Assembly: GCF_039697315.1 (NCBI RefSeq)
Contig: NZ_CP155619.1
Coordinates: 3,844,001-3,908,000 of the forward strand
DNA from: Pseudomonas abietaniphila
Lineage (GTDB): Bacteria > Pseudomonadota > Gammaproteobacteria > Pseudomonadales > Pseudomonadaceae
DNA length: 64,000 bases
Reading direction: 5' to 3'
In this document: positions 1 through 64,000 of the stretch, piece by piece
Layout of the letters: each line of letters starts with the position of its first letter
Numbering within the stretch: the stretch's first letter is position 1
Notes under the pieces: model-generated
Databases searched by the model: none
The model's input: the letters and a program-made list of their open reading frames with translations, nothing else
What the model was told of the DNA's origin: nothing
Made by a program: the position numbers and the translations under genes

Positions 1-282
1 ATCAGTGATCAACGCGCTGCTCAAGCGACCCCGGTTGGCTTCCACCTCCTGCAGGGACTGACTGATGCCGCGCGCCAGTTGAGCGTGCTCGGCCTGTTCG
101 AAGCGCTCGGCGAAACGCAGCAACCGCTGGTTTGCCTCACTGAGTTCCTCCATGTCGGCCACCGACCATTCGCTCTGCTGCAGGCGCTGCCATACCTCCA
201 GGATCTGACGTGCCTGGTGAATGACGCGCTGGGCGAAATGGTGCTTGAGGCGGTCGCGGCTCGGATCTTCTGCTTCGGTCAT
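1..282 (-). CDS. gcbA: Probable diguanylate cyclase GcbA-type, N-terminal part (runs off the window)
   Basis: Only the first 94 codons are present; the gene continues past base 1. The visible protein begins MTEAEDPSRDRLKHHFAQRV and is strongly helical and charged, with no catalytic motif in this part. The opening residues and the position next to DUF2333, Nudix, SUI1 and speA match the Pseudomonas response-regulator/GGDEF gene gcbA, which makes cyclic-di-GMP and promotes attachment. That function is inferred from synteny and the N-terminus, because the REC and GGDEF domains lie outside the window. It is transcribed away from the DUF2333 gene, so the two share the upstream region. Confidence 0.65.
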   Translation of the reverse strand, partial: MTEAEDPSRDRLKHHFAQRVIHQARQILEVWQRLQQSEWSVADMEELSEANQRLLRFAERFEQAEHAQLARGISQSLQEVEANRGRLSSALITD

Positions 283-665
283 GTCCTGACTACTTATAGG
301 GGAAACCCTGATACAAATGCTGGCTCTATGCTAGCACTAGTTTTACTGAACAAGTGCATCGCAAGTCATTTTGTTGTCATTTTTTCCAGGATTTACGCGT
401 CAAATTTCCATCTTTTCAACGCGATAGGCAGCAATACTCGACAGAAAACCGATGAGAGTGCGCGTGACCGATCAGTCAGGTAATGCCTGATGCCCAAGGC
501 AGCCTCGGGCATGACCTCGGGGTATGTTTGTGCAACACCCCGCTGCATGACGCCCACAGGCCTGTCGATTACGCAAATGAACCTTCCCCCGCGTTCCTGC
601 CAAACGCACCTTGCTGTAAGGTTGCGGTCCTAAGCACTGAATTCCGCGATTGAAAGGACAAGGCC
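283..665. other. Divergent intergenic region, no gene seen
   Basis: About 380 bases separate the gcbA-type start from the DUF2333 start. The part from roughly 295 to 440 is clearly richer in A+T than its surroundings and probably holds the divergent promoters. A short palindrome (ATGCCC...GGGCAT, near 489-512) has no T run and is not a convincing terminator. No conserved open reading frame was found; the reading frame that crosses it is a shadow of the gcbA-type gene. Confidence 0.5.
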
Positions 666-1760
666 ATGCTGGATTGGAAGAAGCGCTCGGGCACTGCGGG
701 CGGGGGTGAGCGTGTTGAAGAGAAGCCCGTAGGCAAGGCGCCTCGGGGTTATTGGGGCGGTTTGTTTTTCAGCCGTGCCGTGGGGGCCGTGGTCGGCCTC
801 TATCTGGTCGTCACCGTGGTGCTGGGCATCTGGTGGAGCAGCGAGCCGCCTATGTTTGCGGTCCAGCAACAGGCTCAGGCCGCCGCCGAGCGTGAAGGCA
901 AGCAGATGGTGATCGGCTACACCACCGTCGAGACGCTCAAGACCGTCGCATCGACCCTGCTCGACAAGCCCGGCGGTTACATTTCCAACGACCGTTTCCC
1001 GCCTGGCTTATGGATGGACAACATGCCGAGCTGGGAATATGGCGTGCTGGTCCAGGTCCGTGATCTGAGCCGCGCCCTGCGCAAGGACTTTGCCCGTTCG
1101 CAATCGCAGTCGGCTGAAGACGGCGATCTGGCGCGCGCCGAGCCGTTGTTCAACTTCGACAACAAGAGCTGGGTGCTGCCTTCAAGCGAATCCCAATACC
1201 GCGATGGCATCGCTGCGCTGAGCCGTTATCAGGCGCGCTTGTCCGATCCGAACCAGAAAGGCGCGTTGTTTTACACCCGCGCCGACAACCTGAACAACTG
1301 GCTGGGCGATGTCGGCACCCGTCTGGGTTCGCTGTCCCAGCGGCTGTCTGCCAGCGTAGGTCGCGTCAAGCTCAACAGCACGCTGAAAACCGAAGCGCAG
1401 TCCACGGTGACCGTGAAGCCGGGCGAAGTGCCGCAGGTCGATGAAGAAATCGTTGAAACCCCATGGATGCAGATCGACAACGTGTTCTACGAGGCACGTG
1501 GTCAGGCGTGGGCGTTGTCGCATTTGCTGCGTGCCATTGAGGTCGACTTCGCCGACGTGCTGGCGAAAAAGAACGCCACCGTGAGTGTGCGCCAGATCAT
1601 TCGTGAGCTGGAAGCGTCGCAAGAGCCTATGTGGAGCCCGGTGATTCTCAACGGCAGCCCGTTCGGTGTGTTCGCCAACCATTCGCTGGTCATGGCCAAC
1701 TACCTGTCGCGCGCCAACGCGGCGGTGATCGACTTGCGTCAACTGTTGTCCCAGGGTTGA
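666..1760 (+). CDS. DUF2333 family inner-membrane protein
   Basis: This 364-residue protein belongs to the DUF2333 family of proteobacterial membrane proteins, whose function is not established. A basic, Gly-rich N-terminus is followed by one membrane segment at about residues 37-57. The remainder (about 60-364) is soluble, mostly helical, and probably periplasmic. The chosen ATG is preceded by 'AAAGGA' at a suitable distance. It ends three bases before the Nudix gene starts, so the two are surely co-transcribed. The same pair sits upstream of SUI1 and speA in other pseudomonads. No catalytic motif is apparent. Confidence 0.85.
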   Translation: MLDWKKRSGTAGGGERVEEKPVGKAPRGYWGGLFFSRAVGAVVGLYLVVTVVLGIWWSSEPPMFAVQQQAQAAAEREGKQMVIGYTTVETLKTVASTLLDKPGGYISNDRFPPGLWMDNMPSWEYGVLVQVRDLSRALRKDFARSQSQSAEDGDLARAEPLFNFDNKSWVLPSSESQYRDGIAALSRYQARLSDPNQKGALFYTRADNLNNWLGDVGTRLGSLSQRLSASVGRVKLNSTLKTEAQSTVTVKPGEVPQVDEEIVETPWMQIDNVFYEARGQAWALSHLLRAIEVDFADVLAKKNATVSVRQIIRELEASQEPMWSPVILNGSPFGVFANHSLVMANYLSRANAAVIDLRQLLSQG

Positions 1761-1763
1761 TCG

Positions 1764-2309
1764 ATGTCCGTCTCTGAGAATGAAGTCGCGCACCGCGCGG
1801 CTTCCGATGCCGAACTGATTGCCTGGGTTGATCGTCAGGATCAACTGCTCGGCTCGCTGCCTCGCGCCCAGCTGCGCGAGCGCGGGCTGATTGGCCGTGG
1901 CACGTACATTCTTTTGTTCAATTCAGCAGGCGAGTTGTGCGTGCACCGGCGCACGCTCAGCAAGGCGATCTATCCCGGTTACTGGGATGTCGCCGCGGGC
2001 GGTATGGTCCAGGCCGATGAGAGTTACGTCGAATCGGCTGCGCGGGAACTGGAAGAGGAACTGGGCGTGGCGGGAGTCGAGCTGACCGCCCACGAGCAGT
2101 TTTTTTTCGATCAGCCGGACAACCGGTTGTGGTGCGCAGTGTTTTCCGCGGTCTGGGACGGACCCTTGAAGCTCCAGCCTGAAGAAGTGATTGAAGCGCG
2201 CTTCATCGCGGTCGATCAGGTGCTGCGCGAAACCGCCGAAAAGCCTTATTGCCCGGACTCTCTGGCCGCGTTGAAGCGCTATTTGGGCAACGTCGCAAAT
2301 GTCCCGTAA
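1764..2309 (+). CDS. Nudix hydrolase
   Basis: This 181-residue protein carries a perfect Nudix box (GX5EX7REUXEEXGU) at about residues 80-102, including REL-E-EE-L-G-V. Such enzymes use the box glutamates to bind Mg2+ and cleave a nucleoside diphosphate linked to another group. The N-terminal 40 residues and the HRR segment before the box resemble the YfcD-type Nudix subgroup, but the substrate cannot be told from sequence. It begins 3 bp after DUF2333. Overall length is normal for the family and nothing is missing. Confidence 0.9.
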   Translation: MSVSENEVAHRAASDAELIAWVDRQDQLLGSLPRAQLRERGLIGRGTYILLFNSAGELCVHRRTLSKAIYPGYWDVAAGGMVQADESYVESAARELEEELGVAGVELTAHEQFFFDQPDNRLWCAVFSAVWDGPLKLQPEEVIEARFIAVDQVLRETAEKPYCPDSLAALKRYLGNVANVP

Positions 2310-2495
2310 ATTGGCGCATATTTGCACTTAGCATCGACGCTTTTTGCCGTTACACTGCGCGACCTTTTTCACGCTGGACGGCCTTGCCGTCCAGTAGCGC
2401 TGCCCCTGCCTGAGTGGGGCTTCGCGGTCGGCTCCGCAGAGTAGTTTCTGACGCTCTGCCCGACCAGACTTTGGTCCTCAAGAAGAGGATTGCCG

Positions 2496-2867
2496 GTGGC
2501 CAAAAAAGCCGCATCCTTCGCCGCCCTCGGTGGCCTGGTATTTTCAACCGACGCTGGACGGCACTGTCCCGAATGCCGTCAGCCCGTCGATGCCTGTATC
2601 TGCAAGAAATCCGTTATCCCCGAAGGTGATGGCATTGCCCGAGTTCGTCGCGAAAGCAAAGGTCGCGGCGGCAAGACGGTGACCACCATCACGGGCGTGC
2701 CGCTGGCCGAAGATGCACTCAAGGACCTGGCGACTACGCTCAAACGTCGTTGCGGAACCGGTGGTGCACTCAAGGACGGCGTGATCGAGATTCAAGGTGA
2801 TCATGTCGAGACGCTGCTGGCGGAACTGGTCAAGCAGGGCTTCAAGGCGAAAAAGTCGGGCGGTTGA
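2496..2867 (+). CDS. SUI1/eIF1-family translation factor (YciH-like)
   Basis: This protein of about 123 residues has a C-terminal SUI1 domain (about 50-120; GGKTVTTI-type motif), the fold of eukaryotic eIF1 and E. coli YciH, thought to act on start-site fidelity at the 30S subunit. The N-terminus has four cysteines (C24, C27, C34, C36; CxxC-x6-CxC) that could bind zinc. I chose GTG at 2496 because AGAGG lies 7 bases upstream and it gives the N-terminus MAKKAASFAALGG. A TTG at 2490 is the alternative. It lies 185 bp upstream of speA on the same strand. Confidence 0.85.
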   Translation: MAKKAASFAALGGLVFSTDAGRHCPECRQPVDACICKKSVIPEGDGIARVRRESKGRGGKTVTTITGVPLAEDALKDLATTLKRRCGTGGALKDGVIEIQGDHVETLLAELVKQGFKAKKSGG

Positions 2868-3052
2868 ATCGTCCTGTTCAACCCGCCTTGGGTTTCGTTG
2901 TCGGTCTGGCACTGGTCTGTAAAAGCAAACTCTGCTGTGCGTTGCGGGTCTACTGCCGCACAGCGAGCTGGCGCCAAACCGTCATTTCCACTCTATACAC
3001 TGCGCCCAGCCGGTCAGGCCGGGGCTTTATGACTTCTATATAGGGGACTTCG

Positions 3053-4966
3053 ATGTCCGTACGACGCACACGCAAAGACGATGGCAGCCAATGGACCGTG
3101 GCAGACAGCCGCAGTGTCTATGGGATTCGTCATTGGGGGGCTGGTTATTTTGCAATCAACGAAGCCGGTCGCGTTGAAGTTCGTCCCAATGGTCCGGGCA
3201 GCTCGCCCATCGACCTTTACGAGCAGGTAGACGAGCTGCGCAAGAGCGGTTTGTCCTTGCCACTGCTGGTGCGCTTCCCGGACATCCTGCAAGACCGCGT
3301 ACGTCAGCTGACCGGTGCGTTCGACGAAAACATCGAGCGCCTGGAATACCAGAGCAAGTACACCGCGCTGTACCCGATCAAGGTCAACCAGCAGGAAGCG
3401 GTGGTTGAAAACATCATTGCCACGCAGGACGTTTCCATCGGTCTGGAAGCCGGTTCCAAGCCTGAGCTGATGGCGGTGCTGGCCCTGGCGCCGAAGGGCG
3501 GCACCATCGTCTGCAATGGTTACAAGGACCGCGAATTCATTCGTCTGGCACTGATGGGCCAGAAGCTGGGCCACAACGTCTTCATCGTCATCGAGAAAGA
3601 GTCCGAAGTCGAACTGGTGATCGAAGAAGCCGCCGAGCTCAAGGTCGCGCCACAGGTCGGCCTGCGCGTGCGCCTGTCGTCGCTGGCGTCGAGCAAGTGG
3701 GCTGATACCGGTGGCGAAAAGTCCAAGTTCGGTCTGTCCGCCGCGCAGCTGTTGTCGGTGGTCGAGCGTTTCACCAAGGCGGGCCTGGATCAGGGCATTC
3801 GTTTGCTGCACTTCCACATGGGCTCGCAGATCGCCAACCTGGCGGACTATCAGCACGGTTTCAAGGAAGCCATTCGTTACTACGGCGAGCTGCGCAATCT
3901 GGGCCTGCCGGTCGATCACATCGACGTCGGTGGTGGCCTGGGGGTCGACTACGACGGCACGCACTCGCGTAACGCCAGCTCCATCAACTACGACATGGAC
4001 GATTACGCCGGTGTCGTGGTCGGCATGCTCAAGGAGTTCTGCGATGCGCAGAGCCTGCCGCATCCGCACATCTTCTCGGAAAGCGGCCGGTCGCTGACCG
4101 CGCACCACGCAATGCTGGTGATTCAGGTCACCGACGTCGAGCGTCACAACGATGAAGTGCCAGAGATCACCGACAAGGAAAACCTGCCGGAAACCCTGCA
4201 GTGGCTGATCGATCTGCTGGGTCCGACTGACATCGAGATGGTCACCGAAACCTACTGGCGTGCCACGCACTACATGAGTGACATCGCGTCGCAGTACTCG
4301 GATGGCAAGATCACGCTGGCGCAGAAAGCCTTGGGCGAGCAGTGCTATTTCGCGGTCTGCCGCCGCCTGCACAACTCGTTGAAGGCGCGTCAGCGCTCGC
4401 ACCGTCAGGTGCTGGACGAACTCAACGACAAGCTGGCCGACAAGTACATCTGCAACTTCTCGGTGTTCCAGAGCCTGCCGGACACCTGGGCGATCGATCA
4501 GGTACTGCCGATCATCCCGTTGCACCGTCTGGACGAAGAGCCGCTGCGTCGTGCCGTGCTGCAAGACCTGACCTGCGACTCCGACGGCAAGATCAACCAG
4601 TACGTCGACGAGCAGAGCATCGAAACCAGCCTGCCGGTCCACGCCCTGAACGAAGGCGAAGATTATCTGCTGGGCGTCTTCCTGGTCGGCGCGTATCAGG
4701 AAATCCTGGGCGACATGCACAACCTGTTCGGTGACACCGACTCGGTGAACATCTACCAAAACGCCGACGGCAGCGCCTATTCGGCAGGGATCGAAACCCA
4801 CGACACCATCGAAGACATGCTGCGTTACGTGCACTTGTCGCCGGAAGAACTGATGACCCACTACCGGGACAAGGTTGCCAGCGCCAAGATCAGCCCGCGT
4901 GAGCGTACGCAATACCTGGACGCCCTGCGCCTGGGTCTGACGCGGTCTTCCTACCTGTCGTCCTGA
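3053..4966 (+). CDS. speA: Biosynthetic arginine decarboxylase
   Basis: SpeA (637 residues) converts arginine to agmatine and CO2, the first step of the agmatine route to putrescine; it is a PLP enzyme of the fold-III decarboxylase group. The PLP lysine is in YPIKVNQQ (K110). The HFHMGSQ segment and the glycine loop [11 protein letters not shown] bind the cofactor phosphate. Near the C-terminus the substrate-side residues of the second domain are present. Length agrees with the E. coli family (about 630-660). The gene is monocistronic as far as can be seen, with its own upstream gap of 185 bp and a strong terminator 20 bp after the stop. Confidence 0.97.
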
Positions 4967-4985
4967 TCAACGCCAACGCGTAAAG

Positions 4986-5012
4986 AACGGGCCCCTGACG
5001 GGCCCGTTTTTT
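4986..5012 (+). terminator. Rho-independent terminator of speA
   Basis: A perfect 9-bp stem (AACGGGCCC / GGGCCCGTT) with a five-base loop is followed by six T residues, 20 bp beyond the speA stop codon. Confidence 0.93.
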
Positions 5013-5153
5013 ATTTCTCCTACAGATTGACCGCGGCCTGCTGTCCGCTTCTGTAGGTCATTTCCTGTTCTGCATTTACCCCCTCTACTTGACGCGTCTT
5101 CTCCTCCAGAATCGCCGCCCCGTCTGAATCTGTCTGTCGAGGTCGTCCGCCGC

Positions 5154-6350
5154 ATGCACCCGTTCGTCAATGCCCCCCATCTGCTTCTGGAGCTCAATCG
5201 TCCCAAGCGGATGCTTGATGTACTGACCTGCAAGGGGGGCGAAACCTATAACCGGCCGTACAGCTTCCAGCTGGAGGTCGTCGTCCCTCTCGGTGCCACG
5301 CTGGACGCCCATGAGTTGTTGTTCAGTCCGGCTTTTCTGCACTTGAAAAACGCCCCGTCGGGCATTCATGGGCATATCCAGAGCATCGTGCGCAGTACGA
5401 CGGAGTTTGTCTTCGGCGACTTGTCGCGGGTGCGGCCCAGGCATTACCTGATCACCCTGGGCCCACGCTTGGGGCTCATGGCGTATCGGCATAACCGACG
5501 CATCTTTCAGGACATGACCGCCCAGCAGATCATCACGCAAGTGTTGAGCGAGCACGGCATCGATGACACCGCTTACCTGTGGCAGCGCAAACAACCGTGT
5601 CAGGTTCGCGATTACTGCGCTCAGTACAGCGAGAGCGATTTGCAACTGGTGCAACGGTTGTGCGACGAGGAGAAGGTGCACTATCACTTCGAGCACACAC
5701 GCAACCGGCATGTGGTGGTGTTTACCGACACGCCTGACATCGCCACCTCCGGCGTCTCGCTGCCCCCTGCCGACGGGGCTGCCGACGACACTCAGGGTGA
5801 CCTGCCAAGGACGATGCCTCAGCGTTCGAGCGTGCAGCGGGCGTGTGTCGTCGGCAGGTTGTTCGAGCCCGCCAGCCTGGATGCGAGGGGACGACTCAAG
5901 GTCCGGTTCGAATGGGGTAATCAGGGCGAAGGAGCACGCTTCAACGAGTGCTGGATTCCGGTAGACCCTGCCCTCAAGAGCGTCGATCACCCATGGTGGG
6001 GCGGCATGGAAGTCATGGTGAGTTTTCGGGACGACAACCCGGAGGATCCGTTTATCACTCACAGACTGTGGGACCCCGACATCAATCCTCTCGTGCACGG
6101 AGCGCCCGCCAGCGCGCCTTCCAGAGGAATTACGGCACGCGTCGACCGATGTGCGTTTCTGGGCGACTCACAGCAGTTCTCGATCGACGATGAGTTGACG
6201 GTGCAGATGGCCGAGAACAACGAATTGCAGTTCAGGGTGGGGTCGAGCCACGTCACCCTCGATAACGACACCCTCACGCTGAGTGGCTCGCGGGTTGCCT
6301 TGTCGTCCCTCTCCGACCCTGAGAGTGACGGAGCAGGGAAGGGCGCTTGA
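5154..6350 (+). CDS. Orphan short VgrG-like (type VI spike family) protein
   Basis: This 398-residue protein belongs to the Vgr/gp27-gp5 family that tips the type VI secretion tube. Residues 1-200 are gp27-like; the YCAQYSESDLQLVQRL segment (about 154-169) followed by E-x-VHYHFEH is the family hallmark. Residues about 230-308 form the gp5 OB-fold (GRLKVRFEWG ... WWGGMEVMVSF ... EDPFITHRLWDP). Full VgrG proteins are usually 600-750 residues. Here the beta-helical needle is almost absent: only a short hydrophobic repeat (about 330-385) follows. No Tss genes, PAAR gene or effector lie nearby. It may be a working orphan spike or a decayed remnant; the frame is intact. Confidence 0.8.
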   Translation: MHPFVNAPHLLLELNRPKRMLDVLTCKGGETYNRPYSFQLEVVVPLGATLDAHELLFSPAFLHLKNAPSGIHGHIQSIVRSTTEFVFGDLSRVRPRHYLITLGPRLGLMAYRHNRRIFQDMTAQQIITQVLSEHGIDDTAYLWQRKQPCQVRDYCAQYSESDLQLVQRLCDEEKVHYHFEHTRNRHVVVFTDTPDIATSGVSLPPADGAADDTQGDLPRTMPQRSSVQRACVVGRLFEPASLDARGRLKVRFEWGNQGEGARFNECWIPVDPALKSVDHPWWGGMEVMVSFRDDNPEDPFITHRLWDPDINPLVHGAPASAPSRGITARVDRCAFLGDSQQFSIDDELTVQMAENNELQFRVGSSHVTLDNDTLTLSGSRVALSSLSDPESDGAGKGA

Positions 6351-6433
6351 ACGCGCACTCAACTATTCTGCTGCCGGGGAGTCGTAACGCTATGCGGCCA
6401 TGACTGTCCTGACCGTTGCCAAGAGGACGCGCG

Positions 6434-7321
6434 ATGATCAGAGCGGCACTGAAATGGGTTTTTGTCGGTGGCCTGCTGGGCCTGTTGATGGGGTGTTCGC
6501 CGTTGAAAGTGCTCAATGCCTTGACGCCGGAGAGCACCTTCAGCAGGACGGCAGACATCAGTTACGGCAGCGATCCGCGCAACAAGCTGGACGTCTACAC
6601 CCCGACGCACCCGGCAAAGGATGCGCCCGTGGTGGTCTTCTTCTATGGCGGCAGCTGGAACAGCGGTTCGCGTGGCGATTACCGCTTCGTCGGCGAAGCG
6701 CTGGCTTCCCGTGGGATCGTTGCGGTGCTGGCCGATTACCGGCTTTATCCGCAGGTGCATTACCAGGGGTTTCTGGAGGACAGTGCGCGAGCGGTGGGTT
6801 GGACCCGTGATCACATCGGCCAATACGGTGGCGACGTTTCGCGGCTTTACGTGATGGGGCACAGCGCGGGCGGGTACAACGCCGCGATGCTGGCGCTCGA
6901 TCCCAAGTGGCTGGCCAGTGTGGGCATGAAACCCTCGATGCTGCGTGGCTGGATCGGCCTGGCCGGTCCGTACGATTTTCTGCCCATCGAAAACCCGGAG
7001 GTGAAGCCGGTGTTTTTCTTTCCGAACTCACCGCCTGATTCGCAACCGATCAACCACGTCAGTGCCGCCTCGCCACCCGCGCTGTTGATCGCGGCCACAG
7101 ATGACACCCTGGTCAACCCGCAGCGCAACACGGGCGGCATGGCCCGACGCCTGCGTGAGCAAGGTGTGTCGGTGCGTGAACTGTACTTTTCGAAACCCGG
7201 TCACGCCACGCTGGTCGCCTCGCTGTCCCGGCCGATGCGCAGCCTGGCACCGGTGCTGGATGAAGTGGTGAGTTTCATTCATGCGCAGGATCAGGCGCGG
7301 GTGGCTACATCGGCGAAGTGA
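6434..7321 (+). CDS. Alpha/beta-hydrolase (carboxylesterase-like) lipoprotein
   Basis: This is a predicted lipoprotein (lipobox LLMGC, Cys21) with an alpha/beta-hydrolase domain of the BD-FAE/esterase type over residues 45-290. The oxyanion region is FFYGGSW (HGG-like), the nucleophile elbow is GHSAGG (Ser144), and the likely acid and base are Asp223/224 (DDTLV) and His257 (GHATL). It probably hydrolyses small esters or feruloyl/acetyl groups while anchored in the cell envelope; the substrate is unknown. ATG 6434 is chosen because AAGAGGA precedes it; an upstream TTG at 6416 would overlap that site. It lies 83 bp after the VgrG-like gene. Confidence 0.85.
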   Translation: MIRAALKWVFVGGLLGLLMGCSPLKVLNALTPESTFSRTADISYGSDPRNKLDVYTPTHPAKDAPVVVFFYGGSWNSGSRGDYRFVGEALASRGIVAVLADYRLYPQVHYQGFLEDSARAVGWTRDHIGQYGGDVSRLYVMGHSAGGYNAAMLALDPKWLASVGMKPSMLRGWIGLAGPYDFLPIENPEVKPVFFFPNSPPDSQPINHVSAASPPALLIAATDDTLVNPQRNTGGMARRLREQGVSVRELYFSKPGHATLVASLSRPMRSLAPVLDEVVSFIHAQDQARVATSAK

Positions 7322-7378
7322 GTCAGATTGCTGGTGATGACCGCAGGCCGTGACTTTGATCTGGCTGGCGGCCATGGC

Positions 7379-7469
7379 CTGTGGGAGCGAATTCATTCGC
7401 GAAAAATGTTACGGGCAATAGGGGCGTATTGGCCGGAAAATCCTATCGCGAATGAATTCGCTCCCCCAG
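7379..7469. repeat. REP-type inverted repeat pair
   Basis: Left arm GTGGGAGCGAATTCATTCGC (7381-7400) faces its inverted copy ending at about 7468, with about 43 bp between. It lies between the convergent esterase and MATE genes, a typical place for Pseudomonas REP/BIME elements. Confidence 0.9.
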
Positions 7470-7472
7470 GGT

Positions 7473-8825
7473 TCAATGTTCGTTCGCGCAGTCGAACCAC
7501 CCACCCGTACGATTCAACCGTCGGGCGATGTGGCCCAGCGTCACGGCACGCAGTGCCATGAACAAGAGGAAAACCACCCAGAGCCCATGGTTACCGAAGC
7601 TGCTGGCCAGCCATGCGAAGGGCGCCGTGAGAAGGGCAGTCATCACCATGGCATTACGCATTTCGCGGGCGCGGGTGGCGCCGATGAACAGGCCGTCGAG
7701 CAGGTAACTCCAGACCGCGACCAGCGGCAGCACCGCCAGATACGGCAGATAGATAAAGGCAATGTCGCGGACCGGTTGGATGTTGGTCTGCATCTCGACG
7801 AACAGATGCCCTGCGAACAGGAATAGCACGGCAAACGCCGCGCTGCAGATCAATGACCAGCCACCGGCGACGTTAAGCGAACGACGCAAGGCATCTCGGT
7901 CGCGGGCGCCGATCGCATGTCCGCACAGCGCTTCCACGGCATGCGCCAGCCCATCGAGCGCGTTGGCCGTGAGCAACAGGCCGTTCAGCAGCAAGGCGTT
8001 GGCCGCCACTGTGGCATCGCCCAGTCGCGCGCCTTGCACGGTGATCAGGAAGAACACCGATTGCAGCACTAGGCTGCGTATGAAAATGTCTCGATTGACG
8101 GCCAGCAAGGGTCGCCAGCTCTGCCAGCGTTTAAGCAGCCCCAAGGCCAGATGGCCCGGATAATCGCGCAGGCCCTTGTGGGTCAGCGCGAGACCCAACA
8201 GCGCACCGATCCATTCGGCCAGGACGGAAGCCCGCGCACTGCCGACAACGCCCCAGTCCAGTCCGATCACAAACCACAGATTCAGCGCGATGTTCACCAG
8301 GTTGGTCGTCAGCAAAATGGCCAGCGGTGCGCGCGCGTTTTGCAGCCCCAGGAACCAGCCGACCAGCGCATAGCTGGCCAGCGCCGCCGGAAGACCGAAC
8401 AGCCGGGTGTGGAAGAAATCGCGGGTCAGGTCGTTGAGGTCGGGCGAAGGCTGCATCATTTGCAGCGCCAGGTGCTGGAACGGCAGGCCGATCAACCCCA
8501 GCAGCACGGCAAAACCCATGGCGAGCAATAGTCCCTGTAACAGTACCTGGCGCAACGCCGCACCGTCGTTACGTCCTGCTGCTTGAGCGGCAAAGCCCGT
8601 CGTGCCCATGCGCAGAAAACTCATGGCCCATGCCAGAAAGCTATAGAGCGTGCCGCCCACCGCGACCGCGCCCAACTGATGAGCGTGTGGGAGGTGACCG
8701 ATGACCGTACTGTCCACCAGCGAAACCAGCGGCACGGAAATGTTCGACAGAATCATCGGCGCCGCCAGCGCCCACACCTGCCGGTGAGTGGCACGCTGAC
8801 GCCAGTCAGTGAGGAAATTGGACAT
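7473..8825 (-). CDS. MATE family efflux transporter (DinF-like)
   Basis: This 450-residue membrane protein has the repeated twelve-helix pattern of MATE exporters, which expel drugs or cationic compounds using H+ or Na+ gradients. Recognisable parts are WALAAPMILSNISVPLVSLVD near the N-terminus, the FLGLQNARAPL segment in the middle and the AVEALCGHAIGAR segment in the second half, typical of the DinF branch. I chose the ATG at 8825 (MSNFLTDWRQRATHRQVW). The open frame continues upstream to 9311, but that extension would run antisense through the next gene and through a REP element, and is not real. It is convergent with the esterase gene. Confidence 0.88.
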   Translation of the reverse strand: MSNFLTDWRQRATHRQVWALAAPMILSNISVPLVSLVDSTVIGHLPHAHQLGAVAVGGTLYSFLAWAMSFLRMGTTGFAAQAAGRNDGAALRQVLLQGLLLAMGFAVLLGLIGLPFQHLALQMMQPSPDLNDLTRDFFHTRLFGLPAALASYALVGWFLGLQNARAPLAILLTTNLVNIALNLWFVIGLDWGVVGSARASVLAEWIGALLGLALTHKGLRDYPGHLALGLLKRWQSWRPLLAVNRDIFIRSLVLQSVFFLITVQGARLGDATVAANALLLNGLLLTANALDGLAHAVEALCGHAIGARDRDALRRSLNVAGGWSLICSAAFAVLFLFAGHLFVEMQTNIQPVRDIAFIYLPYLAVLPLVAVWSYLLDGLFIGATRAREMRNAMVMTALLTAPFAWLASSFGNHGLWVVFLLFMALRAVTLGHIARRLNRTGGWFDCANEH

Positions 8826-8896
8826 GAACACTCTGGGGAATGGAGGGCATGGAAGGCCGGCATTGTAGCGGGATACCGGCTTCAGCGCAGGTCGAC

Positions 8897-8983
8897 TGTA
8901 GGAGCCGGCTTGCTGGCGAATGCGGTAGATCGGTGACGAAAACATCGGCTGACAGACTGCGTTCGCCAGCAAGCCGGCTCCTG
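8897..8983. repeat. REP-type inverted repeat pair
   Basis: TGTAGGAGCCGGCTTGCTGG (8897-8916) is repeated in inverse orientation at about 8962-8983. It fills the 310-bp divergent region between the MATE gene and the alpha-2-macroglobulin gene. Nothing else clear was seen there. Confidence 0.9.
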
Positions 8984-9135
8984 CCGATTCGGGTATGTCG
9001 GGGGGATTGATCGGGTCGGCTGGCAGTGCGAACAAACACACAAACCCACGGTCTATTCCCGCGCCGCGCGCCATGATCTGGATTGCGGTGCTATAACTGC
9101 TGCTCCTCATCACAACTGCCGCCAATGAGTGCCTC

Positions 9136-12100
9136 ATGCTTAACAAAGGATTGTTTCTGGCCTGCGCGCTGGTACTGCTCAGTGCCTGCGATTCCTCCAC
9201 GTCCGATAAACCTGCGCCTGCCCCGGCAACCCCGGCGGCGCCCGCGACGCAGCCTGCCGCCGCAGAGGCTGCCAAGCCCAAGCCCGCTGTCGACATTCCT
9301 GCGCTGAGCAAACGCTACGCCGGCCGTGAGCTGACGGTGGTCGATGTCTCGGAAATCCAGCTCGACGGCGCGAGTACGCTGTCGCTGAGTTTTTCGGTGC
9401 CGCTGAGCCCGGATCAGAAATTCGCGGAAAAGGTGCATCTGGTCGACAGCAAGGACGGCAAGGTCGACGGTGCCTGGGAGCTTTCAGACAGCCTGATGGA
9501 GCTACGACTGCGCCATCTGGAGCCCAAGCGCAAACTGGTCCTGACGATTGACCCTGGCCTGGCGGCCGTGAACAACAACACCCTGGCGGCTGAATATTCC
9601 GCGCGCCTGGAAACGTCCGATCTGCAGGCTACGGTCGGCTTCGCCAGTCGCGGCAGTCTGTTGCCGACTCGCCTGGCCGAAGGCCTGCCGGTCATTGCGC
9701 TGAACGTCGACAAGGTCGATGTCGAATTCTTCCGCATCAAGCCTGATTCTTTGCCCGCGTTTCTCAGTTCGTGGGAAGGTTCGTCCAGTCTGCAGAGTTA
9801 CGAATCCAAGGAACTGCTGCCCATGGCCGATCTGGTCTATGGCGGACGTTTCGACCTGAACCCTGTGCGCAACACCCGTGAAACCGTGTTGCTGCCGATT
9901 GCAGGGCTCAAGCCACTGCAACAACCGGGCGTTTACCTGGCGGTGATGCGCGCCTCTGGCACCTACAACTATTCGCAGCCCGCGACGCTTTTCACCCTCA
10001 GTGACATCGGGCTGTCCGCGCACCGTTACAGCAACCGGCTGGATGTGTTCACCCAGGCGCTGGAAGGCGGTAAAGCGCTGAACGGCGTGGACCTCGAACT
10101 GTATGACGACAAGGGCCGAGTGATCGGCCAGGGCAAAACCGACAATGCGGGCCACGCCGAACTGCCCTTGCCCGCCAAGGCAGAGGTGCTGCTCGCGCAT
10201 CAGGGCGAACAGACCAGCCTTCTGCGCCTGAACAGCGCCGCGCTGGACTTGGCCGAGTTCGACATCACCGGGCCGCAAGCGCACCCGTTGCAGTTCTTTA
10301 TTTTTGGCCCGCGCGATCTGTACCGCCCGGGTGAAACGGTATTGCTCAACGGCTTGTTGCGCGACAACGACGGCAAGCGGGTGAAACCACAGCCAATCAC
10401 CGTGGAAGTGCGCCGACCGGACGAGCAGGTCAGCCGCAAATTCGTGTGGGACGCTGACGCCACGGGCCTGTACCAATATCAGCTGCAATTGTCGGATGAG
10501 GCGCCCACAGGGCGTTGGCAACTGGTGTTCGACCTCGGCGACGGCAAGCCGCAGTTGTACGAGTTTCAGGTCGAGGATTTCCTTCCTGAGCGGATGGCCC
10601 TCGAACTCAAAGGCAGTGACACACCGCTGGCACCCGATGCGCCCTTCGATATCGCCATCAACGGCCGTTATCTCTATGGCGCGCCGGCGTCGGGCAACCG
10701 CCTGACCGGGCAGTTGTACGTAAGGCCGCTGCGAGAGGCGGTTCCCGCGCTGCCGGGTTATCAGTTCGGCTCGGTGACCGAGGAAGACCTCAAGCAGGAC
10801 CTTGAGGTTGAAGACAGCACACTGGATGCCAATGGCGATCTGGACCTGAGCATCGACAGTCAATGGGCCAAGGCGCGCTCGCCGCTGGAGCTTGTGCTGC
10901 AGGCCAGCTTGCAGGAGTCAGGCGGTCGGCCCATCACACGTCGCCTGACGCAGCCTGTCTGGCCCGCCGACACACTGCCGGGCTTGCGCGGCCTGTTCGA
11001 CGGCGAGGCCACCGATGGCGACGGCCCGGTTGAATTCGAAGTGCTGATGGCGGACGCCGAAGGCCACAAGCTGGCGGCCGACAACCTTAAAGTGCGGCTG
11101 ATCCGCGAGCGTCGTGACTACTACTGGAACTACTCCGACAGCGATGGCTGGAGCTATCACTACAACGAGAAATTCCTCAACCTGTCCGAAGAAACAGTCA
11201 GCGTGAAAAAAGACGCCACGGCGAAGATCAGCTTCCCGGTCGAGTGGGGCCCGTACCGCGTCGAGGTCGAAGACCCTGCCACCGGGTTGATCAGCAGCGT
11301 GCGTTTCTGGGCCGGTTATCGCTGGCAGGACAACGCCGAAGGCGGCGCCGTGCGGCCTGATCAGGTCAAGCTGGCGCTGGACAAACCCGCCTACGCCGAT
11401 GGCGACACGGCCAAAGTCACGGTGACGCCACCGAGCGCCGGTAAAGGCTATCTGCTGGTAGAGTCCAGCGACGGTCCACTGTGGTGGCAGGAGATCGACG
11501 TCCCGGCCGAAGGCAAAACCTTCGATATCCCGATGGACAAGCAATGGGCGCGTCACGATTTGTACGTCAGTGCGCTGGTGATCCGTCCGGGCGAGCGCAA
11601 GGCCAACGTCACGCCTAAACGCGCGGTGGGCGTGCTGCACTTGCCGCTGGATCGTTCTCAACGCAAGTTGGCGTTGACCGTGACGGCGCCGGAAAAGATG
11701 CGACCCAAGCAACCGCTCACGCTCAAGGTCAACGCGAAAAACGCCGACGGATCGATCCCCAAGGACGTACACGTGCTGGTCGCGGCGGTCGATGTCGGCA
11801 TTCTCAACATCACCGAGTACGCCACGCCGGATCCATTCGCCAGCCTGTTCGGGCGCAAAGAATATGGCGCTGACCAACTCGATATCTATGGGCAGTTGAT
11901 CGAGGCCGGACGCAACCGCCTTGCCAGTCTGGCGTTCGGTGGCGACGCCGCGCTGGCCAAGGGCGGAAAACGGCCTGAAACCAGCGTGACCATCGTTGCC
12001 CTGCAGAGCGCGCCGGTGACATTGAATGAGCAGGGCGATGCCGAAGTCAGCGTCGACATCCCTGATTTCAATGGTGAGCTGCGCATCATGGCGCAGGCCT

Positions 12101-14064
12101 GGACCGACGAGCGCTATGGCATGGCCGAAGCGAAAACCGTTGTCGCCGCGCCGTTGATTGCCGAGCTGTCGGCACCGCGCTTCCTGGCCGGTGGCGACCA
12201 GACCAAAGTGGTGCTGGACCTTTCGAACCTGTCCGGCAAAGCGCAGAAACTCAACGTGCAGGTCACTGCCGAAGGGCAGCTGAGCCTGGGTGAAGGTGAC
12301 GCAAGCAAATCCGTGAGTCTTACCCAGGGCCAGCGCACGACCTTGCAGATTCCGGTCAAAGCGCAGGGCGGATTCGGCCAGGGCGTGATCAAGGTCACGG
12401 TCAATGGCCTGGACCTGCCGGGCGAGAACCTGCCGGCCTTCAGTCGTGAGTGGACGATCGGCGTGCGCCCGGCGTATCCCGCCATGCTGCGGCAATACCG
12501 GGCCGTGCTGAAAGATCAGGTATGGAGTCTGCCAGAGGGTGCGCTTGAGGCGTTCGAGCCGGCAGGAAGAGAGGCATTACTGTCGGTGTCGAGCCGTCCG
12601 CCGCTGAACCTCGGCGAGCAGATTCGCGCGCTGAAGGCTTACCCCTACGGCTGCCTGGAGCAAACCACCAGCGGCCTGTATCCGTCGTTGTATGCCGATG
12701 CTGCAACCCTCAAGCGTCTGGGTCTGGAAGGCGAACCGGACGCGGTGCGCAAACGCAAAATCGAGCTGGGCATCGAGCGGTTGATCGGGATGCAGCGCTA
12801 CAACGGCAGTTTCGGCCTGTGGGGCGCCGACGGTGAAGAGGAATACTGGTTGACGGCGTACGTCACCGACTTCCTGCTGCGCGCCCGTGATCAGGGCTAT
12901 GCCGTGCCACCGGATGCGTTGAAAAAAGCCAACGAGCGTCTGCTGCGCTACTTGCAGGAACGCAATCAGATCGAGGTCAACTACAGCGAGAACGCCGACC
13001 ACACGCGCTTTGCGGTGCAGGCGTATGCGGGGCTTGTGTTGTCGCGCAGCCAGCAGGCGCCGTTGGGCGCGTTGCGTAGCCTGTTCGACCGTCGCACGGA
13101 CGCCCGCTCCGGATTGCCGTTGGTGCAACTGTCCATCGCGCTGGAGAAAATGGGCGACAAGCCTCGCGCCGATCAGGCCTTGCTGGCCGGGTTGGCGGCG
13201 GGCCGCAAAGCCAACGACTGGCTTGCCGATTACGGCAGTCCGTTGCGCGATCAGGCGTTGATTCTGTCCCTGCTGGAAGAGAACAAGCTGGCGGCGGACA
13301 AGGTCGAAGAGCGCTTGTTTGCGCTGTCCGATCAGGTGGCCGCCAGTCGGTATCTGTCAACGCAGGAGCGTAACTCACTGTTCCTGGCCGGGCGTGATCT
13401 GCTCGGCAAGCCGGAAGCCAAATGGGCGGCGACTCTGAACAGCGGCAGCAGCAACCGTGAACTGAGCAATGACCAGCCGGGCGTGAAGCTGGACAGTTCT
13501 GTGTTGGCGTGGCCGTTGACCGTGCAGAACACGGGCGGCGACACGCTGTATCAACAGATGACGATCTCCGGTTATCCATCGCAACCGCCTGCGGCCGGTG
13601 GTGAGAACCTGGCCATTCGCCGTGAGTACCTCGGGATGGATGGCGAGGCGCTGAACCTCAACGCCCTGAAGAGCGGCGAACTGGTGCTGGTGCACCTGGA
13701 GGTCAAAGCCAAGGAGCGGGTGCCGGATGCGCTGGTGGTGGACTTGCTGCCCGCCGGTCTTGAGATCGAAAACCAGAACCTGGCGCAAAGTGCGGCCAGC
13801 CTGGAAGACGCCAGCGAGTCGGTGAAGCAGTGGCGCGAGTCGATGGAAAACGCCGGGGTGAAACACCAGGAGTTCCGCGGCGACCGCTATGTTGCAGCCA
13901 TGGATCTTCAGGGGTTCAACACCGTGCACCTGCTGTACCTGGCCCGCGCCGTGACACCGGGTATCTACCGCGTGCCGCCGCCACAAGTGGAGTCGATGTA
14001 CCGGCCGAACTGGCAGGCACTGGGCGAAGCGCCTGCGCAGTTGGTGGTGAAAGGGAAGAAATAG
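9136..14064 (+). CDS. yfhM: Bacterial alpha-2-macroglobulin lipoprotein
   Basis: This 1642-residue lipoprotein (LLSAC, Cys18) is a thioester-containing bacterial alpha-2-macroglobulin of the E. coli YfhM type. A series of MG beta-sandwich domains fills residues about 40-1100. The thioester motif CLEQ is at Cys1173-Gln1176, in YPYGCLEQTTS, followed by the alpha-helical thioester domain (about 1170-1450) and the receptor-like C-terminal domain. Such proteins trap attacking proteases in the periplasm through the reactive thioester. They are normally paired with pbpC, which is found downstream here. A REP element and a small opposite-strand gene now separate the two. Length is in the usual range and the frame is intact. 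Confidence 0.93.
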   Translation: MLNKGLFLACALVLLSACDSSTSDKPAPAPATPAAPATQPAAAEAAKPKPAVDIPALSKRYAGRELTVVDVSEIQLDGASTLSLSFSVPLSPDQKFAEKVHLVDSKDGKVDGAWELSDSLMELRLRHLEPKRKLVLTIDPGLAAVNNNTLAAEYSARLETSDLQATVGFASRGSLLPTRLAEGLPVIALNVDKVDVEFFRIKPDSLPAFLSSWEGSSSLQSYESKELLPMADLVYGGRFDLNPVRNTRETVLLPIAGLKPLQQPGVYLAVMRASGTYNYSQPATLFTLSDIGLSAHRYSNRLDVFTQALEGGKALNGVDLELYDDKGRVIGQGKTDNAGHAELPLPAKAEVLLAHQGEQTSLLRLNSAALDLAEFDITGPQAHPLQFFIFGPRDLYRPGETVLLNGLLRDNDGKRVKPQPITVEVRRPDEQVSRKFVWDADATGLYQYQLQLSDEAPTGRWQLVFDLGDGKPQLYEFQVEDFLPERMALELKGSDTPLAPDAPFDIAINGRYLYGAPASGNRLTGQLYVRPLREAVPALPGYQFGSVTEEDLKQDLEVEDSTLDANGDLDLSIDSQWAKARSPLELVLQASLQESGGRPITRRLTQPVWPADTLPGLRGLFDGEATDGDGPVEFEVLMADAEGHKLAADNLKVRLIRERRDYYWNYSDSDGWSYHYNEKFLNLSEETVSVKKDATAKISFPVEWGPYRVEVEDPATGLISSVRFWAGYRWQDNAEGGAVRPDQVKLALDKPAYADGDTAKVTVTPPSAGKGYLLVESSDGPLWWQEIDVPAEGKTFDIPMDKQWARHDLYVSALVIRPGERKANVTPKRAVGVLHLPLDRSQRKLALTVTAPEKMRPKQPLTLKVNAKNADGSIPKDVHVLVAAVDVGILNITEYATPDPFASLFGRKEYGADQLDIYGQLIEAGRNRLASLAFGGDAALAKGGKRPETSVTIVALQSAPVTLNEQGDAEVSVDIPDFNGELRIMAQAWTDERYGMAEAKTVVAAPLIAELSAPRFLAGGDQTKVVLDLSNLSGKAQKLNVQVTAEGQLSLGEGDASKSVSLTQGQRTTLQIPVKAQGGFGQGVIKVTVNGLDLPGENLPAFSREWTIGVRPAYPAMLRQYRAVLKDQVWSLPEGALEAFEPAGREALLSVSSRPPLNLGEQIRALKAYPYGCLEQTTSGLYPSLYADAATLKRLGLEGEPDAVRKRKIELGIERLIGMQRYNGSFGLWGADGEEEYWLTAYVTDFLLRARDQGYAVPPDALKKANERLLRYLQERNQIEVNYSENADHTRFAVQAYAGLVLSRSQQAPLGALRSLFDRRTDARSGLPLVQLSIALEKMGDKPRADQALLAGLAAGRKANDWLADYGSPLRDQALILSLLEENKLAADKVEERLFALSDQVAASRYLSTQERNSLFLAGRDLLGKPEAKWAATLNSGSSNRELSNDQPGVKLDSSVLAWPLTVQNTGGDTLYQQMTISGYPSQPPAAGGENLAIRREYLGMDGEALNLNALKSGELVLVHLEVKAKERVPDALVVDLLPAGLEIENQNLAQSAASLEDASESVKQWRESMENAGVKHQEFRGDRYVAAMDLQGFNTVHLLYLARAVTPGIYRVPPPQVESMYRPNWQALGEAPAQLVVKGKK

Positions 14065-14082
14065 CAGATGCCGTGCGATCCC

Positions 14083-14233
14083 TTGTAGGAGCGTGGCTTG
14101 TCCCGCGATCGGCGACGAAGTCGTCGTAAATCCAGCGAATCCGGTGTCATAGACAGACCGCATACGCCGGATTCGCTGCCGGTTTCCGGCAGATCGTCTG
14201 GATGCGGCCCAGGCACAAGCCACGCTCCTACAA
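14083..14233. repeat. REP-type inverted repeat pair
   Basis: TTGTAGGAGCGTGGCTTG (14083-14100) and its inverted copy (about 14214-14233) flank about 110 bp. It lies just after the alpha-2-macroglobulin gene, between convergent genes. Confidence 0.9.
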
Positions 14234-14251
14234 GATCGGTGCTTCGTGTAC

Positions 14252-14545
14252 TTAATGAATAATCCAGCTCAACAACCACAACCCCAGAAACAGCCAGATG
14301 ATCCCCATGATGATCGAGGCGCGCATGAAGGCGCGGATGGCCGAGTACAGCAGCATCAGGCCGATGATCAGGGCGACGATGCTGATCAGCGAGGTGTCCA
14401 TGCCCAACGTGCGTGACAAGCCGTCGACGAAATTGCCACCGGCATGAGTGAACATGTTGAATAACCAGCTTAACCCGTCGACCACGAAGCGAATCACGGC
14501 CCCGATTACCTGGCCAAGCCATTCGAAAACGCTTTCTACCCGCAT
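14252..14545 (-). CDS. Small hydrophobic membrane protein, function unknown
   Basis: This 97-residue protein starts MRVESVFEWLGQVIG at an ATG preceded by AGGAAG at good distance. Residues about 8-30 are amphipathic and hydrophobic, and about 50-68 and 75-95 look like two membrane segments ending LSWIIH. I do not recognise the family. It is inserted on the opposite strand between the alpha-2-macroglobulin gene and pbpC. A longer open frame to 14716 would run into the REP element and is rejected. Confidence 0.7.
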   Translation of the reverse strand: MRVESVFEWLGQVIGAVIRFVVDGLSWLFNMFTHAGGNFVDGLSRTLGMDTSLISIVALIIGLMLLYSAIRAFMRASIIMGIIWLFLGLWLLSWIIH

Positions 14546-14678
14546 GTCTGCTTCCTGATGAAAGGGGTGGAACACAATAAAGACTGTTCGCTTTGGCTGT
14601 CGATGGGCGAGACGAGTTCCCTGAAGCATAAAGGCTGTTTGGCATGACGGGCAGATTTCTTGTGAGCAGATGCAGGCC

Positions 14679-14770
14679 CCTGTGGGAGCGAGCTTGCTCG
14701 CGAATGGGCCTCTCACTCAATGCCGGGTCGACTGATATGCCGCCTTCGCGAGCAAGCTCGCTCCCACAGG
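14679..14770. repeat. Perfect REP inverted repeat at the 5' end of pbpC
   Basis: A 25-base arm (14679-14703, beginning CCTGTGGGAGCGAGCTTGCT) is an exact inverse complement of 14746-14770, separated by 42 bp. It overlaps the upstream edge of the pbpC reading frame and so blurs its true start. Confidence 0.93.
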
Positions 14771-17126
14771 ATCGCGGTCTGCCGCACAGTGGATGGCAAC
14801 GGGCGAGACGAGCAGGGCGCTGGGTCATGGGCAGCCTGCTGCTGGTATGCCTGCTGCTCTGGCTCGCGGACCGGATCTGGCCATTGCCGCTGCCCAAGGA
14901 TGATATGGCGCGGGTGGTGCTCGCTGAAGACGGCACGCCGTTGTGGCGCTTCGCCGATGCCAACGGCGTGTGGCGTTACCCGGTGACGGTCGATCAGGTA
15001 TCGCCCTATTACCTCGAAGCGCTGCTCACCTACGAAGACCGCTGGTTCTATCAGCACCCCGGCGTGAACCCGATGTCGCTGGTGCGAGCGACCTGGCAGA
15101 ACCTCAGTGGCGGCCATGTGGTGTCAGGCGGCAGCACGTTGTCGATGCAGGTCGCGCGCTTGCTCGATCCCCATTCGCGCACGCTGCCGGGCAAGTTCCG
15201 CCAGTTATGGCGCACGGCACAGCTCGAATGGCATTTGTCCAAGCAGGAGATCCTCGGCCTCTACCTCAATCGCGCGCCGTTCGGTGGCACCTTGCAAGGC
15301 GTCGCGGCGGCCAGTTGGGCGTACCTCGGCAAGTCGCCACAACAGCTGACACGCGCCGACGCCGCGCTGCTCGCCGTCCTGCCGCAGGCGCCCAGTCGCT
15401 TGCGCCCGGATCGGCACCCTCAGCGCGCGCAGGCCGCGCGCGACAAAGTGCTGAGGCGTCTGGCCGAGTTCGGCGTGTGGCCGCAATCATCCGTCAATGA
15501 GGCGCTGGAGGAACCACTGTTGCTCGCGCCGCGACAGGAACCGAGTCTCGCACCGCTGCTCGCTCGACGACTCAATCGTCCGGACAGTCCGCCCTTGATC
15601 CGTACGGCACTGGATGCAGGATTGCAGCGTCGTCTCGAAGACCTGCTACTGGGTTGGCGTGCGCGGCTCCCGGAACGCACCTCGGCAGCGATTCTGGTGG
15701 TGGAAGCCGAGAGCATGGCGGTGCGCGCTTACGTCGGCTCTGTGGACATCGGCGATGCCAAACGCTTCGGTCATGTCGACATGGTCAGCGCGCTGCGATC
15801 ACCAGGCTCGACGCTCAAACCTTTTCTGTACGGCAAAGCGATGGACGCCGGGCTGATTCATTCCGAGTCACTGTTGCAGGACGTGCCGCGACGTTACGGC
15901 GATTACCGGCCGGGTAACTTCTCGTCAGGTTTCAACGGCGCGGTGGCGGCAAGTTCTGCCCTCTCGATGTCGCTCAATCTGCCTGCCGTGCAACTGCTCG
16001 AAGCCTATGGTCCCAAACGCTTTGCTGCCGAGTTGCGCAACGGCGGTGTGCCGCTGACCTTGCCGCCGCTGGCCGAACCGAACCTGGCGTTGATTCTCGG
16101 CGGCGCGGGCAGTCGGCTGGAGGATCTGGTGGGCGGCTACAGCGCGTTCGCGCGGGGCGGTCGCAGTGCCGACATCCGCTTGCAACCGGACGACCGTCTG
16201 CGTGACCGGCCGATGATGTCGCCGGGGCCGCGTGGATTATCCGGCGCATCCTCAGCGGCCAGTCGCGGCCCGATCTGGACCCGCATGCCGAGCTGGTTCA
16301 GCGTCCGCAACTGGCCTGGAAAACCGGCACCAGTTATGGCTTCCGGGATGCCTGGTCCATCGGGGTCGGGCCGAGGTTTTTGATTGGCGTGTGGATTGGC
16401 CGGCCAGACGGCACGCCGGTGCCCGGGCAGTTCGGACTGGCGTCGGCGGCGCCTCTGATGCTGCAGGTTCACGATCTGCTGGTGAACCGCGATGCTCAGC
16501 GCAACATCGTGCCGCCGATACTGCCGGTGCCGCTCAACGTGGGTGTGGCTGCCATCTGCTGGCCGTTGGGGCAACCGATGAGCAAGAGCGACCCCAACTG
16601 TCGGCGTCAGCGCTTTGCCTGGACGCTGGACGGCACCACGCCGCCGACCCTGCAAGCCACCGATCAACCGCTGGGGCTGGGGCTGCTGGAGAAAGTCTGG
16701 GTCAACGACAAGGGGTTGCGTGTCAGTGCGAGTTGTCCACAGGCTCAGGCTCGGGATATTGCGCTGTGGCCCGCGCCGTTGGAGCCCTGGCTAGCGAAAA
16801 GCGAGCGCAGAGAGGCACGCTTGCCGGCGGTCGATCCGGCCTGTCCGCCGGAAGCGCTTGGCCTGGCGGCGCCGCTGACGATTGTGGGGGTTCGCGAGGG
16901 CGATCAACTGCGTTTGCCGGCAGGCAGTCAGCAGCAGCTGCGTCTGAACCTGTCGGCGCTGGGAGGCAGTGGTCGACGGTGGTGGTTCATCGACGGAGCG
17001 CCGGTGGGCGACACCGCGAATCAGGGCAGCTACAACCACACGTTCACCCGGCTGGGTCGCTATCAACTGAGCGTGCTGGACGAAAGCGGCCAGACCGCGC
17101 GGGTGGAGTTCAGTGTGGTGGATTGA
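14734..17126 (+). pseudogene. pbpC: Penicillin-binding protein 1C, frameshifted
   Basis: PbpC is a class A murein synthase partner of the periplasmic alpha-2-macroglobulin. The first frame (to 16383) holds a membrane anchor (GSLLLVCLLLWLAD), the transglycosylase domain (EDRWFYQHPGVNP, SGGSTLSMQVARLL) and the start of the transpeptidase, with the catalytic serine in SPGSTLKP (codon 15808-15810). After MMSPG the frame is lost. Adding one G to the GGGG at 16224-16227 restores the expected GAAWIIRRIL, then WKTGTSYG (KTG box) and the C-terminal domain to 17126. The uncorrected product lacks the KTG box, so transpeptidation should fail. Start is uncertain: ATG 14734 lies in the REP repeat; ATG 14827 is the alternative. 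It may be a real mutation or a homopolymer sequence error. Confidence 0.88.
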
Positions 17127-17518
17127 GGGCGGCGCGCAGACCCCTGTGGGAGCGAATTCATTCGCGAATCGGTATTCCGGTCGACGACCGTTCACCGGTT
17201 GTACTTCCATGGCTGCACTGAGTGCCGGCGCACCTCGGCACCGAGTGCGATTTTTTTAGCCATCAAACCTATTCAATTACGACTATATAACTTTCGTCCG
17301 CAGACCGGTCTGTCCTGCTTTTAACCTGACCATATCATTGATTTACAGGGCTATTTATTCGGGCGGGTGCAGGCGTGCCTGTGTGTATATAAGTTGTTAA
17401 TACCAAGTTGTGAATTGCTCGAATCCTTCCCAACGCTTGTTATGACGCCATGGACAAGCGCTTTTCGGGTCATGCCGCAAAGCCAAAAAAACAATCGCGT
17501 TTTGGAAGGATTCTCCCC
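17127..17518. other. Upstream region of the collagen-like lipoprotein gene
   Basis: This 390-bp gap has a half REP (CTGTGGGAGCGAATTCATTC, about 17143-17162). An A+T-rich segment with little coding character follows, up to the next start. A perfect 12-bp palindrome lies at 17301-17312. No gene was found. Confidence 0.5.
17301..17312. promoter_or_regulatory. Perfect palindrome, possible operator
   Basis: CAGACCGGTCTG is a perfect 12-bp palindrome in the A+T-rich region about 210 bp upstream of the collagen-like lipoprotein start. It could bind a dimeric regulator. No known site is recognised. Confidence 0.3.
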
Positions 17519-19159
17519 ATGAAAACCCAAATGTTTTTCGCGACATCCGCATTGGCACTTGTTCTGGCAGTCAGCCTGGGCGGTTGCAGCAGTGGCGGTG
17601 GTGGTTCGAAAAGTCATGTCGATGGTTCGTCATCAGCGGGTACATCGGGAGGCTCCGCCAGTGACGGAAGTACCGATGGCAGCGGCACGGGTGGCACTGG
17701 CAGTACAGGCGGGACAGGCGGTGTTGCCGATGGCGGTACGGGTGGAACCGGTGGCACGGGCGGCACAGGGGGCACAGGCGGTGGTACCGGAGGAACTGGC
17801 GGCGGCGGGGTAGGGACCCCGGTGGTGCGTTCGACCACCGCCCAGACCAGCATCAATCTGGGGAATGTGCTCGGCCAGGTCGGCGATGCGGTGGTCGGCG
17901 TCGGAGATGCCGTGTCTTCGGTGCCACTCGCAGGCAACACGGATCTGACGTCTGGCGCAGGTGGTCTGTTGTCCTCGGCTGGCACGGCTGTCAACAGCGT
18001 TGGCGACGGACTGGTGAAAGGTTTGGGGACCCTGGGCACCGACAGCAACTCCCTGGGCGTGACACTCTCCAGCGTCGGCACCGCGACAGGCGACCTGGGC
18101 GGCGGCGTTTCTTCCCTCGGTACCGGCGTGACGAAATTTGCCAGATCCTCAACGATTGAACAGGTGCCGCTGGTGGGTACGGTGGTCGCAGGGGCTGGTG
18201 GCCTGGTTGATGGCGTCGGGCAAAAAGTCACCATGTTGGGCGACACCCTGAGCGCCGCGACCACCAGCGGTCCACTCGGATCTGCGACGAAAGCGATAGG
18301 CGACAAGCTGGTGCCAGTCGTGTCGATGCTGGAATCGACCACTGACAAAGTGGGCGATGCCACAGGGTTAGGCGCGCCTGTCAATGGCTTGCTGCAAAAC
18401 GCCAAAGGCACGCTCAACAATCTCGGCAGTACGCTGCAAAACGGCGCTGCGAATAACCCGGTCACCGCTGGGCTTGGCGGATCGCTGGGCGGGTTGGGCG
18501 ATGTGGCAGGCACGGCCGCGGGCTATCTGCAGGCCGGTGCGGGCACCGGTGGCAGCGTCGGGTTGCCAGGGTTGCCAGGGTTGCCGGGTGTACCGGGGCT
18601 GCCGGGTGTACCAGGGCTTGGCGGCGGATTGCTGGAAAACGTCGGTGGTGTCGTGGTCGCTGCTGGCACAGGTCTGACTGGAGGTTCCGGCAACACCGTG
18701 GTCGGTCTACTGGGTCTGAATGCCAGTAATGGCGGGGCGACGATAGCCTCTCTTGGTCCGATCCTTGGCGGCAATGGGGTGCCCAATACCGCACTTGGTG
18801 CACCGATCGCAGCGCTGACCACGAACGTGTCGGCTGCGGTGGGCCCGGTGATCAACAACGTCACCAGCGTGACCCAGAACATCGGTGCATCGACGGGGCT
18901 CGGTGGGCCTGTCAGCGGTCTGCTCGGGCAGGTCGGTAATGCGGTGAGCGGTGTGGGTAACCAGATCGCAAACGCGAGCGCCAATCCGGTCGCGGCGACA
19001 GCAGGTGCGACGGTTTCAAGTGTGGGCAATACGGTGGTGCACACCGGCGGTGTGGTCAATGGCGGCGGCGCGTCGGCCGGTGGTATCGGCGGGCTGCTCA
19101 ACGGGGTAACAGGCGCTTTAGGCGGTGGTTTGGGTGGAGCGTTGGCTAACCGTAAGTAA
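17519..19159 (+). CDS. Glycine-rich collagen-like surface lipoprotein
   Basis: This 546-residue protein has a lipoprotein signal (lipobox SLGGC, Cys23) and is extremely rich in Gly, Ser, Thr, Val and Ala. Residues about 30-98 are Gly-Ser/Gly-Gly-Thr repeats. Residues about 345-365 hold a short collagen-like run of LPG/VPG triplets. Two related blocks, TGLGAPVNGLL (about 281) and TGLGGPVSGLL (about 459), suggest internal duplication. The body is low-complexity, probably amphipathic. ATG 17519 follows GAAGGA; the upstream frame from 17450 is not needed. The next gene encodes a TpsB transporter, so this is its candidate cargo, although it lacks the usual TPS secretion domain. It is probably an adhesin or matrix protein. 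Confidence 0.8.
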   Translation: MKTQMFFATSALALVLAVSLGGCSSGGGGSKSHVDGSSSAGTSGGSASDGSTDGSGTGGTGSTGGTGGVADGGTGGTGGTGGTGGTGGGTGGTGGGGVGTPVVRSTTAQTSINLGNVLGQVGDAVVGVGDAVSSVPLAGNTDLTSGAGGLLSSAGTAVNSVGDGLVKGLGTLGTDSNSLGVTLSSVGTATGDLGGGVSSLGTGVTKFARSSTIEQVPLVGTVVAGAGGLVDGVGQKVTMLGDTLSAATTSGPLGSATKAIGDKLVPVVSMLESTTDKVGDATGLGAPVNGLLQNAKGTLNNLGSTLQNGAANNPVTAGLGGSLGGLGDVAGTAAGYLQAGAGTGGSVGLPGLPGLPGVPGLPGVPGLGGGLLENVGGVVVAAGTGLTGGSGNTVVGLLGLNASNGGATIASLGPILGGNGVPNTALGAPIAALTTNVSAAVGPVINNVTSVTQNIGASTGLGGPVSGLLGQVGNAVSGVGNQIANASANPVAATAGATVSSVGNTVVHTGGVVNGGGASAGGIGGLLNGVTGALGGGLGGALANRK

Positions 19160-19269
19160 ACAGTGCTGGGCAGTGTGAGAACTATTGCGAGTTTGTTTTC
19201 CGTAATGATGTGTTCTTTCTCCGGCTAACTTTGGTAGCGACTTTCCATACAACGCCTACGCTTGTTTCA

Positions 19270-19302
19270 GACAGGGGAGTCGGATGATCCCCTGTCTTTT
19301 TT
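19270..19302 (+). terminator. Rho-independent terminator between collagen-like gene and TpsB gene
   Basis: A perfect 8-bp stem (GACAGGGG / CCCCTGTC) with an 11-base loop is followed by six T residues. It lies 110 bp after the lipoprotein stop and 44 bp before the TpsB start. It shows that transcription is at least partly separated, and it argues against a TpsB start at 19262. Confidence 0.88.
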
Positions 19303-19345
19303 ATGCCTGTGCAACGCCGCTGCTGTTGGCCAATGGAGTGTCCTT

Positions 19346-21022
19346 ATGCGTGCTTGTGTCCCTGTCCTGGTGCTGGGTGTTTCTGTGTCTCCTTTTTTCG
19401 CAAACGCTGAACCGCTTCCCAGTTTTTTGAACAGCAACGACCGCGAACGCACCCTGCCGGTGCCCAACCTCCCCGCCGACGCCTATCGCCCCACTACGCC
19501 CGCCTTGCAAGTCCCCGCGCCTCCGGCCGATGCCACGCCATTGATGATGAGTACCAAGGTCGATGTGCGCAAAATCCGCATCGAGGGCGGGACGGTTTAC
19601 CCGCTCGAAGAGCTGGGCGCGGCCTATGAGTCGCTGATCGGGCGTGATGCCACGCTGGCCGAATTGATCGACGCCACCCGACGCGTGACCAAGCGTTATC
19701 AGGATGACGGCTACTTGTTGTCCTACGCCTTTTTGCCGCCGCAAAGCTTTGATCAGGGGCTGGTGCGAGTCGTGCTGGTTGAAGGGTACGTGCGCGATTA
19801 CCGGTTGGAGGGCGACATCGGCAACGTGTCGGCCTATTTGCAAAAACTGGTCGACAAGATCAAGCAGGAGCGCCCGCTGACCCGCAAGACGTTCGAGCGC
19901 TACACCTCATTGATGAGCCGCGTCCCTGGCGTGACGTTGCAGGCTCAGGTGCCGCCACCCGGCACCACCAACGGCGCGACGACGCTGATCGCCCAAGCGT
20001 CGCGCAAGCCTTTTACCAGCACGCTGAGCACCACCGATGACAACCGCGACGGCCTGCAGGCGCTGCTCGGCCTGAACAGCAATGCGCAGACCTCCATGGC
20101 CGAACAACTCACGGTCAGCGGGCTGTTTCCGCCGGGTGACGACAACGAACACTACTACCGGCTCGATTACAGCCAGTACCTCAATACCGAAGGGACGCAG
20201 CTGAACCTGTCGGCCTCGCATTATCGCAGTGAGCCCGGCACCAACGTCGCGCTGGACAACGGCCTGGAGCTCAAGCAACGACGCGACAACGACCGCTTTT
20301 CCATCGGCTTCACCCATCCGTTGATCGCGGCGCAAAGTGAGTGGCTCAGTGTCGGTTCGCGCCTGTATGCCGTGAACGACAAGACCCGCTACGACGTGAT
20401 TGGCTTTCCGCTGAGCGTGGAGAGCAAAACCGACATTCGGGCGCTGGCGATCGAAGGGGACTGGCGCAAGTCTACGGATCGCCAGCTGCGCATCCTTAGC
20501 GCCGGTGTGTATCAGGGGATCGATGGCATGGGTGCCAAAACGGACGACAACACCTACGACCTCGACTTCTTCCGCGCGCGGTTGTCGGGCGTGCAGAGCG
20601 ACACGTTTTTCGAGCACTGGCAGGGCGTGTTTTCGGCGGCGCTTTACTGGAGTGACGACACCTTGCCGGACAGTGAACGGGCACAGTTTGGCGGCCAGAA
20701 TTTCGGTCGTGGTTACCCGACCGACCAAGCGTCGGGGGACAAGGGTTGGGGTGTGGCGTATGAGGTCAACTACAGCTTCAGGCGCGACGGCAACTGGGTC
20801 AAAGTGCTGCAACCGTATGTGGTGCTCGACACTGCGAGGACCTGGTTCAACGAGCTGCCGATCAAGACGTCGAGGTTGTCTTCGGCGGCGACAGGTTTGC
20901 GCTTTGGTGATGCCCGTTACTACAACATCGCACTGGAGGCCGCCAAGCCCATGTCCGATGTTGGCCTGGATAGCTTTAACCGCAACCCGAGATTTACCTT
21001 GAGTTTCAGTTACCAGCTTTGA
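19346..21022 (+). CDS. TpsB-type outer-membrane transporter (ShlB/FhaC/HecB family)
   Basis: This 558-residue protein has a signal peptide (MRACVPVLVLGVSVSPFFANA) and one clear POTRA_2 domain at about residues 72-148 (VRKIRIEGGTVYPLEEL ... VRVVLVEG). A 16-strand barrel over about 155-558 ends in FTLSFSYQL. A preceding Pro-rich linker (about 40-65) may be the plug/linker region. Family members export a large beta-helical partner in two-partner secretion. No such TpsA gene is nearby; the only neighbour is the collagen-like lipoprotein upstream. ATG 19346 is chosen because TGGAG precedes it and the signal peptide follows directly. Confidence 0.88.
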   Translation: MRACVPVLVLGVSVSPFFANAEPLPSFLNSNDRERTLPVPNLPADAYRPTTPALQVPAPPADATPLMMSTKVDVRKIRIEGGTVYPLEELGAAYESLIGRDATLAELIDATRRVTKRYQDDGYLLSYAFLPPQSFDQGLVRVVLVEGYVRDYRLEGDIGNVSAYLQKLVDKIKQERPLTRKTFERYTSLMSRVPGVTLQAQVPPPGTTNGATTLIAQASRKPFTSTLSTTDDNRDGLQALLGLNSNAQTSMAEQLTVSGLFPPGDDNEHYYRLDYSQYLNTEGTQLNLSASHYRSEPGTNVALDNGLELKQRRDNDRFSIGFTHPLIAAQSEWLSVGSRLYAVNDKTRYDVIGFPLSVESKTDIRALAIEGDWRKSTDRQLRILSAGVYQGIDGMGAKTDDNTYDLDFFRARLSGVQSDTFFEHWQGVFSAALYWSDDTLPDSERAQFGGQNFGRGYPTDQASGDKGWGVAYEVNYSFRRDGNWVKVLQPYVVLDTARTWFNELPIKTSRLSSAATGLRFGDARYYNIALEAAKPMSDVGLDSFNRNPRFTLSFSYQL

Positions 21023-21350
21023 GAGGGGCGGATGGAGGAGGGAGGTGCATCGAGCCTAGGCACACCCCTTCGTCATGCGGCGTTTTCTTTGTGGGAGACG
21101 TCGGAGGTTACGACGGCAGCGAACGCGGTGGATCATTCAACATTGATGTCGCTGATCCAGCCCCTTCGCCAGCAAACTGGCTCTTATCATTCGCCATGCT
21201 CTGCGCAAATCCTCCGAAAAACGAAATACTCTGTAGGAGACGTCGGAGGTTACGCCGGCAGCGAACGCACAGTGTCAGGCAGTAGATAGGCGACTGACAC
21301 TGCGCGTTTGCCAACAATCGGGGTCTTGCAGGGATTTGAGTGATTCAGGG
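21023..21350. repeat. Degenerate copies of the locus repeat
   Basis: Two copies of CGTCGGAGGTTACG-C-GGCAGCGAACGC (about 21099 and 21240) lie between the TpsB gene and the response-regulator gene. They resemble the core of the tandem arrays at 29.8-30.4 kb and 36.6-37.0 kb. No gene was seen. Confidence 0.7.
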
Positions 21351-21761
21351 TCAGTTCCCGACCTGATACACCTTGGGCTCTGGAAACAGATTGTTGAGGG
21401 TTTCCAGGAGGCGGACGTGATAGATGGGTTTGCGGAAAAGGTCCAGCACCTGCAGGCGAAGCAAATCGCTGACATCCTCCATGTCGGCGTGGCCCGAGGT
21501 GACGATCACCGGCAGGTGCTGGCGTGACGTGTGTTCGCGAAGACGCTTGATCAGCGAGATGCCGCTTTCTTCGGGCATGCGCAGATCAGTGATCACCAAT
21601 GCGATGTCAGGGTGCTCGGTCAGCAGCTTCAGGGCTGCCCTCACGGACGGCGCTGTGAAGCAGCAGAAACCCTCACCTTCGAGCAATTCGGCGAGTTCTT
21701 CGTTGGCGTCCTCTTCGTCGTCAACGAGCAGAAGTTGTTGGCGTGTGGGGTGAGAGGGCAT
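21351..21761 (-). CDS. Single-domain response regulator
   Basis: This 136-residue protein is a lone REC domain with no output domain. The acidic pocket LLVDDEED, the phospho-acceptor in VITDLRMP, the TSGH switch residue and the conserved lysine in FRKPI are all present. It lies 53 bp downstream of flp on the same strand, at the edge of the Tad locus. Single REC proteins act as phosphate sinks or bind partner proteins; a role in Tad control beside PprA/PprB is an inference from position. Confidence 0.88.
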   Translation of the reverse strand: MPSHPTRQQLLLVDDEEDANEELAELLEGEGFCCFTAPSVRAALKLLTEHPDIALVITDLRMPEESGISLIKRLREHTSRQHLPVIVTSGHADMEDVSDLLRLQVLDLFRKPIYHVRLLETLNNLFPEPKVYQVGN

Positions 21762-21814
21762 GTTGGCTACCTTGCTGGGTTCATCCGAGAAACAAGCGTC
21801 TGGTCCTGATCTCG

Positions 21815-22006
21815 TCAGACAGCCGTGCCGCCTAGTCCTTTAAGTATGTTGTTGAAGATGATCTTGATCTGAGCACCGATGTTGGTCAGGAACAGAATCG
21901 CCACCAGTGAGATCATCGACGCAACGATGGCGTATTCGATCGCGGAAGCCGCCTCTTCGTCTTTCACAAAACGTCGAATCAATGCTGATACAAAGTTAAG
22001 GAACAT
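21815..22006 (-). CDS. flp: Flp-type pilin
   Basis: This 63-residue prepilin begins with a short basic leader followed by ASAIEYAIVASMI, with the Glu-Tyr pair of Flp pilins just after the predicted processing site. A hydrophobic helix (about 22-43) forms the fibre core. FppA (32.7-33.1 kb) should process it and TadA power its assembly. A strong AGGAGA ribosome site precedes the ATG. It is divergent from rcpC. Only one flp gene was seen. Confidence 0.93.
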   Translation of the reverse strand: MFLNFVSALIRRFVKDEEAASAIEYAIVASMISLVAILFLTNIGAQIKIIFNNILKGLGGTAV

Positions 22007-22310
22007 CTGACTTCTCCTCTGCGCTTCTTGGCGCCATTACACGCTTGCAGCGTTTAACAATCCTTCGTAACTACAGCATTGACCCCAATGCCCGACTCTA
22101 CAATCACAAGAAAGCATTAATCAGAAAGTATTACCCCCTTGTGCGCTTGTCCCCCGAACGGATGCCATGAGGTGAAATTTCCCACAACTGATGGCGTTTT
22201 GGATGACCTCGACTACCTTCAAAGGGCGAAAGGATGAATGTTCGCAGCCAACTGAATCACAGGTTGTCTCGTAACGTTTCGAAGGTGTGATCGGGCAAGG
22301 GAGGGCCGTC
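22007..22310. promoter_or_regulatory. Divergent promoter region between flp and rcpC
   Basis: These 304 bp separate the two oppositely transcribed Tad units and include an A+T-rich stretch around 22070-22140. In P. aeruginosa the corresponding region is controlled by PprB. I could not identify a specific binding motif here. Confidence 0.45.
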
Positions 22311-23258
22311 ATGAGCAGTCGCGTCACAACGGGGCTCGCTGTGCTGTTTTTGCTGGGGGCGCTGTTTGCCGGGTATTGGGGATTGGTGCTGAGTCGCCAG
22401 CCAGCGCCGGTGCCTCAAGCGCCCGTTGTGCAAACTGACACCGTCGTTGCAGCGCCTCCCGTCGCTGAAAAACCGATGGAAGATCCCACCCGCCAGCCGG
22501 TGCTGGTGCTCGCCAAAGACATTCCCGCCTATGCACCTATCAAGGCTGACGACCTGATCGTCGAGCGTCTGAAAGTCGCGCCTGCCGGAAGCTTCAGCAA
22601 GCCTGAAGAGGCCATCGGTCGCATGTCCTGGCGTCCATTGGCGGCTGGCACCTGGCTGACAGACAGCAGCTTCGAAGCAGGTGGCACCCTGGCGCGCATG
22701 ATCCGCCCTGGCGAGCGGGCACTGGCCTTGTCCATTGACGAGATCATCGGCGCAGGCGGGCAGTTGAGCCCCGGTGACTACGTCGATGTACTCCTTTATT
22801 TGCCGTCCGATCAAACCAATACCGATCGCACTGCACAAACCGTTGTGCCTGCGTTACGGGTGCTCAGTGTCGGGGCGCTCATGGGGCCGGTCAATCAAGG
22901 ACAGGAAGAACAGGGCATCAGCCGAGACGAGCGTGCGCAGCAACAGAAACTCAAGGCAAACGCGCGCAGCGTGGTCGTGGCGGTCCCGGAAAAACTGCTC
23001 AACCGCCTGATGCTGGCGTCTCAGGCCGGACCGCTCAGGCTCGCCGTGCGCAGCGCCGAAGAAAAGAACCTGGAACGTTACTGGGCCGGCGACAGCGACA
23101 TCGCCCTTCAGCAAGACGCCGCAAGTCGCAACATCACTCACTTCAATCAACTGAGCATGGGCGCTGCGCGCAGCGTCCAGGTTGGCAGCGGCGAGCCTCG
23201 CAAGCCGCGGTCAATCGAAGTCATTCGTGGCAATCAAACGGCGCAGCAAACCCCCTGA
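22311..23258 (+). CDS. rcpC: Flp pilus assembly protein CpaB/RcpC
   Basis: This 315-residue protein has an N-terminal membrane anchor (about 7-30) and a SAF-type domain (about 65-130, VLVLAKDIPAYAPI ... LIVERLKV) found in CpaB/RcpC. The RcpC/CpaB domain follows (about 130-270, including LSPGDYVDVLLYLP). It is thought to sit at the secretin and may gate pilus passage. ATG 22311 follows GGGAGG; the upstream GTG at 22287 is disfavoured. It opens the rcpC-rcpA-tadZABCD operon. Confidence 0.92.
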   Translation: MSSRVTTGLAVLFLLGALFAGYWGLVLSRQPAPVPQAPVVQTDTVVAAPPVAEKPMEDPTRQPVLVLAKDIPAYAPIKADDLIVERLKVAPAGSFSKPEEAIGRMSWRPLAAGTWLTDSSFEAGGTLARMIRPGERALALSIDEIIGAGGQLSPGDYVDVLLYLPSDQTNTDRTAQTVVPALRVLSVGALMGPVNQGQEEQGISRDERAQQQKLKANARSVVVAVPEKLLNRLMLASQAGPLRLAVRSAEEKNLERYWAGDSDIALQQDAASRNITHFNQLSMGAARSVQVGSGEPRKPRSIEVIRGNQTAQQTP

Positions 23259-23279
23259 TCGAGCAAGGACTGCACATTC

Positions 23280-24536
23280 ATGAGCAAGTGTTTTAGGCCG
23301 ATGTTGAACCGTGCCGTATTGGCTTTTTCAGCAGGGTGTCTGTATCAGGGGGGCGTGGTCGCAGCGCCGGCAGGTTGCGCCGGGTTGCCAGCGATGCCTG
23401 CGGCCATGGAGATTGGCCAGGGCGTGCAGCAGGACATTCGCTCGCCGGTCGCGATCACGCGGCTTGCAGTCGGGGACCCGAAAATCGCCGACGTGCATGT
23501 CAATGACGGCGACAGCAGCGGGTATCTGTTGACCGGCGTCGGGCCTGGCACCACCAGCCTGATGGTCTGGACCGCCTGCTCTTCGTCGCCTCGGCAAAGC
23601 ATGGTGTTCGTGCGGGGCACGGCAAAAACAGCGATGACCGACACGCTGATTCCGCCGTCTGAAGACCCGCTGTTGCCCAGTCAGGTGCAGACCGACATTC
23701 GATTCGTCGAAGTCAGCCGCACCAAGCTCAAAGAAGCCAGCACATCGATCTTCGGCAGAGGCTCCAGCAATTTCCTGTTCGGCTCTCCCGGCACGGTTCC
23801 GGGCGTCACGGTCACGCCGGGCACCCTGGGCGGCACGCGGCCGGCGATTCCGCTGAACAACAACAATTTCAATATTGTCTGGGGCGGCGGCAGCAGCAAA
23901 GTGCTGGGCTTGCTCAACGCCATGGAAAGCAGCGGCTTCGCGTATACCCTGGCGCGTCCAAGCCTGGTGGCGCTGAGCGGGCAGAGTGCGAGTTTTCTGG
24001 CCGGGGGTGAGTTTCCGGTGCCGGTGCCCAACGGTGAAGGCAACGGCATTTCCATCGAATACAAGGAATACGGTGTCCGCCTGACCCTGACGCCGACCGT
24101 GGTGGGTCGCAATCGTATCGCCTTGAAGGTCGCCCCCGAGGTCAGTGAGCTGGACTTCACGGCCGGCGTGACCATTGCCGGCACCACGGTGCCCGCGCTG
24201 AACGTACGTCGCACCGATACCAGCGTCTCGCTGGCCGATGGCGAAAGTTTCGTGATCAGCGGTCTGATCAACACCAGCAACATTGCCTCGGTGGACAAGT
24301 TTCCCGGTCTGGGCGACATCCCGATTCTCGGTGCGCTGTTTCGCAGTTCCCAGATCAATCGGGACGAGCGCGAGCTTTTGATGATCGTCACCCCGCACCT
24401 GGTCCAGCCGCTGGCGGCCAATGCGCCGTTGCCTTCGCTGCCCGGTGAAGGGTTGCGTAACTACGATCCGAACTTCCTGAAAATGTATTTCCTCGAAAAC
24501 GGCAGTTTCGACCGCCGCAGCGGGTTATCGCAATGA
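23280..24536 (+). CDS. rcpA: Tad secretin RcpA/CpaC
   Basis: This 418-residue protein forms the outer-membrane ring for the Flp pilus. It has a signal segment and an N-terminal domain with GQGVQQDIRSPVAITRLAVGDPKIADV (pilus-assembly N-domain, about 45-75). The secretin domain covers about residues 220-380, with SGQSASFLAGGEFPVP and the conserved C-terminal VSGL-type segment (SFVISGL ... PGLGDIPILGALFRS). Length fits RcpA. The stop overlaps the tadZ start by four bases (ATGA). Confidence 0.94.
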   Translation: MSKCFRPMLNRAVLAFSAGCLYQGGVVAAPAGCAGLPAMPAAMEIGQGVQQDIRSPVAITRLAVGDPKIADVHVNDGDSSGYLLTGVGPGTTSLMVWTACSSSPRQSMVFVRGTAKTAMTDTLIPPSEDPLLPSQVQTDIRFVEVSRTKLKEASTSIFGRGSSNFLFGSPGTVPGVTVTPGTLGGTRPAIPLNNNNFNIVWGGGSSKVLGLLNAMESSGFAYTLARPSLVALSGQSASFLAGGEFPVPVPNGEGNGISIEYKEYGVRLTLTPTVVGRNRIALKVAPEVSELDFTAGVTIAGTTVPALNVRRTDTSVSLADGESFVISGLINTSNIASVDKFPGLGDIPILGALFRSSQINRDERELLMIVTPHLVQPLAANAPLPSLPGEGLRNYDPNFLKMYFLENGSFDRRSGLSQ

Positions 24537-25732
24537 GCCAGGGACCCAGCTTGAGCCAGACCTTTCTGGCCATTACGCGCAACACCACCGACCTCGAATG
24601 GCTGCAGGGCGCGCTGGCGCCGTTGGGGCAGGTGGTGAGCGCGGGAACCGGCAGCCTCGACGAACTGCTCGCCTTGGTGGACGTGACCTTCGCCAGCGTG
24701 GTGTTCGTGGGGCTTGATCGTGAGCATTTGATGAACCAGAGCGCGTTGATCGAAGGTGCGCTGGAGGCCAAACCGATGCTGGCCATCGTTGCCTTGGGCG
24801 ACGGCATGGACAACCAGTTGGTGCTCAACGCGATGCGCGCCGGTGCGCGGGATTTCGTCGCCTATGGCTCACGCTCCAGTGAAGTGGCCGGGCTGGTGCG
24901 GCGTCTCAGCAAACGCCTGCCAGCCGTGGCGCCGAACCCTAACATGGGCGGCCTGACCGTGATTTACGGCGCCCAGTGCGACGGTGACGGCGCGTTGGTG
25001 TCGGCGCATCTGGCGCTCGTGGCGCAGCAAAAAGGGCAGCGCACCTTGCTGCTGGACCTCGGCATGCCGCGCGGCGACAGCCTGGCGATGCTGAGCCTCG
25101 AATCGTCGTTCAATTTCGGCGATGCCCTGCGGCACCTCCGCAGGCTCGACTCGACGCTGATCGACAGCGCCTTCACCGTTCACGCCAGTCAATTGCGCAT
25201 CCTCGCCTACGCCCACGACGATATGTCGCTCGAGCACACCAGCGCAGCCGAGTTGTACATGTTGCTCAGCGCTTTGCGTCAGCATTTTCAGCGTGTGGTG
25301 GTGAATCTGGTGGGGCAGCCGGACAGTGAGTCGTTGCGTACCTTTGTGGCGCATTGTGATCAGTTGCTGTGGTACGTCGACCAGAACGTCATCGAGTGTC
25401 GGCGCAATCTGGCGATCCTCAATCTATGGCGCGAGAAGGGCCTGAAGCTTCAGCAAGCCGGCTTGTTGGTGGACAAATACCTGCGCCAGGTCACGCCCAA
25501 TTCCGAGACGCTGGAAAAGACCTTCGGCCTGCCCGCGCTGGGCGTGCTGCCGTTGAGTCCGGAGTTGCGGTTGAACGCCAAAAATCAAGGCCTGTCGTTG
25601 TTCGAACTGTCGCCACGGGAGTCCCTGACCAGTGGTTTACGCGGTCTGGGAGAACGCTTGGCGAGCCAATCCGACGCACCAGGCAAGCCCCGCGACGGTT
25701 GGCTGGGTCGCCTGTTGAGGACGCATAAATGA
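24533..25732 (+). CDS. tadZ: TadZ/CpaE-type localisation protein with degenerate P-loop
   Basis: This 399-residue protein has an N-terminal atypical receiver-like domain (about 10-120) and a MinD/ParA-like domain (about 138-370), the architecture of TadZ/CpaE, which places the pilus machine at the pole. The deviant Walker A loop is altered: GAQCDGDGAL (about 146-155) replaces the usual GGxGxxK[ST], so both lysine and serine/threonine are missing. The following LLLDLGMPRGDSLAM keeps the usual strand and aspartate. It may bind nucleotide weakly or not at all. It overlaps rcpA and tadA by four bases at each end. Confidence 0.9.
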   Translation: MSQGPSLSQTFLAITRNTTDLEWLQGALAPLGQVVSAGTGSLDELLALVDVTFASVVFVGLDREHLMNQSALIEGALEAKPMLAIVALGDGMDNQLVLNAMRAGARDFVAYGSRSSEVAGLVRRLSKRLPAVAPNPNMGGLTVIYGAQCDGDGALVSAHLALVAQQKGQRTLLLDLGMPRGDSLAMLSLESSFNFGDALRHLRRLDSTLIDSAFTVHASQLRILAYAHDDMSLEHTSAAELYMLLSALRQHFQRVVVNLVGQPDSESLRTFVAHCDQLLWYVDQNVIECRRNLAILNLWREKGLKLQQAGLLVDKYLRQVTPNSETLEKTFGLPALGVLPLSPELRLNAKNQGLSLFELSPRESLTSGLRGLGERLASQSDAPGKPRDGWLGRLLRTHK

Positions 25733-26991
25733 AAGGCGAAAAGCTCTTTGGCGTGTCAGCCCGTCCTGCCGACAGCGGCGGGGACGGCCAAGGCCTGAAG
25801 CTGGTCTTGCATCGCTACATCATCGACGCCATCGAGGAGAGTGGACGCAACCTGCTGGAAGGCACACGCCCTGCGCTGGCGCAGTTTGTCACCGACAAGG
25901 TCGCCGAGTATGTGGCCCGGTTGCGCCTGGCGATTTCCCGCTACGAGATGGAGCGTCTGGCCGAAGAGCTGGTCGACGAACTGACCGGGTTCGGGCCGCT
26001 CGAGGTGCTGCTGCGCGACAATTCGGTCACGGAAATCCTGGTGAACGGTCCGAACAAGGTCTTCATCGAGCGCGAAGGTGTGTTGCATCACTCGGACCTG
26101 CGCTTCATCGATGCCCATCATGTGGAGCGCGTGATTCAGCGGATTCTTGCGCCTCTGGGGCGGCGTCTGGACGAGTCTTCACCGATGGTGGATGCGCGGT
26201 TGCCCGATGGCAGCCGGGTCAATGCGATCATCCCGCCGATTGCCCTGGACGGCCCTTGCCTGTCGATCCGGAAGTTTCGCAAGGACATGCTCAAGAGTTC
26301 GGACCTGGTTGCGATGCAGACCATCGATCAGTCGATCTACGACTTTCTGGAAAACGCGGTGAGCAAGCGCTGCAACATCCTGATCAGCGGCGGCACCGGC
26401 ACCGGCAAGACCACCATGCTCAACGTTCTGAGCCAGATGATTCAGACGCAGCAACGCTTGGTGACCATCGAGGACGTGGCTGAACTGCAGCTCGGTCACC
26501 CGCACGTGGTGCGGCTGGAGACCCGTCCGCCCAATGCCGAAGGCCACGGCGAAGTCCGTGCCAGCGACCTGATTCGTAATGCGCTGCGGATGCGGCCAGA
26601 CAGGATCATTCTGGGTGAGATCCGGGGTGTTGAAGTGCTCGACGTCATGACCGCCATGAATACCGGGCACGACGGCTCCATGAGCACCGTCCACGCCAAC
26701 AACGCGCAAGACGCGTTGCTGCGTCTTGAAACGCTGGTGGGCCTGACCGGTCGGCAAATTGCCGAGAAAACGTTGCGGCAAATGATCTGCGCCGCGCTGG
26801 ACGTGATCATTCAGCTGACGCGCATGCCTGACGGTCGGCGTTGTGTCAGCGAGGTGGTGGAAGTGGTAGGCACGCGCGATGACGTGTACGTCACCAACAC
26901 GCTGTTCCGCCTGGATCGGCGCACCGGTTTCGGTTTTCTGCGCGAGGCGATCAACCCGGCCGGCGACAAGCTGCGCCAGCTCGATTACTAA
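25729..26991 (+). CDS. tadA: Tad pilus ATPase TadA/CpaF
   Basis: This 420-residue type II/IV secretion ATPase drives Flp assembly. After an N-terminal helical domain comes FGPLEVLLRDNSVTEILVNGP. Walker A GGTGTGKTT is at about residues 221-229, followed by the VTIEDVAELQL Asp box, Walker B RMRPDRIILGEIRG and the His box (MNTGHDGSMSTVHANN). All catalytic motifs are intact. The start overlaps the tadZ stop. Confidence 0.97.
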   Translation: MKGEKLFGVSARPADSGGDGQGLKLVLHRYIIDAIEESGRNLLEGTRPALAQFVTDKVAEYVARLRLAISRYEMERLAEELVDELTGFGPLEVLLRDNSVTEILVNGPNKVFIEREGVLHHSDLRFIDAHHVERVIQRILAPLGRRLDESSPMVDARLPDGSRVNAIIPPIALDGPCLSIRKFRKDMLKSSDLVAMQTIDQSIYDFLENAVSKRCNILISGGTGTGKTTMLNVLSQMIQTQQRLVTIEDVAELQLGHPHVVRLETRPPNAEGHGEVRASDLIRNALRMRPDRIILGEIRGVEVLDVMTAMNTGHDGSMSTVHANNAQDALLRLETLVGLTGRQIAEKTLRQMICAALDVIIQLTRMPDGRRCVSEVVEVVGTRDDVYVTNTLFRLDRRTGFGFLREAINPAGDKLRQLDY

Positions 26992-27031
26992 GCCACGGAG
27001 TGGGTCAGCCTATGAAACAGGGAGATTCAAG

Positions 27032-27916
27032 GTGAAGGGAGCCATCGTCCTCGGACTGATTTTCATGCTGATGATGGCAGCCTCGCTGTACCTGTTCTAT
27101 CGCGGGCTGAACAAGGGCGCCAATGAACGGATCATGGCGAGGCTTGCGGTTGACCAACCTGTGGCTGCGACCACCAAGCCGGGAGCGGACCGCATTGAGC
27201 GGGCGTTCTTGCGGGCAGGTCTTGGAAAACCAACCGAGCGGTTACCGTTGGCGATCACGGTCTGGGGACTGTCGATGCTCGTGGGATACCTGGCGTACGA
27301 CGGGTTCGGGCTGGTGCTTGGGATCCTGCTCCCGGTGATCGTGCTGCGGTTCTACGTGAGCTTTCGCTACCAGCGGCGCGTGAGTCGCATGATCGAGCAA
27401 TTGCCGCAACTGCTTGACCACACGGTGCGCAGCTTGAAGTCCGGGCGGACCCTCGGCGACGCCGTACTGAACAGCATTGATGCAGCGGTCTCTCCATTGA
27501 ACGAAGCCATGTCCCGGATCAAACGCAATGTCCAGCTGGGGGTGACGCTGCCGGATGCAGTACAGGATTTTGCCGAGCTGTATGAGCGCGACGAGTTTCG
27601 GTTGTTTGCGTTGGGGCTTAGGGTCAACCACCGCTATGGCGGCAACGCGAGCGAACTGCTGGAGAACCTGATCCGCGTGATCCGGGAGCGGGAGCAGGGC
27701 GCTCGTCAACTACGCGCGCTGACCGGCGAAACGCGCCTGACTGCAGTCGTTCTGGCCTTGCTGCCGTTAGGCATGGTTGCTTATTTTTTGATTGTGAACC
27801 CGGCCTACCTGATGCACATGTGGGCTGACGACTCCGGGCAAACAATGCTGATGGTCGCGTTCGCGTTGCAGACATTGGGCTGTCTGGTGTTGTGGCGCAT
27901 GCTGAGGAGTATTTGA
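27032..27916 (+). CDS. tadB: Tad inner-membrane platform protein TadB
   Basis: This 294-residue protein has T2SS-F domains with the RMIEQLPQLLDHTVRSLKSG motif typical of TadB, and about four membrane segments (N-terminal around 5-22, middle around 72-100, and two near the C-terminus). It forms the platform with TadC. I chose GTG at 27032, preceded by AGGGAG seven bases upstream. The longer open frame from 26879 would overlap tadA widely. A seven-codon frame (27012-27035) ends across this start codon. Confidence 0.92.
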   Translation: MKGAIVLGLIFMLMMAASLYLFYRGLNKGANERIMARLAVDQPVAATTKPGADRIERAFLRAGLGKPTERLPLAITVWGLSMLVGYLAYDGFGLVLGILLPVIVLRFYVSFRYQRRVSRMIEQLPQLLDHTVRSLKSGRTLGDAVLNSIDAAVSPLNEAMSRIKRNVQLGVTLPDAVQDFAELYERDEFRLFALGLRVNHRYGGNASELLENLIRVIREREQGARQLRALTGETRLTAVVLALLPLGMVAYFLIVNPAYLMHMWADDSGQTMLMVAFALQTLGCLVLWRMLRSI

Positions 27917-27917
27917 G

Positions 27918-28805
27918 ATGGTTTTGATGCTCAGTGCTCTCCTGTTCGCAGCGGCTGGATTCTTTCTGATGCTGTCCGTGGCGCGTCAGCGTCGTAACGC
28001 GCGCCAGATCATGTCTCGGCTGCATGGTGAGATCGCGCGTGACAGTCGGGTCGGCAGCCTTCTTCGCCTATTGGGTGACAGCCGATTCGGTCAGCGCTCC
28101 GTCAGCCTGGACAGCGAAACGCAGATCCTGCTCAACCGTATCGGCTGGCGCCGGGCGCGACAGCGCTCACTGTTCGCCGCCTGTCAGGTGGGTGTCCCCA
28201 TCGTCGCGGTGTGCGTGGTCATGCTGATTCAGGCGCTGTTTTTCAGCGACGTGCAATACCCGGTCATGGCGCCCCTGTTTGCGGTCGGTCTTGGTTACCT
28301 AGCACCCAAACGAGTACTCGCGGCCGCGGCTGCCCGTCGGCAAAAGCGGACGGTCGTCGAGATCGGTACTTTCATCCCGCTGCTACGGATCCTGTTCGAG
28401 TCAGGCATGGCCGTTGAGCAGGCACTGCGCGTGCTGAGTTCCGAGGGCAGCAAACTTTTGCCGGTTCTGTCTTCGGAGCTGCGGGTGATGCTGGTGCGGG
28501 TCGATTCCGGGCTCGAACTGGGTGATGAACTGAACAAGGTCGCGTCAGTGCTGGCCGTCGATGAGTTCAGTGACACCTGCGTCATTCTCAATCAGTTGAT
28601 TCATCAGGGCGGCGGGGCGATGAAGTCACTGCTCACGCTCAAGCAACTGATCGATGATCGTCGCCTGACACGCCTGCAGGAATACATCTCCAAGCTCTCG
28701 GCAAAGATGTCGGTGGTGATGATGGTGTTTCTGTTTCCGGCATTACTGATCGTATTGGCCGGGCCGGGTTTTATCGCCATCGGCAAGGCTTTGGGTTCGC
28801 ATTAG
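27918..28805 (+). CDS. tadC: Tad inner-membrane platform protein TadC
   Basis: This 295-residue T2SS-F family protein is the partner of TadB. It has an N-terminal membrane segment, a basic cytoplasmic part, two central membrane segments (about 92-130) and a last one at about 270-290 (VMMVFLFPALLIVLAGPGFIAIG). The motif IPLLRILFESGMAVEQALRVL is the F-domain signature. It starts one base after the tadB stop. Confidence 0.93.
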   Translation: MVLMLSALLFAAAGFFLMLSVARQRRNARQIMSRLHGEIARDSRVGSLLRLLGDSRFGQRSVSLDSETQILLNRIGWRRARQRSLFAACQVGVPIVAVCVVMLIQALFFSDVQYPVMAPLFAVGLGYLAPKRVLAAAAARRQKRTVVEIGTFIPLLRILFESGMAVEQALRVLSSEGSKLLPVLSSELRVMLVRVDSGLELGDELNKVASVLAVDEFSDTCVILNQLIHQGGGAMKSLLTLKQLIDDRRLTRLQEYISKLSAKMSVVMMVFLFPALLIVLAGPGFIAIGKALGSH

Positions 28806-28814
28806 GGAGATCGC

Positions 28815-29543
28815 ATGAAAGCAGTCATCGCCGCATTGGGACTGGTCCTGCTCAGCGGGTGTGCCACGGATGGCAGCGCGCCCTGGCTAGCTCAGGCCAC
28901 CAGCCGCAGTTGCGCCAAGCCAACCTCGGATCAGGAGCTGGCGTTGAACATGGCGCAGGACATGGCCGACGAAGGTCGTCTGCACGCCAGCCTGGCCAAC
29001 CTCGAAAGCCTGCCGTCCACGCTGCCGGAGGTTCGGCTGCGCAAGGCGCGGGTGTTGCGCCTGTTGGGCAGCAATGAGGCCGAGCCGCTGTACAAGAGTT
29101 TGCTGGGCACCTGTCGGGCAGCCGAAGGCGAGCACGGTCTGGGTCAGCTGGCAGCAGCGCGCGGGGACAATGGTCAGGCGTTGATGCATTTGCAGGCCGC
29201 CGTGAAGCTGTCGCCCACTGACGAGAAAATCCGTAATGACCTCGGAGTGGTGTATCTCAATCAACTGAAGCTCGACCAGGCGCGGTTCCAGTTTCTGACG
29301 GCGATCGAACTCAAGCAGTCCGACACGCTGGCCGCGCTGAACATGGTGACGTTGTTGATCTATCAGGACGACTGGACCCAGGCGGCGGAGCTGGTGTCGC
29401 GGACGGGGCTGACACCGGATCAGGTCAACGATGCGCAAGCCCGCGCCGAAAAACTCAAGGGCGCCTCGGGCGGTTCGCCCATCAAAACCGACAAGGTCGC
29501 CACCGTCACCGATCCCGCCGTGATTGCAGGGAGACAGCCATGA
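28815..29543 (+). CDS. tadD: Tad pilotin-like TPR lipoprotein TadD
   Basis: This 242-residue lipoprotein (LLSGC, Cys16) has TPR-type helices over residues about 40-200 (EHGLGQLAAARGDNGQALMHLQAAVKLSP and following). TadD is thought to help the RcpA secretin assemble. It starts nine bases after tadC with GGGAGA as ribosome site. Its stop overlaps the next start by four bases. Confidence 0.92.
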   Translation: MKAVIAALGLVLLSGCATDGSAPWLAQATSRSCAKPTSDQELALNMAQDMADEGRLHASLANLESLPSTLPEVRLRKARVLRLLGSNEAEPLYKSLLGTCRAAEGEHGLGQLAAARGDNGQALMHLQAAVKLSPTDEKIRNDLGVVYLNQLKLDQARFQFLTAIELKQSDTLAALNMVTLLIYQDDWTQAAELVSRTGLTPDQVNDAQARAEKLKGASGGSPIKTDKVATVTDPAVIAGRQP

Positions 29544-29821
29544 ACATCCGTGTGTTGATCGGCATCAGTCTGGCATTCGTCGCTGGAACTGCCGCAGCGA
29601 TTGAGCCAGGACCTTCCTCGCCAGACCAGAAGCAGACCGACGCCTGGCTGCAACTGCAAGCCAGCGGCAAGGCCGCATCGTCGGTGCCGCAACCCTCAAG
29701 CCCCATCGAACGCGACCTGAGCATGCAGCGCTGGTTGAACAGCTATCAGCATCCCATCCCGGACTTTTACGAGCAGAAAAAGGGCGGCAGTGTGTCGGGG
29801 GGCGGCTCAGGGAGTAACTGA
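29540..29821 (+). CDS. DUF3613 small exported protein
   Basis: This 93-residue protein has a signal peptide (MNIRVLIGISLAFVAGTAAA) and a core matching DUF3613: TDAWLQLQASGKAAS ... ERDLSMQRWLNSYQHPIPDFY. A Gly/Ser tail follows. Function is unknown. It is translationally coupled to tadD (ATGA overlap) and is the last gene of the operon, so it is likely a periplasmic accessory of the Tad machine. Confidence 0.85.
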   Translation: MNIRVLIGISLAFVAGTAAAIEPGPSSPDQKQTDAWLQLQASGKAASSVPQPSSPIERDLSMQRWLNSYQHPIPDFYEQKKGGSVSGGGSGSN

Positions 29822-29822
29822 A

Positions 29823-30375
29823 GCGCAATCGGACGAATGCGGTGTGTCATTCATCACTAATGCTGCTGACCCACCGCATTCGCGAGCAAGCTCGCTCCCA
29901 CAGTATCAGCGTCGTTCTCAATTCTTTGGAACGTCGCGGACCCTGTAGGAGCAATCGGAAGTTACGACGGTCGCGAACGCGGTATGTCATTCACCGTTGA
30001 AGCTGCTGACCCACCGCATTCGCGAGCAAGCTCGCTCCCACAGTATCAGCGTCGTTCTCAAGTCTTCGGAGCAACGCGGACCCTGTAGGAGCAATCGGAG
30101 GTTACGACGGTCGCGAACGCAGTGTGTCATTCAGCATCAATGTGGCTGACCCCCCGCATTCGCGAGCAAGCTCGCTCCCACAGTATCAGCGTCGTGCTCA
30201 AGTCTTCGGAGCAACGCGGACCTGTAGGAGCAATCGGAGGTTACGACGGTCGCGAACGCGGTATGTCATTCACCGTTGATGCGGCTGACCCACCGCATTC
30301 GCGAGCAAGCTCGCTCCCACAGTATCGGCGTCGTGCTCAAGTCTTCGGAGCAACGCGGACCTGTAGGAGCAATCG
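29823..30375. repeat. Tandem array, about four units of 139-140 bp
   Basis: Copies of GTAGGAGCAATCGG begin at 29945, 30085, 30224 and 30363 (spacing 140, 139, 139). Each unit also carries the REP-like palindrome GCGAGCAAGCTCGCTCCCAC and the segment TTACGACGGTCGCGAACGC. The array lies between the Tad operon and pprB. The last unit is cut by the IS at 30376 and resumes at 31627-31703. Confidence 0.93.
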
Positions 30376-30440
30376 TGAACTGGCCTAATGATCTCGGACA
30401 CCTCTTAAGGGCGATATGATTCGCCTATTCAGGAGGTTCC

Positions 30441-31588
<1,148 letters not shown>

Positions 31589-31626
31589 TTACCGTAACCG
31601 GTGTCCGGGATTACTTGACCAGAACA

Positions 31627-31703
31627 TCGGAGGTTACGACGGTCGCGAACGCGGTGTGTCATTCACCGTTGAAGCTGCTGACCCACGCATTCGTCAGCAA
31701 GCT
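31627..31703. repeat. Remainder of the 139-bp array after the IS
   Basis: The sequence TCGGAGGTTACGACGGTCGC and the following TGTCATTCACCGTTGAAGCTGC continue the interrupted unit. It then degenerates (ATTCGTCAGCAAGCT). Confidence 0.9.
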
Positions 31704-31706
31704 AAA

Positions 31707-31751
31707 CCCCCACCCCTTCGGCTAAAACCTGACGCCGATGAGGGGTTGGGG
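31707..31751 (-). terminator. Possible terminator of pprB
   Basis: A long imperfect stem (CCCCACCCCTTCGGC with GCCGATGAGGGGTTGGGG, one bulge) lies just after the pprB stop. On the minus strand it is followed by a short TTT. The T run is weak. Confidence 0.5.
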
Positions 31752-31760
31752 ATCCAGGCC

Positions 31761-32528
31761 TCAATGCGCCGTCACACGCCCCCGTGCCGCGGCATTGTTC
31801 GGTGACAACGCCAGCGCCAGTTGGGTGCGGTTGTGCATGTGGGTCAGCCGCAGGACTTGAGACACATACAGCTTCACGGTGTTTTCCGTGATGCCCAGCT
31901 CGCAGGCGATCTGGTAGTTGGTCTGGCCTTTGCTCACCAGCTTGGCGACCTCCAGCTGGCGCGGGGAGAGTTGTTCGAAGATGGCGGGCATTTCAAAGTC
32001 GACATCGCTGTCCCCGATGACCGGCTGAGCGAGCTGTCGTGATTTGTCCAGGTCCTGGCAAAGGTCGTCGATGGACGCCGCCAGAAACTGCAACTTGTCG
32101 TTGAGATGGCCCAGGTGCTGGACGTTTTTCACCCGCTCCTCCAGTGATGCTTGCTGGCGTTGCACGCCTTCGAGCATCTCGTTCAGGTCCACGGGTTTCT
32201 GATAATAATCGGCTATCCCGGCCCGCAGGGCCTTGATCACGTCCTGTTTCTCGGCGCGACCGGTGAGCATGATGGATTCGAAGATGCGTTTCTTCCCGGC
32301 CAGCACCTTCATGGCTTCCACCAGTTCGATGCCGTTCATGCCGGGCATGTCCAGGTCACACAGCACGATGGCAATGGCGCTGTCGTCGCGGAATCGTTCC
32401 AGCGCCTCCCGGCTCGAATAACAGGGCACGCAGCGGTAGCCGCTGCCTTCCAGAAATTCGGTGATCTCATCGACGATAAGGGGCTGATCGTCGACCACCA
32501 ACACCTTCACGGCTGAATACTTGTTCAC
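31761..32528 (-). CDS. pprB: Response regulator PprB (NarL/LuxR type)
   Basis: This 255-residue protein has a REC domain (about 8-122; phospho-acceptor in VLCDLDMPGMNG), a linker with a helical coiled segment (about 125-175) and a LuxR-type HTH (about 183-250; LSPRQLEVAKLVSKGQ ... NTVKLYVSQVL). In P. aeruginosa PprB activates the Tad pilus and other adhesion genes. GTG 32528 is chosen because AGGGAG precedes it; the ATG at 32570 has no ribosome site. It lies 147 bp downstream of fppA on the same strand. Confidence 0.88.
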   Translation of the reverse strand: MNKYSAVKVLVVDDQPLIVDEITEFLEGSGYRCVPCYSSREALERFRDDSAIAIVLCDLDMPGMNGIELVEAMKVLAGKKRIFESIMLTGRAEKQDVIKALRAGIADYYQKPVDLNEMLEGVQRQQASLEERVKNVQHLGHLNDKLQFLAASIDDLCQDLDKSRQLAQPVIGDSDVDFEMPAIFEQLSPRQLEVAKLVSKGQTNYQIACELGITENTVKLYVSQVLRLTHMHNRTQLALALSPNNAAARGRVTAH

Positions 32529-32645
32529 TCGCGACTCCCTGCGACTGCTTTTGAACGGGTCCGGCGCCATGGAGGTCCTTCACGGCATGCCACTGTAGGA
32601 CGATCTCTGTCCGGACGTAGGGATAAACCTAGTCGCACTTTCTGA

Positions 32646-32657
32646 CTATGTACATAG
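32646..32657. promoter_or_regulatory. Perfect palindrome upstream of pprB
   Basis: CTATGTACATAG is a 12-bp perfect palindrome in the 147-bp gap between fppA and pprB. It could be an operator, for instance autoregulatory. No known site is recognised. Confidence 0.3.
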
Positions 32658-32675
32658 AGTGAGATGGCAATTCGA

Positions 32676-33146
32676 CTAGTGGATCGAGAGCGCCGTCGCC
32701 GCGAAGCCTACAAACAAAAACGGCACGAAGGGCTGTTTGTTTGACGCGTGCGGCGCAAGGTTGGGGTATCGGTTTCTAACCCGTTGACTCACATGGCACC
32801 AGCGTTTTTGACGCAGGATCAGCCAGATCACAGTGGCCACCCCGGCCCCGATAAACGTCCCCAAAAGGTGTACGTAATCGCTGCCCAGCGCCAAGGCGAC
32901 CAAGAGTTTCACATCGCCTGCGCCGAGCCTGTTCAAGGCATAACCCGGCAGGGTCATGACCAGGGCCAACAGTAACGCCCACCACGCATCCGGCGCCGGG
33001 GCGCCGAGCCAGCTGTTGCCGTTTATCAGCAGGTACATCAGAAAAAACAGCGTGCCCCCGAACGTCAATGCGTTGGAAACCTTTCTGCCTCGGGCGTCCT
33101 GATCGGCACAGACGGCAAACCACAGCAGCAGACCAAGTAAATTCAT
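32676..33146 (-). CDS. fppA: Flp-type prepilin peptidase (A24)
   Basis: This 156-residue inner-membrane protease has the two catalytic aspartates of A24 prepilin peptidases, in CADQDARGRKVSN (about residue 15-17) and GAGDVKLL (GxGD). It lacks the N-terminal methylase domain, as is usual for Tad-locus enzymes. About five membrane segments are present. It should cleave Flp and the TadE-like pseudopilin. It starts only 42 bp from the divergent TadE-like gene. The ribosome site before its ATG is weak. Confidence 0.9.
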   Translation of the reverse strand: MNLLGLLLWFAVCADQDARGRKVSNALTFGGTLFFLMYLLINGNSWLGAPAPDAWWALLLALVMTLPGYALNRLGAGDVKLLVALALGSDYVHLLGTFIGAGVATVIWLILRQKRWCHVSQRVRNRYPNLAPHASNKQPFVPFLFVGFAATALSIH

Positions 33147-33188
33147 GGGGTAAAAAACGTCCTGTTTTTCGGAAAGAATCTATGCTCC

Positions 33189-33671
33189 ATGCAAGGTAGC
33201 ACTGTCAGGGCAGACGTCGGCATGCGAAGGATTCCCCGCAATTTTTCCCCCCTTAAACAAAAAGGCGCTGCGGCCATCGAGTTCGCCTTGGTGTTCGTCG
33301 TTTTTTTCGCCGTTTTCTATGGTGTGGTGACCTACAGCCTGCCGCTTCTGATGATGCAATCCTTCAACAACGCCGCCGCCGAAGCGGTCCGTCAGAGCGT
33401 AGCCATCAGCCCAAGCGCCGCCAACTACCAGACACTGGTGCCCAACCAGGCCAAAGCCGCGCTGGCCACTCACCTGAATTGGATACCGTCGTTCAACGTT
33501 GCCTCGGACGCCACCGTGTCTTTCGACGGCAAGTTACTACGGGTTCTGATCAGTTATCCGAAAACCAAGCTGACCCAGATCTTGCCGGTCCTGACGCTGC
33601 CCGGGGTTGGCGACGTGCCGAATCTGCCGACCTATCTATCTGCTGAAGCGAGCCTGCAACTTGCCCCTTAA
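33189..33671 (+). CDS. TadE-like minor pseudopilin
   Basis: This protein of about 160 residues belongs to the TadE/TadF family. A basic leader precedes KGAAAIEFALVFVVFFAVFYGVV, with the Glu of the processed pseudopilin helix. A soluble domain follows (about 60-160). It should be cut by FppA and act in priming or anchoring the pilus. The start may be ATG 33189 or ATG 33222, in the same frame; neither has a strong ribosome site. Its end overlaps the next gene. Confidence 0.83.
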   Translation: MQGSTVRADVGMRRIPRNFSPLKQKGAAAIEFALVFVVFFAVFYGVVTYSLPLLMMQSFNNAAAEAVRQSVAISPSAANYQTLVPNQAKAALATHLNWIPSFNVASDATVSFDGKLLRVLISYPKTKLTQILPVLTLPGVGDVPNLPTYLSAEASLQLAP

Positions 33672-36420
33672 AAACGAAATCCTCAATCGCTGGCTCGGGC
33701 GCGCCGATGCGCCTCCAGAGCGCGAAACCGTCGTGATCGAGCCCACCCAGGCCAGTGCCGACTGGCACATGCAGCTGGATGAAGACGGGCGCGTCACGAG
33801 CATCAGCAAGTCGTTGCGCGGGGCGTTGGGCCTGGCGGCAGCGATAGCGCCAGCACAACGGTTACTCGGTTACTTGATGCCCAGCAGCGCACTGGTGGTG
33901 GAGGGTGTGCCCAAAGAATGGCTGGGGCACATGCTTGACCTGGATTTCAAGCGGCCCAACGGCAACGTGTTGCACACCCGTGGCTGGGTGCAGGCGCAAG
34001 GCGGTGTTTGGCTGTTGCAGTTACTCGACATCGGCGACCTCATGGAAGAGGCCAACGTCGCGCAGAGCCGCCAGCAGTGCCTGCGGCTTGCCGGGCAGAT
34101 CGCGGAAAAGGTCCGGGGTTGCCATGTGGAGCGGTTGCAATCCGTGACGGCCGATCAACTGGAAGAGCTCGCCCAGAGTTATCGGGTGCCCTGCCTGGCG
34201 TTGGCCCTTGCCGAGCCGGGCGGAGTCGGGTGGCGCATTTATGCGCATTACAACGCGCACACCGCGCCGCAGCTGTGGCAGGACAGTCAGCGGCTGGGCA
34301 CGGACCTGGATTCGCTGAACGGCACGGTCACCCACCAGATCGACTTTAGCGTGCCAACCCCTCTGGTCCACCTGCAAAGTGCATTCGGCAACGCCAATGG
34401 ATTTCTGTTGCCGCACCACAAGGAAGGCTCGGTCAAGGCATGGCTGTTGTTCGGGTTCTATGACGCGGCGCAGCAGGTTCCCGATCTCGGTGAGCGGGAG
34501 TGGATGAACCTGTGTTCGGCGCTTGCGGGGCCGATTCTTTATCGGCACGCCGACCAGGCCCACCGGCATCAACTGGAACGGCTGGCGGTGCTGCAGGACC
34601 TGCTAGGCACCGGTTGGTGGGAATTGTTGCCCGACAGCGAGGAGGTGCAACTGGCGCCGCAGCTGGCGCGCACCCTCGGCTTGCCGGAGACGAGCGATGT
34701 GCTGCCGCTTGCCGAGTGGCTGCAACTGATTCACCCCGCCGACCGCCACGAACTGGAAAGCCGGATGGGCCTGTTGCGCGACCAGGGCACACCGATGCTG
34801 TCGTGCGTCAGGCTGCGGCAGGACGACTCTGGCGAGGCTCCGGTCTGGTTGCGCATTCAAGGTCAAGTGCTGGTCAGCGGGCAGGCACGTCGCGTATTGG
34901 GCTTCATGCTCGACGTCAGCGATATCAAGAATCAGGAAACGCAGGCGGCCGCGGCGCATGCGCGGCTCGACAACCTGATCGCCAGTTCGCCGGCCGTGAT
35001 CTACGTGCTGGAGTACGACAGAGGCAGCCTGGAACCGACGTTCTTCAGCGCCAGCCTGACGCCACTTCTGGGCTGGACCCTCGCCGAATGCAGCGACGGC
35101 CAGCTCACCCAATACATTCATCCCGAGGACCGCGACATCTGGTTTCAGCGCACCCGTCAGTTGTTGCGCGAAGGGGTGGTCAGTTGCCGTTATCGGCTGC
35201 GGGACAAAAAGGGCGAATACCACTGGTTGCTGGACGAAGCCCGGCTTCTGCGCGACGACCTCGGCATGCCGGTGGAAGCAGTCGGGCTCTGGCTGGATGT
35301 CACCGAGGCAACCCAGGCCACCGAGCGCGTGCGCGAAAGCGAGGAGCGTTACCGGATTCTGGTCGAAGACTCACCCGCGATGATTTGCCGCTACACACCG
35401 GACCTGAGGTTGAATTTCGGCAACCGGCCGTTGGCGGATTATCTGGAGTGCACGCCTGCCGAACTGCCCGGCATCAATCTGGGCGAATGGTTTTCGGCGG
35501 AGCAGAAAGAAGCCTTCCTGCGGCGCATCGACGAACTGACACCGGAGTCGCCGACGACCACGGCGGAGATCTGCCTGGAACTGCCGGGACGCGAACATGC
35601 CTGGTGGGTCTGGGCGGATCGCGGGGTGTTCGATGACAGCGGCAAATTGATCGAGATTCAGGCCGTCGGCCGTGACAACACGGAAATTCGCCGCACGCGC
35701 ATGCAGCTCAACCAGAGCGCGAAAATGGCGACCCTCGGTGAGATGGCGACGGGTTTGGCGCACGAGATCAACCAGCCCCTCAACGTCATGCGCATGGCGG
35801 TGGTGAACGTGCTCAAGCGCCTGAGCAACGGTGATGTGGAAGTCGATTATCTGACTGACAAGCTCAACCGTATCGATACCCAGGTGCAGCGCGCCGCGAG
35901 GGTGGTCAACCACATGCGCGTGTTCGGCAGGCGTTCGGAAATCGAACAGCAACTCTTCGACCCGATCGACGCCGTGGACGGCACCCTGAACATGCTGAGC
36001 GAAGGCATGAAGGGCAAGGGCGTCGAACTGCAAATTGACGAGCCCGGGCCGCGCGTTCAGGTGCGCGGTCATGTGGATCAGCTTGAGCAGGTGCTGATCA
36101 ACCTGATGGTCAACGCGCGAGATGCGTTGCTCTCCAAGCGTGAAAAGAACCACGACTTCGAACCCTGGATCGCCCTGCATGTGGAGCAGGACGAGCAGAC
36201 GATCTGGCTGGTCGTCGAGGACAACGGCGGCGGCATCGATCCGCGTCTGCTGGAGCGTATCTTCGAACCGTTCTTCACCACCAAACCGGTGGGCGTCGGC
36301 ACCGGGCTCGGCTTGTCGGTGAGCTACGGCATCGTCGAGCAGATGGGCGGGCGATTGAGTGTCAGCAACTCAAGCGAAGGTGCGTGCTTCCGGGTTGCGT
36401 TGCCGATCGTGCGGGAATAG
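33661..36420 (+). CDS. pprA: PAS sensor histidine kinase PprA
   Basis: This protein of about 919 residues is predicted to be a soluble hybrid-free kinase. An N-terminal GAF-like/PAS region (about 1-300) is followed by three PAS domains (about 310-420, 440-560 and 565-680). The dimerisation/H-box KMATLGEMATGLAHEINQPLN carries His701, and the HATPase domain (about 790-915) has DNGGGIDP and GTGLGLSVSYG. It should phosphorylate PprB. TTG 33661 is the most plausible start; it overlaps the TadE-like gene's end. An alternative TTG at 33607 exists. No transmembrane segment was evident, so the signal is cytoplasmic or membrane-associated. Confidence 0.85.
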   Translation: MPLKNEILNRWLGRADAPPERETVVIEPTQASADWHMQLDEDGRVTSISKSLRGALGLAAAIAPAQRLLGYLMPSSALVVEGVPKEWLGHMLDLDFKRPNGNVLHTRGWVQAQGGVWLLQLLDIGDLMEEANVAQSRQQCLRLAGQIAEKVRGCHVERLQSVTADQLEELAQSYRVPCLALALAEPGGVGWRIYAHYNAHTAPQLWQDSQRLGTDLDSLNGTVTHQIDFSVPTPLVHLQSAFGNANGFLLPHHKEGSVKAWLLFGFYDAAQQVPDLGEREWMNLCSALAGPILYRHADQAHRHQLERLAVLQDLLGTGWWELLPDSEEVQLAPQLARTLGLPETSDVLPLAEWLQLIHPADRHELESRMGLLRDQGTPMLSCVRLRQDDSGEAPVWLRIQGQVLVSGQARRVLGFMLDVSDIKNQETQAAAAHARLDNLIASSPAVIYVLEYDRGSLEPTFFSASLTPLLGWTLAECSDGQLTQYIHPEDRDIWFQRTRQLLREGVVSCRYRLRDKKGEYHWLLDEARLLRDDLGMPVEAVGLWLDVTEATQATERVRESEERYRILVEDSPAMICRYTPDLRLNFGNRPLADYLECTPAELPGINLGEWFSAEQKEAFLRRIDELTPESPTTTAEICLELPGREHAWWVWADRGVFDDSGKLIEIQAVGRDNTEIRRTRMQLNQSAKMATLGEMATGLAHEINQPLNVMRMAVVNVLKRLSNGDVEVDYLTDKLNRIDTQVQRAARVVNHMRVFGRRSEIEQQLFDPIDAVDGTLNMLSEGMKGKGVELQIDEPGPRVQVRGHVDQLEQVLINLMVNARDALLSKREKNHDFEPWIALHVEQDEQTIWLVVEDNGGGIDPRLLERIFEPFFTTKPVGVGTGLGLSVSYGIVEQMGGRLSVSNSSEGACFRVALPIVRE

Positions 36421-36464
36421 TGCACAACACTCGCGTGTGGCTCTGGCCCACGGGCGTGGTGTCT

Positions 36465-36570
36465 GATTGTTCCCACGCTCCGCGTGATAACACGGCGAAT
36501 GACGCTCCGCGTCACCCTGGACGCGGAGCGTCCGTAGCGGCATTCCCACGCGGAGCGTGGGAACGATCAG
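36465..36570. repeat. Palindromic 'CGCGGAGCGT' repeat cluster
   Basis: TTCCCACGCTCCGCGTG (about 36470) and its inverse (CACGCGGAGCGTGGGAACGA, about 36547-36566) flank two shorter inverted copies. This is another Pseudomonas extragenic palindrome type. Confidence 0.85.
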
Positions 36571-36574
36571 CCTT

Positions 36575-37016
36575 GTGCTCACTGACGCTCTACGGCGTGT
36601 ACGTCATTGGCGGCCTGACGCAGACTGTGTAGGAGCAGTCGGAGGTTACGACGGCCGCGAATGCGGAGTGTTATCCACCGCTGATCCCGCTGCCCCATTG
36701 TCATCGTGAGCAATCAGCCTTGTGCTTGCTGACGCTCTGCGGCGTGTACGTCATTGGCGGCCTGACGCAGACTGTGTAGGAGCAGTCGGAGGTTACGACG
36801 GCCGCGAATGCGCAATGTCATCCACCGCTGATCTCGCTGCCCCATTGTCATCGTGAGCAATCAGCCTTGTGCTTGCTGACGCTCTACGGCGTGTACGTCA
36901 TTGGCGGCCTGACGCAGACTGTGTAGGAGCAGTCGGAGGTTACGACGGCCGCGAATGCGGAGTGTTATCCAACGCTGATCCCGCTGCCCCACTGTCATCG
37001 TGAGCAATCGAACTGC
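36575..37016. repeat. Tandem array, three units of 147 bp
   Basis: GGCGTGTACGTCATTGGCGG recurs with spacing of exactly 147 bp (the GTGT ends at 36600, 36747 and 36894). Each unit has GTGTAGGAGCAGTCGGAGGT followed by TACGACGGCCGCGAATGCG, and ends GTCATCGTGAGCAATC. The array lies between the convergent pprA and tadG genes. No gene was found in it. Confidence 0.93.
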
Positions 37017-37027
37017 CCGATTCGGTC

Positions 37028-38890
37028 TCAGATCACCAAAACCGCCTGAGCGGGATGACAGCTGAGGTTGGCGCCGACGTTGACGTTGGCGATGTTTACC
37101 CCGAGATTTTTCAGCACCAGGTTCAGCAACGGATCCAGAAGCGGTCCCAGCAACGTGCCGAGCAGTCCGGCAATCGTGCTCACCAAACCGTTCACGATCC
37201 CCATTACCGTGTTCAGAACCAGCCCCAGCAGGCCGCCACTGCTCGCCGTATGCAAAACGACCGGGTTGCCCAGGCTGTTTCCCAGTTGCGTCACGATGTT
37301 GGGAGGACCGCTCAGTGAAAGCACCGGCGACGGCGTTGCATTGATCTCCGCAGGCTTGGCAAAATTCAGCGTGGCGCGGTTAGGGGCGATGGGAAGGTTC
37401 ACCATCAAACCCACACCGCCGCCGCCGAAGCTGGTCTTCGGTGTACCGGTGCGCACGTCCAGCAGCACCAGTTCTTGAGGCGCGGGTAAATCGCTGGCCG
37501 AGGAATTCCAGGCGCTGCTATCGATCTTGCCGACCTTCAGTTTCACCAAGGCTGTATTGGTATCGGCAGCCAGGCTCTTGGTGTCGTCGGAGGCGCAGGT
37601 AAACCCGGTGACGTGGCTGCTGGCGCTTGCCGCTTCCAGACTGATATCCAGTCTTAAAGGCGCCGGAGCAATCTGAACATCGGCATTCAACAGGCCCAAA
37701 GCCAGACTTATGGCGCTGCTGGCCAGGCCAAGCTCCGAACCCAAAGAGCTGAGGTCTACGGTCGTCAAGGTACGTACCTGCGCCGTCCTGACATAGATCT
37801 GATTGGGGTCGGTGCTGTTGGTAGTCGCAAGACGTGGATCGCCTGCGGCAGAGAGTTGCGACGGCTCGACGATTTTCACCTTGGTGCTCAGCCCGACCAG
37901 TCCCAGAACATTGGCAGGAACCGTGGCATAGACGGCGCTTTTGCTGTTGGCGACCTGTACGAACCCTTGGACCAGGCTGAACACATTAAGGTTGGTATTG
38001 AGCCCGGCCGAGGGAAGCCCGGTCTGCACGCTCAAAAGGTCCTGAAGCCTGATGGTGGAACCGCTGGCGATGGTGCTCACACTGAGCAAGCCACTGATCG
38101 CAGCCTGCACAGCCGAATTATTCTGAGGCAATACGGTTGCGGCGGTCTTCAGCAGTTGTTTAATTGAAACGTTGGTCGCAAGCAACGCTGTGTAGTCGCC
38201 CGCCTTTGCGTTTACGTCGATTGCCAACTGGTCTAGGTAGCTCAGCAGATTGATGTTGGTGTTCGCCAGGCCGTTGTAGCCGACCGCAGAGAGATTCAGC
38301 GTTCCGCCCAGCAGTCCGCCCCATAACGTATTCAGTAATCCGGCCTGACTGCTGTCGACAGTGGCGAGGGTGCTGTTAATCGTCAACTGCGCCAACGGCT
38401 GCAACGGCGGGGTCGCAACAGCGACCGCGGTCAGCTGAATGTCCGTCGGCGTCGGGTTGGTGTCGAACATCGCGCCAATGCCCGCTGCAATGCTGCGGGC
38501 GACGGAGTGGCTGACGATGACCTGAATGGCGTCGGATTTTGTGGCGTCCACCACAAAACTGCGGCGGCTGTCGGCGCCGGTGGAGAGGAGGCCGCAGCGT
38601 GTGGTCAGGGTGCGGGTGCTGTCCGTGACGGTGAAGCCGTTGCGCGTGGCGCTCTGCGTCGCATAGCTGTTGGCGGTGCTGGCTCCCGCGCAACTACCGT
38701 TCAGGCTCGCGGCTTCCAGCGCGGCCATGTCGGCGACCCGCTGCAAGGAACGTTTTTCCATGTAGAGCCGACCGCTGTCGACCACCACCAGGGTGCAAAG
38801 CAAGGCCAGGGCCATCGTCAGCGCTGCCAACAATCCTATGGCACCTCGCTGCCGATCCCGGCGTGCGCAGGAGGACATCAGGGGAGACAT
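37028..38890 (-). CDS. tadG: Tad pilus assembly protein TadG
   Basis: This 620-residue protein has an N-terminal membrane segment (about 17-38, GAIGLLAALTMALALLCTLVVVDSG) followed by the TadE/TadG N-terminal pattern MEKRSLQRVADMAALEAAS (the putative Flp pilus helper). A long Ala/Leu/Ser-rich body (about 100-600) follows. ATG 38890 is chosen because AAGGAG lies at the right spacing; the frame is open to 38923. It is convergent with pprA, unlike P. aeruginosa where tadG abuts the tad operon. It may anchor the pilus in the envelope. Confidence 0.85.
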   Translation of the reverse strand: MSPLMSSCARRDRQRGAIGLLAALTMALALLCTLVVVDSGRLYMEKRSLQRVADMAALEAASLNGSCAGASTANSYATQSATRNGFTVTDSTRTLTTRCGLLSTGADSRRSFVVDATKSDAIQVIVSHSVARSIAAGIGAMFDTNPTPTDIQLTAVAVATPPLQPLAQLTINSTLATVDSSQAGLLNTLWGGLLGGTLNLSAVGYNGLANTNINLLSYLDQLAIDVNAKAGDYTALLATNVSIKQLLKTAATVLPQNNSAVQAAISGLLSVSTIASGSTIRLQDLLSVQTGLPSAGLNTNLNVFSLVQGFVQVANSKSAVYATVPANVLGLVGLSTKVKIVEPSQLSAAGDPRLATTNSTDPNQIYVRTAQVRTLTTVDLSSLGSELGLASSAISLALGLLNADVQIAPAPLRLDISLEAASASSHVTGFTCASDDTKSLAADTNTALVKLKVGKIDSSAWNSSASDLPAPQELVLLDVRTGTPKTSFGGGGVGLMVNLPIAPNRATLNFAKPAEINATPSPVLSLSGPPNIVTQLGNSLGNPVVLHTASSGGLLGLVLNTVMGIVNGLVSTIAGLLGTLLGPLLDPLLNLVLKNLGVNIANVNVGANLSCHPAQAVLVI

Positions 38891-39024
38891 CAGCACTCCT
38901 TCGGCAACGCCGTCGCTACTCACCCGAGATGCAAGGGAGTGTAGTTGGCGCTTCGGGAATGTGCTGTGTTAATGGTGGCGTTTGGTCAGCGGTGACGGCG
39001 CAAAGGCTGAACCGCGTGCGGACT

Positions 39025-39118
39025 CCCGTGGGAGCGAATTCATTCGCGAGACGTCGGTACATTCGACACCTCTGTATCGCCTGGAAGATCATTCGCGAAT
39101 AAATTCGCTCCCACAGGG
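39025..39118. repeat. REP-type inverted repeat pair
   Basis: GTGGGAGCGAATTCATTCGC (about 39028-39047) faces its inverse ending at about 39117. It lies between tadG and a DUF4136 gene. Confidence 0.88.
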
Positions 39119-39160
39119 GACAGGGTGGACCAGCACGCCAAGGTGGCGGTCACCCATCGA

Positions 39161-39727
39161 TCAATGAGGTGGATACTGCTGAAGAATTTTCTGCACGGTC
39201 TGACGCAGCGCCAGTTCGCGCGCCGCCGGGTTGGCGTTGCTGTCGCTCACGACCTGCTCAGTGCTGCCGCGCCACACCAGTTTGCCGTCCTTACCGTCGA
39301 GCATGTCGATCTGCAGGGTCGAGACCTTGTAATCGACGTTGCGCGTCTCAGTGCCGATCGGTCCGCCCCAGTAACCGCCCCACGGGTTGCCCCAATAGCC
39401 GCCACCGCCATAGTTGGTGGTGACCATCTGTTGGCGATTCTCGACAATCAACCAGGCTTGCACCTGCAAGTCAGCTTTGGCGCCCGGCGCGGCCATGCGC
39501 AGGCCCCGTTGATCGAGTTGCTCGCTCACTGACTGTCGAATGCGTTGTTCGGTCAGGTCACTCTTGATGCGTGGGTCGTTGGGTTGATATTGCAGGCCGG
39601 GTTCTTTCCAGGCCCAGGTTCGGTACCCGCCGAAGTCGCGCTGAGCGTCGAAGTCACGATTGACCCGATCGGTCTGGCAGGCGGCGAGCAGCAGGGCAAC
39701 ACACACAACAGCGATACAGCGAAACAT
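39161..39727 (-). CDS. DUF4136 lipoprotein
   Basis: This 188-residue lipoprotein has lipobox LLLAAC and the DUF4136 pattern: FDAQRDFGGYRTWAW, then LDQRGLRMA, a Gly/Tyr/Trp-rich middle and a C-terminal LALRQTVQKILQQYPP. ATG 39727 follows TGGAGA. Function is unknown. It is followed upstream by a second DUF4136 gene, with which it shares about a quarter to a third of positions by eye, probably from duplication. Confidence 0.85.
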   Translation of the reverse strand: MFRCIAVVCVALLLAACQTDRVNRDFDAQRDFGGYRTWAWKEPGLQYQPNDPRIKSDLTEQRIRQSVSEQLDQRGLRMAAPGAKADLQVQAWLIVENRQQMVTTNYGGGGYWGNPWGGYWGGPIGTETRNVDYKVSTLQIDMLDGKDGKLVWRGSTEQVVSDSNANPAARELALRQTVQKILQQYPPH

Positions 39728-39782
39728 GTTGGTTCTCCAGAGCATGCACATAACGGTTGCGTAGCAGGACGACTCAAGCGCA

Positions 39783-40406
39783 CTACGTAGGAGGATACGC
39801 TGTCAACGCGCGCTGAACGGCCTGACGCAGCGCCTTGGCGCGATCCGACTGATCACAGCCACTGCCGGTTTCGGCGCTGGCGCTCCACACCGGCTGGCCG
39901 CTGCGGGCATCGAACATACTGATGCGCACGACCACCACTTGCTCTTGGTAGGTGCGGACAATCGGCACACTGGCGTAGCCGCCGTAACCGTTGCGATAGC
40001 CGTTGTAGTACCCCACACCCGCGCCGCCGTAATACGGGTCGTAATAATCGTCCCTGACTTGCCGGATACGGGTCTCTGTCCGGGTGTCAGCGGTTACGCG
40101 CAAGTCGGCGGCCTGGGGGTTCTGCGAAGGACGAAGACCGCGCTGATCCAGTCCATTGCTTACCGCTTCGGCCACTTGTGCGGAGTCAGCCCATTGAGTG
40201 CCAGGCGGCAGTTGGCCGTTGAGCCACGTCCAGTTGCGATAGCGACCGAAGTCACGTGGCGCGGCCGGGTAGGCACTCATGTCGATCGCATTGGCCGCGT
40301 GTGGCGGCGCAGGCGGGATCGCGGCGGACACGGCGTTGTAGGGGTTGGGACTCTGGCACGCGGCGAGTCCCAGGCAGAGGGCAAGCAAAGCAAGGCGGCG
40401 TTTCAT
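39783..40406 (-). CDS. DUF4136 lipoprotein (paralogue)
   Basis: This 207-residue lipoprotein (CLGLAAC) has the DUF4136 pattern: [24 protein letters not shown], a Tyr/Gly-rich middle ([19 protein letters not shown]) and a C-terminal [19 protein letters not shown] 40406 follows CGGAGA. The frame is open upstream to 40598, but the signal peptide starts at the chosen ATG. It lies 55 bp upstream of the other DUF4136 gene, in the same direction, so they may share a transcript. Confidence 0.85.
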
Positions 40407-40426
40407 GATGGTCTCCGCAGATAGCC

Positions 40427-41176
40427 TCAAACAGGTCGGCACATCCAGTGCAGATAACGTCCCAGTCCGGCAAAACTTGGGTGACGTCGATGCGCGAGCT
40501 CCATTTCCAGTAAATCTGCGAGCTCGGCTTTCGCCTGAAACTCCACCGGCATGTAATCGTGGAAAACACGAACGCCACTCTGGGTTTCGACCTGCCACTG
40601 ACCTTCAAGTTGCGCTGCTAATTCGCGGGGATCAAGAGGTTGTTGCGGGGTCAGGCTCTGTTTTTCACCGGCCAGGGTGTTTCGGCGCATTTTCTTGAAA
40701 TGGCCTTTGAGCAGATTGCGGTAGATCAGCGCGTCGCGGTTGTAGAACGCCAGCGACAACCAGCCGTCGGCTTTGGTCAGTTGATGCAGCGCAGGCAGGA
40801 TCGTATGAGGCTCGGCCAGCCACTCCAGCACCGCATGGCAGAGCACCAGATCGTAGGGCTCGGTCAACTTGCCGGGCAGGTCCTGCCATGGCGCTTGAAT
40901 GAACGTGCCCGATTGACCCGCTTCGTCAAAGCGCTGGCGCGCACCCTCAAGCATCGGCTCAGCAGGTTCAGCCAGCGTGACGTCATGGCCACGCTCGGCC
41001 AGCCACAACGACATGTGACCCAGACCCGCGCCGATGTCCAGCACGCGCAAAGGGCGATCCGGCAGGCTTTCCTTCAGGTCCGCCTGCAACACCGCCAGAC
41101 GGATCGCGCCTTTTGCGCCGCCGTAGATTTTCTCGGCGAAGCGCGTCGCCAACTGGTCGAAATGCCGATCGCTCAT
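40427..41176 (-). CDS. cmoM: tRNA 5-carboxymethoxyuridine methyltransferase CmoM
   Basis: This 249-residue methyltransferase has motif [10 protein letters not shown] (about 45-53), [14 protein letters not shown] and the family-specific [10 protein letters not shown] and LGRYLHWM segments, matching E. coli CmoM (SmtA). CmoM methylates cmo5U34 in tRNA to mcmo5U. The start overlaps the stop of the MazG-like gene by four bases. Confidence 0.9.
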
Positions 41177-41478
41177 TTGCTGAACCGCCGTTCGCTGTCC
41201 GCCAGCTTGGCGCGAACCACTTCATTCATGTCCAGGCCCAGTTCGCTGCACATCAGCAGCAAATACAAGACGATGTCACCCACTTCCTGGCCTGCATGCG
41301 CCAGCTCGTCAGCCGGCAACTGACGCGACTGGTCTTCGGTTTTCCACTGGAAGATTTCCACCAGTTCAGCCATTTCCACGCTGGCCGCCATCGCCAGGTT
41401 CTTCGGGCTGTGAAATTGCCGCCAGTCGTTGGTGTCGCGGATGCGATGCAGGCGTTGAGTGAGTTCGTCGAGGTTCAT
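41173..41478 (-). CDS. MazG-like nucleotide pyrophosphohydrolase
   Basis: This 101-residue all-alpha protein has the MazG/DCTPP1-type pattern: WRQFHSPKNLAMAASVEMAELVEIFQW (EExxE-like metal site) and the EVGDIVLYLLLM acidic helix. Such enzymes cleave dNTPs or damaged nucleotides to the monophosphate. It is translationally coupled to cmoM, an arrangement seen in other pseudomonads. Confidence 0.88.
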   Translation of the reverse strand: MNLDELTQRLHRIRDTNDWRQFHSPKNLAMAASVEMAELVEIFQWKTEDQSRQLPADELAHAGQEVGDIVLYLLLMCSELGLDMNEVVRAKLADSERRFSK

Positions 41479-41548
41479 GTGCGGGTCTCCTGAAGGTGCG
41501 TAGCTTCAGGGGGATGGTTGGCGGAATCAAGTGGAGCTGGTGTGAAAC

Positions 41549-41684
41549 TGTAGGAGCGTGGCTTGTCCCGCGATCGACGGGGAATCCGTCGCGAAATCTG
41601 CAAACGCGGCTTGTCTGGCGCTGCCAAGGCGTATGGACTTGCGACGGGTTCCCCGCCGATCGCGGGACAAGCCACGCTCCTCCA
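41549..41684. repeat. Long REP-type inverted repeat pair
   Basis: Arms of about 45 bp (41549-41594 and 41641-41684) begin with CTGTAGGAGCGTGGCTTGTC and read through GATCG(A/G)CGGGGAA, nearly exact inverses. It lies between two minus-strand genes. Confidence 0.9.
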
Positions 41685-41696
41685 TAGATAACCCTT

Positions 41697-42554
41697 TCAC
41701 TCCGACGCTGGCTGCCAGCTTCCTACCATATGCACGATCCCTTCTTTGCCCTCGACCTTCAATTGCCCGTGGGAGCCGGCGGCGCAGGCGGATAGCGTCA
41801 ATTCGCTCGGCAAGCGCACCGGCTTCTGGAATTCCACGCAGATGTCCACATTCGACGCGGGCAGATGGTCTTCCAGTGCCGCCAACGTTCGGCTTTTGAT
41901 CCACAGACCGTGGGCGATGGCCGTGGGGAAACCAAACAGCTTGGCGCTGGCATCGCTCAAGTGAATGGGGTTGTAATCGCCGCTGACCTTGGCGTACTGC
42001 CGACCGATATCGGATGGCGCATACCAGGTCGCCAGTTCGGTCATCGGCAACGGCGCCGGCTCATACGCGCCTTCCACTTCGCCTTCAATCTGCACGCCTC
42101 GACAAAGCATGGTGCTGTGCTCTTCCCACAGCAGCCCCAGCGCATCCTCGATCTGTGTAATCAAGCTGAACGTCGCGCCTTTGGCATGAGGCTTCAGATC
42201 GGCGACCCGCACGCTCACCTGGGCCTTGATCACGCTGCCCAGCGGGCGACGAATGCTGATGCGGTTTTGCAGATGCACCAGTCCCAGCAACGGGAAGGGG
42301 AAATCCTTGTCGGTCAGCAACTTCATTTGCAGCGGAAACGCGAGCACATGGGGGTAAGTCGGCGGTAACAGGCTGCTGGGAACGAACCCGCAGACTTTAG
42401 AGAATGCATTGACCTTCTCGGGATCGACCGACACCCAGCAACGCAGGCCTTGGTCAGGCAAGTGCGTGCCATTGACCTTGCGCCGCAAGGCGGCCTGCAT
42501 GAACAAACCGGGCAGCGCCGGTGGAGCATCCAGATAACGCCAATGTGCACTCAT
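41697..42554 (-). CDS. MaoC-like enoyl hydratase / acyl dehydratase
   Basis: This 285-residue double-hotdog protein has the MaoC catalytic motif SGDYNPIHLSD (Asp193, His198) and the IAHGLW segment in the C-terminal half. It should hydrate an enoyl thioester to the (R)-3-hydroxyacyl form, or the reverse. ATG 42554 follows GGGAGA. The N-terminal half is a degenerate hotdog. It lies 49 bp downstream of the FabG-like gene. With the thiolase it resembles the M. tuberculosis htdX-fabG4-fadA2 neighbourhood. Confidence 0.88.
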   Translation of the reverse strand: MSAHWRYLDAPPALPGLFMQAALRRKVNGTHLPDQGLRCWVSVDPEKVNAFSKVCGFVPSSLLPPTYPHVLAFPLQMKLLTDKDFPFPLLGLVHLQNRISIRRPLGSVIKAQVSVRVADLKPHAKGATFSLITQIEDALGLLWEEHSTMLCRGVQIEGEVEGAYEPAPLPMTELATWYAPSDIGRQYAKVSGDYNPIHLSDASAKLFGFPTAIAHGLWIKSRTLAALEDHLPASNVDICVEFQKPVRLPSELTLSACAAGSHGQLKVEGKEGIVHMVGSWQPASE

Positions 42555-42603
42555 CGAAATTCTCCCGTGTTCATTCTCTTGAACCCCGCCAAGCTTAGAA
42601 GGC

Positions 42604-43959
42604 TCAGGCACCGATGACGCTTTGTCCACAGACCCGCAATACCTGACCGCTTACCGAGCCTGAGCCCGGCTGGCTCAGCCACGCCACCGCCTCGGCGACA
42701 TCCTGAGGCAGGCCGCCCTGACCCAGCGAGCTCATGCGGCGACCCGCTTCACGCAGGGCAAACGGCATATGCGCAGTCATGCTGGTTTCGATGAACCCCG
42801 GCGCGACGGCGTTGATGCTGATGCCGCGTTCTTTCAGCAACGGCGCCAATGCTCGCGCCAGTCCGATCAGACCGGCCTTGCTGGTGGTGTAGTTGGTTTG
42901 CCCGCGATTGCCTGCCAGGCCGCTGATCGACGCCATCAGGATCACGCTGCCGTTGTCGTGCAGTGCGCCCGCCTCGATCAAGGCCTGAGTCAGGACTTGA
43001 GGGGCATTGAGGTTGACGTTCAGCACCGAATCCCAGAAATCTACGGTCATGTTGGCCAGGGTTTTATCGCGCGTGATGCCCGCGTTGTGGACCACGATGT
43101 CGAGCCCGCCCGGAATCCGTTCGATCAACTGTGTCGCGGCATCGGGCGCGCAGATATCCAGCACCACTGCCTGACCGCCCAACCGAGCGGCCAGCGCCTC
43201 GAGGTCGGCCTTGGCCTGTGGGACGTCCAGCAGCACGATGTCGGCGCCGTCCCGTGCGAGGGTTTCGGCGATGGCGGCACCAATCCCGCGGGCAGCGCCG
43301 GTGACCAGCGCCTTGCGTCCGGCCAGCGGACGACTCCAGTCCTGAACTTTGGCCTCACATGCGCTGAGGCGAATCACTTGCCCTGAAATGAACGCGCTTT
43401 TGGGCGACAGGAAGAACCGCAGCGCGCCTTCCAGTTGATCCTCGGCACCGTCCTCGACCTGCAACAGCTGAACCGTACCTCCGTTGCGCATTTCCTTTGC
43501 CAGCGAGCGGCTGAACCCTTCGATGGCCTGCTGCGTGCTGGAGGCCAGCGGATCGCTCAGGGAGTCCGGGACGCGCGCCAGAATCACGATGTGCGCGCTG
43601 GGCGCCAGATGACGCAGCACAGGCTGAAAGAATTCACGCAGTTGGCCCAGTTGGTCCGTTTGCAACAGCGCGGTGGCGTCGAACACCACGGCTTTGATCT
43701 TCGAGCCTTGTTCGCCGGTCCATGGGTGTGCGCCACTGACGTCGCTGCCGAAACTGAACAACAGGTCTGTCATGCGCGGCGCAAACCCGCTGACGCGCTC
43801 GGCCAGGGGACCTCCGCTCAACAACAGCGCGCCTTCAACCGGGCGCAGGCGACCCGCTTGCCAGCGCTCCAGACGAGCGGGCGCAGGCAGACCTACCGCC
43901 CCGACCAATCGGCGGCCGATGTCCGAGTTGACGAAGTCAATGTAGCGATCAGATGCCAT
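42604..43959 (-). CDS. High-molecular-weight FabG-type 3-oxoacyl reductase
   Basis: This 451-residue protein is longer than ordinary FabG (about 245). The N-terminal half (about 1-205) is a flavodoxin-like domain, and the C-terminal half is a classical SDR. It has TGAARGIG (about 220-227), HNAGITRDKTLANM and the Ser-Tyr-Lys set (MASISG, Tyr357, Lys361). The layout matches the HMwFabG group (M. tuberculosis FabG4), which reduces 3-oxoacyl-CoA. It is divergent from the thiolase gene with a 104-bp gap. Confidence 0.9.
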   Translation of the reverse strand: MASDRYIDFVNSDIGRRLVGAVGLPAPARLERWQAGRLRPVEGALLLSGGPLAERVSGFAPRMTDLLFSFGSDVSGAHPWTGEQGSKIKAVVFDATALLQTDQLGQLREFFQPVLRHLAPSAHIVILARVPDSLSDPLASSTQQAIEGFSRSLAKEMRNGGTVQLLQVEDGAEDQLEGALRFFLSPKSAFISGQVIRLSACEAKVQDWSRPLAGRKALVTGAARGIGAAIAETLARDGADIVLLDVPQAKADLEALAARLGGQAVVLDICAPDAATQLIERIPGGLDIVVHNAGITRDKTLANMTVDFWDSVLNVNLNAPQVLTQALIEAGALHDNGSVILMASISGLAGNRGQTNYTTSKAGLIGLARALAPLLKERGISINAVAPGFIETSMTAHMPFALREAGRRMSSLGQGGLPQDVAEAVAWLSQPGSGSVSGQVLRVCGQSVIGA

Positions 43960-44063
43960 GGAACACTCTCCTTGAGTCGGGGTTCAAAGCAGTGGACCAC
44001 ACTCGCCTTTAGAAAGTCCTACGCTCTTCAGTTAAGCAATCCACACGAGAAAGGGAGATTTCA

Positions 44064-45341
44064 ATGAGTCAGACACGCCGCGTGGCCATCATCGGAGGGA
44101 ATCGGATTCCGTTCGCCCGTTCCAACGGGCCTTACGCCACCGCCAGCAATCAGGACATGCTGACCGCCGCACTGGAAGGCCTGATCGAGCGCTACAACCT
44201 GCATGGCCTGCGCATGGGGGAAGTGGCGGCCGGCGCGGTACTCAAGCATTCCCGGGACTTCAACCTCACGCGCGAATGCGTGCTGGGCTCGCGGCTGTCC
44301 CCACAAACACCGGCGTATGACATCCAGCAAGCGTGCGGGACCGGACTTGAGGCGGCATTGCTGGTCGCCAACAAAATTGCGCTGGGGCAGATCGAATGCG
44401 GCATCGCCGGCGGCGTCGACACGACCTCCGATGCGCCGATTGGCGTCAACGAAGACTTGCGGCAGATCCTGCTGCAGGTCAATCGCAGCAAAACCACGGC
44501 CGACAAGCTCAAGGCGTTGACGCAGTTGCGCCCGCACAACCTCAAGCCGGAATTGCCGCGCAACGGCGAGCCGCGCACGGGGTTGTCGATGGGGCAGCAT
44601 TGCGAGCTGATGGCGCAGACCTGGCAGATTCCCCGGGAGGCGCAGGATCAACTGGCGTTGGAGAGTCATCAAAAGATGGCCGCCGCCTATGCGCAAGGCT
44701 GGCACAGCGATCTGATCACCCCGTTTCTGGGACTGACCCGCGACAACAACCTGCGGGTCGATGCCAGCCTGGAGAAGCTCGCATCGCTCAAGCCAGCCTA
44801 CGAACGCAGTGCCAAGGGCACATTGACGGCTGGCAACTCCACGCCGCTGACCGATGGCGCCTCGCTGGTCCTGCTGGCGAGTGAAGACTGGGCGCGTGAA
44901 CGTGGCCTCCCGGTCCTGGCCTACTGGCGCGACGGCGAGGCAGCGGCAGTGGATTTCGTGCGCGGTGAAGAGGGTTTGTTGATGGCGCCGGTGTATGCGG
45001 TGCCGCGTCTTCTGGGCCGCAACGGACTGACCTTGCAGGACTTCGATTACTACGAAATCCATGAGGCGTTCGCGGCACAGGTGCTGTGCACCTTAAAGGC
45101 CTGGGAGGACGCGGATTACTGCAAGACCCGGCTGGGGCTCGATGCGCCATTGGGATCGATTGATCGCAGCAAGCTCAATGTCAAAGGCAGTTCGCTTGCG
45201 GCAGGGCATCCATTCGCCGCCACCGGCGGACGCATTGTCGCCAACCTGGCGAAGCTGTTGAGCGTGGCAGGGCAGGGACGCGGCCTGATTTCGATTTGTG
45301 CAGCGGGCGGGCAGGGCGTCACGGCCATTATCGAGCGGTGA
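44064..45341 (+). CDS. Acetyl-CoA C-acyltransferase (thiolase, FadI-like)
   Basis: This 425-residue thiolase has the nucleophile Cys91 (IQQACGTG), His382 (GHPFAATGG) and Cys412 (CAAGGQG). It should cleave or condense 3-ketoacyl-CoA. Its neighbours, a 3-oxoacyl reductase and a MaoC hydratase, would supply the other steps, so the three form a fatty-acid modification module. GGGAGA precedes the ATG. Confidence 0.92.
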   Translation: MSQTRRVAIIGGNRIPFARSNGPYATASNQDMLTAALEGLIERYNLHGLRMGEVAAGAVLKHSRDFNLTRECVLGSRLSPQTPAYDIQQACGTGLEAALLVANKIALGQIECGIAGGVDTTSDAPIGVNEDLRQILLQVNRSKTTADKLKALTQLRPHNLKPELPRNGEPRTGLSMGQHCELMAQTWQIPREAQDQLALESHQKMAAAYAQGWHSDLITPFLGLTRDNNLRVDASLEKLASLKPAYERSAKGTLTAGNSTPLTDGASLVLLASEDWARERGLPVLAYWRDGEAAAVDFVRGEEGLLMAPVYAVPRLLGRNGLTLQDFDYYEIHEAFAAQVLCTLKAWEDADYCKTRLGLDAPLGSIDRSKLNVKGSSLAAGHPFAATGGRIVANLAKLLSVAGQGRGLISICAAGGQGVTAIIER

Positions 45342-45530
45342 TGGTGTGAAGTGTTGCCCGCGATCCTGTCGGAGCGAATTCAGTCGCGAGAGGCGGGTTC
45401 AGTCGATAGATATTGATTGTTTGAAACATCCCGTCGCCAATGAATTGTTCCCGGCGGGATTGAAGCAGCTCCGACTGGAGGGCGCCCACGCTGCAACGTA
45501 AACTGCCGCTTCACGACACAAGGCCTGCTC

Positions 45531-46337
45531 ATGCCGACCAACGGACACCGCCCCTCTCGTAACGCCGACACCCAGCGCCTTATCCCGGCGCTGGCTGATC
45601 TGCCCACGCCGCTCTATGCCCGCGCCGAAAGCCTGAGTGCCGGATCGTGGACCCCGACTCACCGTCACGACTGGGTGCAGTTTTCCTACGCGATCAGCGG
45701 CGTGCTGGGCGTACACACCGAGCAGGGCAGCTTCTTCGCACCGCCGCAATGGGGCGTGTGGATTCCGGCCGGGCTGGATCATGAGGTGGTCACCTCAACG
45801 CGTGCGGAAATGCGCAGCCTGTACGTGCGCACGCAGGATTCTCAATGGGCGCCGAACCGATGCCGGGTCCTGGAAGTCACGCCGCTGGCCCGTGAGCTGA
45901 TCAAGGCGTTCTGCCTGCTTCCCGCCGATTACCCTCAGCACGACAGCCACGAATCACGCCTTGTTAACGTCTTGCTCGATCAGTTGGCGAGTTTGCCGGA
46001 AGTGGGCTTCTCCCTTCCCTTGCCTCGTCATGCCCGATTGCTGGCGCTGTGCAACGAGCTGGTGGACGACCCTGGGCAGGCCGTCACGCTCACCGAATGG
46101 GCGTCACGCCTGAACATGTCGGAAAAAACGCTGATGCGTTTGTTCCAGCGCGAGACGGGGCTGAGCTTTCGGGGTTGGCGTCAGCGAGCCAGGCTGTTGG
46201 CTTCGCTCAATGCCTTGGAAGAGGGCGAAAGCGTGACCAGCGCCGCGCTCAATTGCGGCTATGACTCCACGTCGGCGTTCATTGCTGCATTCAAGGGGCT
46301 GTTTGGCTTCACGCCGGGCGAACTGTTCAGAAACTGA
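45531..46337 (+). CDS. AraC-family transcriptional regulator
   Basis: This 268-residue protein has an N-terminal cupin sensing domain (about 35-125; HRHDWVQFSYAISG ... FFAPPQWGVWIPAGLDHEV) and two C-terminal HTH motifs (about 165-265; LNMSEKTLMRLFQRETGLSFRGWRQRARL ... CGYDSTSAFIAAFKGLFGFTPGEL). Its target is not known. It lies 190 bp after the thiolase gene, with a half REP at about 45366-45388 between them. A role in regulating the thiolase/FabG module is possible but only by position. Confidence 0.9.
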   Translation: MPTNGHRPSRNADTQRLIPALADLPTPLYARAESLSAGSWTPTHRHDWVQFSYAISGVLGVHTEQGSFFAPPQWGVWIPAGLDHEVVTSTRAEMRSLYVRTQDSQWAPNRCRVLEVTPLARELIKAFCLLPADYPQHDSHESRLVNVLLDQLASLPEVGFSLPLPRHARLLALCNELVDDPGQAVTLTEWASRLNMSEKTLMRLFQRETGLSFRGWRQRARLLASLNALEEGESVTSAALNCGYDSTSAFIAAFKGLFGFTPGELFRN

Positions 46338-46582
46338 AGGCGCTGTCCTTTATCCGATTGGCCGTTCGTCGATCTGTCCGCCCGGTGCGCGCAGGCCTCG
46401 GTTTAGGGCGGTGGGGCCATGCTGCAGCCCGGCATGAAAGGTGCTTGGATGAATTCAGGGAACGTATGGTTTGCAATTGAATCCATGACTGCATTCCATC
46501 TCCCTCTACTCGCTGGCAGAGGATTGCCGTATAACGAGCAACAATCGCGTGTTTGGCAACGAAGGACCCACAATAAAAGCTG

Positions 46583-47476
46583 ATGAAGACTCCAAAACGC
46601 ATTGAACCCCTGATCGAAGACGGTCTGGTAGACGAGGTGCTGCGTCCGCTGATGAGCGGCAAAGAGGCAGCTGTTTATGTGGTGCGCTGTGGCAAAGAGC
46701 TGCGGTGCGCGAAGGTTTACAAGGAGGCCAACAAACGTAGTTTCCGTCAGGCTGCGGAGTACCAGGAAGGACGTAAGGTCCGTAACAGTCGCCAGGCCCG
46801 CGCCATGGCGAAAGGCTCGAAGTTTGGTCGCAAGGAAACCGAGGACGCCTGGCAGAACGCCGAAGTCGCGGCCTTGTTCCGGCTGGCCAACGCGGGTGTC
46901 AGGGTGCCTAAACCGTACGACTTCCTTGAAGGCGTGCTGTTGATGGAGATGGTCTCGGATGAGTACGGCGATGCGGCGCCGCGTCTGAATGACGTCACGA
47001 TGGAGCCTGATCAGGCGCGCGAGTATCACGCGTTCCTGATTCAACAAATCGTGCTCATGTTGTGTACCGGTCTGGTGCACGGTGACCTTTCCGAGTTCAA
47101 CGTGCTGTTGTCGCCAGACGGCCCGGTCATCATCGACTTGCCGCAAGCGGTCGACGCCGCCGGTAACAACCACGCGTTCAGCATGCTGGAGCGTGACGTC
47201 GGCAACATGGCTTCGTATTTCGGGCGCTTTGCGCCGGAATTGAAGCAGACCCGGTACGCGAGGGAGATGTGGTCGTACTACGAGGCCGGCACGTTGTCGC
47301 CTGCCACGGTCTTGACCGGTGTATTCGCCGATCCGGACGACGTTGCCGATGTGAACAGTGTGCTGCGTGAGATCGAAGCGGCGCAACGGGATGAAGCACG
47401 ACGTCAGGCCGCACGCACGGCAGACGATGCTCCGCCCAACAAAACCGAAGAACCGCCTCCGCCCTGGATGCAGTGA
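46583..47476 (+). CDS. RIO1-family serine kinase
   Basis: This 297-residue atypical kinase has the RIO pattern: VYVVRCGKELRCAKVYK (ATP lysine Lys44), VHGDLSEFNVLL (catalytic Asp168) and VIIDLPQAV (metal-binding Asp185). The flexible loop Arg/Lys-rich segment (about 60-85) is present. In pseudomonads its substrate is unknown. The C-terminus (about 265-297) is a Pro/Glu-rich tail. About 245 bp upstream hold no clear feature. It ends in a good terminator. Confidence 0.9.
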   Translation: MKTPKRIEPLIEDGLVDEVLRPLMSGKEAAVYVVRCGKELRCAKVYKEANKRSFRQAAEYQEGRKVRNSRQARAMAKGSKFGRKETEDAWQNAEVAALFRLANAGVRVPKPYDFLEGVLLMEMVSDEYGDAAPRLNDVTMEPDQAREYHAFLIQQIVLMLCTGLVHGDLSEFNVLLSPDGPVIIDLPQAVDAAGNNHAFSMLERDVGNMASYFGRFAPELKQTRYAREMWSYYEAGTLSPATVLTGVFADPDDVADVNSVLREIEAAQRDEARRQAARTADDAPPNKTEEPPPPWMQ

Positions 47477-47487
47477 TCGGTTAAACG

Positions 47488-47514
47488 AAAACCCGGCTTC
47501 GGCCGGGTTTTTTG
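47488..47514 (+). terminator. Rho-independent terminator of the RIO-kinase gene
   Basis: An AAAACCCGGC / GCCGGGTTTT stem with a TTCG tetraloop and a T run, 12 bp after the stop. It also separates the gene from the convergent cueR. Confidence 0.93.
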
Positions 47515-47529
47515 TTGTTTGCGCAGGGC

Positions 47530-47931
47530 TTAATGGCAACACCCTCCCGACTCCAGATCCTTGAGGATCGGGCAGTCCGGTCGATCATTTCCCTGACAGT
47601 GCTCGACCAGATCCTGCAATGTGTCCCTCAATCCCGCGAGTTCTTCGATCTTCTGATTCAGGTCGATGATGTGTTTGTGCGCCAGCGCTTTCACATCGGC
47701 ACTGGCCCGACCTCGGTCTTGCCACAAGGTCAGCAGTTTGCCGACCTCTTCCAGCGAAAAACCCAGATCCCGTGAGCGTTTGATGAACGCCAGGGTGTGC
47801 AGGTCGTTGCTACCGTAGACGCGGTAGCCGCTGTCGGTGCGGGTCGCGGCCTGCAGCAAGCCGATGGACTCGTAGTACCGAATCATTTTCGCGCTCAGAC
47901 CGCTGCTTTTCGCGGCTTGGCCGATGTTCAT
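47530..47931 (-). CDS. cueR: Copper-responsive regulator CueR (MerR family)
   Basis: This 133-residue MerR-type activator has the N-terminal HTH (about 1-70; [17 protein letters not shown]), a dimerisation helix and the Cu(I)/Ag(I) ligands Cys112 and Cys120 ([10 protein letters not shown]). A Cys-Cys-His tail follows. It should activate cueA and copZ promoters. It overlaps cueA by four bases at its start and is co-transcribed with it, so it would also raise its own level. Confidence 0.95.
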
Positions 47932-50138
47932 CGCGCCTCTCCTTCATCCTGCTGTGGATCGGTCATTTTCCAGGTTTTCAACAGCAGGGCGTTGCTGACC
48001 ACGCTCACGCTGGACAGCGCCATGGCAGCGCCTGCCAGCACCGGGTTCAACAGGCCGAATGCGGCCAGCGGAATGCCGATCAGGTTGTAGACGAAGGCCC
48101 AGAACAGGTTCTGCCGAATCTTCGCGTAGGTCCGGCGGCTGATATCGAGTGCTGCGGGAATCAGGCGTGGATCGCCGCGCATCAGCGTGATGCCCGAGGC
48201 GTGCATCGCCACATCGGTGCCGCCACCCATCGCGATGCCGATGTCGGCTGCCGCCAGCGCAGGCGCGTCGTTGATGCCGTCGCCGACCATCGCCACCACG
48301 CCCGTTTTCTTGAGCCTCATCACGGTCGCGGCTTTATCGGCCGGCAAGACTTCGGCGTGGACATCGGTAATGCCCAGCGCGTTGGCCACGGCTTTGGCGC
48401 TGCCCCAGTTGTCGCCGGTCAGCAGGTGACTGCTGATGTTGCGTCGGGTGAGTTGTTCGACCGCTTGTGCGGCGCCAGGCTTGAGTGTGTCGCCGAACGC
48501 GAACAGTCCGAGCACCTGTCGCTGCGGGCTAACCTCGATCAGCCACGACAACGTGCGGCCTTCGGCCTCCCACGCCTTTGCGTGATCGGCGAGCGCACCC
48601 AGGCTCAGGTCGCTTTCGTCCAGCAGGCGCCGGTTGCCCAGCGCCAGATCGCGACCCTTCCAGGTGCCGGCAATCCCACGCCCGGCGAGCGACCGGCTAT
48701 TGCTGACGTCATCCGGTATCAAGCCGCGCTCGTTGCACACGTCCAGCACGGCTTTAGCCAGTGGATGTTCGCTGCCGCGCTGCAACGCGCCCGCCATCTG
48801 CAGCAGGGCGTCTTCGTCGCCGTTCAAGGCCGCCATGTGCGCGATGCGAGGTGCGCCGGAAGTCAAGGTGCCGGTCTTGTCGAACACGACGGCGGTGACT
48901 TCATGCGCGCGCTCCAGCGCTTCAACGTCTTTGATCAGGATGCCATGGCGAGCCGCGACGCCTGTACCGGCCATGATCGCGGTGGGCGTCGCCAGACCCA
49001 GTGCGCAAGGGCAGGCGATCACCAGGACCGCCACGGCGTTGATCAAGGCGGCTTCCAGAGAGGCGCCTGCCAACAGCCAGCCGACCACGGTCACCACGGC
49101 CAGGAGCAACACAACCGGGACGAACACCTGGCTGACTTTATCCACCAGCTTCTGGATGGGGGCCTTGGCGGACTGTGCGTCCTCAACGAGGCGGATGATG
49201 CGCGCCAGCACGGTTTCGGCGCCCAAGGCCTGAGTGCTGACCAACAAGCGTCCCTCGCCATTGATCGCGCCGCCGGTGACCTTGTCGCCCGGTCGTTTGG
49301 GGATCGGCAGGCTCTCGCCGCTGATCAGGGCTTCGTCGGCGTGGCTCTGGCCTTCGATCACTTCTCCGTCCACCGGAAAACGTTCACCGGGTTTGACCAG
49401 CACCAGGTCGCCGACTTTCAGCGCGCTGATGGCGACATCGTGTTCCTGCCCATCGATGACCTGAATCGCGCGTTCAGGGCGCAACGCCTCAAGCGCCCGG
49501 ATGGCGCTGGCGGTCTGGCGTTTGGCACTGCTTTCCAGGTATTTCCCAAGGAGTACGAGCGCGATGACCACGGCCGACGCTTCAAAGTACAAGTGCGGCA
49601 TGCTGCCCGGCGCTGCCATCAGCCACTGATACGCGCTCAGGCCATAGCCCGCGCTGGTGCCCAGGGCGACGAGCAGGTCCATGTTGCCCGCGCCGGCTCG
49701 TACGGCCTTCCACGCGGCCACGTAGAAGCGCGCACCCAGGAAAAACTGCACCGGTGTCGCCAGCAGAAACTGCACCCACGCGGGCTGCATCCAGTGCACG
49801 CCCAATGGCTGCAGCAGCATGGGCAGCACCAGTGGCACCGCCAGGACGATCGCCAGCACCAAGTGCCAGCGTTCGCTGTCATGGCGTTTTTGCTGGTCGG
49901 CCTCCTGAACGGAAGGGTCCTGTTCCAGACTCGCGCCATAACCGGCTTTGTCGACCGCGGCGATCAAACTGGCTGGATCGATCGGCTCGGCGACTTCCAC
50001 GTGAGCGCGTTCATTGGCGAGGTTAACGGTGGCGTTTGTAACGCCGGGGACTTTACGCAAGGCGCGTTCGACGCGACCCACGCAACTGGCGCATGTCATG
50101 CCGGTAATCGGCAGGTCGAACGTATTGGGGCTGGGCAT
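47928..50138 (-). CDS. cueA: Copper-exporting P1B-type ATPase
   Basis: This 736-residue pump has a single N-terminal metal-binding domain (GMTCASC, Cys16 and Cys19), about eight membrane segments, the CPC metal site in [13 protein letters not shown], the phosphorylated DKTGTLTSG and the hinge [10 protein letters not shown]. The SEHPLAKA His-Pro of the nucleotide domain is present. It exports Cu(I) from the cytoplasm. ATG 50138 follows AAGGAG; a longer frame to 50171 would cover the promoter. A CueR-type promoter lies 33-63 bp upstream. Confidence 0.96.
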
Positions 50139-50170
50139 GGCTGGGTACTCCTTGAAGGCGATTGCCAGCA

Positions 50171-50201
50171 AGGATCAACCTTGCCACGTTGGCAAGGTCA
50201 A
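50171..50201 (-). promoter_or_regulatory. CueR-type promoter/operator of cueA
   Basis: On the minus strand, -35 TTGACC and -10 GATCCT are separated by 19 bp, longer than the usual 17 and typical of MerR-family promoters. The spacer holds the dyad CCTTGCC-N4-TGGCAAGG. Confidence 0.9.
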
Positions 50202-50214
50202 GTCCTGATTTGCA

Positions 50215-50595
50215 TCAATAATTCAGGTCAGCTTTTTTGAGGTACATGCCGTTCGGGCCGGAGGCAATCCGGTATTTAAGGACATCGCCGGCGTTGATGT
50301 GCAGGCGGGTATTGTTCTGCGCTTCGATGCCGGGCGAGCAACCGGGCATCTGGCCGGGCAACACGCGCAGGCGCAGTGACAGATCGCCTGCGGGCAAGTT
50401 GAAGGAGCGCGACTCTTCCTGGAACAGACGACCTACCAGCTGATCCTGCATGTAGATACCAATCTCGCAGGACGTGGCCACTTCCAGCCGCTCGCGGGAA
50501 ATGATGAGTACGCCGTAGTCCTGATCGGCCTGAGCCCAGGATGCGGAAGCCAACAGGCCGATAAAACCTGCGATGCGAAAGGCTGACCAGCGCAT
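50215..50595 (-). CDS. Small exported protein, function unknown
   Basis: This 126-residue protein has a clear signal peptide ending SASWAQA. The mature part (about 100 residues) has two cysteines (SCEIGIY and PGCSPGI) that could form a disulfide. No motif is recognised. ATG 50595 follows AGGAGA; the frame is open upstream to 50628. It lies between the two CueR-type promoters, pointing towards cueA with its end just before the cueA promoter, so a role in copper handling is a guess from position. Confidence 0.75.
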   Translation of the reverse strand: MRWSAFRIAGFIGLLASASWAQADQDYGVLIISRERLEVATSCEIGIYMQDQLVGRLFQEESRSFNLPAGDLSLRLRVLPGQMPGCSPGIEAQNNTRLHINAGDVLKYRIASGPNGMYLKKADLNY

Positions 50596-50677
50596 TGCCG
50601 ATTCTCCTGATATTCGTTGATGAAACACTTTGGCTCAGGAAATCGCGGAATACCAGCCCGGCAGATGCACGAGAAAC

Positions 50678-50708
50678 TTGACCTTGCCACGGTGGGAAGG
50701 TCGAACAT
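50678..50708 (+). promoter_or_regulatory. CueR-type promoter/operator of copZ
   Basis: -35 TTGACC and -10 GAACAT with 19 bp between them. The spacer has CCTTGCCACGGTGGGAAGG, similar to the cueA operator. It lies 56 bp before copZ. Confidence 0.87.
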
Positions 50709-50763
50709 GGCGACGTCCCGCTGTTTCACCCCGTGAGCAGCCACTCAACCGAGGAGTCATCAC

Positions 50764-50961
50764 ATGCAAGTATTCAACGTTCAAGGCATGACCTGCGGGC
50801 ATTGCGTCCGCGCCATTACCAACGCGATCAAGGGTGAAGACCCGGCTGCCGACGTGCAGATCGACCTGGCCAAAGGCGAGGTCAGGGTGCAGAGCCAGTT
50901 GGCGAGCGAGCAGGTGATTGGGCTGATCGAGGAGGAGGGGTACAGCGCGAAGGTAGTTTGA
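50764..50961 (+). CDS. copZ: Copper chaperone CopZ-like
   Basis: This 65-residue protein is a single HMA domain with the Cu(I) motif MTCGHC. It should hand copper to CueA or buffer it. Its own CueR-type promoter lies just upstream, so it belongs to the same regulon although it is on the opposite strand. Confidence 0.94.
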   Translation: MQVFNVQGMTCGHCVRAITNAIKGEDPAADVQIDLAKGEVRVQSQLASEQVIGLIEEEGYSAKVV

Positions 50962-50988
50962 GTGCGGATAACGGAACACGCTGCATTG

Positions 50989-51096
50989 ACTGTAGGAGTG
51001 AGCTTGCTCGCGATTGCAATTTGCCAGATACATCATCGGTGAATGACCTGACGCATTCGTCGGAATGCCGCCCAGACCAAGCGCGCTCCTACAGAT
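50989..51096. repeat. REP-type inverted repeat pair
   Basis: CTGTAGGAGTGAGCTTGCTC (about 50990) and its diverged inverse GCGCGCTCCTACAG (about 51082-51095) lie between convergent copZ and the DUF4105 gene. Confidence 0.8.
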
Positions 51097-51108
51097 TAAC
51101 GTTCCTGA

Positions 51109-52968
51109 TCAATAGTGATACCACTTCAACTCAAGCATCACTTCGTTCACCGGCGACGTCAGCTGGCTGAATTCCCTTTGCGCGCTGAGCCGCAGCCCCA
51201 GATTACGCGACAACTCCCACTGCTGATTCAAGCTGATATTGCGGCGGACTTCGCCGTTGGTGAAGTAGTCGCCTTTGGTTTCCAGGCTGAAATTGCCCAG
51301 CGGATTGCGCCACAGAACCCCGGTATTGAAACCGGCGGCAGGTGACACGAGCGCGTCGAAGTCATTGTTGTGCTCGATCCGGACCGTGCCCAGCGCAAAG
51401 CCCAACAGGTCGTCGCCCAGTTTCCACGTTCCGCCTGCGCCTCCGTTGACGTGGCTGACCAGATTCTCGTCGCCATGCTTGCCCAGCACCCGCTCCAGCC
51501 CGCCCGCCACTTGCCACGACCATGGCTGCAGCAGCTCGTTGCGAGGGGTCAGCGAGCGAATGGTCGCCAGGTCCAGTTGCTGAACTTGCCAGCGACTGTC
51601 TTCGTACTGACGCAGCTTGAGCTGAAGAATCTCGATCTGCGCGCCCAGCGGGAAGCCATACGCATTGTCGTTGAGGTCGTGATACGCCATGCGCAAGCCG
51701 TATTCGGCGAACGCCTTGTCATCCCGCGTGCCGGCGCCCAGTTGCCAGGTACGTGACTCATGGCCTTCTTCCGGCAAGCCGGGACGCTCGATTTCCAGTG
51801 CCGGTGGCGGATTGGTGCTGATTGCACGCAGCAAGTCATAGCTGCGCTGCGAACGCACCGGGTCGCGCTCCAGACCGTTGGCGCGGTAGCGCTCCAGCCG
51901 ATAGGCAGCGTCCTGAATCAACGCGCGTCGGTCTTTGGGCACCGCGAGGTATTCAGGGCTCTGCATCTGTTGCTGATCAGCGCTGACTTTCAGCACCCAT
52001 TGTTTTTCATCATGGTTCAGCGGCTCGGCGCGGCTAAGCAGCTCGCGCTCCCTCGAAGGCCGATAGTCGATCTTCTCCACAAGCCCGGCTTCCTTGACGG
52101 CGCGCACGGTATCGGTAGGGATCGCGGTCAGGCGGAACTGCGGCGTCAGGTTCAGGCTGGGGCGCGCGACCTGCAACAGTTCGAGCAGGCGATAGGAGCA
52201 GTTTTCGTCGAAGAAGAAATAGCCGAAGCGGATCTGTTTGAGTTCCCACACGTGCTCGACCATGCGACGGGTTTCTTCCGGCGTCAGGTTCAACCGGTAT
52301 TCCCACAGATCGCGGTTTTCCAGGCTGCGGTACTCAGAGAGTTTTTCCTGATACGGCACCAGCGCGAACAGCCCCGGATAGCCACCCATCAGGCCTTTCC
52401 AGGCGTACAGGATGCTGTTGTCGGAGCCTTCGATGTAGGCGCCGAAGTTGATCGCATAGCTGAGCAGGGCGGTCTTGTTCGCCTCTACGCCTGCCTGATC
52501 GATGCGCAGCAAGGTGTGGCCGAACATGGATGACGGGCTGTTGAGGTACGCGGCGGGGAAAATCATCACCGTGCTGTCGGGGGCGACGTCAGAGAACCAT
52601 TTGTTGAATTCTTTGCAGTCGACGGCGGGCAGGTCAGTCAGCTTCAGCTCGTCGCGCAGAAAACGGGTGCGGGAGGGATAGACGCACTGTGGATGAGAGT
52701 CTTCCTTGCCCTGAACGACAGGGCGATAGATCGCCTCAAGCGTGGCGGCCAGTTCGGCCTTGGGGTCATGGGCGCCGTTAACGGCGAGGAAGAATTTCGG
52801 GTCGTCGACATAGCTGCGCCAGCCACCGAGTTTCCCGGCTTCATAATGGCCTATGGCGACCCAGAATCTGGAATCGGCCAATTGCTGCAAACGATCATCT
52901 TCGACGTGAGGCGCGGCATACAGCGGGGCGCAGACACAGAGCGCCAGCCAGGCAAGGCGTTTGAGCAT
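51109..52968 (-). CDS. DUF4105 envelope protein
   Basis: This 619-residue protein has a signal peptide (MLKRLAWLALCVCAPLYA) and a central DUF4105 domain (about 125-300) with FPAAYLNSPSSMFGHTLLRID and FDENCSYRLLELLQ. A C-terminal part (about 400-619) made of beta strands resembles an outer-membrane barrel ending ELKWYHY. The Cys of DENCSYR and an upstream His suggest an NlpC/P60-like catalytic pair, but this is inference. Function is unknown. The gene stands alone. Confidence 0.82.
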   Translation of the reverse strand: MLKRLAWLALCVCAPLYAAPHVEDDRLQQLADSRFWVAIGHYEAGKLGGWRSYVDDPKFFLAVNGAHDPKAELAATLEAIYRPVVQGKEDSHPQCVYPSRTRFLRDELKLTDLPAVDCKEFNKWFSDVAPDSTVMIFPAAYLNSPSSMFGHTLLRIDQAGVEANKTALLSYAINFGAYIEGSDNSILYAWKGLMGGYPGLFALVPYQEKLSEYRSLENRDLWEYRLNLTPEETRRMVEHVWELKQIRFGYFFFDENCSYRLLELLQVARPSLNLTPQFRLTAIPTDTVRAVKEAGLVEKIDYRPSRERELLSRAEPLNHDEKQWVLKVSADQQQMQSPEYLAVPKDRRALIQDAAYRLERYRANGLERDPVRSQRSYDLLRAISTNPPPALEIERPGLPEEGHESRTWQLGAGTRDDKAFAEYGLRMAYHDLNDNAYGFPLGAQIEILQLKLRQYEDSRWQVQQLDLATIRSLTPRNELLQPWSWQVAGGLERVLGKHGDENLVSHVNGGAGGTWKLGDDLLGFALGTVRIEHNNDFDALVSPAAGFNTGVLWRNPLGNFSLETKGDYFTNGEVRRNISLNQQWELSRNLGLRLSAQREFSQLTSPVNEVMLELKWYHY

Positions 52969-53014
52969 AGATTGGCAACTAATCAGGTAGAGGGAAGCTA
53001 AACGAAAGCGTTGG

Positions 53015-53039
53015 AAACCTGCCTTCCGAAGAAGGCAGG
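53015..53039 (-). terminator. Terminator of the DUF3015 gene
   Basis: A perfect 9-bp stem (CCTGCCTTC / GAAGGCAGG) with a CGAA loop, followed on the minus strand by a short T run, lies 11 bp after the stop. Confidence 0.75.
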
Positions 53040-53049
53040 GTGATCGTAT

Positions 53050-53538
53050 TTAAGCCTGAGTTGCGTATTTGGCCAACGTCGGATCGTTCTTCAGTACGTC
53101 GAGGGTGTTGGTGTGAACGTCTTCAGCGGTGGCGTCTGCCTTGTTGAAGATCTGCTGGTAGTGGTCATGGGTGACTGCGGCGAAATGCGCACGGTCTTGC
53201 GGTGCAACGCCCAGTACGACCGCATAGGTCGTCAGTGCTTCGCCCTGGCCCATCGCCATGTCTTTGGAGAGCTCGTCCATCATGCCATTCATGGCAATCC
53301 AGGATTTACCGCCGTAGGTCAGGGCGCTGTTAGTGGAGCAGCCGTTGGTGCCTGAGGTCATGCCGAACGTGGCGTTACCGGAGGTGCCGTTGGTGGTGGA
53401 AGCGAGGAAGTGGGCGGGGGTACCGCGTTGACCTTCGAACAGCATGTTGCCCCAGCCGCAGTCTGGGCCGCCAGGGGCTTGAGCCATGGCGTTGATGGAC
53501 ACAGCGGCGAAGAGAGTACCAAGAAGAATCCGTTTCAT
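53050..53538 (-). CDS. DUF3015 periplasmic protein
   Basis: This 162-residue protein has a signal peptide (MKRILLGTLFAAVSINAMAQA) and the DUF3015 pattern: DCGWGNMLFEGQRG, ASTTNGTSGNATFGMTSGTNGC and the LSKDMAMGQGEAL segment. Two cysteines (DCGWG and NGCST) are conserved in the family. Function is unknown. ATG 53538 begins the signal peptide; the upstream open frame is not needed. About 280 bp upstream to the next gene hold a short A+T-rich part and nothing recognised. Confidence 0.87.
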   Translation of the reverse strand: MKRILLGTLFAAVSINAMAQAPGGPDCGWGNMLFEGQRGTPAHFLASTTNGTSGNATFGMTSGTNGCSTNSALTYGGKSWIAMNGMMDELSKDMAMGQGEALTTYAVVLGVAPQDRAHFAAVTHDHYQQIFNKADATAEDVHTNTLDVLKNDPTLAKYATQA

Positions 53539-53816
53539 AGCTTTAGTCTCTGTTGTTTCAACCAAGGGTCGGATCCTGGCCAGTACTGGCGCCAGGGAGG
53601 GCCGGCTATTTAATTTGTTACCGGCCGCGCAGCTTGGAGTTTAGGCACGATCTGAACGTTCCGTGGTTTATTACGGTTAGTTGTATATAGTCCGCCGCCC
53701 TCTCGGCGCGCGGCCGCTTCGCAGGCAGAAAATTTTCCGGTGGTTCTTGCCTTGCCAGTCTGGTGCGGCGAGCGCCAGAATGCCCCCATCTGCCCCGCCT
53801 GATGTAAGGATGTCCG

Positions 53817-56249
53817 ATGCCCGATCCTGTTGCTGCCAGCTTGCGACTTGCGCCTGAAGCGCTGACCCGTCCCTTTTCCGCTGAACAGTTCAGCTTCACG
53901 ACAACCAACGATCTGGAACCCTTTCGCGGCGTGCTCGGCCAGGAACGAGCAGTCGAGGCTCTACAGTTCGGGGTCGCCATGCCGCGCCCTGGCTACAACG
54001 TGTTCGTCATGGGAGAGCCCGGCACCGGTCGCTTCTCCTTCGTCAAGCGCTACCTCAAGGCCGAGGCCAAGCGCATGCAGACCCCGTCCGACTGGGTCTA
54101 CGTCAACAATTTCGATGAATCACGCGAGCCGCGTGCACTGGAACTGCCGCCGGGGAGTGCCAGTTCGTTCATCGCCGACATCAACGGGCTGATCGACAAC
54201 CTTCTGTCGACGTTTCCGGCCGTTTTCGAGCATCCGTCTTACCAGCAGAAGAAGAGCGCCATCGACCGCGCCTTCAACCAACGTTATGACCGGGCGCTGG
54301 ACGTGATCGAGCGCCTTGCCCTGGAAAAAGACATCGCGTTGTACCGCGACAGCAGCAACATCGCCTTCACGCCGATGCTGGACGGCAAGGCGCTGGACGA
54401 GGCCGAGTTCTCGCAGTTGCCAGAGGCTGACCGTGAGCGCTTCCACACCGATATCTCAGCACTGGAAGAGCGCCTGAACGAAGAACTCGCCAGCCTGCCG
54501 CAGTGGAAGCGCGAGTCCAGCAACCAGATGCGTCAGCTGAATGAAGAGACCATCATTCTGGCCTTGCAGCCATTGTTGGCGCCGTTGTCCGAGCAGTACG
54601 CGGAAAACGCCGCCGTCTGCGCGTACTTGCAGGCGATGCAGGTCAATTTGTTGAAAACAGTGGTCGAGCAACTGGTCGATGACAGCAAGACCGATGCTCA
54701 GGCGCGCAAGCTCCTGGAAGAACAGTACTGCCCGAGCCTGGTCGTCGGTCACTCGGCCAGCGGCGGAGCGCCCGTGGTCTTCGAGCCACACCCGACCTAC
54801 GACAATCTGTTCGGCCGTATCGAATACAGCACCGATCAAGGCGCGCTGTACACCACGTATCGCCAGTTGCGTCCGGGTGCGTTCCACCGGGCAAACGGCG
54901 GCTTCCTGATTCTGGAAGCTGAAAAAATGCTCAGCGAGCCGTTCGTATGGGACGCGCTCAAGCGTTCGCTGCAATCGCGCAAACTGAAGATGGAATCGCC
55001 GCTGGGCGAACTGGGCCGCATTGCCACGGTGACGCTGACGCCGCAGACCATCCCGTTGCAGGTCAAGGTCATCATCATCGGCGCCCGCTCGCTGTACTAC
55101 ACGTTGCAGGACCTCGATCCGGACTTCCAGGAGATGTTCCGGGTACTGGTGGATTTCGATGAAGACATCCCGATGGTCGACGAGAGCCTGGAGCAGTTCG
55201 CCCAATTGCTCAAAACCCGGACCTCGGAAGAAGGCATGGCGCCGCTGACCGCCGATGCGGTAGCGCGTCTGGCGACCTACAGCGCGCGTCTGGCCGAACA
55301 CCAGGGGCGTCTCTCGGCCCGTATTGGCGATCTGTTCCAACTGGTGAGCGAGGCGGATTTCATTCGCAGCCTGGCCAACGACGAGCGGACCGACGCCGGT
55401 CATATCGAACGGGCGCTGAAAGCCAAGGCCACGCGCACCGGTCGCGTGTCGGCCCGCATTCTGGATGACATGCTCGCCGGGATCATCCTGATCGACACCG
55501 CAGGCGCGGCGGTGGGTAAGTGCAACGGCCTGACGGTGCTGGAAGTCGGCGACTCGGCGTTTGGGGTGCCCGCGCGGATTTCTGCCACGGTGTACCCGGG
55601 CGGCAGCGGTATCGTCGACATCGAGCGTGAGGTCAACCTCGGTCAGCCGATCCACTCCAAGGGCGTGATGATCCTCACCGGTTACCTGGGCAGTCGGTAT
55701 GCACAGGAATTCCCGCTGGCGATTTCCGCGAGCATCGCGCTGGAGCAGTCTTACGGTTATGTGGACGGCGACAGTGCGTCGTTGGGTGAGGTCTGCACCT
55801 TGATTTCCGCGTTGTCGAAGACACCGCTCAAACAGTGCTTCGCGATCACGGGTTCGATCAACCAGTTCGGTGAAGTTCAGGCAGTCGGCGGGGTCAACGA
55901 GAAGATCGAAGGCTTCTTCCGGCTGTGTGAGGCTCGGGGTCTGACCGGCGATCAGGGCGCGATCATTCCGCAGGCTAACGTCGCCACGCTGATGCTCGAT
56001 GAAAAGGTCTTGCAGGCCGTGCGTGCCGGACAGTTCCATGTCTACGCCGTGCGTCAGGTCGATGAGGCGCTGAGTCTGTTGGTGGGCGAGCCGGTGGGCG
56101 AGGCTGACGAAGAGGGTCAATTCCCTGAAAACTCGGTCAACGGTCGAGTGGTGGATCGCCTTCGCGACATCGCCGAAATGCTCAGCGAAGAGGACCTCAA
56201 AGAGCTCGAAAAAGAGGCGCCACAATTACAACCGGAACTGAAAAGTTGA
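53817..56249 (+). CDS. Lon-like (S16) ATP-dependent protease
   Basis: This 810-residue AAA protease resembles E. coli LonH (YcbZ) but is longer. Its P-loop at about 66-73 reads GEPGTGRF, with Arg in place of the usual Lys. The HRANGGFLILEAE segment and the AAA sensor parts follow, with a long coiled insert at about 120-280. The C-terminal S16 domain has the catalytic Ser653 (DGDSAS) and Lys696 (NEKIEGFF). The frame is full-length. Substrates are unknown. Confidence 0.88.
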   Translation: MPDPVAASLRLAPEALTRPFSAEQFSFTTTNDLEPFRGVLGQERAVEALQFGVAMPRPGYNVFVMGEPGTGRFSFVKRYLKAEAKRMQTPSDWVYVNNFDESREPRALELPPGSASSFIADINGLIDNLLSTFPAVFEHPSYQQKKSAIDRAFNQRYDRALDVIERLALEKDIALYRDSSNIAFTPMLDGKALDEAEFSQLPEADRERFHTDISALEERLNEELASLPQWKRESSNQMRQLNEETIILALQPLLAPLSEQYAENAAVCAYLQAMQVNLLKTVVEQLVDDSKTDAQARKLLEEQYCPSLVVGHSASGGAPVVFEPHPTYDNLFGRIEYSTDQGALYTTYRQLRPGAFHRANGGFLILEAEKMLSEPFVWDALKRSLQSRKLKMESPLGELGRIATVTLTPQTIPLQVKVIIIGARSLYYTLQDLDPDFQEMFRVLVDFDEDIPMVDESLEQFAQLLKTRTSEEGMAPLTADAVARLATYSARLAEHQGRLSARIGDLFQLVSEADFIRSLANDERTDAGHIERALKAKATRTGRVSARILDDMLAGIILIDTAGAAVGKCNGLTVLEVGDSAFGVPARISATVYPGGSGIVDIEREVNLGQPIHSKGVMILTGYLGSRYAQEFPLAISASIALEQSYGYVDGDSASLGEVCTLISALSKTPLKQCFAITGSINQFGEVQAVGGVNEKIEGFFRLCEARGLTGDQGAIIPQANVATLMLDEKVLQAVRAGQFHVYAVRQVDEALSLLVGEPVGEADEEGQFPENSVNGRVVDRLRDIAEMLSEEDLKELEKEAPQLQPELKS

Positions 56250-56270
56250 CGGTTTGACGTCAACTAATCG

Positions 56271-56309
56271 GGGCGTCTGATGGCCAAATGACCATTCGGC
56301 GCCCTTTTT
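56271..56309 (+). terminator. Terminator of the Lon-like gene
   Basis: An imperfect hairpin (GGGCGTCTGATGG with CCATTCGGCGCCC, G-U pairs and one mismatch) followed by five T residues, about 22 bp after the stop. Confidence 0.8.
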
Positions 56310-56434
56310 GTTTTCACTCTTTTCCTACAGGGTATTTGTTCGATATTGTCGTGTTGCAGCAGTTGTCAAATGGACTGACGCATTTCCGAAAGCGGTTCGA
56401 GGGAATGAATACTGCACTCAATGAGGAGCTCGCC

Positions 56435-56767
56435 ATGCCGCGCAGCCTCTGTCTTACTCGCCAATGTCTGGGTCTGGTGACCCGTATCGAATGTGTGGTT
56501 CGCCCGCTGTCCGGCGATAACGGTATGTGGACCTTGCTGTTCGCTGCCGGGATGTCCGGAGAACAACCTTCTGCGCTCAAGGCTCAAGGGCCTTTTCATG
56601 GTCCGGTCGCCGCTGAGTCGGTGCTGGATGCCATTGCCGAGAGTCTGGCGTTGCATGGCTATCAGACCGCAGAAGAAATACCGATCTGGAGCCTTCATCT
56701 GCAAGGTGAATTACGACGGATCAATGGTGATTCATCCCACAGTCAGCGAACTTTCCCTGTTAACTGA
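56435..56767 (+). CDS. Small hypothetical protein
   Basis: This 110-residue protein starts MPRSLCLTRQCLGLVTRIEC. GAGGAG lies six bases upstream, which favours this ATG over 56405 and the far upstream frame start at 56288. It contains MWTLLFAAGMSGEQPSALKA in the middle and no membrane segment or motif. I do not recognise the family. It lies between the Lon-like gene and the UPF0114 gene on the same strand. Confidence 0.6.
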   Translation: MPRSLCLTRQCLGLVTRIECVVRPLSGDNGMWTLLFAAGMSGEQPSALKAQGPFHGPVAAESVLDAIAESLALHGYQTAEEIPIWSLHLQGELRRINGDSSHSQRTFPVN

Positions 56768-56942
56768 CAGGCACTAACGTCTCGACGAAAGCCGCGTCTG
56801 TTTTTCCTGGTGTCCAGGGTTGTAGCGCGGGGTTCGTCGAGTGTTTTCCTTCCGGGTTAATTGTTTCAAGTCTTGTCGTAAAGGGTTGTGCCGCAGCGGC
56901 TTCGCCCTATACTCGCGAGCTTTCAATTATCTGTGAGCTTCA

Positions 56943-57431
56943 ATGGAACGTTTTATCGAAAATGCCATGTACGCATCGCGCTGGTTGCTGGCGCCGATCT
57001 ACTTTGGCTTGTCTCTGGGATTGCTGGCGCTGGCGCTCAAGTTCTTCCAGGAAATTTTTCACGTCATTCCCAACGTGTTTTCGCTCGCCGAGTCGGACCT
57101 GATTCTGGTCCTGCTGTCGCTGATCGACATGGCACTGGTCGGCGGCCTGCTGGTGATGGTCATGATCTCCGGCTACGAGAACTTCGTCTCTCAGCTGGAC
57201 ATCGACGAAGACAAGGAAAAGCTCAACTGGCTCGGCAAAATGGACTCGTCTTCGCTGAAGATGAAAGTCGCCGCGTCCATCGTCGCGATTTCGTCCATTC
57301 ACCTGCTGCGGGTGTTCATGGACGCCAAGAACATCGAACCCCAATACCTGATGTGGTACGTGATCATCCACATGACCTTTGTGGTGTCGGCGTTTGCGAT
57401 GGGCTACCTGGACAAGCTGACTAAGCATTAA
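56943..57431 (+). CDS. yqhA: UPF0114 family membrane protein (YqhA-like)
   Basis: This 162-residue inner-membrane protein begins [20 protein letters not shown], the UPF0114/YqhA signature. Four membrane segments are seen (about 13-35, 50-75, 103-123 and 132-155). The cytoplasmic part between the second and third has the acidic [15 protein letters not shown]. Function is not established. Upstream sequence is 175 bp without a feature. Confidence 0.92.
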
Positions 57432-57452
57432 GCCCGAGTGCATGCGCACTAC

Positions 57453-57545
57453 CCTATGGGAGCGAATCCATTCGCCATGAAGGCGTACTGACGATTAGCG
57501 ATTACCGGATGTACTGGCGTCTCGCGAATGGATTCGCGCCCACAG
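57453..57545. repeat. REP-type inverted repeat pair
   Basis: CTATGGGAGCGAATCCATTC (about 57454) and its inverse GCGAATGGATTCGCGCCCAC (about 57523) flank about 45 bp after the UPF0114 gene. Confidence 0.85.
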
Positions 57546-57664
57546 TGGTTTTTGTGGCGTGAACAAAAAATGACCAGCGGCACTCCCGGCACCTTGTACT
57601 CCGGCCAGAGTGGGCGAGACTTGTGATTCGCTCATTGAAGTCCGAGATCACCGAGGGTCCTCTC

Positions 57665-57970
57665 ATGAATCTGCAGGAACTGACTGCCCACGCCAGTGCT
57701 GGTCGCATTGACGAACTCAACCTCATCTCCATGGAAGGCGGCATCTACTTGCTGGAGGCGCGCATGCATGGCGCTGCTCATCCGTTGAACGACGCCCGCG
57801 GCAAGACCTTGCACCTGCGCTCGGTCGAGCATGCACGGGACGTGCTGCACGCAATAACGCCGATGCCGTTCAACCTGGTGCATGCGGTGGTTCACGATGA
57901 GATGTGCGGCTTGCATGACACTGAAGAGCAAACGGTGCGCGTACCGCTTTCTATCCGTTCGGCATGGTAG
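57665..57970 (+). CDS. DUF6482 family protein
   Basis: This 101-residue cytoplasmic protein begins MNLQELTAHASAGRIDELNL and has the ISMEGGIYLLEARM and LHLRSVEHARDVL segments typical of DUF6482, which is common in pseudomonads. Function is unknown. ATG 57665 follows GAGGGT; the upstream ATG-less frame is ignored. It lies 86 bp before fklB on the same strand. Confidence 0.82.
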   Translation: MNLQELTAHASAGRIDELNLISMEGGIYLLEARMHGAAHPLNDARGKTLHLRSVEHARDVLHAITPMPFNLVHAVVHDEMCGLHDTEEQTVRVPLSIRSAW

Positions 57971-58056
57971 CTTGTTACTGGATATACCCTGTTGTGCTAG
58001 GCTGCTCGGCCATTTAGATCAGGGCGCCTGCGGGCGCTCTTCAGCGGAGCAGCGTT

Positions 58057-58674
58057 ATGTCCGAAGTCAATCTGTCCACCGACGAAACCCGCGTCAGCTA
58101 CGGCATCGGCCGTCAGTTGGGCGACCAACTGCGCGACAATCCGCCACCGGGTGTCAATCTGGACGCCATCCTGGCCGGTTTGACTGACGCCTTCGGTGGC
58201 CAGCCAAGCCGTGTCAGCCAGGAAGAAATGGCCGCGAGCTTCAAAGTCATTCGCGAAATCATGCAGGCCGAAGCCGCTGCAAAAGCAGAAGCGGCTGCGG
58301 GCGCTGGCAAGGAATACCTGGCCGAGAACGCCAAGCGCGAAGGCGTGACCACGCTGGACTCGGGTTTGCAGTTCGAAGTGATCACTGCCGGTGAAGGCGC
58401 TCAGCCAACCCGCGAAAGCAACGTGCGCACCCACTACCACGGCATGCTGATCGACGGCACCGTGTTCGACAGCTCCTACGATCGTGGCGAGCCTGCCGAG
58501 TTTCCGGTCGGTGGCGTGATTGCAGGCTGGACCGAAGCGCTGCAACTGATGAAGGCCGGCAGCAAATGGCGTCTGCACGTTCCTAGCGAACTGGCTTACG
58601 GCGCGCAAGGCGTGGGCAGCATCCCGCCGCACAGCGTTCTGGTATTCGACGTGGAACTGCTCGACGTTCTGTAA
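58057..58674 (+). CDS. fklB: FKBP-type peptidyl-prolyl isomerase
   Basis: This 205-residue protein has an N-terminal dimerisation domain (about 10-80; VSYGIGRQLGDQL) with an Ala/Glu-rich helix and a C-terminal FKBP domain (about 95-205; HYHGMLIDGTVFDSSYDRG ... FPVGGVIAGWTEAL ... VPSELAYGAQGVGSIPPHSVL). No signal peptide is present, matching cytoplasmic/periplasmic FklB of E. coli (about 206 residues). GGAG precedes the ATG. Confidence 0.94.
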   Translation: MSEVNLSTDETRVSYGIGRQLGDQLRDNPPPGVNLDAILAGLTDAFGGQPSRVSQEEMAASFKVIREIMQAEAAAKAEAAAGAGKEYLAENAKREGVTTLDSGLQFEVITAGEGAQPTRESNVRTHYHGMLIDGTVFDSSYDRGEPAEFPVGGVIAGWTEALQLMKAGSKWRLHVPSELAYGAQGVGSIPPHSVLVFDVELLDVL

Positions 58675-58718
58675 GGCTGCGCAGCTGTAAGCGACAAGCC
58701 TCAAGCGTCAAGATAGAT

Positions 58719-58754
58719 GTTTACCGGGCGGGCCTTCGCGCCCCCTCGGTAAAC
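58719..58754. terminator. Hairpin between fklB and the small Fur-box gene
   Basis: A perfect 8-bp outer stem (GTTTACCG / CGGTAAAC) with an inner G+C-rich stem. It has no clear T run in either direction. It may end fklB or serve both convergent genes. Confidence 0.5.
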
Positions 58755-58773
58755 AATGATTCATGTCCCATGC

Positions 58774-59016
58774 TCAGTGCAGTTCACAGGCCGGGCGCAA
58801 TGCCCGTGCGTAGCAGAACAGAAACAGATTGCGCACCATCTCCTTCTGAATGCCGGGTTCACACGAACTCAGGCTGATCACATCCAGATCCCCCAGATCC
58901 CGCAGCTCATCCAGCGCATCCTCATGCAGCACCGCGCACACTTCGCCCGTTTCGCGATGCAGGATGCGGAGGTACGGGTGAGGCCGATCCAGCCAGGCGT
59001 CGATCAGATAGGTCAT
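58774..59016 (-). CDS. Small hypothetical protein under Fur-like boxes
   Basis: This 80-residue protein starts MTYLIDAWLDRPHPYLRI. The ATG at 59016 is seven bases after AAGGAG, so I prefer it to the ATG at 59022, which is only one or two bases away. Cys residues (SSCEPGI, FCYARALRPACEL) could bind metal. It resembles the small pseudomonad protein found between fklB and ispB (PA4570-like). Two Fur-like boxes lie within about 80 bp upstream, which suggests that iron represses it. Confidence 0.78.
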   Translation of the reverse strand: MTYLIDAWLDRPHPYLRILHRETGEVCAVLHEDALDELRDLGDLDVISLSSCEPGIQKEMVRNLFLFCYARALRPACELH

Positions 59017-59039
59017 GTTCATTCTCCTTGAAGGTTTCC

Positions 59040-59058
59040 AATGAGAATAATTCTTATC
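59040..59058 (-). promoter_or_regulatory. Fur-box-like site
   Basis: AATGAGAATAATTCTTATC matches the Pseudomonas Fur box pattern (alternating GATAAT-like hexamers, central AATAATT). It lies 24-42 bp upstream of the chosen start of the small gene. Confidence 0.75.
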
Positions 59059-59080
59059 TGTGGAATAGCAAGGATGTATT

Positions 59081-59097
59081 TGAGATTAATTCTCATT
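59081..59097 (-). promoter_or_regulatory. Second Fur-box-like site
   Basis: TGAGATTAATTCTCATT has a perfect inverted TGAGA/TCTCA and the same spacing as the first box, 23 bp further upstream. Confidence 0.65.
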
Positions 59098-59147
59098 GTG
59101 TGCGGTCGATGCAGGCAAGTCACACGCCTGTGGGTAAAACGCAGGCA

Positions 59148-59176
59148 ATAAAAAGCCCGTCATGTGGACGGGCTTT
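59148..59176 (-). terminator. Terminator of ispB
   Basis: A perfect 10-bp stem (AAAGCCCGTC / GACGGGCTTT) with a five-base loop, followed on the minus strand by five T residues, 20 bp after the ispB stop. Confidence 0.9.
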
Positions 59177-59195
59177 CGGTGTGACGAGGCTGTGA

Positions 59196-60164
59196 TCAGT
59201 GCGTGCGGGCGACCGCAAACTCACTCAGCTCGACCAGTGCGTCGCGGTATTCGCTGGCGGGCAAGGCGTCCAGGCAGGCGATGGCACGTGCCACATAGTC
59301 GCGTGCCAGTTGGGCGGTGTAGTCCAGCGATCCCGACTTCTCGACCGCATCGCGGATGCTTGCCAGATCTTCCAGACCGCCTTTCTGAATGGCCTGACGT
59401 ACCAGCGCTGCTTGTTCCGGCGTGCCTTCGCGCATCGTGTAGATCAGCGGAAGCGTAGGTTTGCCTTCAGCAAGGTCGTCACCGATGTTTTTGCCCATGG
59501 TTTCCGCGTCGCCACGGTAATCGAGCAGATCGTCCACCAACTGGAATGCGATGCCGAGGTGATCGCCAAAGGTGCGCAGTGCTTCGCTCTGCTCAGGGCT
59601 CGCCTTGGCCAGGGCGGCAGCACTGTGCGTCGAGGCTTCGAACAGCATGGCTGTCTTGCCGCGAATCACTTCCATGTAGGTTTCTTCAGTGGTGCTGGCG
59701 TCACGAATCTTCGACAACTGCAGGACTTCGCCTTCGGCGATGACGCGGGTGGCCTTGGACAGGATCTGCATGACCGGCATCGAACCGAGCTCGACCATCA
59801 TTTCGAACGAGCGCGAATAAAGGAAGTCGCCGACCAGCACGCTCGGGGCGTTGCCCCACATGGCGTTCGCGGTCGAGCGGCCACGACGCATGCCGGACAT
59901 GTCGACCACGTCGTCGTGCAGCAGGGTCGCGGTGTGCAGGAATTCAATGGTGGCGGCCAGCAGACGCAGGTCATCACCGCCGCTGCCCAGTGCCTTGCCG
60001 CACAGGAGCACCAGCAATGGACGCAGGCGTTTGCCACCGGCGGAAGTAATGTAGTCGCCGATTTTCGAGACCAGCGGCACGCGCGATGTCAGCTGCTTCT
60101 TGATAATGTGGTCGACGGCTGTAAAGTCGTCCGCCACAGCGCGGTAGAAGGCTTGGGGTTGCAT
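59196..60164 (-). CDS. ispB: Octaprenyl diphosphate synthase IspB
   Basis: This 322-residue trans-prenyltransferase has the first aspartate-rich motif DDVVD (84-88) and the second (VDDLLD), plus the GGKRLRPLL substrate site. It lengthens farnesyl diphosphate for the ubiquinone side chain. Length matches E. coli IspB (323). It is divergent from rplU with the rplU promoter in the 240-bp gap. Confidence 0.96.
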   Translation of the reverse strand: MQPQAFYRAVADDFTAVDHIIKKQLTSRVPLVSKIGDYITSAGGKRLRPLLVLLCGKALGSGGDDLRLLAATIEFLHTATLLHDDVVDMSGMRRGRSTANAMWGNAPSVLVGDFLYSRSFEMMVELGSMPVMQILSKATRVIAEGEVLQLSKIRDASTTEETYMEVIRGKTAMLFEASTHSAAALAKASPEQSEALRTFGDHLGIAFQLVDDLLDYRGDAETMGKNIGDDLAEGKPTLPLIYTMREGTPEQAALVRQAIQKGGLEDLASIRDAVEKSGSLDYTAQLARDYVARAIACLDALPASEYRDALVELSEFAVARTH

Positions 60165-60243
60165 CAGCGAGACGTGCTCCAGAAGGGTTGCGCGGCATGC
60201 TAGGTTGCAGGCCCCACCCTGTCAAGGCGTGACGTAACGCCGC

Positions 60244-60272
60244 TTGCAAGGCGTTCGCGGCTTGCGTACAAT
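60244..60272 (+). promoter_or_regulatory. Sigma-70 promoter of rplU-rpmA
   Basis: TTGCAA (60244-60249) and TACAAT (60267-60272) are separated by exactly 17 bp. They lie about 134 bp before rplU, leaving a leader of some 125 nucleotides. Confidence 0.8.
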
Positions 60273-60405
60273 CGCGCACCCTAACTTTCCTGGGCAGCAC
60301 CTGCCTTACGCAATTGCACATGGGCCTTTCCAGCCCCGTGCAGCCATGCCAGCCAATACCTCTTCCTATAAAGAGCTGGGTGAGCAGGATTTTCGGAGAA
60401 ATACC

Positions 60406-60720
60406 ATGTCTTATGCAGTAATCGTTACTGGCGGCAAGCAATACAAAGTCGCCCCAGGTGAATACCTGAAGATCGAAAAGCTGGAAGTCGCTACTGGCGA
60501 ATCCGTTACTTTTGATCGCGTTCTGTTGGTCGCCAATGGCGACGACGTGAACATCGGCGCTCCAGTTGTTGCCGGCGCTACCGTTGTGGCTGAAGTGATC
60601 TCCCAAGGTCGTCACGATAAAGTCCGCATCATCAAGTTCCGTCGCCGTAAGCACCACATGAAGCGTATGGGCCACCGCCAGTGGTACACCGAGATCAAAA
60701 TCACCGGTATTCAGGCTTAA
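60406..60720 (+). CDS. rplU: 50S ribosomal protein L21
   Basis: This 104-residue protein has the L21 signature: [22 protein letters not shown], the [21 protein letters not shown] rRNA-binding segment and [14 protein letters not shown] precedes the ATG at good spacing. It is 35 bp upstream of rpmA in the usual L21-L27 operon. Confidence 0.98.
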
Positions 60721-60755
60721 TTTCAGCCTAATTCCTCACTAGGAGAATTGAACTC

Positions 60756-61028
60756 ATGGCACACAAAAAAGCTGGTGGTAGTACTCGTAACGGTCGCGAC
60801 TCAGAAGCCAAACGCCTTGGCGTGAAGATGTATGGCGGCCAGGTCATCGTTCCGGGCAACATCATCGTGCGTCAGCGCGGCACCCAATTCCACGCTGGCT
60901 ACGGCGTTGGCATGGGCAAAGATCACACTCTGTTCGCTAAAGTCGAAGGCGTGATCAAGTTCCAGGTTAAAGGCGCCTTCGGTCGTCGTTATGTAAGCAT
61001 CGTGCCGAAAGCAGAAGTCGCGGCGTGA
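60756..61028 (+). CDS. rpmA: 50S ribosomal protein L27
   Basis: This 90-residue protein begins [20 protein letters not shown], the conserved L27 N-terminus that reaches the peptidyl-transferase centre. [10 protein letters not shown] and [10 protein letters not shown] are typical. CTAGGAGA lies before the ATG. It is followed by a strong terminator. Confidence 0.98.
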
Positions 61029-61090
61029 TCTTGCGTTCAGGTTGTGTGAAGGCGTAGCGAAAGCAACGGCCTGCACACTGCCTGAGCTGA

Positions 61091-61117
61091 AAAGCCCTGT
61101 CGTTGACAGGGCTTTTT
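61091..61117 (+). terminator. Terminator of rplU-rpmA
   Basis: A perfect 11-bp stem (AAAGCCCTGTC / GACAGGGCTTT) with a GTT loop, followed by T residues, 62 bp after the rpmA stop. Confidence 0.93.
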
Positions 61118-61265
61118 CGTTTGTAAAAGGTCTGGTTTTGGTGAGTCTCTTGCAAAGCTGTTTGTGTGGGCCGTTGTGGTGTGTAGTCGCTGGTTTTTGA
61201 TCGGTATCGCAACGCTCATCTTTGCAAGAGCCTTATGAATTTATGTTGTTTGCTCGTCTTTGTGA

Positions 61266-62507
<1,242 letters not shown>

Positions 62508-62525
62508 TCGACTGAAGTAAACTAC

Positions 62526-62550
62526 AACGCCGCTAAATTAGCGGCGTTTT
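62526..62550 (+). terminator. Terminator of obg
   Basis: A perfect 10-bp stem (AACGCCGCTA / TAGCGGCGTT) with a three-base loop and a short TTT, 18 bp after the stop. Confidence 0.88.
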
Positions 62551-62591
62551 AGTATCTTGAATGTGTACCTCTGGCTTAAGGTTGAAAGATC

Positions 62592-63710
62592 ATGCGGAGC
62601 AAGGTGACAGGTGCCCAGCGTTGGGTTGTGAAGATCGGAAGTGCGCTGCTGACGGCGGATGGCAAGGGTCTCGATCGCAACGCAATGGGTGTTTGGGTCG
62701 AGCAGATGGTGGCGCTGCATGAGGCAGGCGTCGAACTGGTTCTGGTTTCTTCCGGCGCAGTGGCTGCCGGCATGAGTCGCCTGGGCTGGGCTGTACGACC
62801 GAGTGCCATGCATGAGCTTCAAGCGGCGGCAGCGATTGGTCAGATGGGCTTGGTACAGGCCTGGGAATCCAGTTTTGCGGAGCACGATCGCCACACGGCG
62901 CAGATTCTACTGACCCATGACGACCTGTCCGACCGCAAACGCTACCTGAACGCTCGCAGCACGTTGCGTACCCTTGTTGATCTCGGTGTGGTCCCGGTCA
63001 TCAACGAAAACGATACCGTCGTCACCGACGAAATCCGTTTCGGCGATAACGATACCCTGGCGGCGCTGGTGGCAAACCTCGTTGAGGCTGATCTGCTGGT
63101 CATCCTCACTGATCGCGACGGCATGTTCGATGCTGATCCGCGTAATAACCCTGAAGCCCAATTGATCTACGAAGCCCGTGCTGACGATCCGGCGCTGGAC
63201 GCTGTGGCGGGTGGCACCGGGGGTGCGTTGGGTCGTGGTGGTATGCAGACCAAGTTGCGTGCGGCACGCCTGGCAGCGCGTTCCGGCGCGCATACCGTCA
63301 TTGTGGGTGGTCGTATCGAGCGTGTGCTGGCGCGTCTTAAGGCGGGTGAGCGGCTGGGTACGTTGCTGTCGCCTGAGCGCGGCATGCTGGCGGCACGCAA
63401 GCAATGGCTGGCGGGGCACCTGCAGACGCGCGGCACACTCGTGCTGGACGACGGTGCGGTGAAGGCGCTGACCGAGAGCAACAAGAGCCTGTTGCCGGTC
63501 GGTGTGAAGCTGGTTCAGGGCAGCTTCCGTCGCGGCGAGATGGTGGTGTGTGTCGCGGCGAACGGTCGCGAAGTTGCGCGAGGTCTTAGCAACTACAGTG
63601 CACTTGAGGCGCAGAAAATCATTGGCCAGCCATCCGACGCCATCGTGAAGGAGTTGGGTTACATGGCTGAGCCTGAGTTGGTTCATCGCGACAACCTCAT
63701 CCTGGTCTGA
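62592..63710 (+). CDS. proB: Glutamate 5-kinase
   Basis: This 372-residue enzyme makes gamma-glutamyl phosphate, the first step of proline synthesis. It has an amino-acid kinase domain (about 8-260; [39 protein letters not shown] segment, GTGGMQTK-like GRGGMQTK) and a C-terminal PUA domain (about 277-360). Length matches E. coli ProB (367). The obg-proB order is conserved. Confidence 0.97.
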
Positions 63711-63750
63711 CGTCAGGCGGGGTCGGTTTTTTTCTTATAAGGAAGCACAC

Positions 63751-64000
63751 ATGCGCGTTCTGAAAGGAATTCTGGGTGCGGCGTTGATGCTGCCCCTGCT
63801 GGTTTCGGCTGAAGAGATCGGCCAGGTGTCGACGGTATTCAAATTCGTCGGTCCCAATGACCGGATCGTCGTTGAGGCGTTCGATGATCCCAAGGTGGAC
63901 GGCGTTACCTGCTACCTGTCGCGGGCCAAGACCGGTGGCGTGAAGGGTGGGCTGGGTCTGGCTGAGGATCGTGCCGAGGCGTCCATTGCGTGCCGTCAGG
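63751..64000 (+). CDS. creA: CreA family protein, N-terminal part (runs off the window)
   Basis: The visible 83 residues have a signal peptide ([20 protein letters not shown]) and the CreA pattern: [38 protein letters not shown]. CreA is a small periplasmic protein of unknown activity. AAGGAAG precedes the ATG. It lies 40 bp after proB. Confidence 0.92.

Follow-up and report, generated by a model that had tools for sequence, protein, structure and literature searches.

A TpsB transporter gene paired with a Collagen_mid lipoprotein gene suggests a two-partner route for a surface lipoprotein

Two hallmarks define type Vb secretion, as in FHA/FhaC and CdiA/CdiB: a TPS domain that attaches to the POTRA domains of the transporter, and beta-helix folding that serves as the pulling force. 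The transporters carry a VRGY-type motif in the L6 loop, and TpsB proteins have an N-terminal plug helix, H1. TpsA passengers adopt a beta-helix fold and measure about 100-650 kDa, and POTRA2 of FhaC contains a major passenger site (PMC5422565). Slam moves surface lipoproteins by means of one outer-membrane barrel; it has been likened to two-partner secretion, with a flip of the lipid through a lateral gate proposed (PMC9090332). In the Burkholderia cepacia complex, the Collagen_mid lipoproteins BCAL1523 and BCAL1524 are encoded near Flp pilus genes in a proposed operon with BCAL1522, whose entry there reads outer-membrane 'exported heme utilization-related protein'; the terms 'ShlB', 'FhaC' and 'two-partner' do not occur in the main text of that article (PMC10224339). 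Knock-out of BCAL1524 lowers autoaggregation and the protein is present in outer-membrane vesicles (PMC10303873), which does not prove surface exposure.

The stretch of DNA analysed here (the window, 64,000 nucleotides from Pseudomonas abietaniphila) holds, at 17519-21022 on the plus strand, a gene for a Collagen_mid lipoprotein (17519-19159) and then one for a TpsB transporter (19346-21022). Open reading frames and Pfam thus place both genes where an earlier note on this DNA had put them. The pair has in common with BCAL1523/1524 the type of lipoprotein and the nearby Flp pilus genes (PMC10224339), and BCAL1522 can be compared with the window TpsB by name only, a TpsB relative (P0083) bearing the same name. 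Our literature search found no description of a TpsB/Collagen_mid lipoprotein pair.

The TpsB protein (558 aa, ShlB/FhaC/HecB family), whose start at ATG 19346 was picked by alignment with relatives, matches POTRA_2 (4.3e-18, 65.4 bits, cut-off 24) and ShlB (1.3e-10, 41.7 bits, cut-off 22.7). To our knowledge, the Slam barrel has neither POTRA_2 nor ShlB, and its family differs from that of the window TpsB; a search of the host genome for SlipAM (PF04575) gave no match, with the controls silent too. The AlphaFold2 model (mean pLDDT 74.6) contains two POTRA domains and a barrel. The POTRA domains span residues 70-147 and 148-205 (19553-19960, plus strand), with PF08479 at 73-147 and the limits of POTRA2 taken from the model. 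The best PDB matches are 4ql0 (FhaC; TM 0.56, E 9.8e-21) and 6wim (TM 0.62), both TM values being by query length, and the predicted fold is FhaC/CdiB-like. At the L6-loop position the protein reads GRGY; across 29 aligned rows R455 is nearly invariant and G456 and Y457 are invariant, while the first position differs. Residues 1-44 and 49-65 are modelled with pLDDT below 50, and after the signal peptide only a four-residue helix (44-47) is predicted.

It is the partner that departs from type Vb. POTRA_2, the ShlB barrel, the predicted fold and the two-gene arrangement are shared with that class, whereas the window lipoprotein has a lipobox and lacks both a TPS domain and an NPNG motif, is predicted to be helical, with helical/heptad periodicity, rather than beta-helical, and has a precursor of 48.8 kDa as against about 100-650 kDa for TpsA (PMC5422565). 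The 546-residue protein, read from ATG 17519, matches PF15984 over two stretches (1.4e-44, 152.7 bits, family cut-off 31.1); Collagen_mid was the sole Pfam match, no TPS domain was detected, and neither NPNG nor NPNL occurs in the sequence. The lipobox, the Gly-Gly-Thr linker and the missing TPS domain, all claimed earlier, were therefore borne out. The signal peptide (17519-17587, plus strand) ends in the lipobox LGGC, with Cys23 at 17585-17587. In an alignment of the window lipoprotein with 20 of 28 parsed homologs (A1, 21 rows), G22, C23, S24, S25, G26-G29 and S32 are invariant. The motif GCSSGGGG is found in all 30 homologs listed, 28 of which fit the lipobox pattern, the other two (L004 and L012) having been read by eye; the lipobox is weak, with Ser at -3 of the cysteine, in 6 of 16 lipoproteins from outside loci. 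A protein search for homologs gave only two matches among 7988 scored candidates, probably because the low-complexity linker took up the search words.

Downstream of the cysteine lies a Gly/Thr/Ser linker of variable length (17588-17830, plus strand; 48% Gly), which is predicted to be disordered (pLDDT below 50 for residues 1-102) and shows a period-3 but also a period-2 glycine signal. It leads into the Collagen_mid domain (residues 105-335, 17831-18523), predicted to be helical and heptad-like, and, on the same strand, into a second predicted helical domain (residues 371-515, 18629-19063) that is a diverged copy of the first: it corresponds to the second PF15984 stretch, and BLASTP between the two halves gives 2.7e-19 with composition filters off. 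The LPG/VPG repeats mentioned in the earlier note are present, but as a single short run of six triplets (18560-18619, plus strand) that is not conserved; across the 28 parsed homologs xPG triplets number 0-5, mostly 0-2, and on this comparison the repeats are nearly private to the species of the window. The protein ends in a Gly/Leu-rich tail (19064-19156, plus strand) with a basic end: all 28 Pseudomonas homologs have K, R or H within the final two residues.

Bacterial collagens such as streptococcal Scl form Gly-X-Y triple helices. Gly-x-y stretches do occur in the linker of the window lipoprotein, but period-3 glycine is confined to this region, and the conserved domains have alpha-helical/heptad periodicity instead, with a 120-degree signal of 0.40-0.90 versus peaks of 4.0-7.2 at other angles. 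On this ground a true collagen triple helix was dropped. The predicted fold is all-helical, in a model of middling quality (mean pLDDT 65, pTM 0.46, 21 sequences). As a statement about structure the earlier term 'collagen-like' does not hold up; judged by periodicity and prediction, the label is misleading.

The two genes form a conserved two-gene unit. Among 69 Pseudomonas genomes carrying a window-type TpsB, the lipoprotein gene lies directly upstream in 56, and the same arrangement, on one strand, holds in 56 of the 58 PF15984-positive Pseudomonas genomes, the matches in the other two falling below the family cut-off. Of 271 matches, the best 80 named loci, which at 67-97% identity are near relatives, include 79 with the lipoprotein upstream; the sole miss is a locus cut by a contig end. 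Beyond Pseudomonas, families f5 and f160 together provide nine loci, eight of which have the lipoprotein directly upstream, the remaining one again being cut by a contig end; the lipoprotein is also directly upstream in all four Burkholderiaceae loci examined (four of the five top records, H3 having been left out). The co-occurrence as neighbors that had been suggested as a check is thus seen within the genus and outside it. Since pbpC flanks only 24 of 63 full-flank loci, the pair outlasts its neighborhood.

The transporters concerned also group together. In our tree, one branch with an SH-aLRT of 100 splits the lipoprotein-type TpsBs (those of Pseudomonas, f5 and f160) from 20 other TpsBs. 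From Pseudomonas the tree took 17 of the 56 TpsBs paired with the lipoprotein and 12 of the 13 without it (all but L070); to these were added seven from the eight outside loci with a TpsB, and the 20 others, with none from Burkholderiaceae. Among the TPS matches listed, ten of these 20 have one within about 2 kb and three within about 8 kb, six are from genomes not searched for TPS, and one (L204) has none, so their label as 'TpsA-type' is partly assumed. The profile gives 306-350 bits to seven of the eight outside TpsBs and 25-129 to the 20 others; the eighth (L099), omitted from the tree because it is split in two frames, scores 167 and 153 bits.

In 13 of the 69 Pseudomonas genomes the window-type TpsB is kept while the lipoprotein is not detectable, which counts against exclusive pairing. 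These TpsBs are intact and, in the 12 of 13 tested, under purifying selection (rough Nei-Gojobori dN/dS, from pairs with dS below 1.5 only, 102 of 136 and 62 of 66), which implies that another role was held or gained. The A1 profile gave weak matches (E 0.003-0.16) in 7 of 14 genomes, the 13 plus G028; read by eye, these are Pal/OprL-like, OmpA-like and LysM-type proteins, and a further one, a frame without a lipobox, was likewise rejected as a hidden partner. In the lipoprotein-less clade divergence is raised in POTRA2 (+0.213) and not in POTRA1 (+0.008); the POTRA2 change is only suggestive, since constraint is also relaxed in the barrel (+0.136) and in the N-terminal segment (+0.160). A lineage that has the TpsB but has lost the lipoprotein offers a ready natural comparison.

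The occurrence of a TpsB next to a small, apparently lipid-anchored Gly-rich protein in many environmental bacteria suggests an undescribed route for a surface lipoprotein. We think it probable, from sequence and models, that the pair is a variant of type Vb secretion, devoted to a lipid-anchored, Gly-rich helical adhesin in place of a TPS-domain beta-helix protein. The lipoprotein would be exported by Sec, lipidated at the Cys23 of its lipobox and delivered by Lol to the outer membrane, where the unfolded Gly-rich/heptad chain could be captured by the POTRA domains and threaded through the barrel, probably from its C-terminal side because lipids hold the N-terminus. Once outside, the helical repeats might fold and pack and thereby pull the chain out, and the 80-residue Gly/Thr linker could span the barrel or bridge the distance between lipid anchor and surface. 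The protein is likely to serve adhesion between cells and to surfaces, in many cases together with Tad pili. Whether there is a widespread, undescribed two-partner branch, in which an FhaC-type transporter would use its POTRA domains to move a TPS-less, lipid-anchored, heptad-patterned helical protein together with Tad pili, we consider evenly poised. If so, this pathway would be driven without a TPS domain or beta-helix folding, and Pseudomonas and Burkholderiaceae would have a POTRA-based surface-lipoprotein route working with Tad pili. A dedicated TpsB group whose lipobox-bearing partner has neither a TPS domain nor a beta-helix would allow the needs of the transporter to be told apart from the contribution of its usual cargo, and the pair would join Slam as a second candidate for the machinery by which lipoproteins cross the outer membrane.

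BamB-E are fixed periplasmic partners of BamA, and by analogy the lipoprotein might be a fixed periplasmic partner of TpsB and not its cargo, the complex exporting or assembling something else, such as a component of a Tad pilus or of the matrix. A lipid anchor by default would hold the protein at the inner leaflet, one clade has lost the lipoprotein and still has the TpsB, and Tad/Flp genes are close by. In the window, Pfam recognizes rcpC, the secretin rcpA, tadZ, the ATPase tadA, T2SSF-type tadB and tadC and a TPR protein (tadD by position) at 22287-29543 on the plus strand; within 10 kb, rcpC is found in 57, rcpA in 58 and tadZ and tadA in 60 each of the 63 full-flank Pseudomonas loci, and Tad genes are near the pair in all four Burkholderiaceae loci examined. 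However, no Tad gene was recognized beside the f5 and f160 pairs in a flank listing read by eye, and dependence on Tad as a rule was dropped. A linker that is long and disordered, and repeats that vary strongly, better suit an exposed protein than a fixed subunit, and the autoaggregation defect of the Collagen_mid knock-out is a surface phenotype (PMC10303873). We therefore see a fixed partner as rather unlikely.

A terminator- or attenuator-like hairpin with a T-run lies between the genes (19269-19302, plus strand). Stems of at least 10 pairs with at most one mismatch occur in the intergenic region of 78 of 79 named loci versus 32 of 395 shuffles; a scan with a loop limit of 8 did not list this hairpin, a promoter scan found none, and an Rfam search gave no match. 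Such a hairpin could mean that the genes serve separate functions within an adhesion island, the lipoprotein surfacing by another route or staying inside, and three of five Collagen_mid lipoproteins of B. cenocepacia are not described beside a TpsB gene of this kind (PMC10224339). We find this improbable, as the pair persists in three or more families whose flanks differ and its TpsBs group together in the tree. The hairpin equally fits unequal expression within one operon, and under the cargo reading it may yield more passenger than transporter.

No partner other than the lipoprotein is plausible, as the earlier note had it. The host genome (one contig, 100% complete) contains exactly one POTRA_2 protein, the window TpsB, and no match to the TPS family PF05860, so that the TpsA elsewhere that had been named as a possible refutation was not found and was dropped as a candidate. 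That the TpsB serves an unrecognized, strongly diverged TpsA, making the lipoprotein irrelevant, is very doubtful: PF05860 could miss a TPS domain that has diverged, and the lipoprotein-less TpsBs do remain intact, but the same search gives matches in 63 of 69 genomes, and a surplus of exactly one POTRA_2 match over TPS matches recurs in 52 of the 69, made up of 39 of the 56 genomes with the lipoprotein and all 13 without it.

The window carries, on the forward strand, a 546-aa lipoprotein (17519-19159; lipobox with Cys23, Gly/Thr/Ser linker, Pfam Collagen_mid (PF15984), a short LPG/VPG run and no detectable TPS domain) followed by a 558-aa TpsB (19346-21022), which confirms the lipoprotein-TpsB pair of the earlier note. 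Among sequences of solved structure, the TpsB comes closest to the POTRA domain of TpsB4 (4.5e-7) and to CdiB (7.6e-6). Its AlphaFold2 model (mean pLDDT 74.6) has a barrel and two POTRAs, with FhaC 4ql0 (9.8e-21) and CdiB 6wim (1.3e-20) as best Foldseek matches. We propose that TpsB is probably a dedicated translocator of the lipoprotein. In this model, the lipoprotein would be lipidated, its chain captured by the TpsB POTRAs and threaded through TpsB, and it would fold outside, where it may act in adhesion.

The earlier note called the lipoprotein collagen-like, a term that is not supported for its structure; a collagen fold was rejected for the conserved domains, which show helix/heptad periodicity and are predicted to be helical. 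Across 21 aligned rows, both domains have hydrophobic peaks at 100-105 and 155 degrees, with the top helix/heptad-harmonic peaks reaching two- to threefold the 95% shuffle level, and values for hydrophobic residues at 120 degrees of 0.40 and 0.67. For glycine, the first domain has peaks at 105 and 155 degrees and the second at 100 and 60 degrees. The second domain matches the first (2.7e-19, composition filters off), as a diverged copy of it. Glycine makes up 48% of the linker (18 aligned rows), where the period-3 and period-2 signals are of similar size. Sixteen lipoproteins of other families also peak at 100 degrees for hydrophobic residues, by a cruder cut with domain limits not based on alignment. 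The AlphaFold2 model places helices across 106-335 and 371-513, with pLDDT of 80-91 in 14 of 15 ten-residue blocks over 111-260, 75-83 over 371-430 and lower elsewhere; it was built from 21 sequences, and at a pTM of 0.46 its helix packing is not trustworthy.

The expectation that the two genes co-occur as neighbours across pseudomonads was confirmed, and the pairing extends beyond the genus. Among 149 Pseudomonas genomes, 58 match PF15984 at E 0.001 (56 above the family cut-off), 69 have a TpsB ortholog (at least 51% identity), and 56 carry both genes adjacent on the same strand; two sub-threshold matches (G028, G096) lie away from TpsB. In a TpsB-based scan, of which the best 80 of 271 matches were retained, the lipoprotein gene lies immediately upstream of TpsB in 79, at a median distance of 108 bp measured from ORF ends, and a contig end cuts off the remaining locus; keeping the best 80 favours near relatives and leaves the lipoprotein-less group described below unrepresented. 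A 369-genome sample of the class yielded PF15984 above the cut-off only in this genome, G308 and G511. In family f5, outside Pseudomonas, 8 of 57 genomes have it. Two further sub-threshold PF15984 matches, G190 and G287, have no adjacent TpsB. TpsB is directly downstream in eight of nine loci from f5 and a further outside family, f160, the ninth being at a contig edge; in G569 TpsB is split over two frames. When large replicons were searched with TpsB by tblastn, 93 records matched, the best five (33-37% identity) being four Cupriavidus and one Caballeronia. A Collagen_mid lipoprotein is directly upstream in all four Burkholderiaceae loci examined from these five, and the three records matched by tblastn with the lipoprotein are all among the best five. 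The three Cupriavidus loci (L209, L211, L212) have a second, divergently oriented lipoprotein of this type in the stretch that separates the pair from the Tad genes; Pfam was run on five of the seven Burkholderiaceae lipoproteins and confirmed the second one for L209. The TpsB frame is just 404 aa in two of the four loci.

A maximum-likelihood tree of 56 TpsBs, rooted on 20 other Pseudomonas TpsBs, separates the lipoprotein-type proteins (Pseudomonas, f5 and f160) from those 20 by a long branch (SH-aLRT 100), although its details are unsure because long branches were flagged as meeting. TpsB profile scores show the same division: seven of the eight outside TpsBs score 306-350 bits, the eighth being broken into two frames, against 25-129 bits for the 20 others. 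Nested within the lipoprotein-paired proteins and beside the TpsB of locus L057 (SH-aLRT 100) is one group of lipoprotein-less Pseudomonas TpsBs (12 in the tree; SH-aLRT 99), a topology by which the lipoprotein appears to have been lost a single time in Pseudomonas. Thirteen genomes (L062-L074) carry an intact TpsB of this group and no lipoprotein partner, and a profile search with reading of the matches gave no credible lipoprotein elsewhere in them. TpsB follows pbpC with no ORF listed in between in 12 of the 13 loci (the exception is L068), and Tad genes adjoin it in six. Median dN/dS is 0.26, versus 0.18 in the paired group. The excess of within-group difference over paired TpsBs is largest in POTRA2 (+0.213, 95% 0.138-0.287), absent in POTRA1 (+0.008) and intermediate elsewhere, at +0.136 for the barrel and +0.160 for the N-terminal segment. 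Since a major passenger site of FhaC is in POTRA2 (PMC5422565), this pattern is consistent with lost cargo, without being proof of it. No other observation speaks as strongly against an exclusive pair as the retention of TpsB without the lipoprotein. That the lipoprotein is instead a fixed partner of TpsB we regard as unlikely. An Azospirillum TpsB of intermediate similarity (L213, 201 bits) has no Collagen_mid lipoprotein beside it; it is preceded by a cyclase-domain gene and followed, after about 1 kb, by one for a beta-helix repeat protein. Directly downstream of the TpsB of locus L088 is a 325-aa Ala/Gly/Val-rich protein (L088:4442-5419) with a signal peptide-like start and no Pfam match.

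Downstream of TpsB the window has Tad genes for RcpC, secretin, TadZ, T2SSE and, twice, T2SSF. Within 10 kb in 63 full-flank Pseudomonas loci are rcpC (57), rcpA (58), tadZ (60), tadA (60) and pbpC (24). In the four Burkholderiaceae loci, rcpC and the lipoprotein gene are on opposite strands and 2.0-3.3 kb apart, with rcpA matches in all four (weak in L212) and tadZ in three, Pfam-confirmed in two loci; by-eye reading of the f5 and f160 gene listings recognised no Tad gene. That lipoprotein and TpsB are mere neighbours is improbable in our view.

The absence of a TpsA beside TpsB, also proposed earlier, was borne out genome-wide. In this single-contig genome of 6.55 Mb, POTRA_2 matches once, in the TpsB of the window, and PF05860, the TPS family, has no match; the identical search was positive in 63 of 69 genomes. 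Six genomes have one POTRA_2 and zero TPS matches, five with the lipoprotein (G000, G106, G116, G100, G042) and one without it (G103). The POTRA_2 count exceeds the TPS count by exactly one in all 13 genomes that lack the lipoprotein and in 39 of the 56 that have it, and the difference ranges from -2 to 3 in the remaining 17, many of the 69 genomes being drafts. A TpsA hidden elsewhere as the cargo is very improbable in our view.

Collagen_mid lipoproteins have been described in the Burkholderia cepacia complex, where an operon of bcal1520 and bcal1522-1524 adjoining the Flp operon is proposed and BCAL1522 is listed as an outer-membrane exported heme utilization-related protein (PMC10224339). 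The terms ShlB, FhaC and two-partner do not occur in its main text. From its size, place and a name shared with the TpsB relative P0083, we infer that BCAL1522 is a putative TpsB. BCAL1524 is reported in outer-membrane vesicles and with a role in autoaggregation (PMC10303873), and PF15984 appears once, in a table, in PMC12724388. No paper describing the pairing was found in the literature covered, subscription journals being mostly outside it.

In the lipoprotein, Cys is followed by SSGGGG in 30 of 30 Pseudomonas homologs examined, and the C-terminus is Gly/Leu-rich with basic final residues in 28 of 28. In outside lipoproteins, Cys follows a hydrophobic signal-like stretch (16/16), with Ser at -3 in six of 16; Cupriavidus C-termini are much like those of Pseudomonas, while f5 and f160 proteins differ. 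Between the genes, a stem of at least 10 pairs with a T-run occurs in 78 of 79 named loci (34 different arms, 66 perfect stems; window 19269-19297, T-run to 19302). The corresponding figures are 32 of 395 for dinucleotide shuffles and 11 of 80 for stretches downstream of TpsB; a looser scan found the stem in four of 10 outside loci. We interpret this hairpin as an attenuator, which would reduce the expression of TpsB compared with that of the lipoprotein; alternatively, it could mark separate transcripts.

The window also has pbpC broken into two overlapping frames (14644-16383 and 16380-17126); it is a single frame of about 780-825 aa in the relatives examined that carry it. Transposase and integrase-core genes, IS3-like by domains (30441-31588), sit within the Tad locus between a DUF3613 gene and a response regulator (31761-32570). 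This response regulator forms part of a two-component group with a PAS histidine kinase (33607-36420), accompanied by a prepilin peptidase among the Tad genes at 31761-36420, a set that we take to resemble PprA/PprB. Directly downstream of the TadG-like gene are two near-identical tandem 147-bp ORF repeats (36714-37007).
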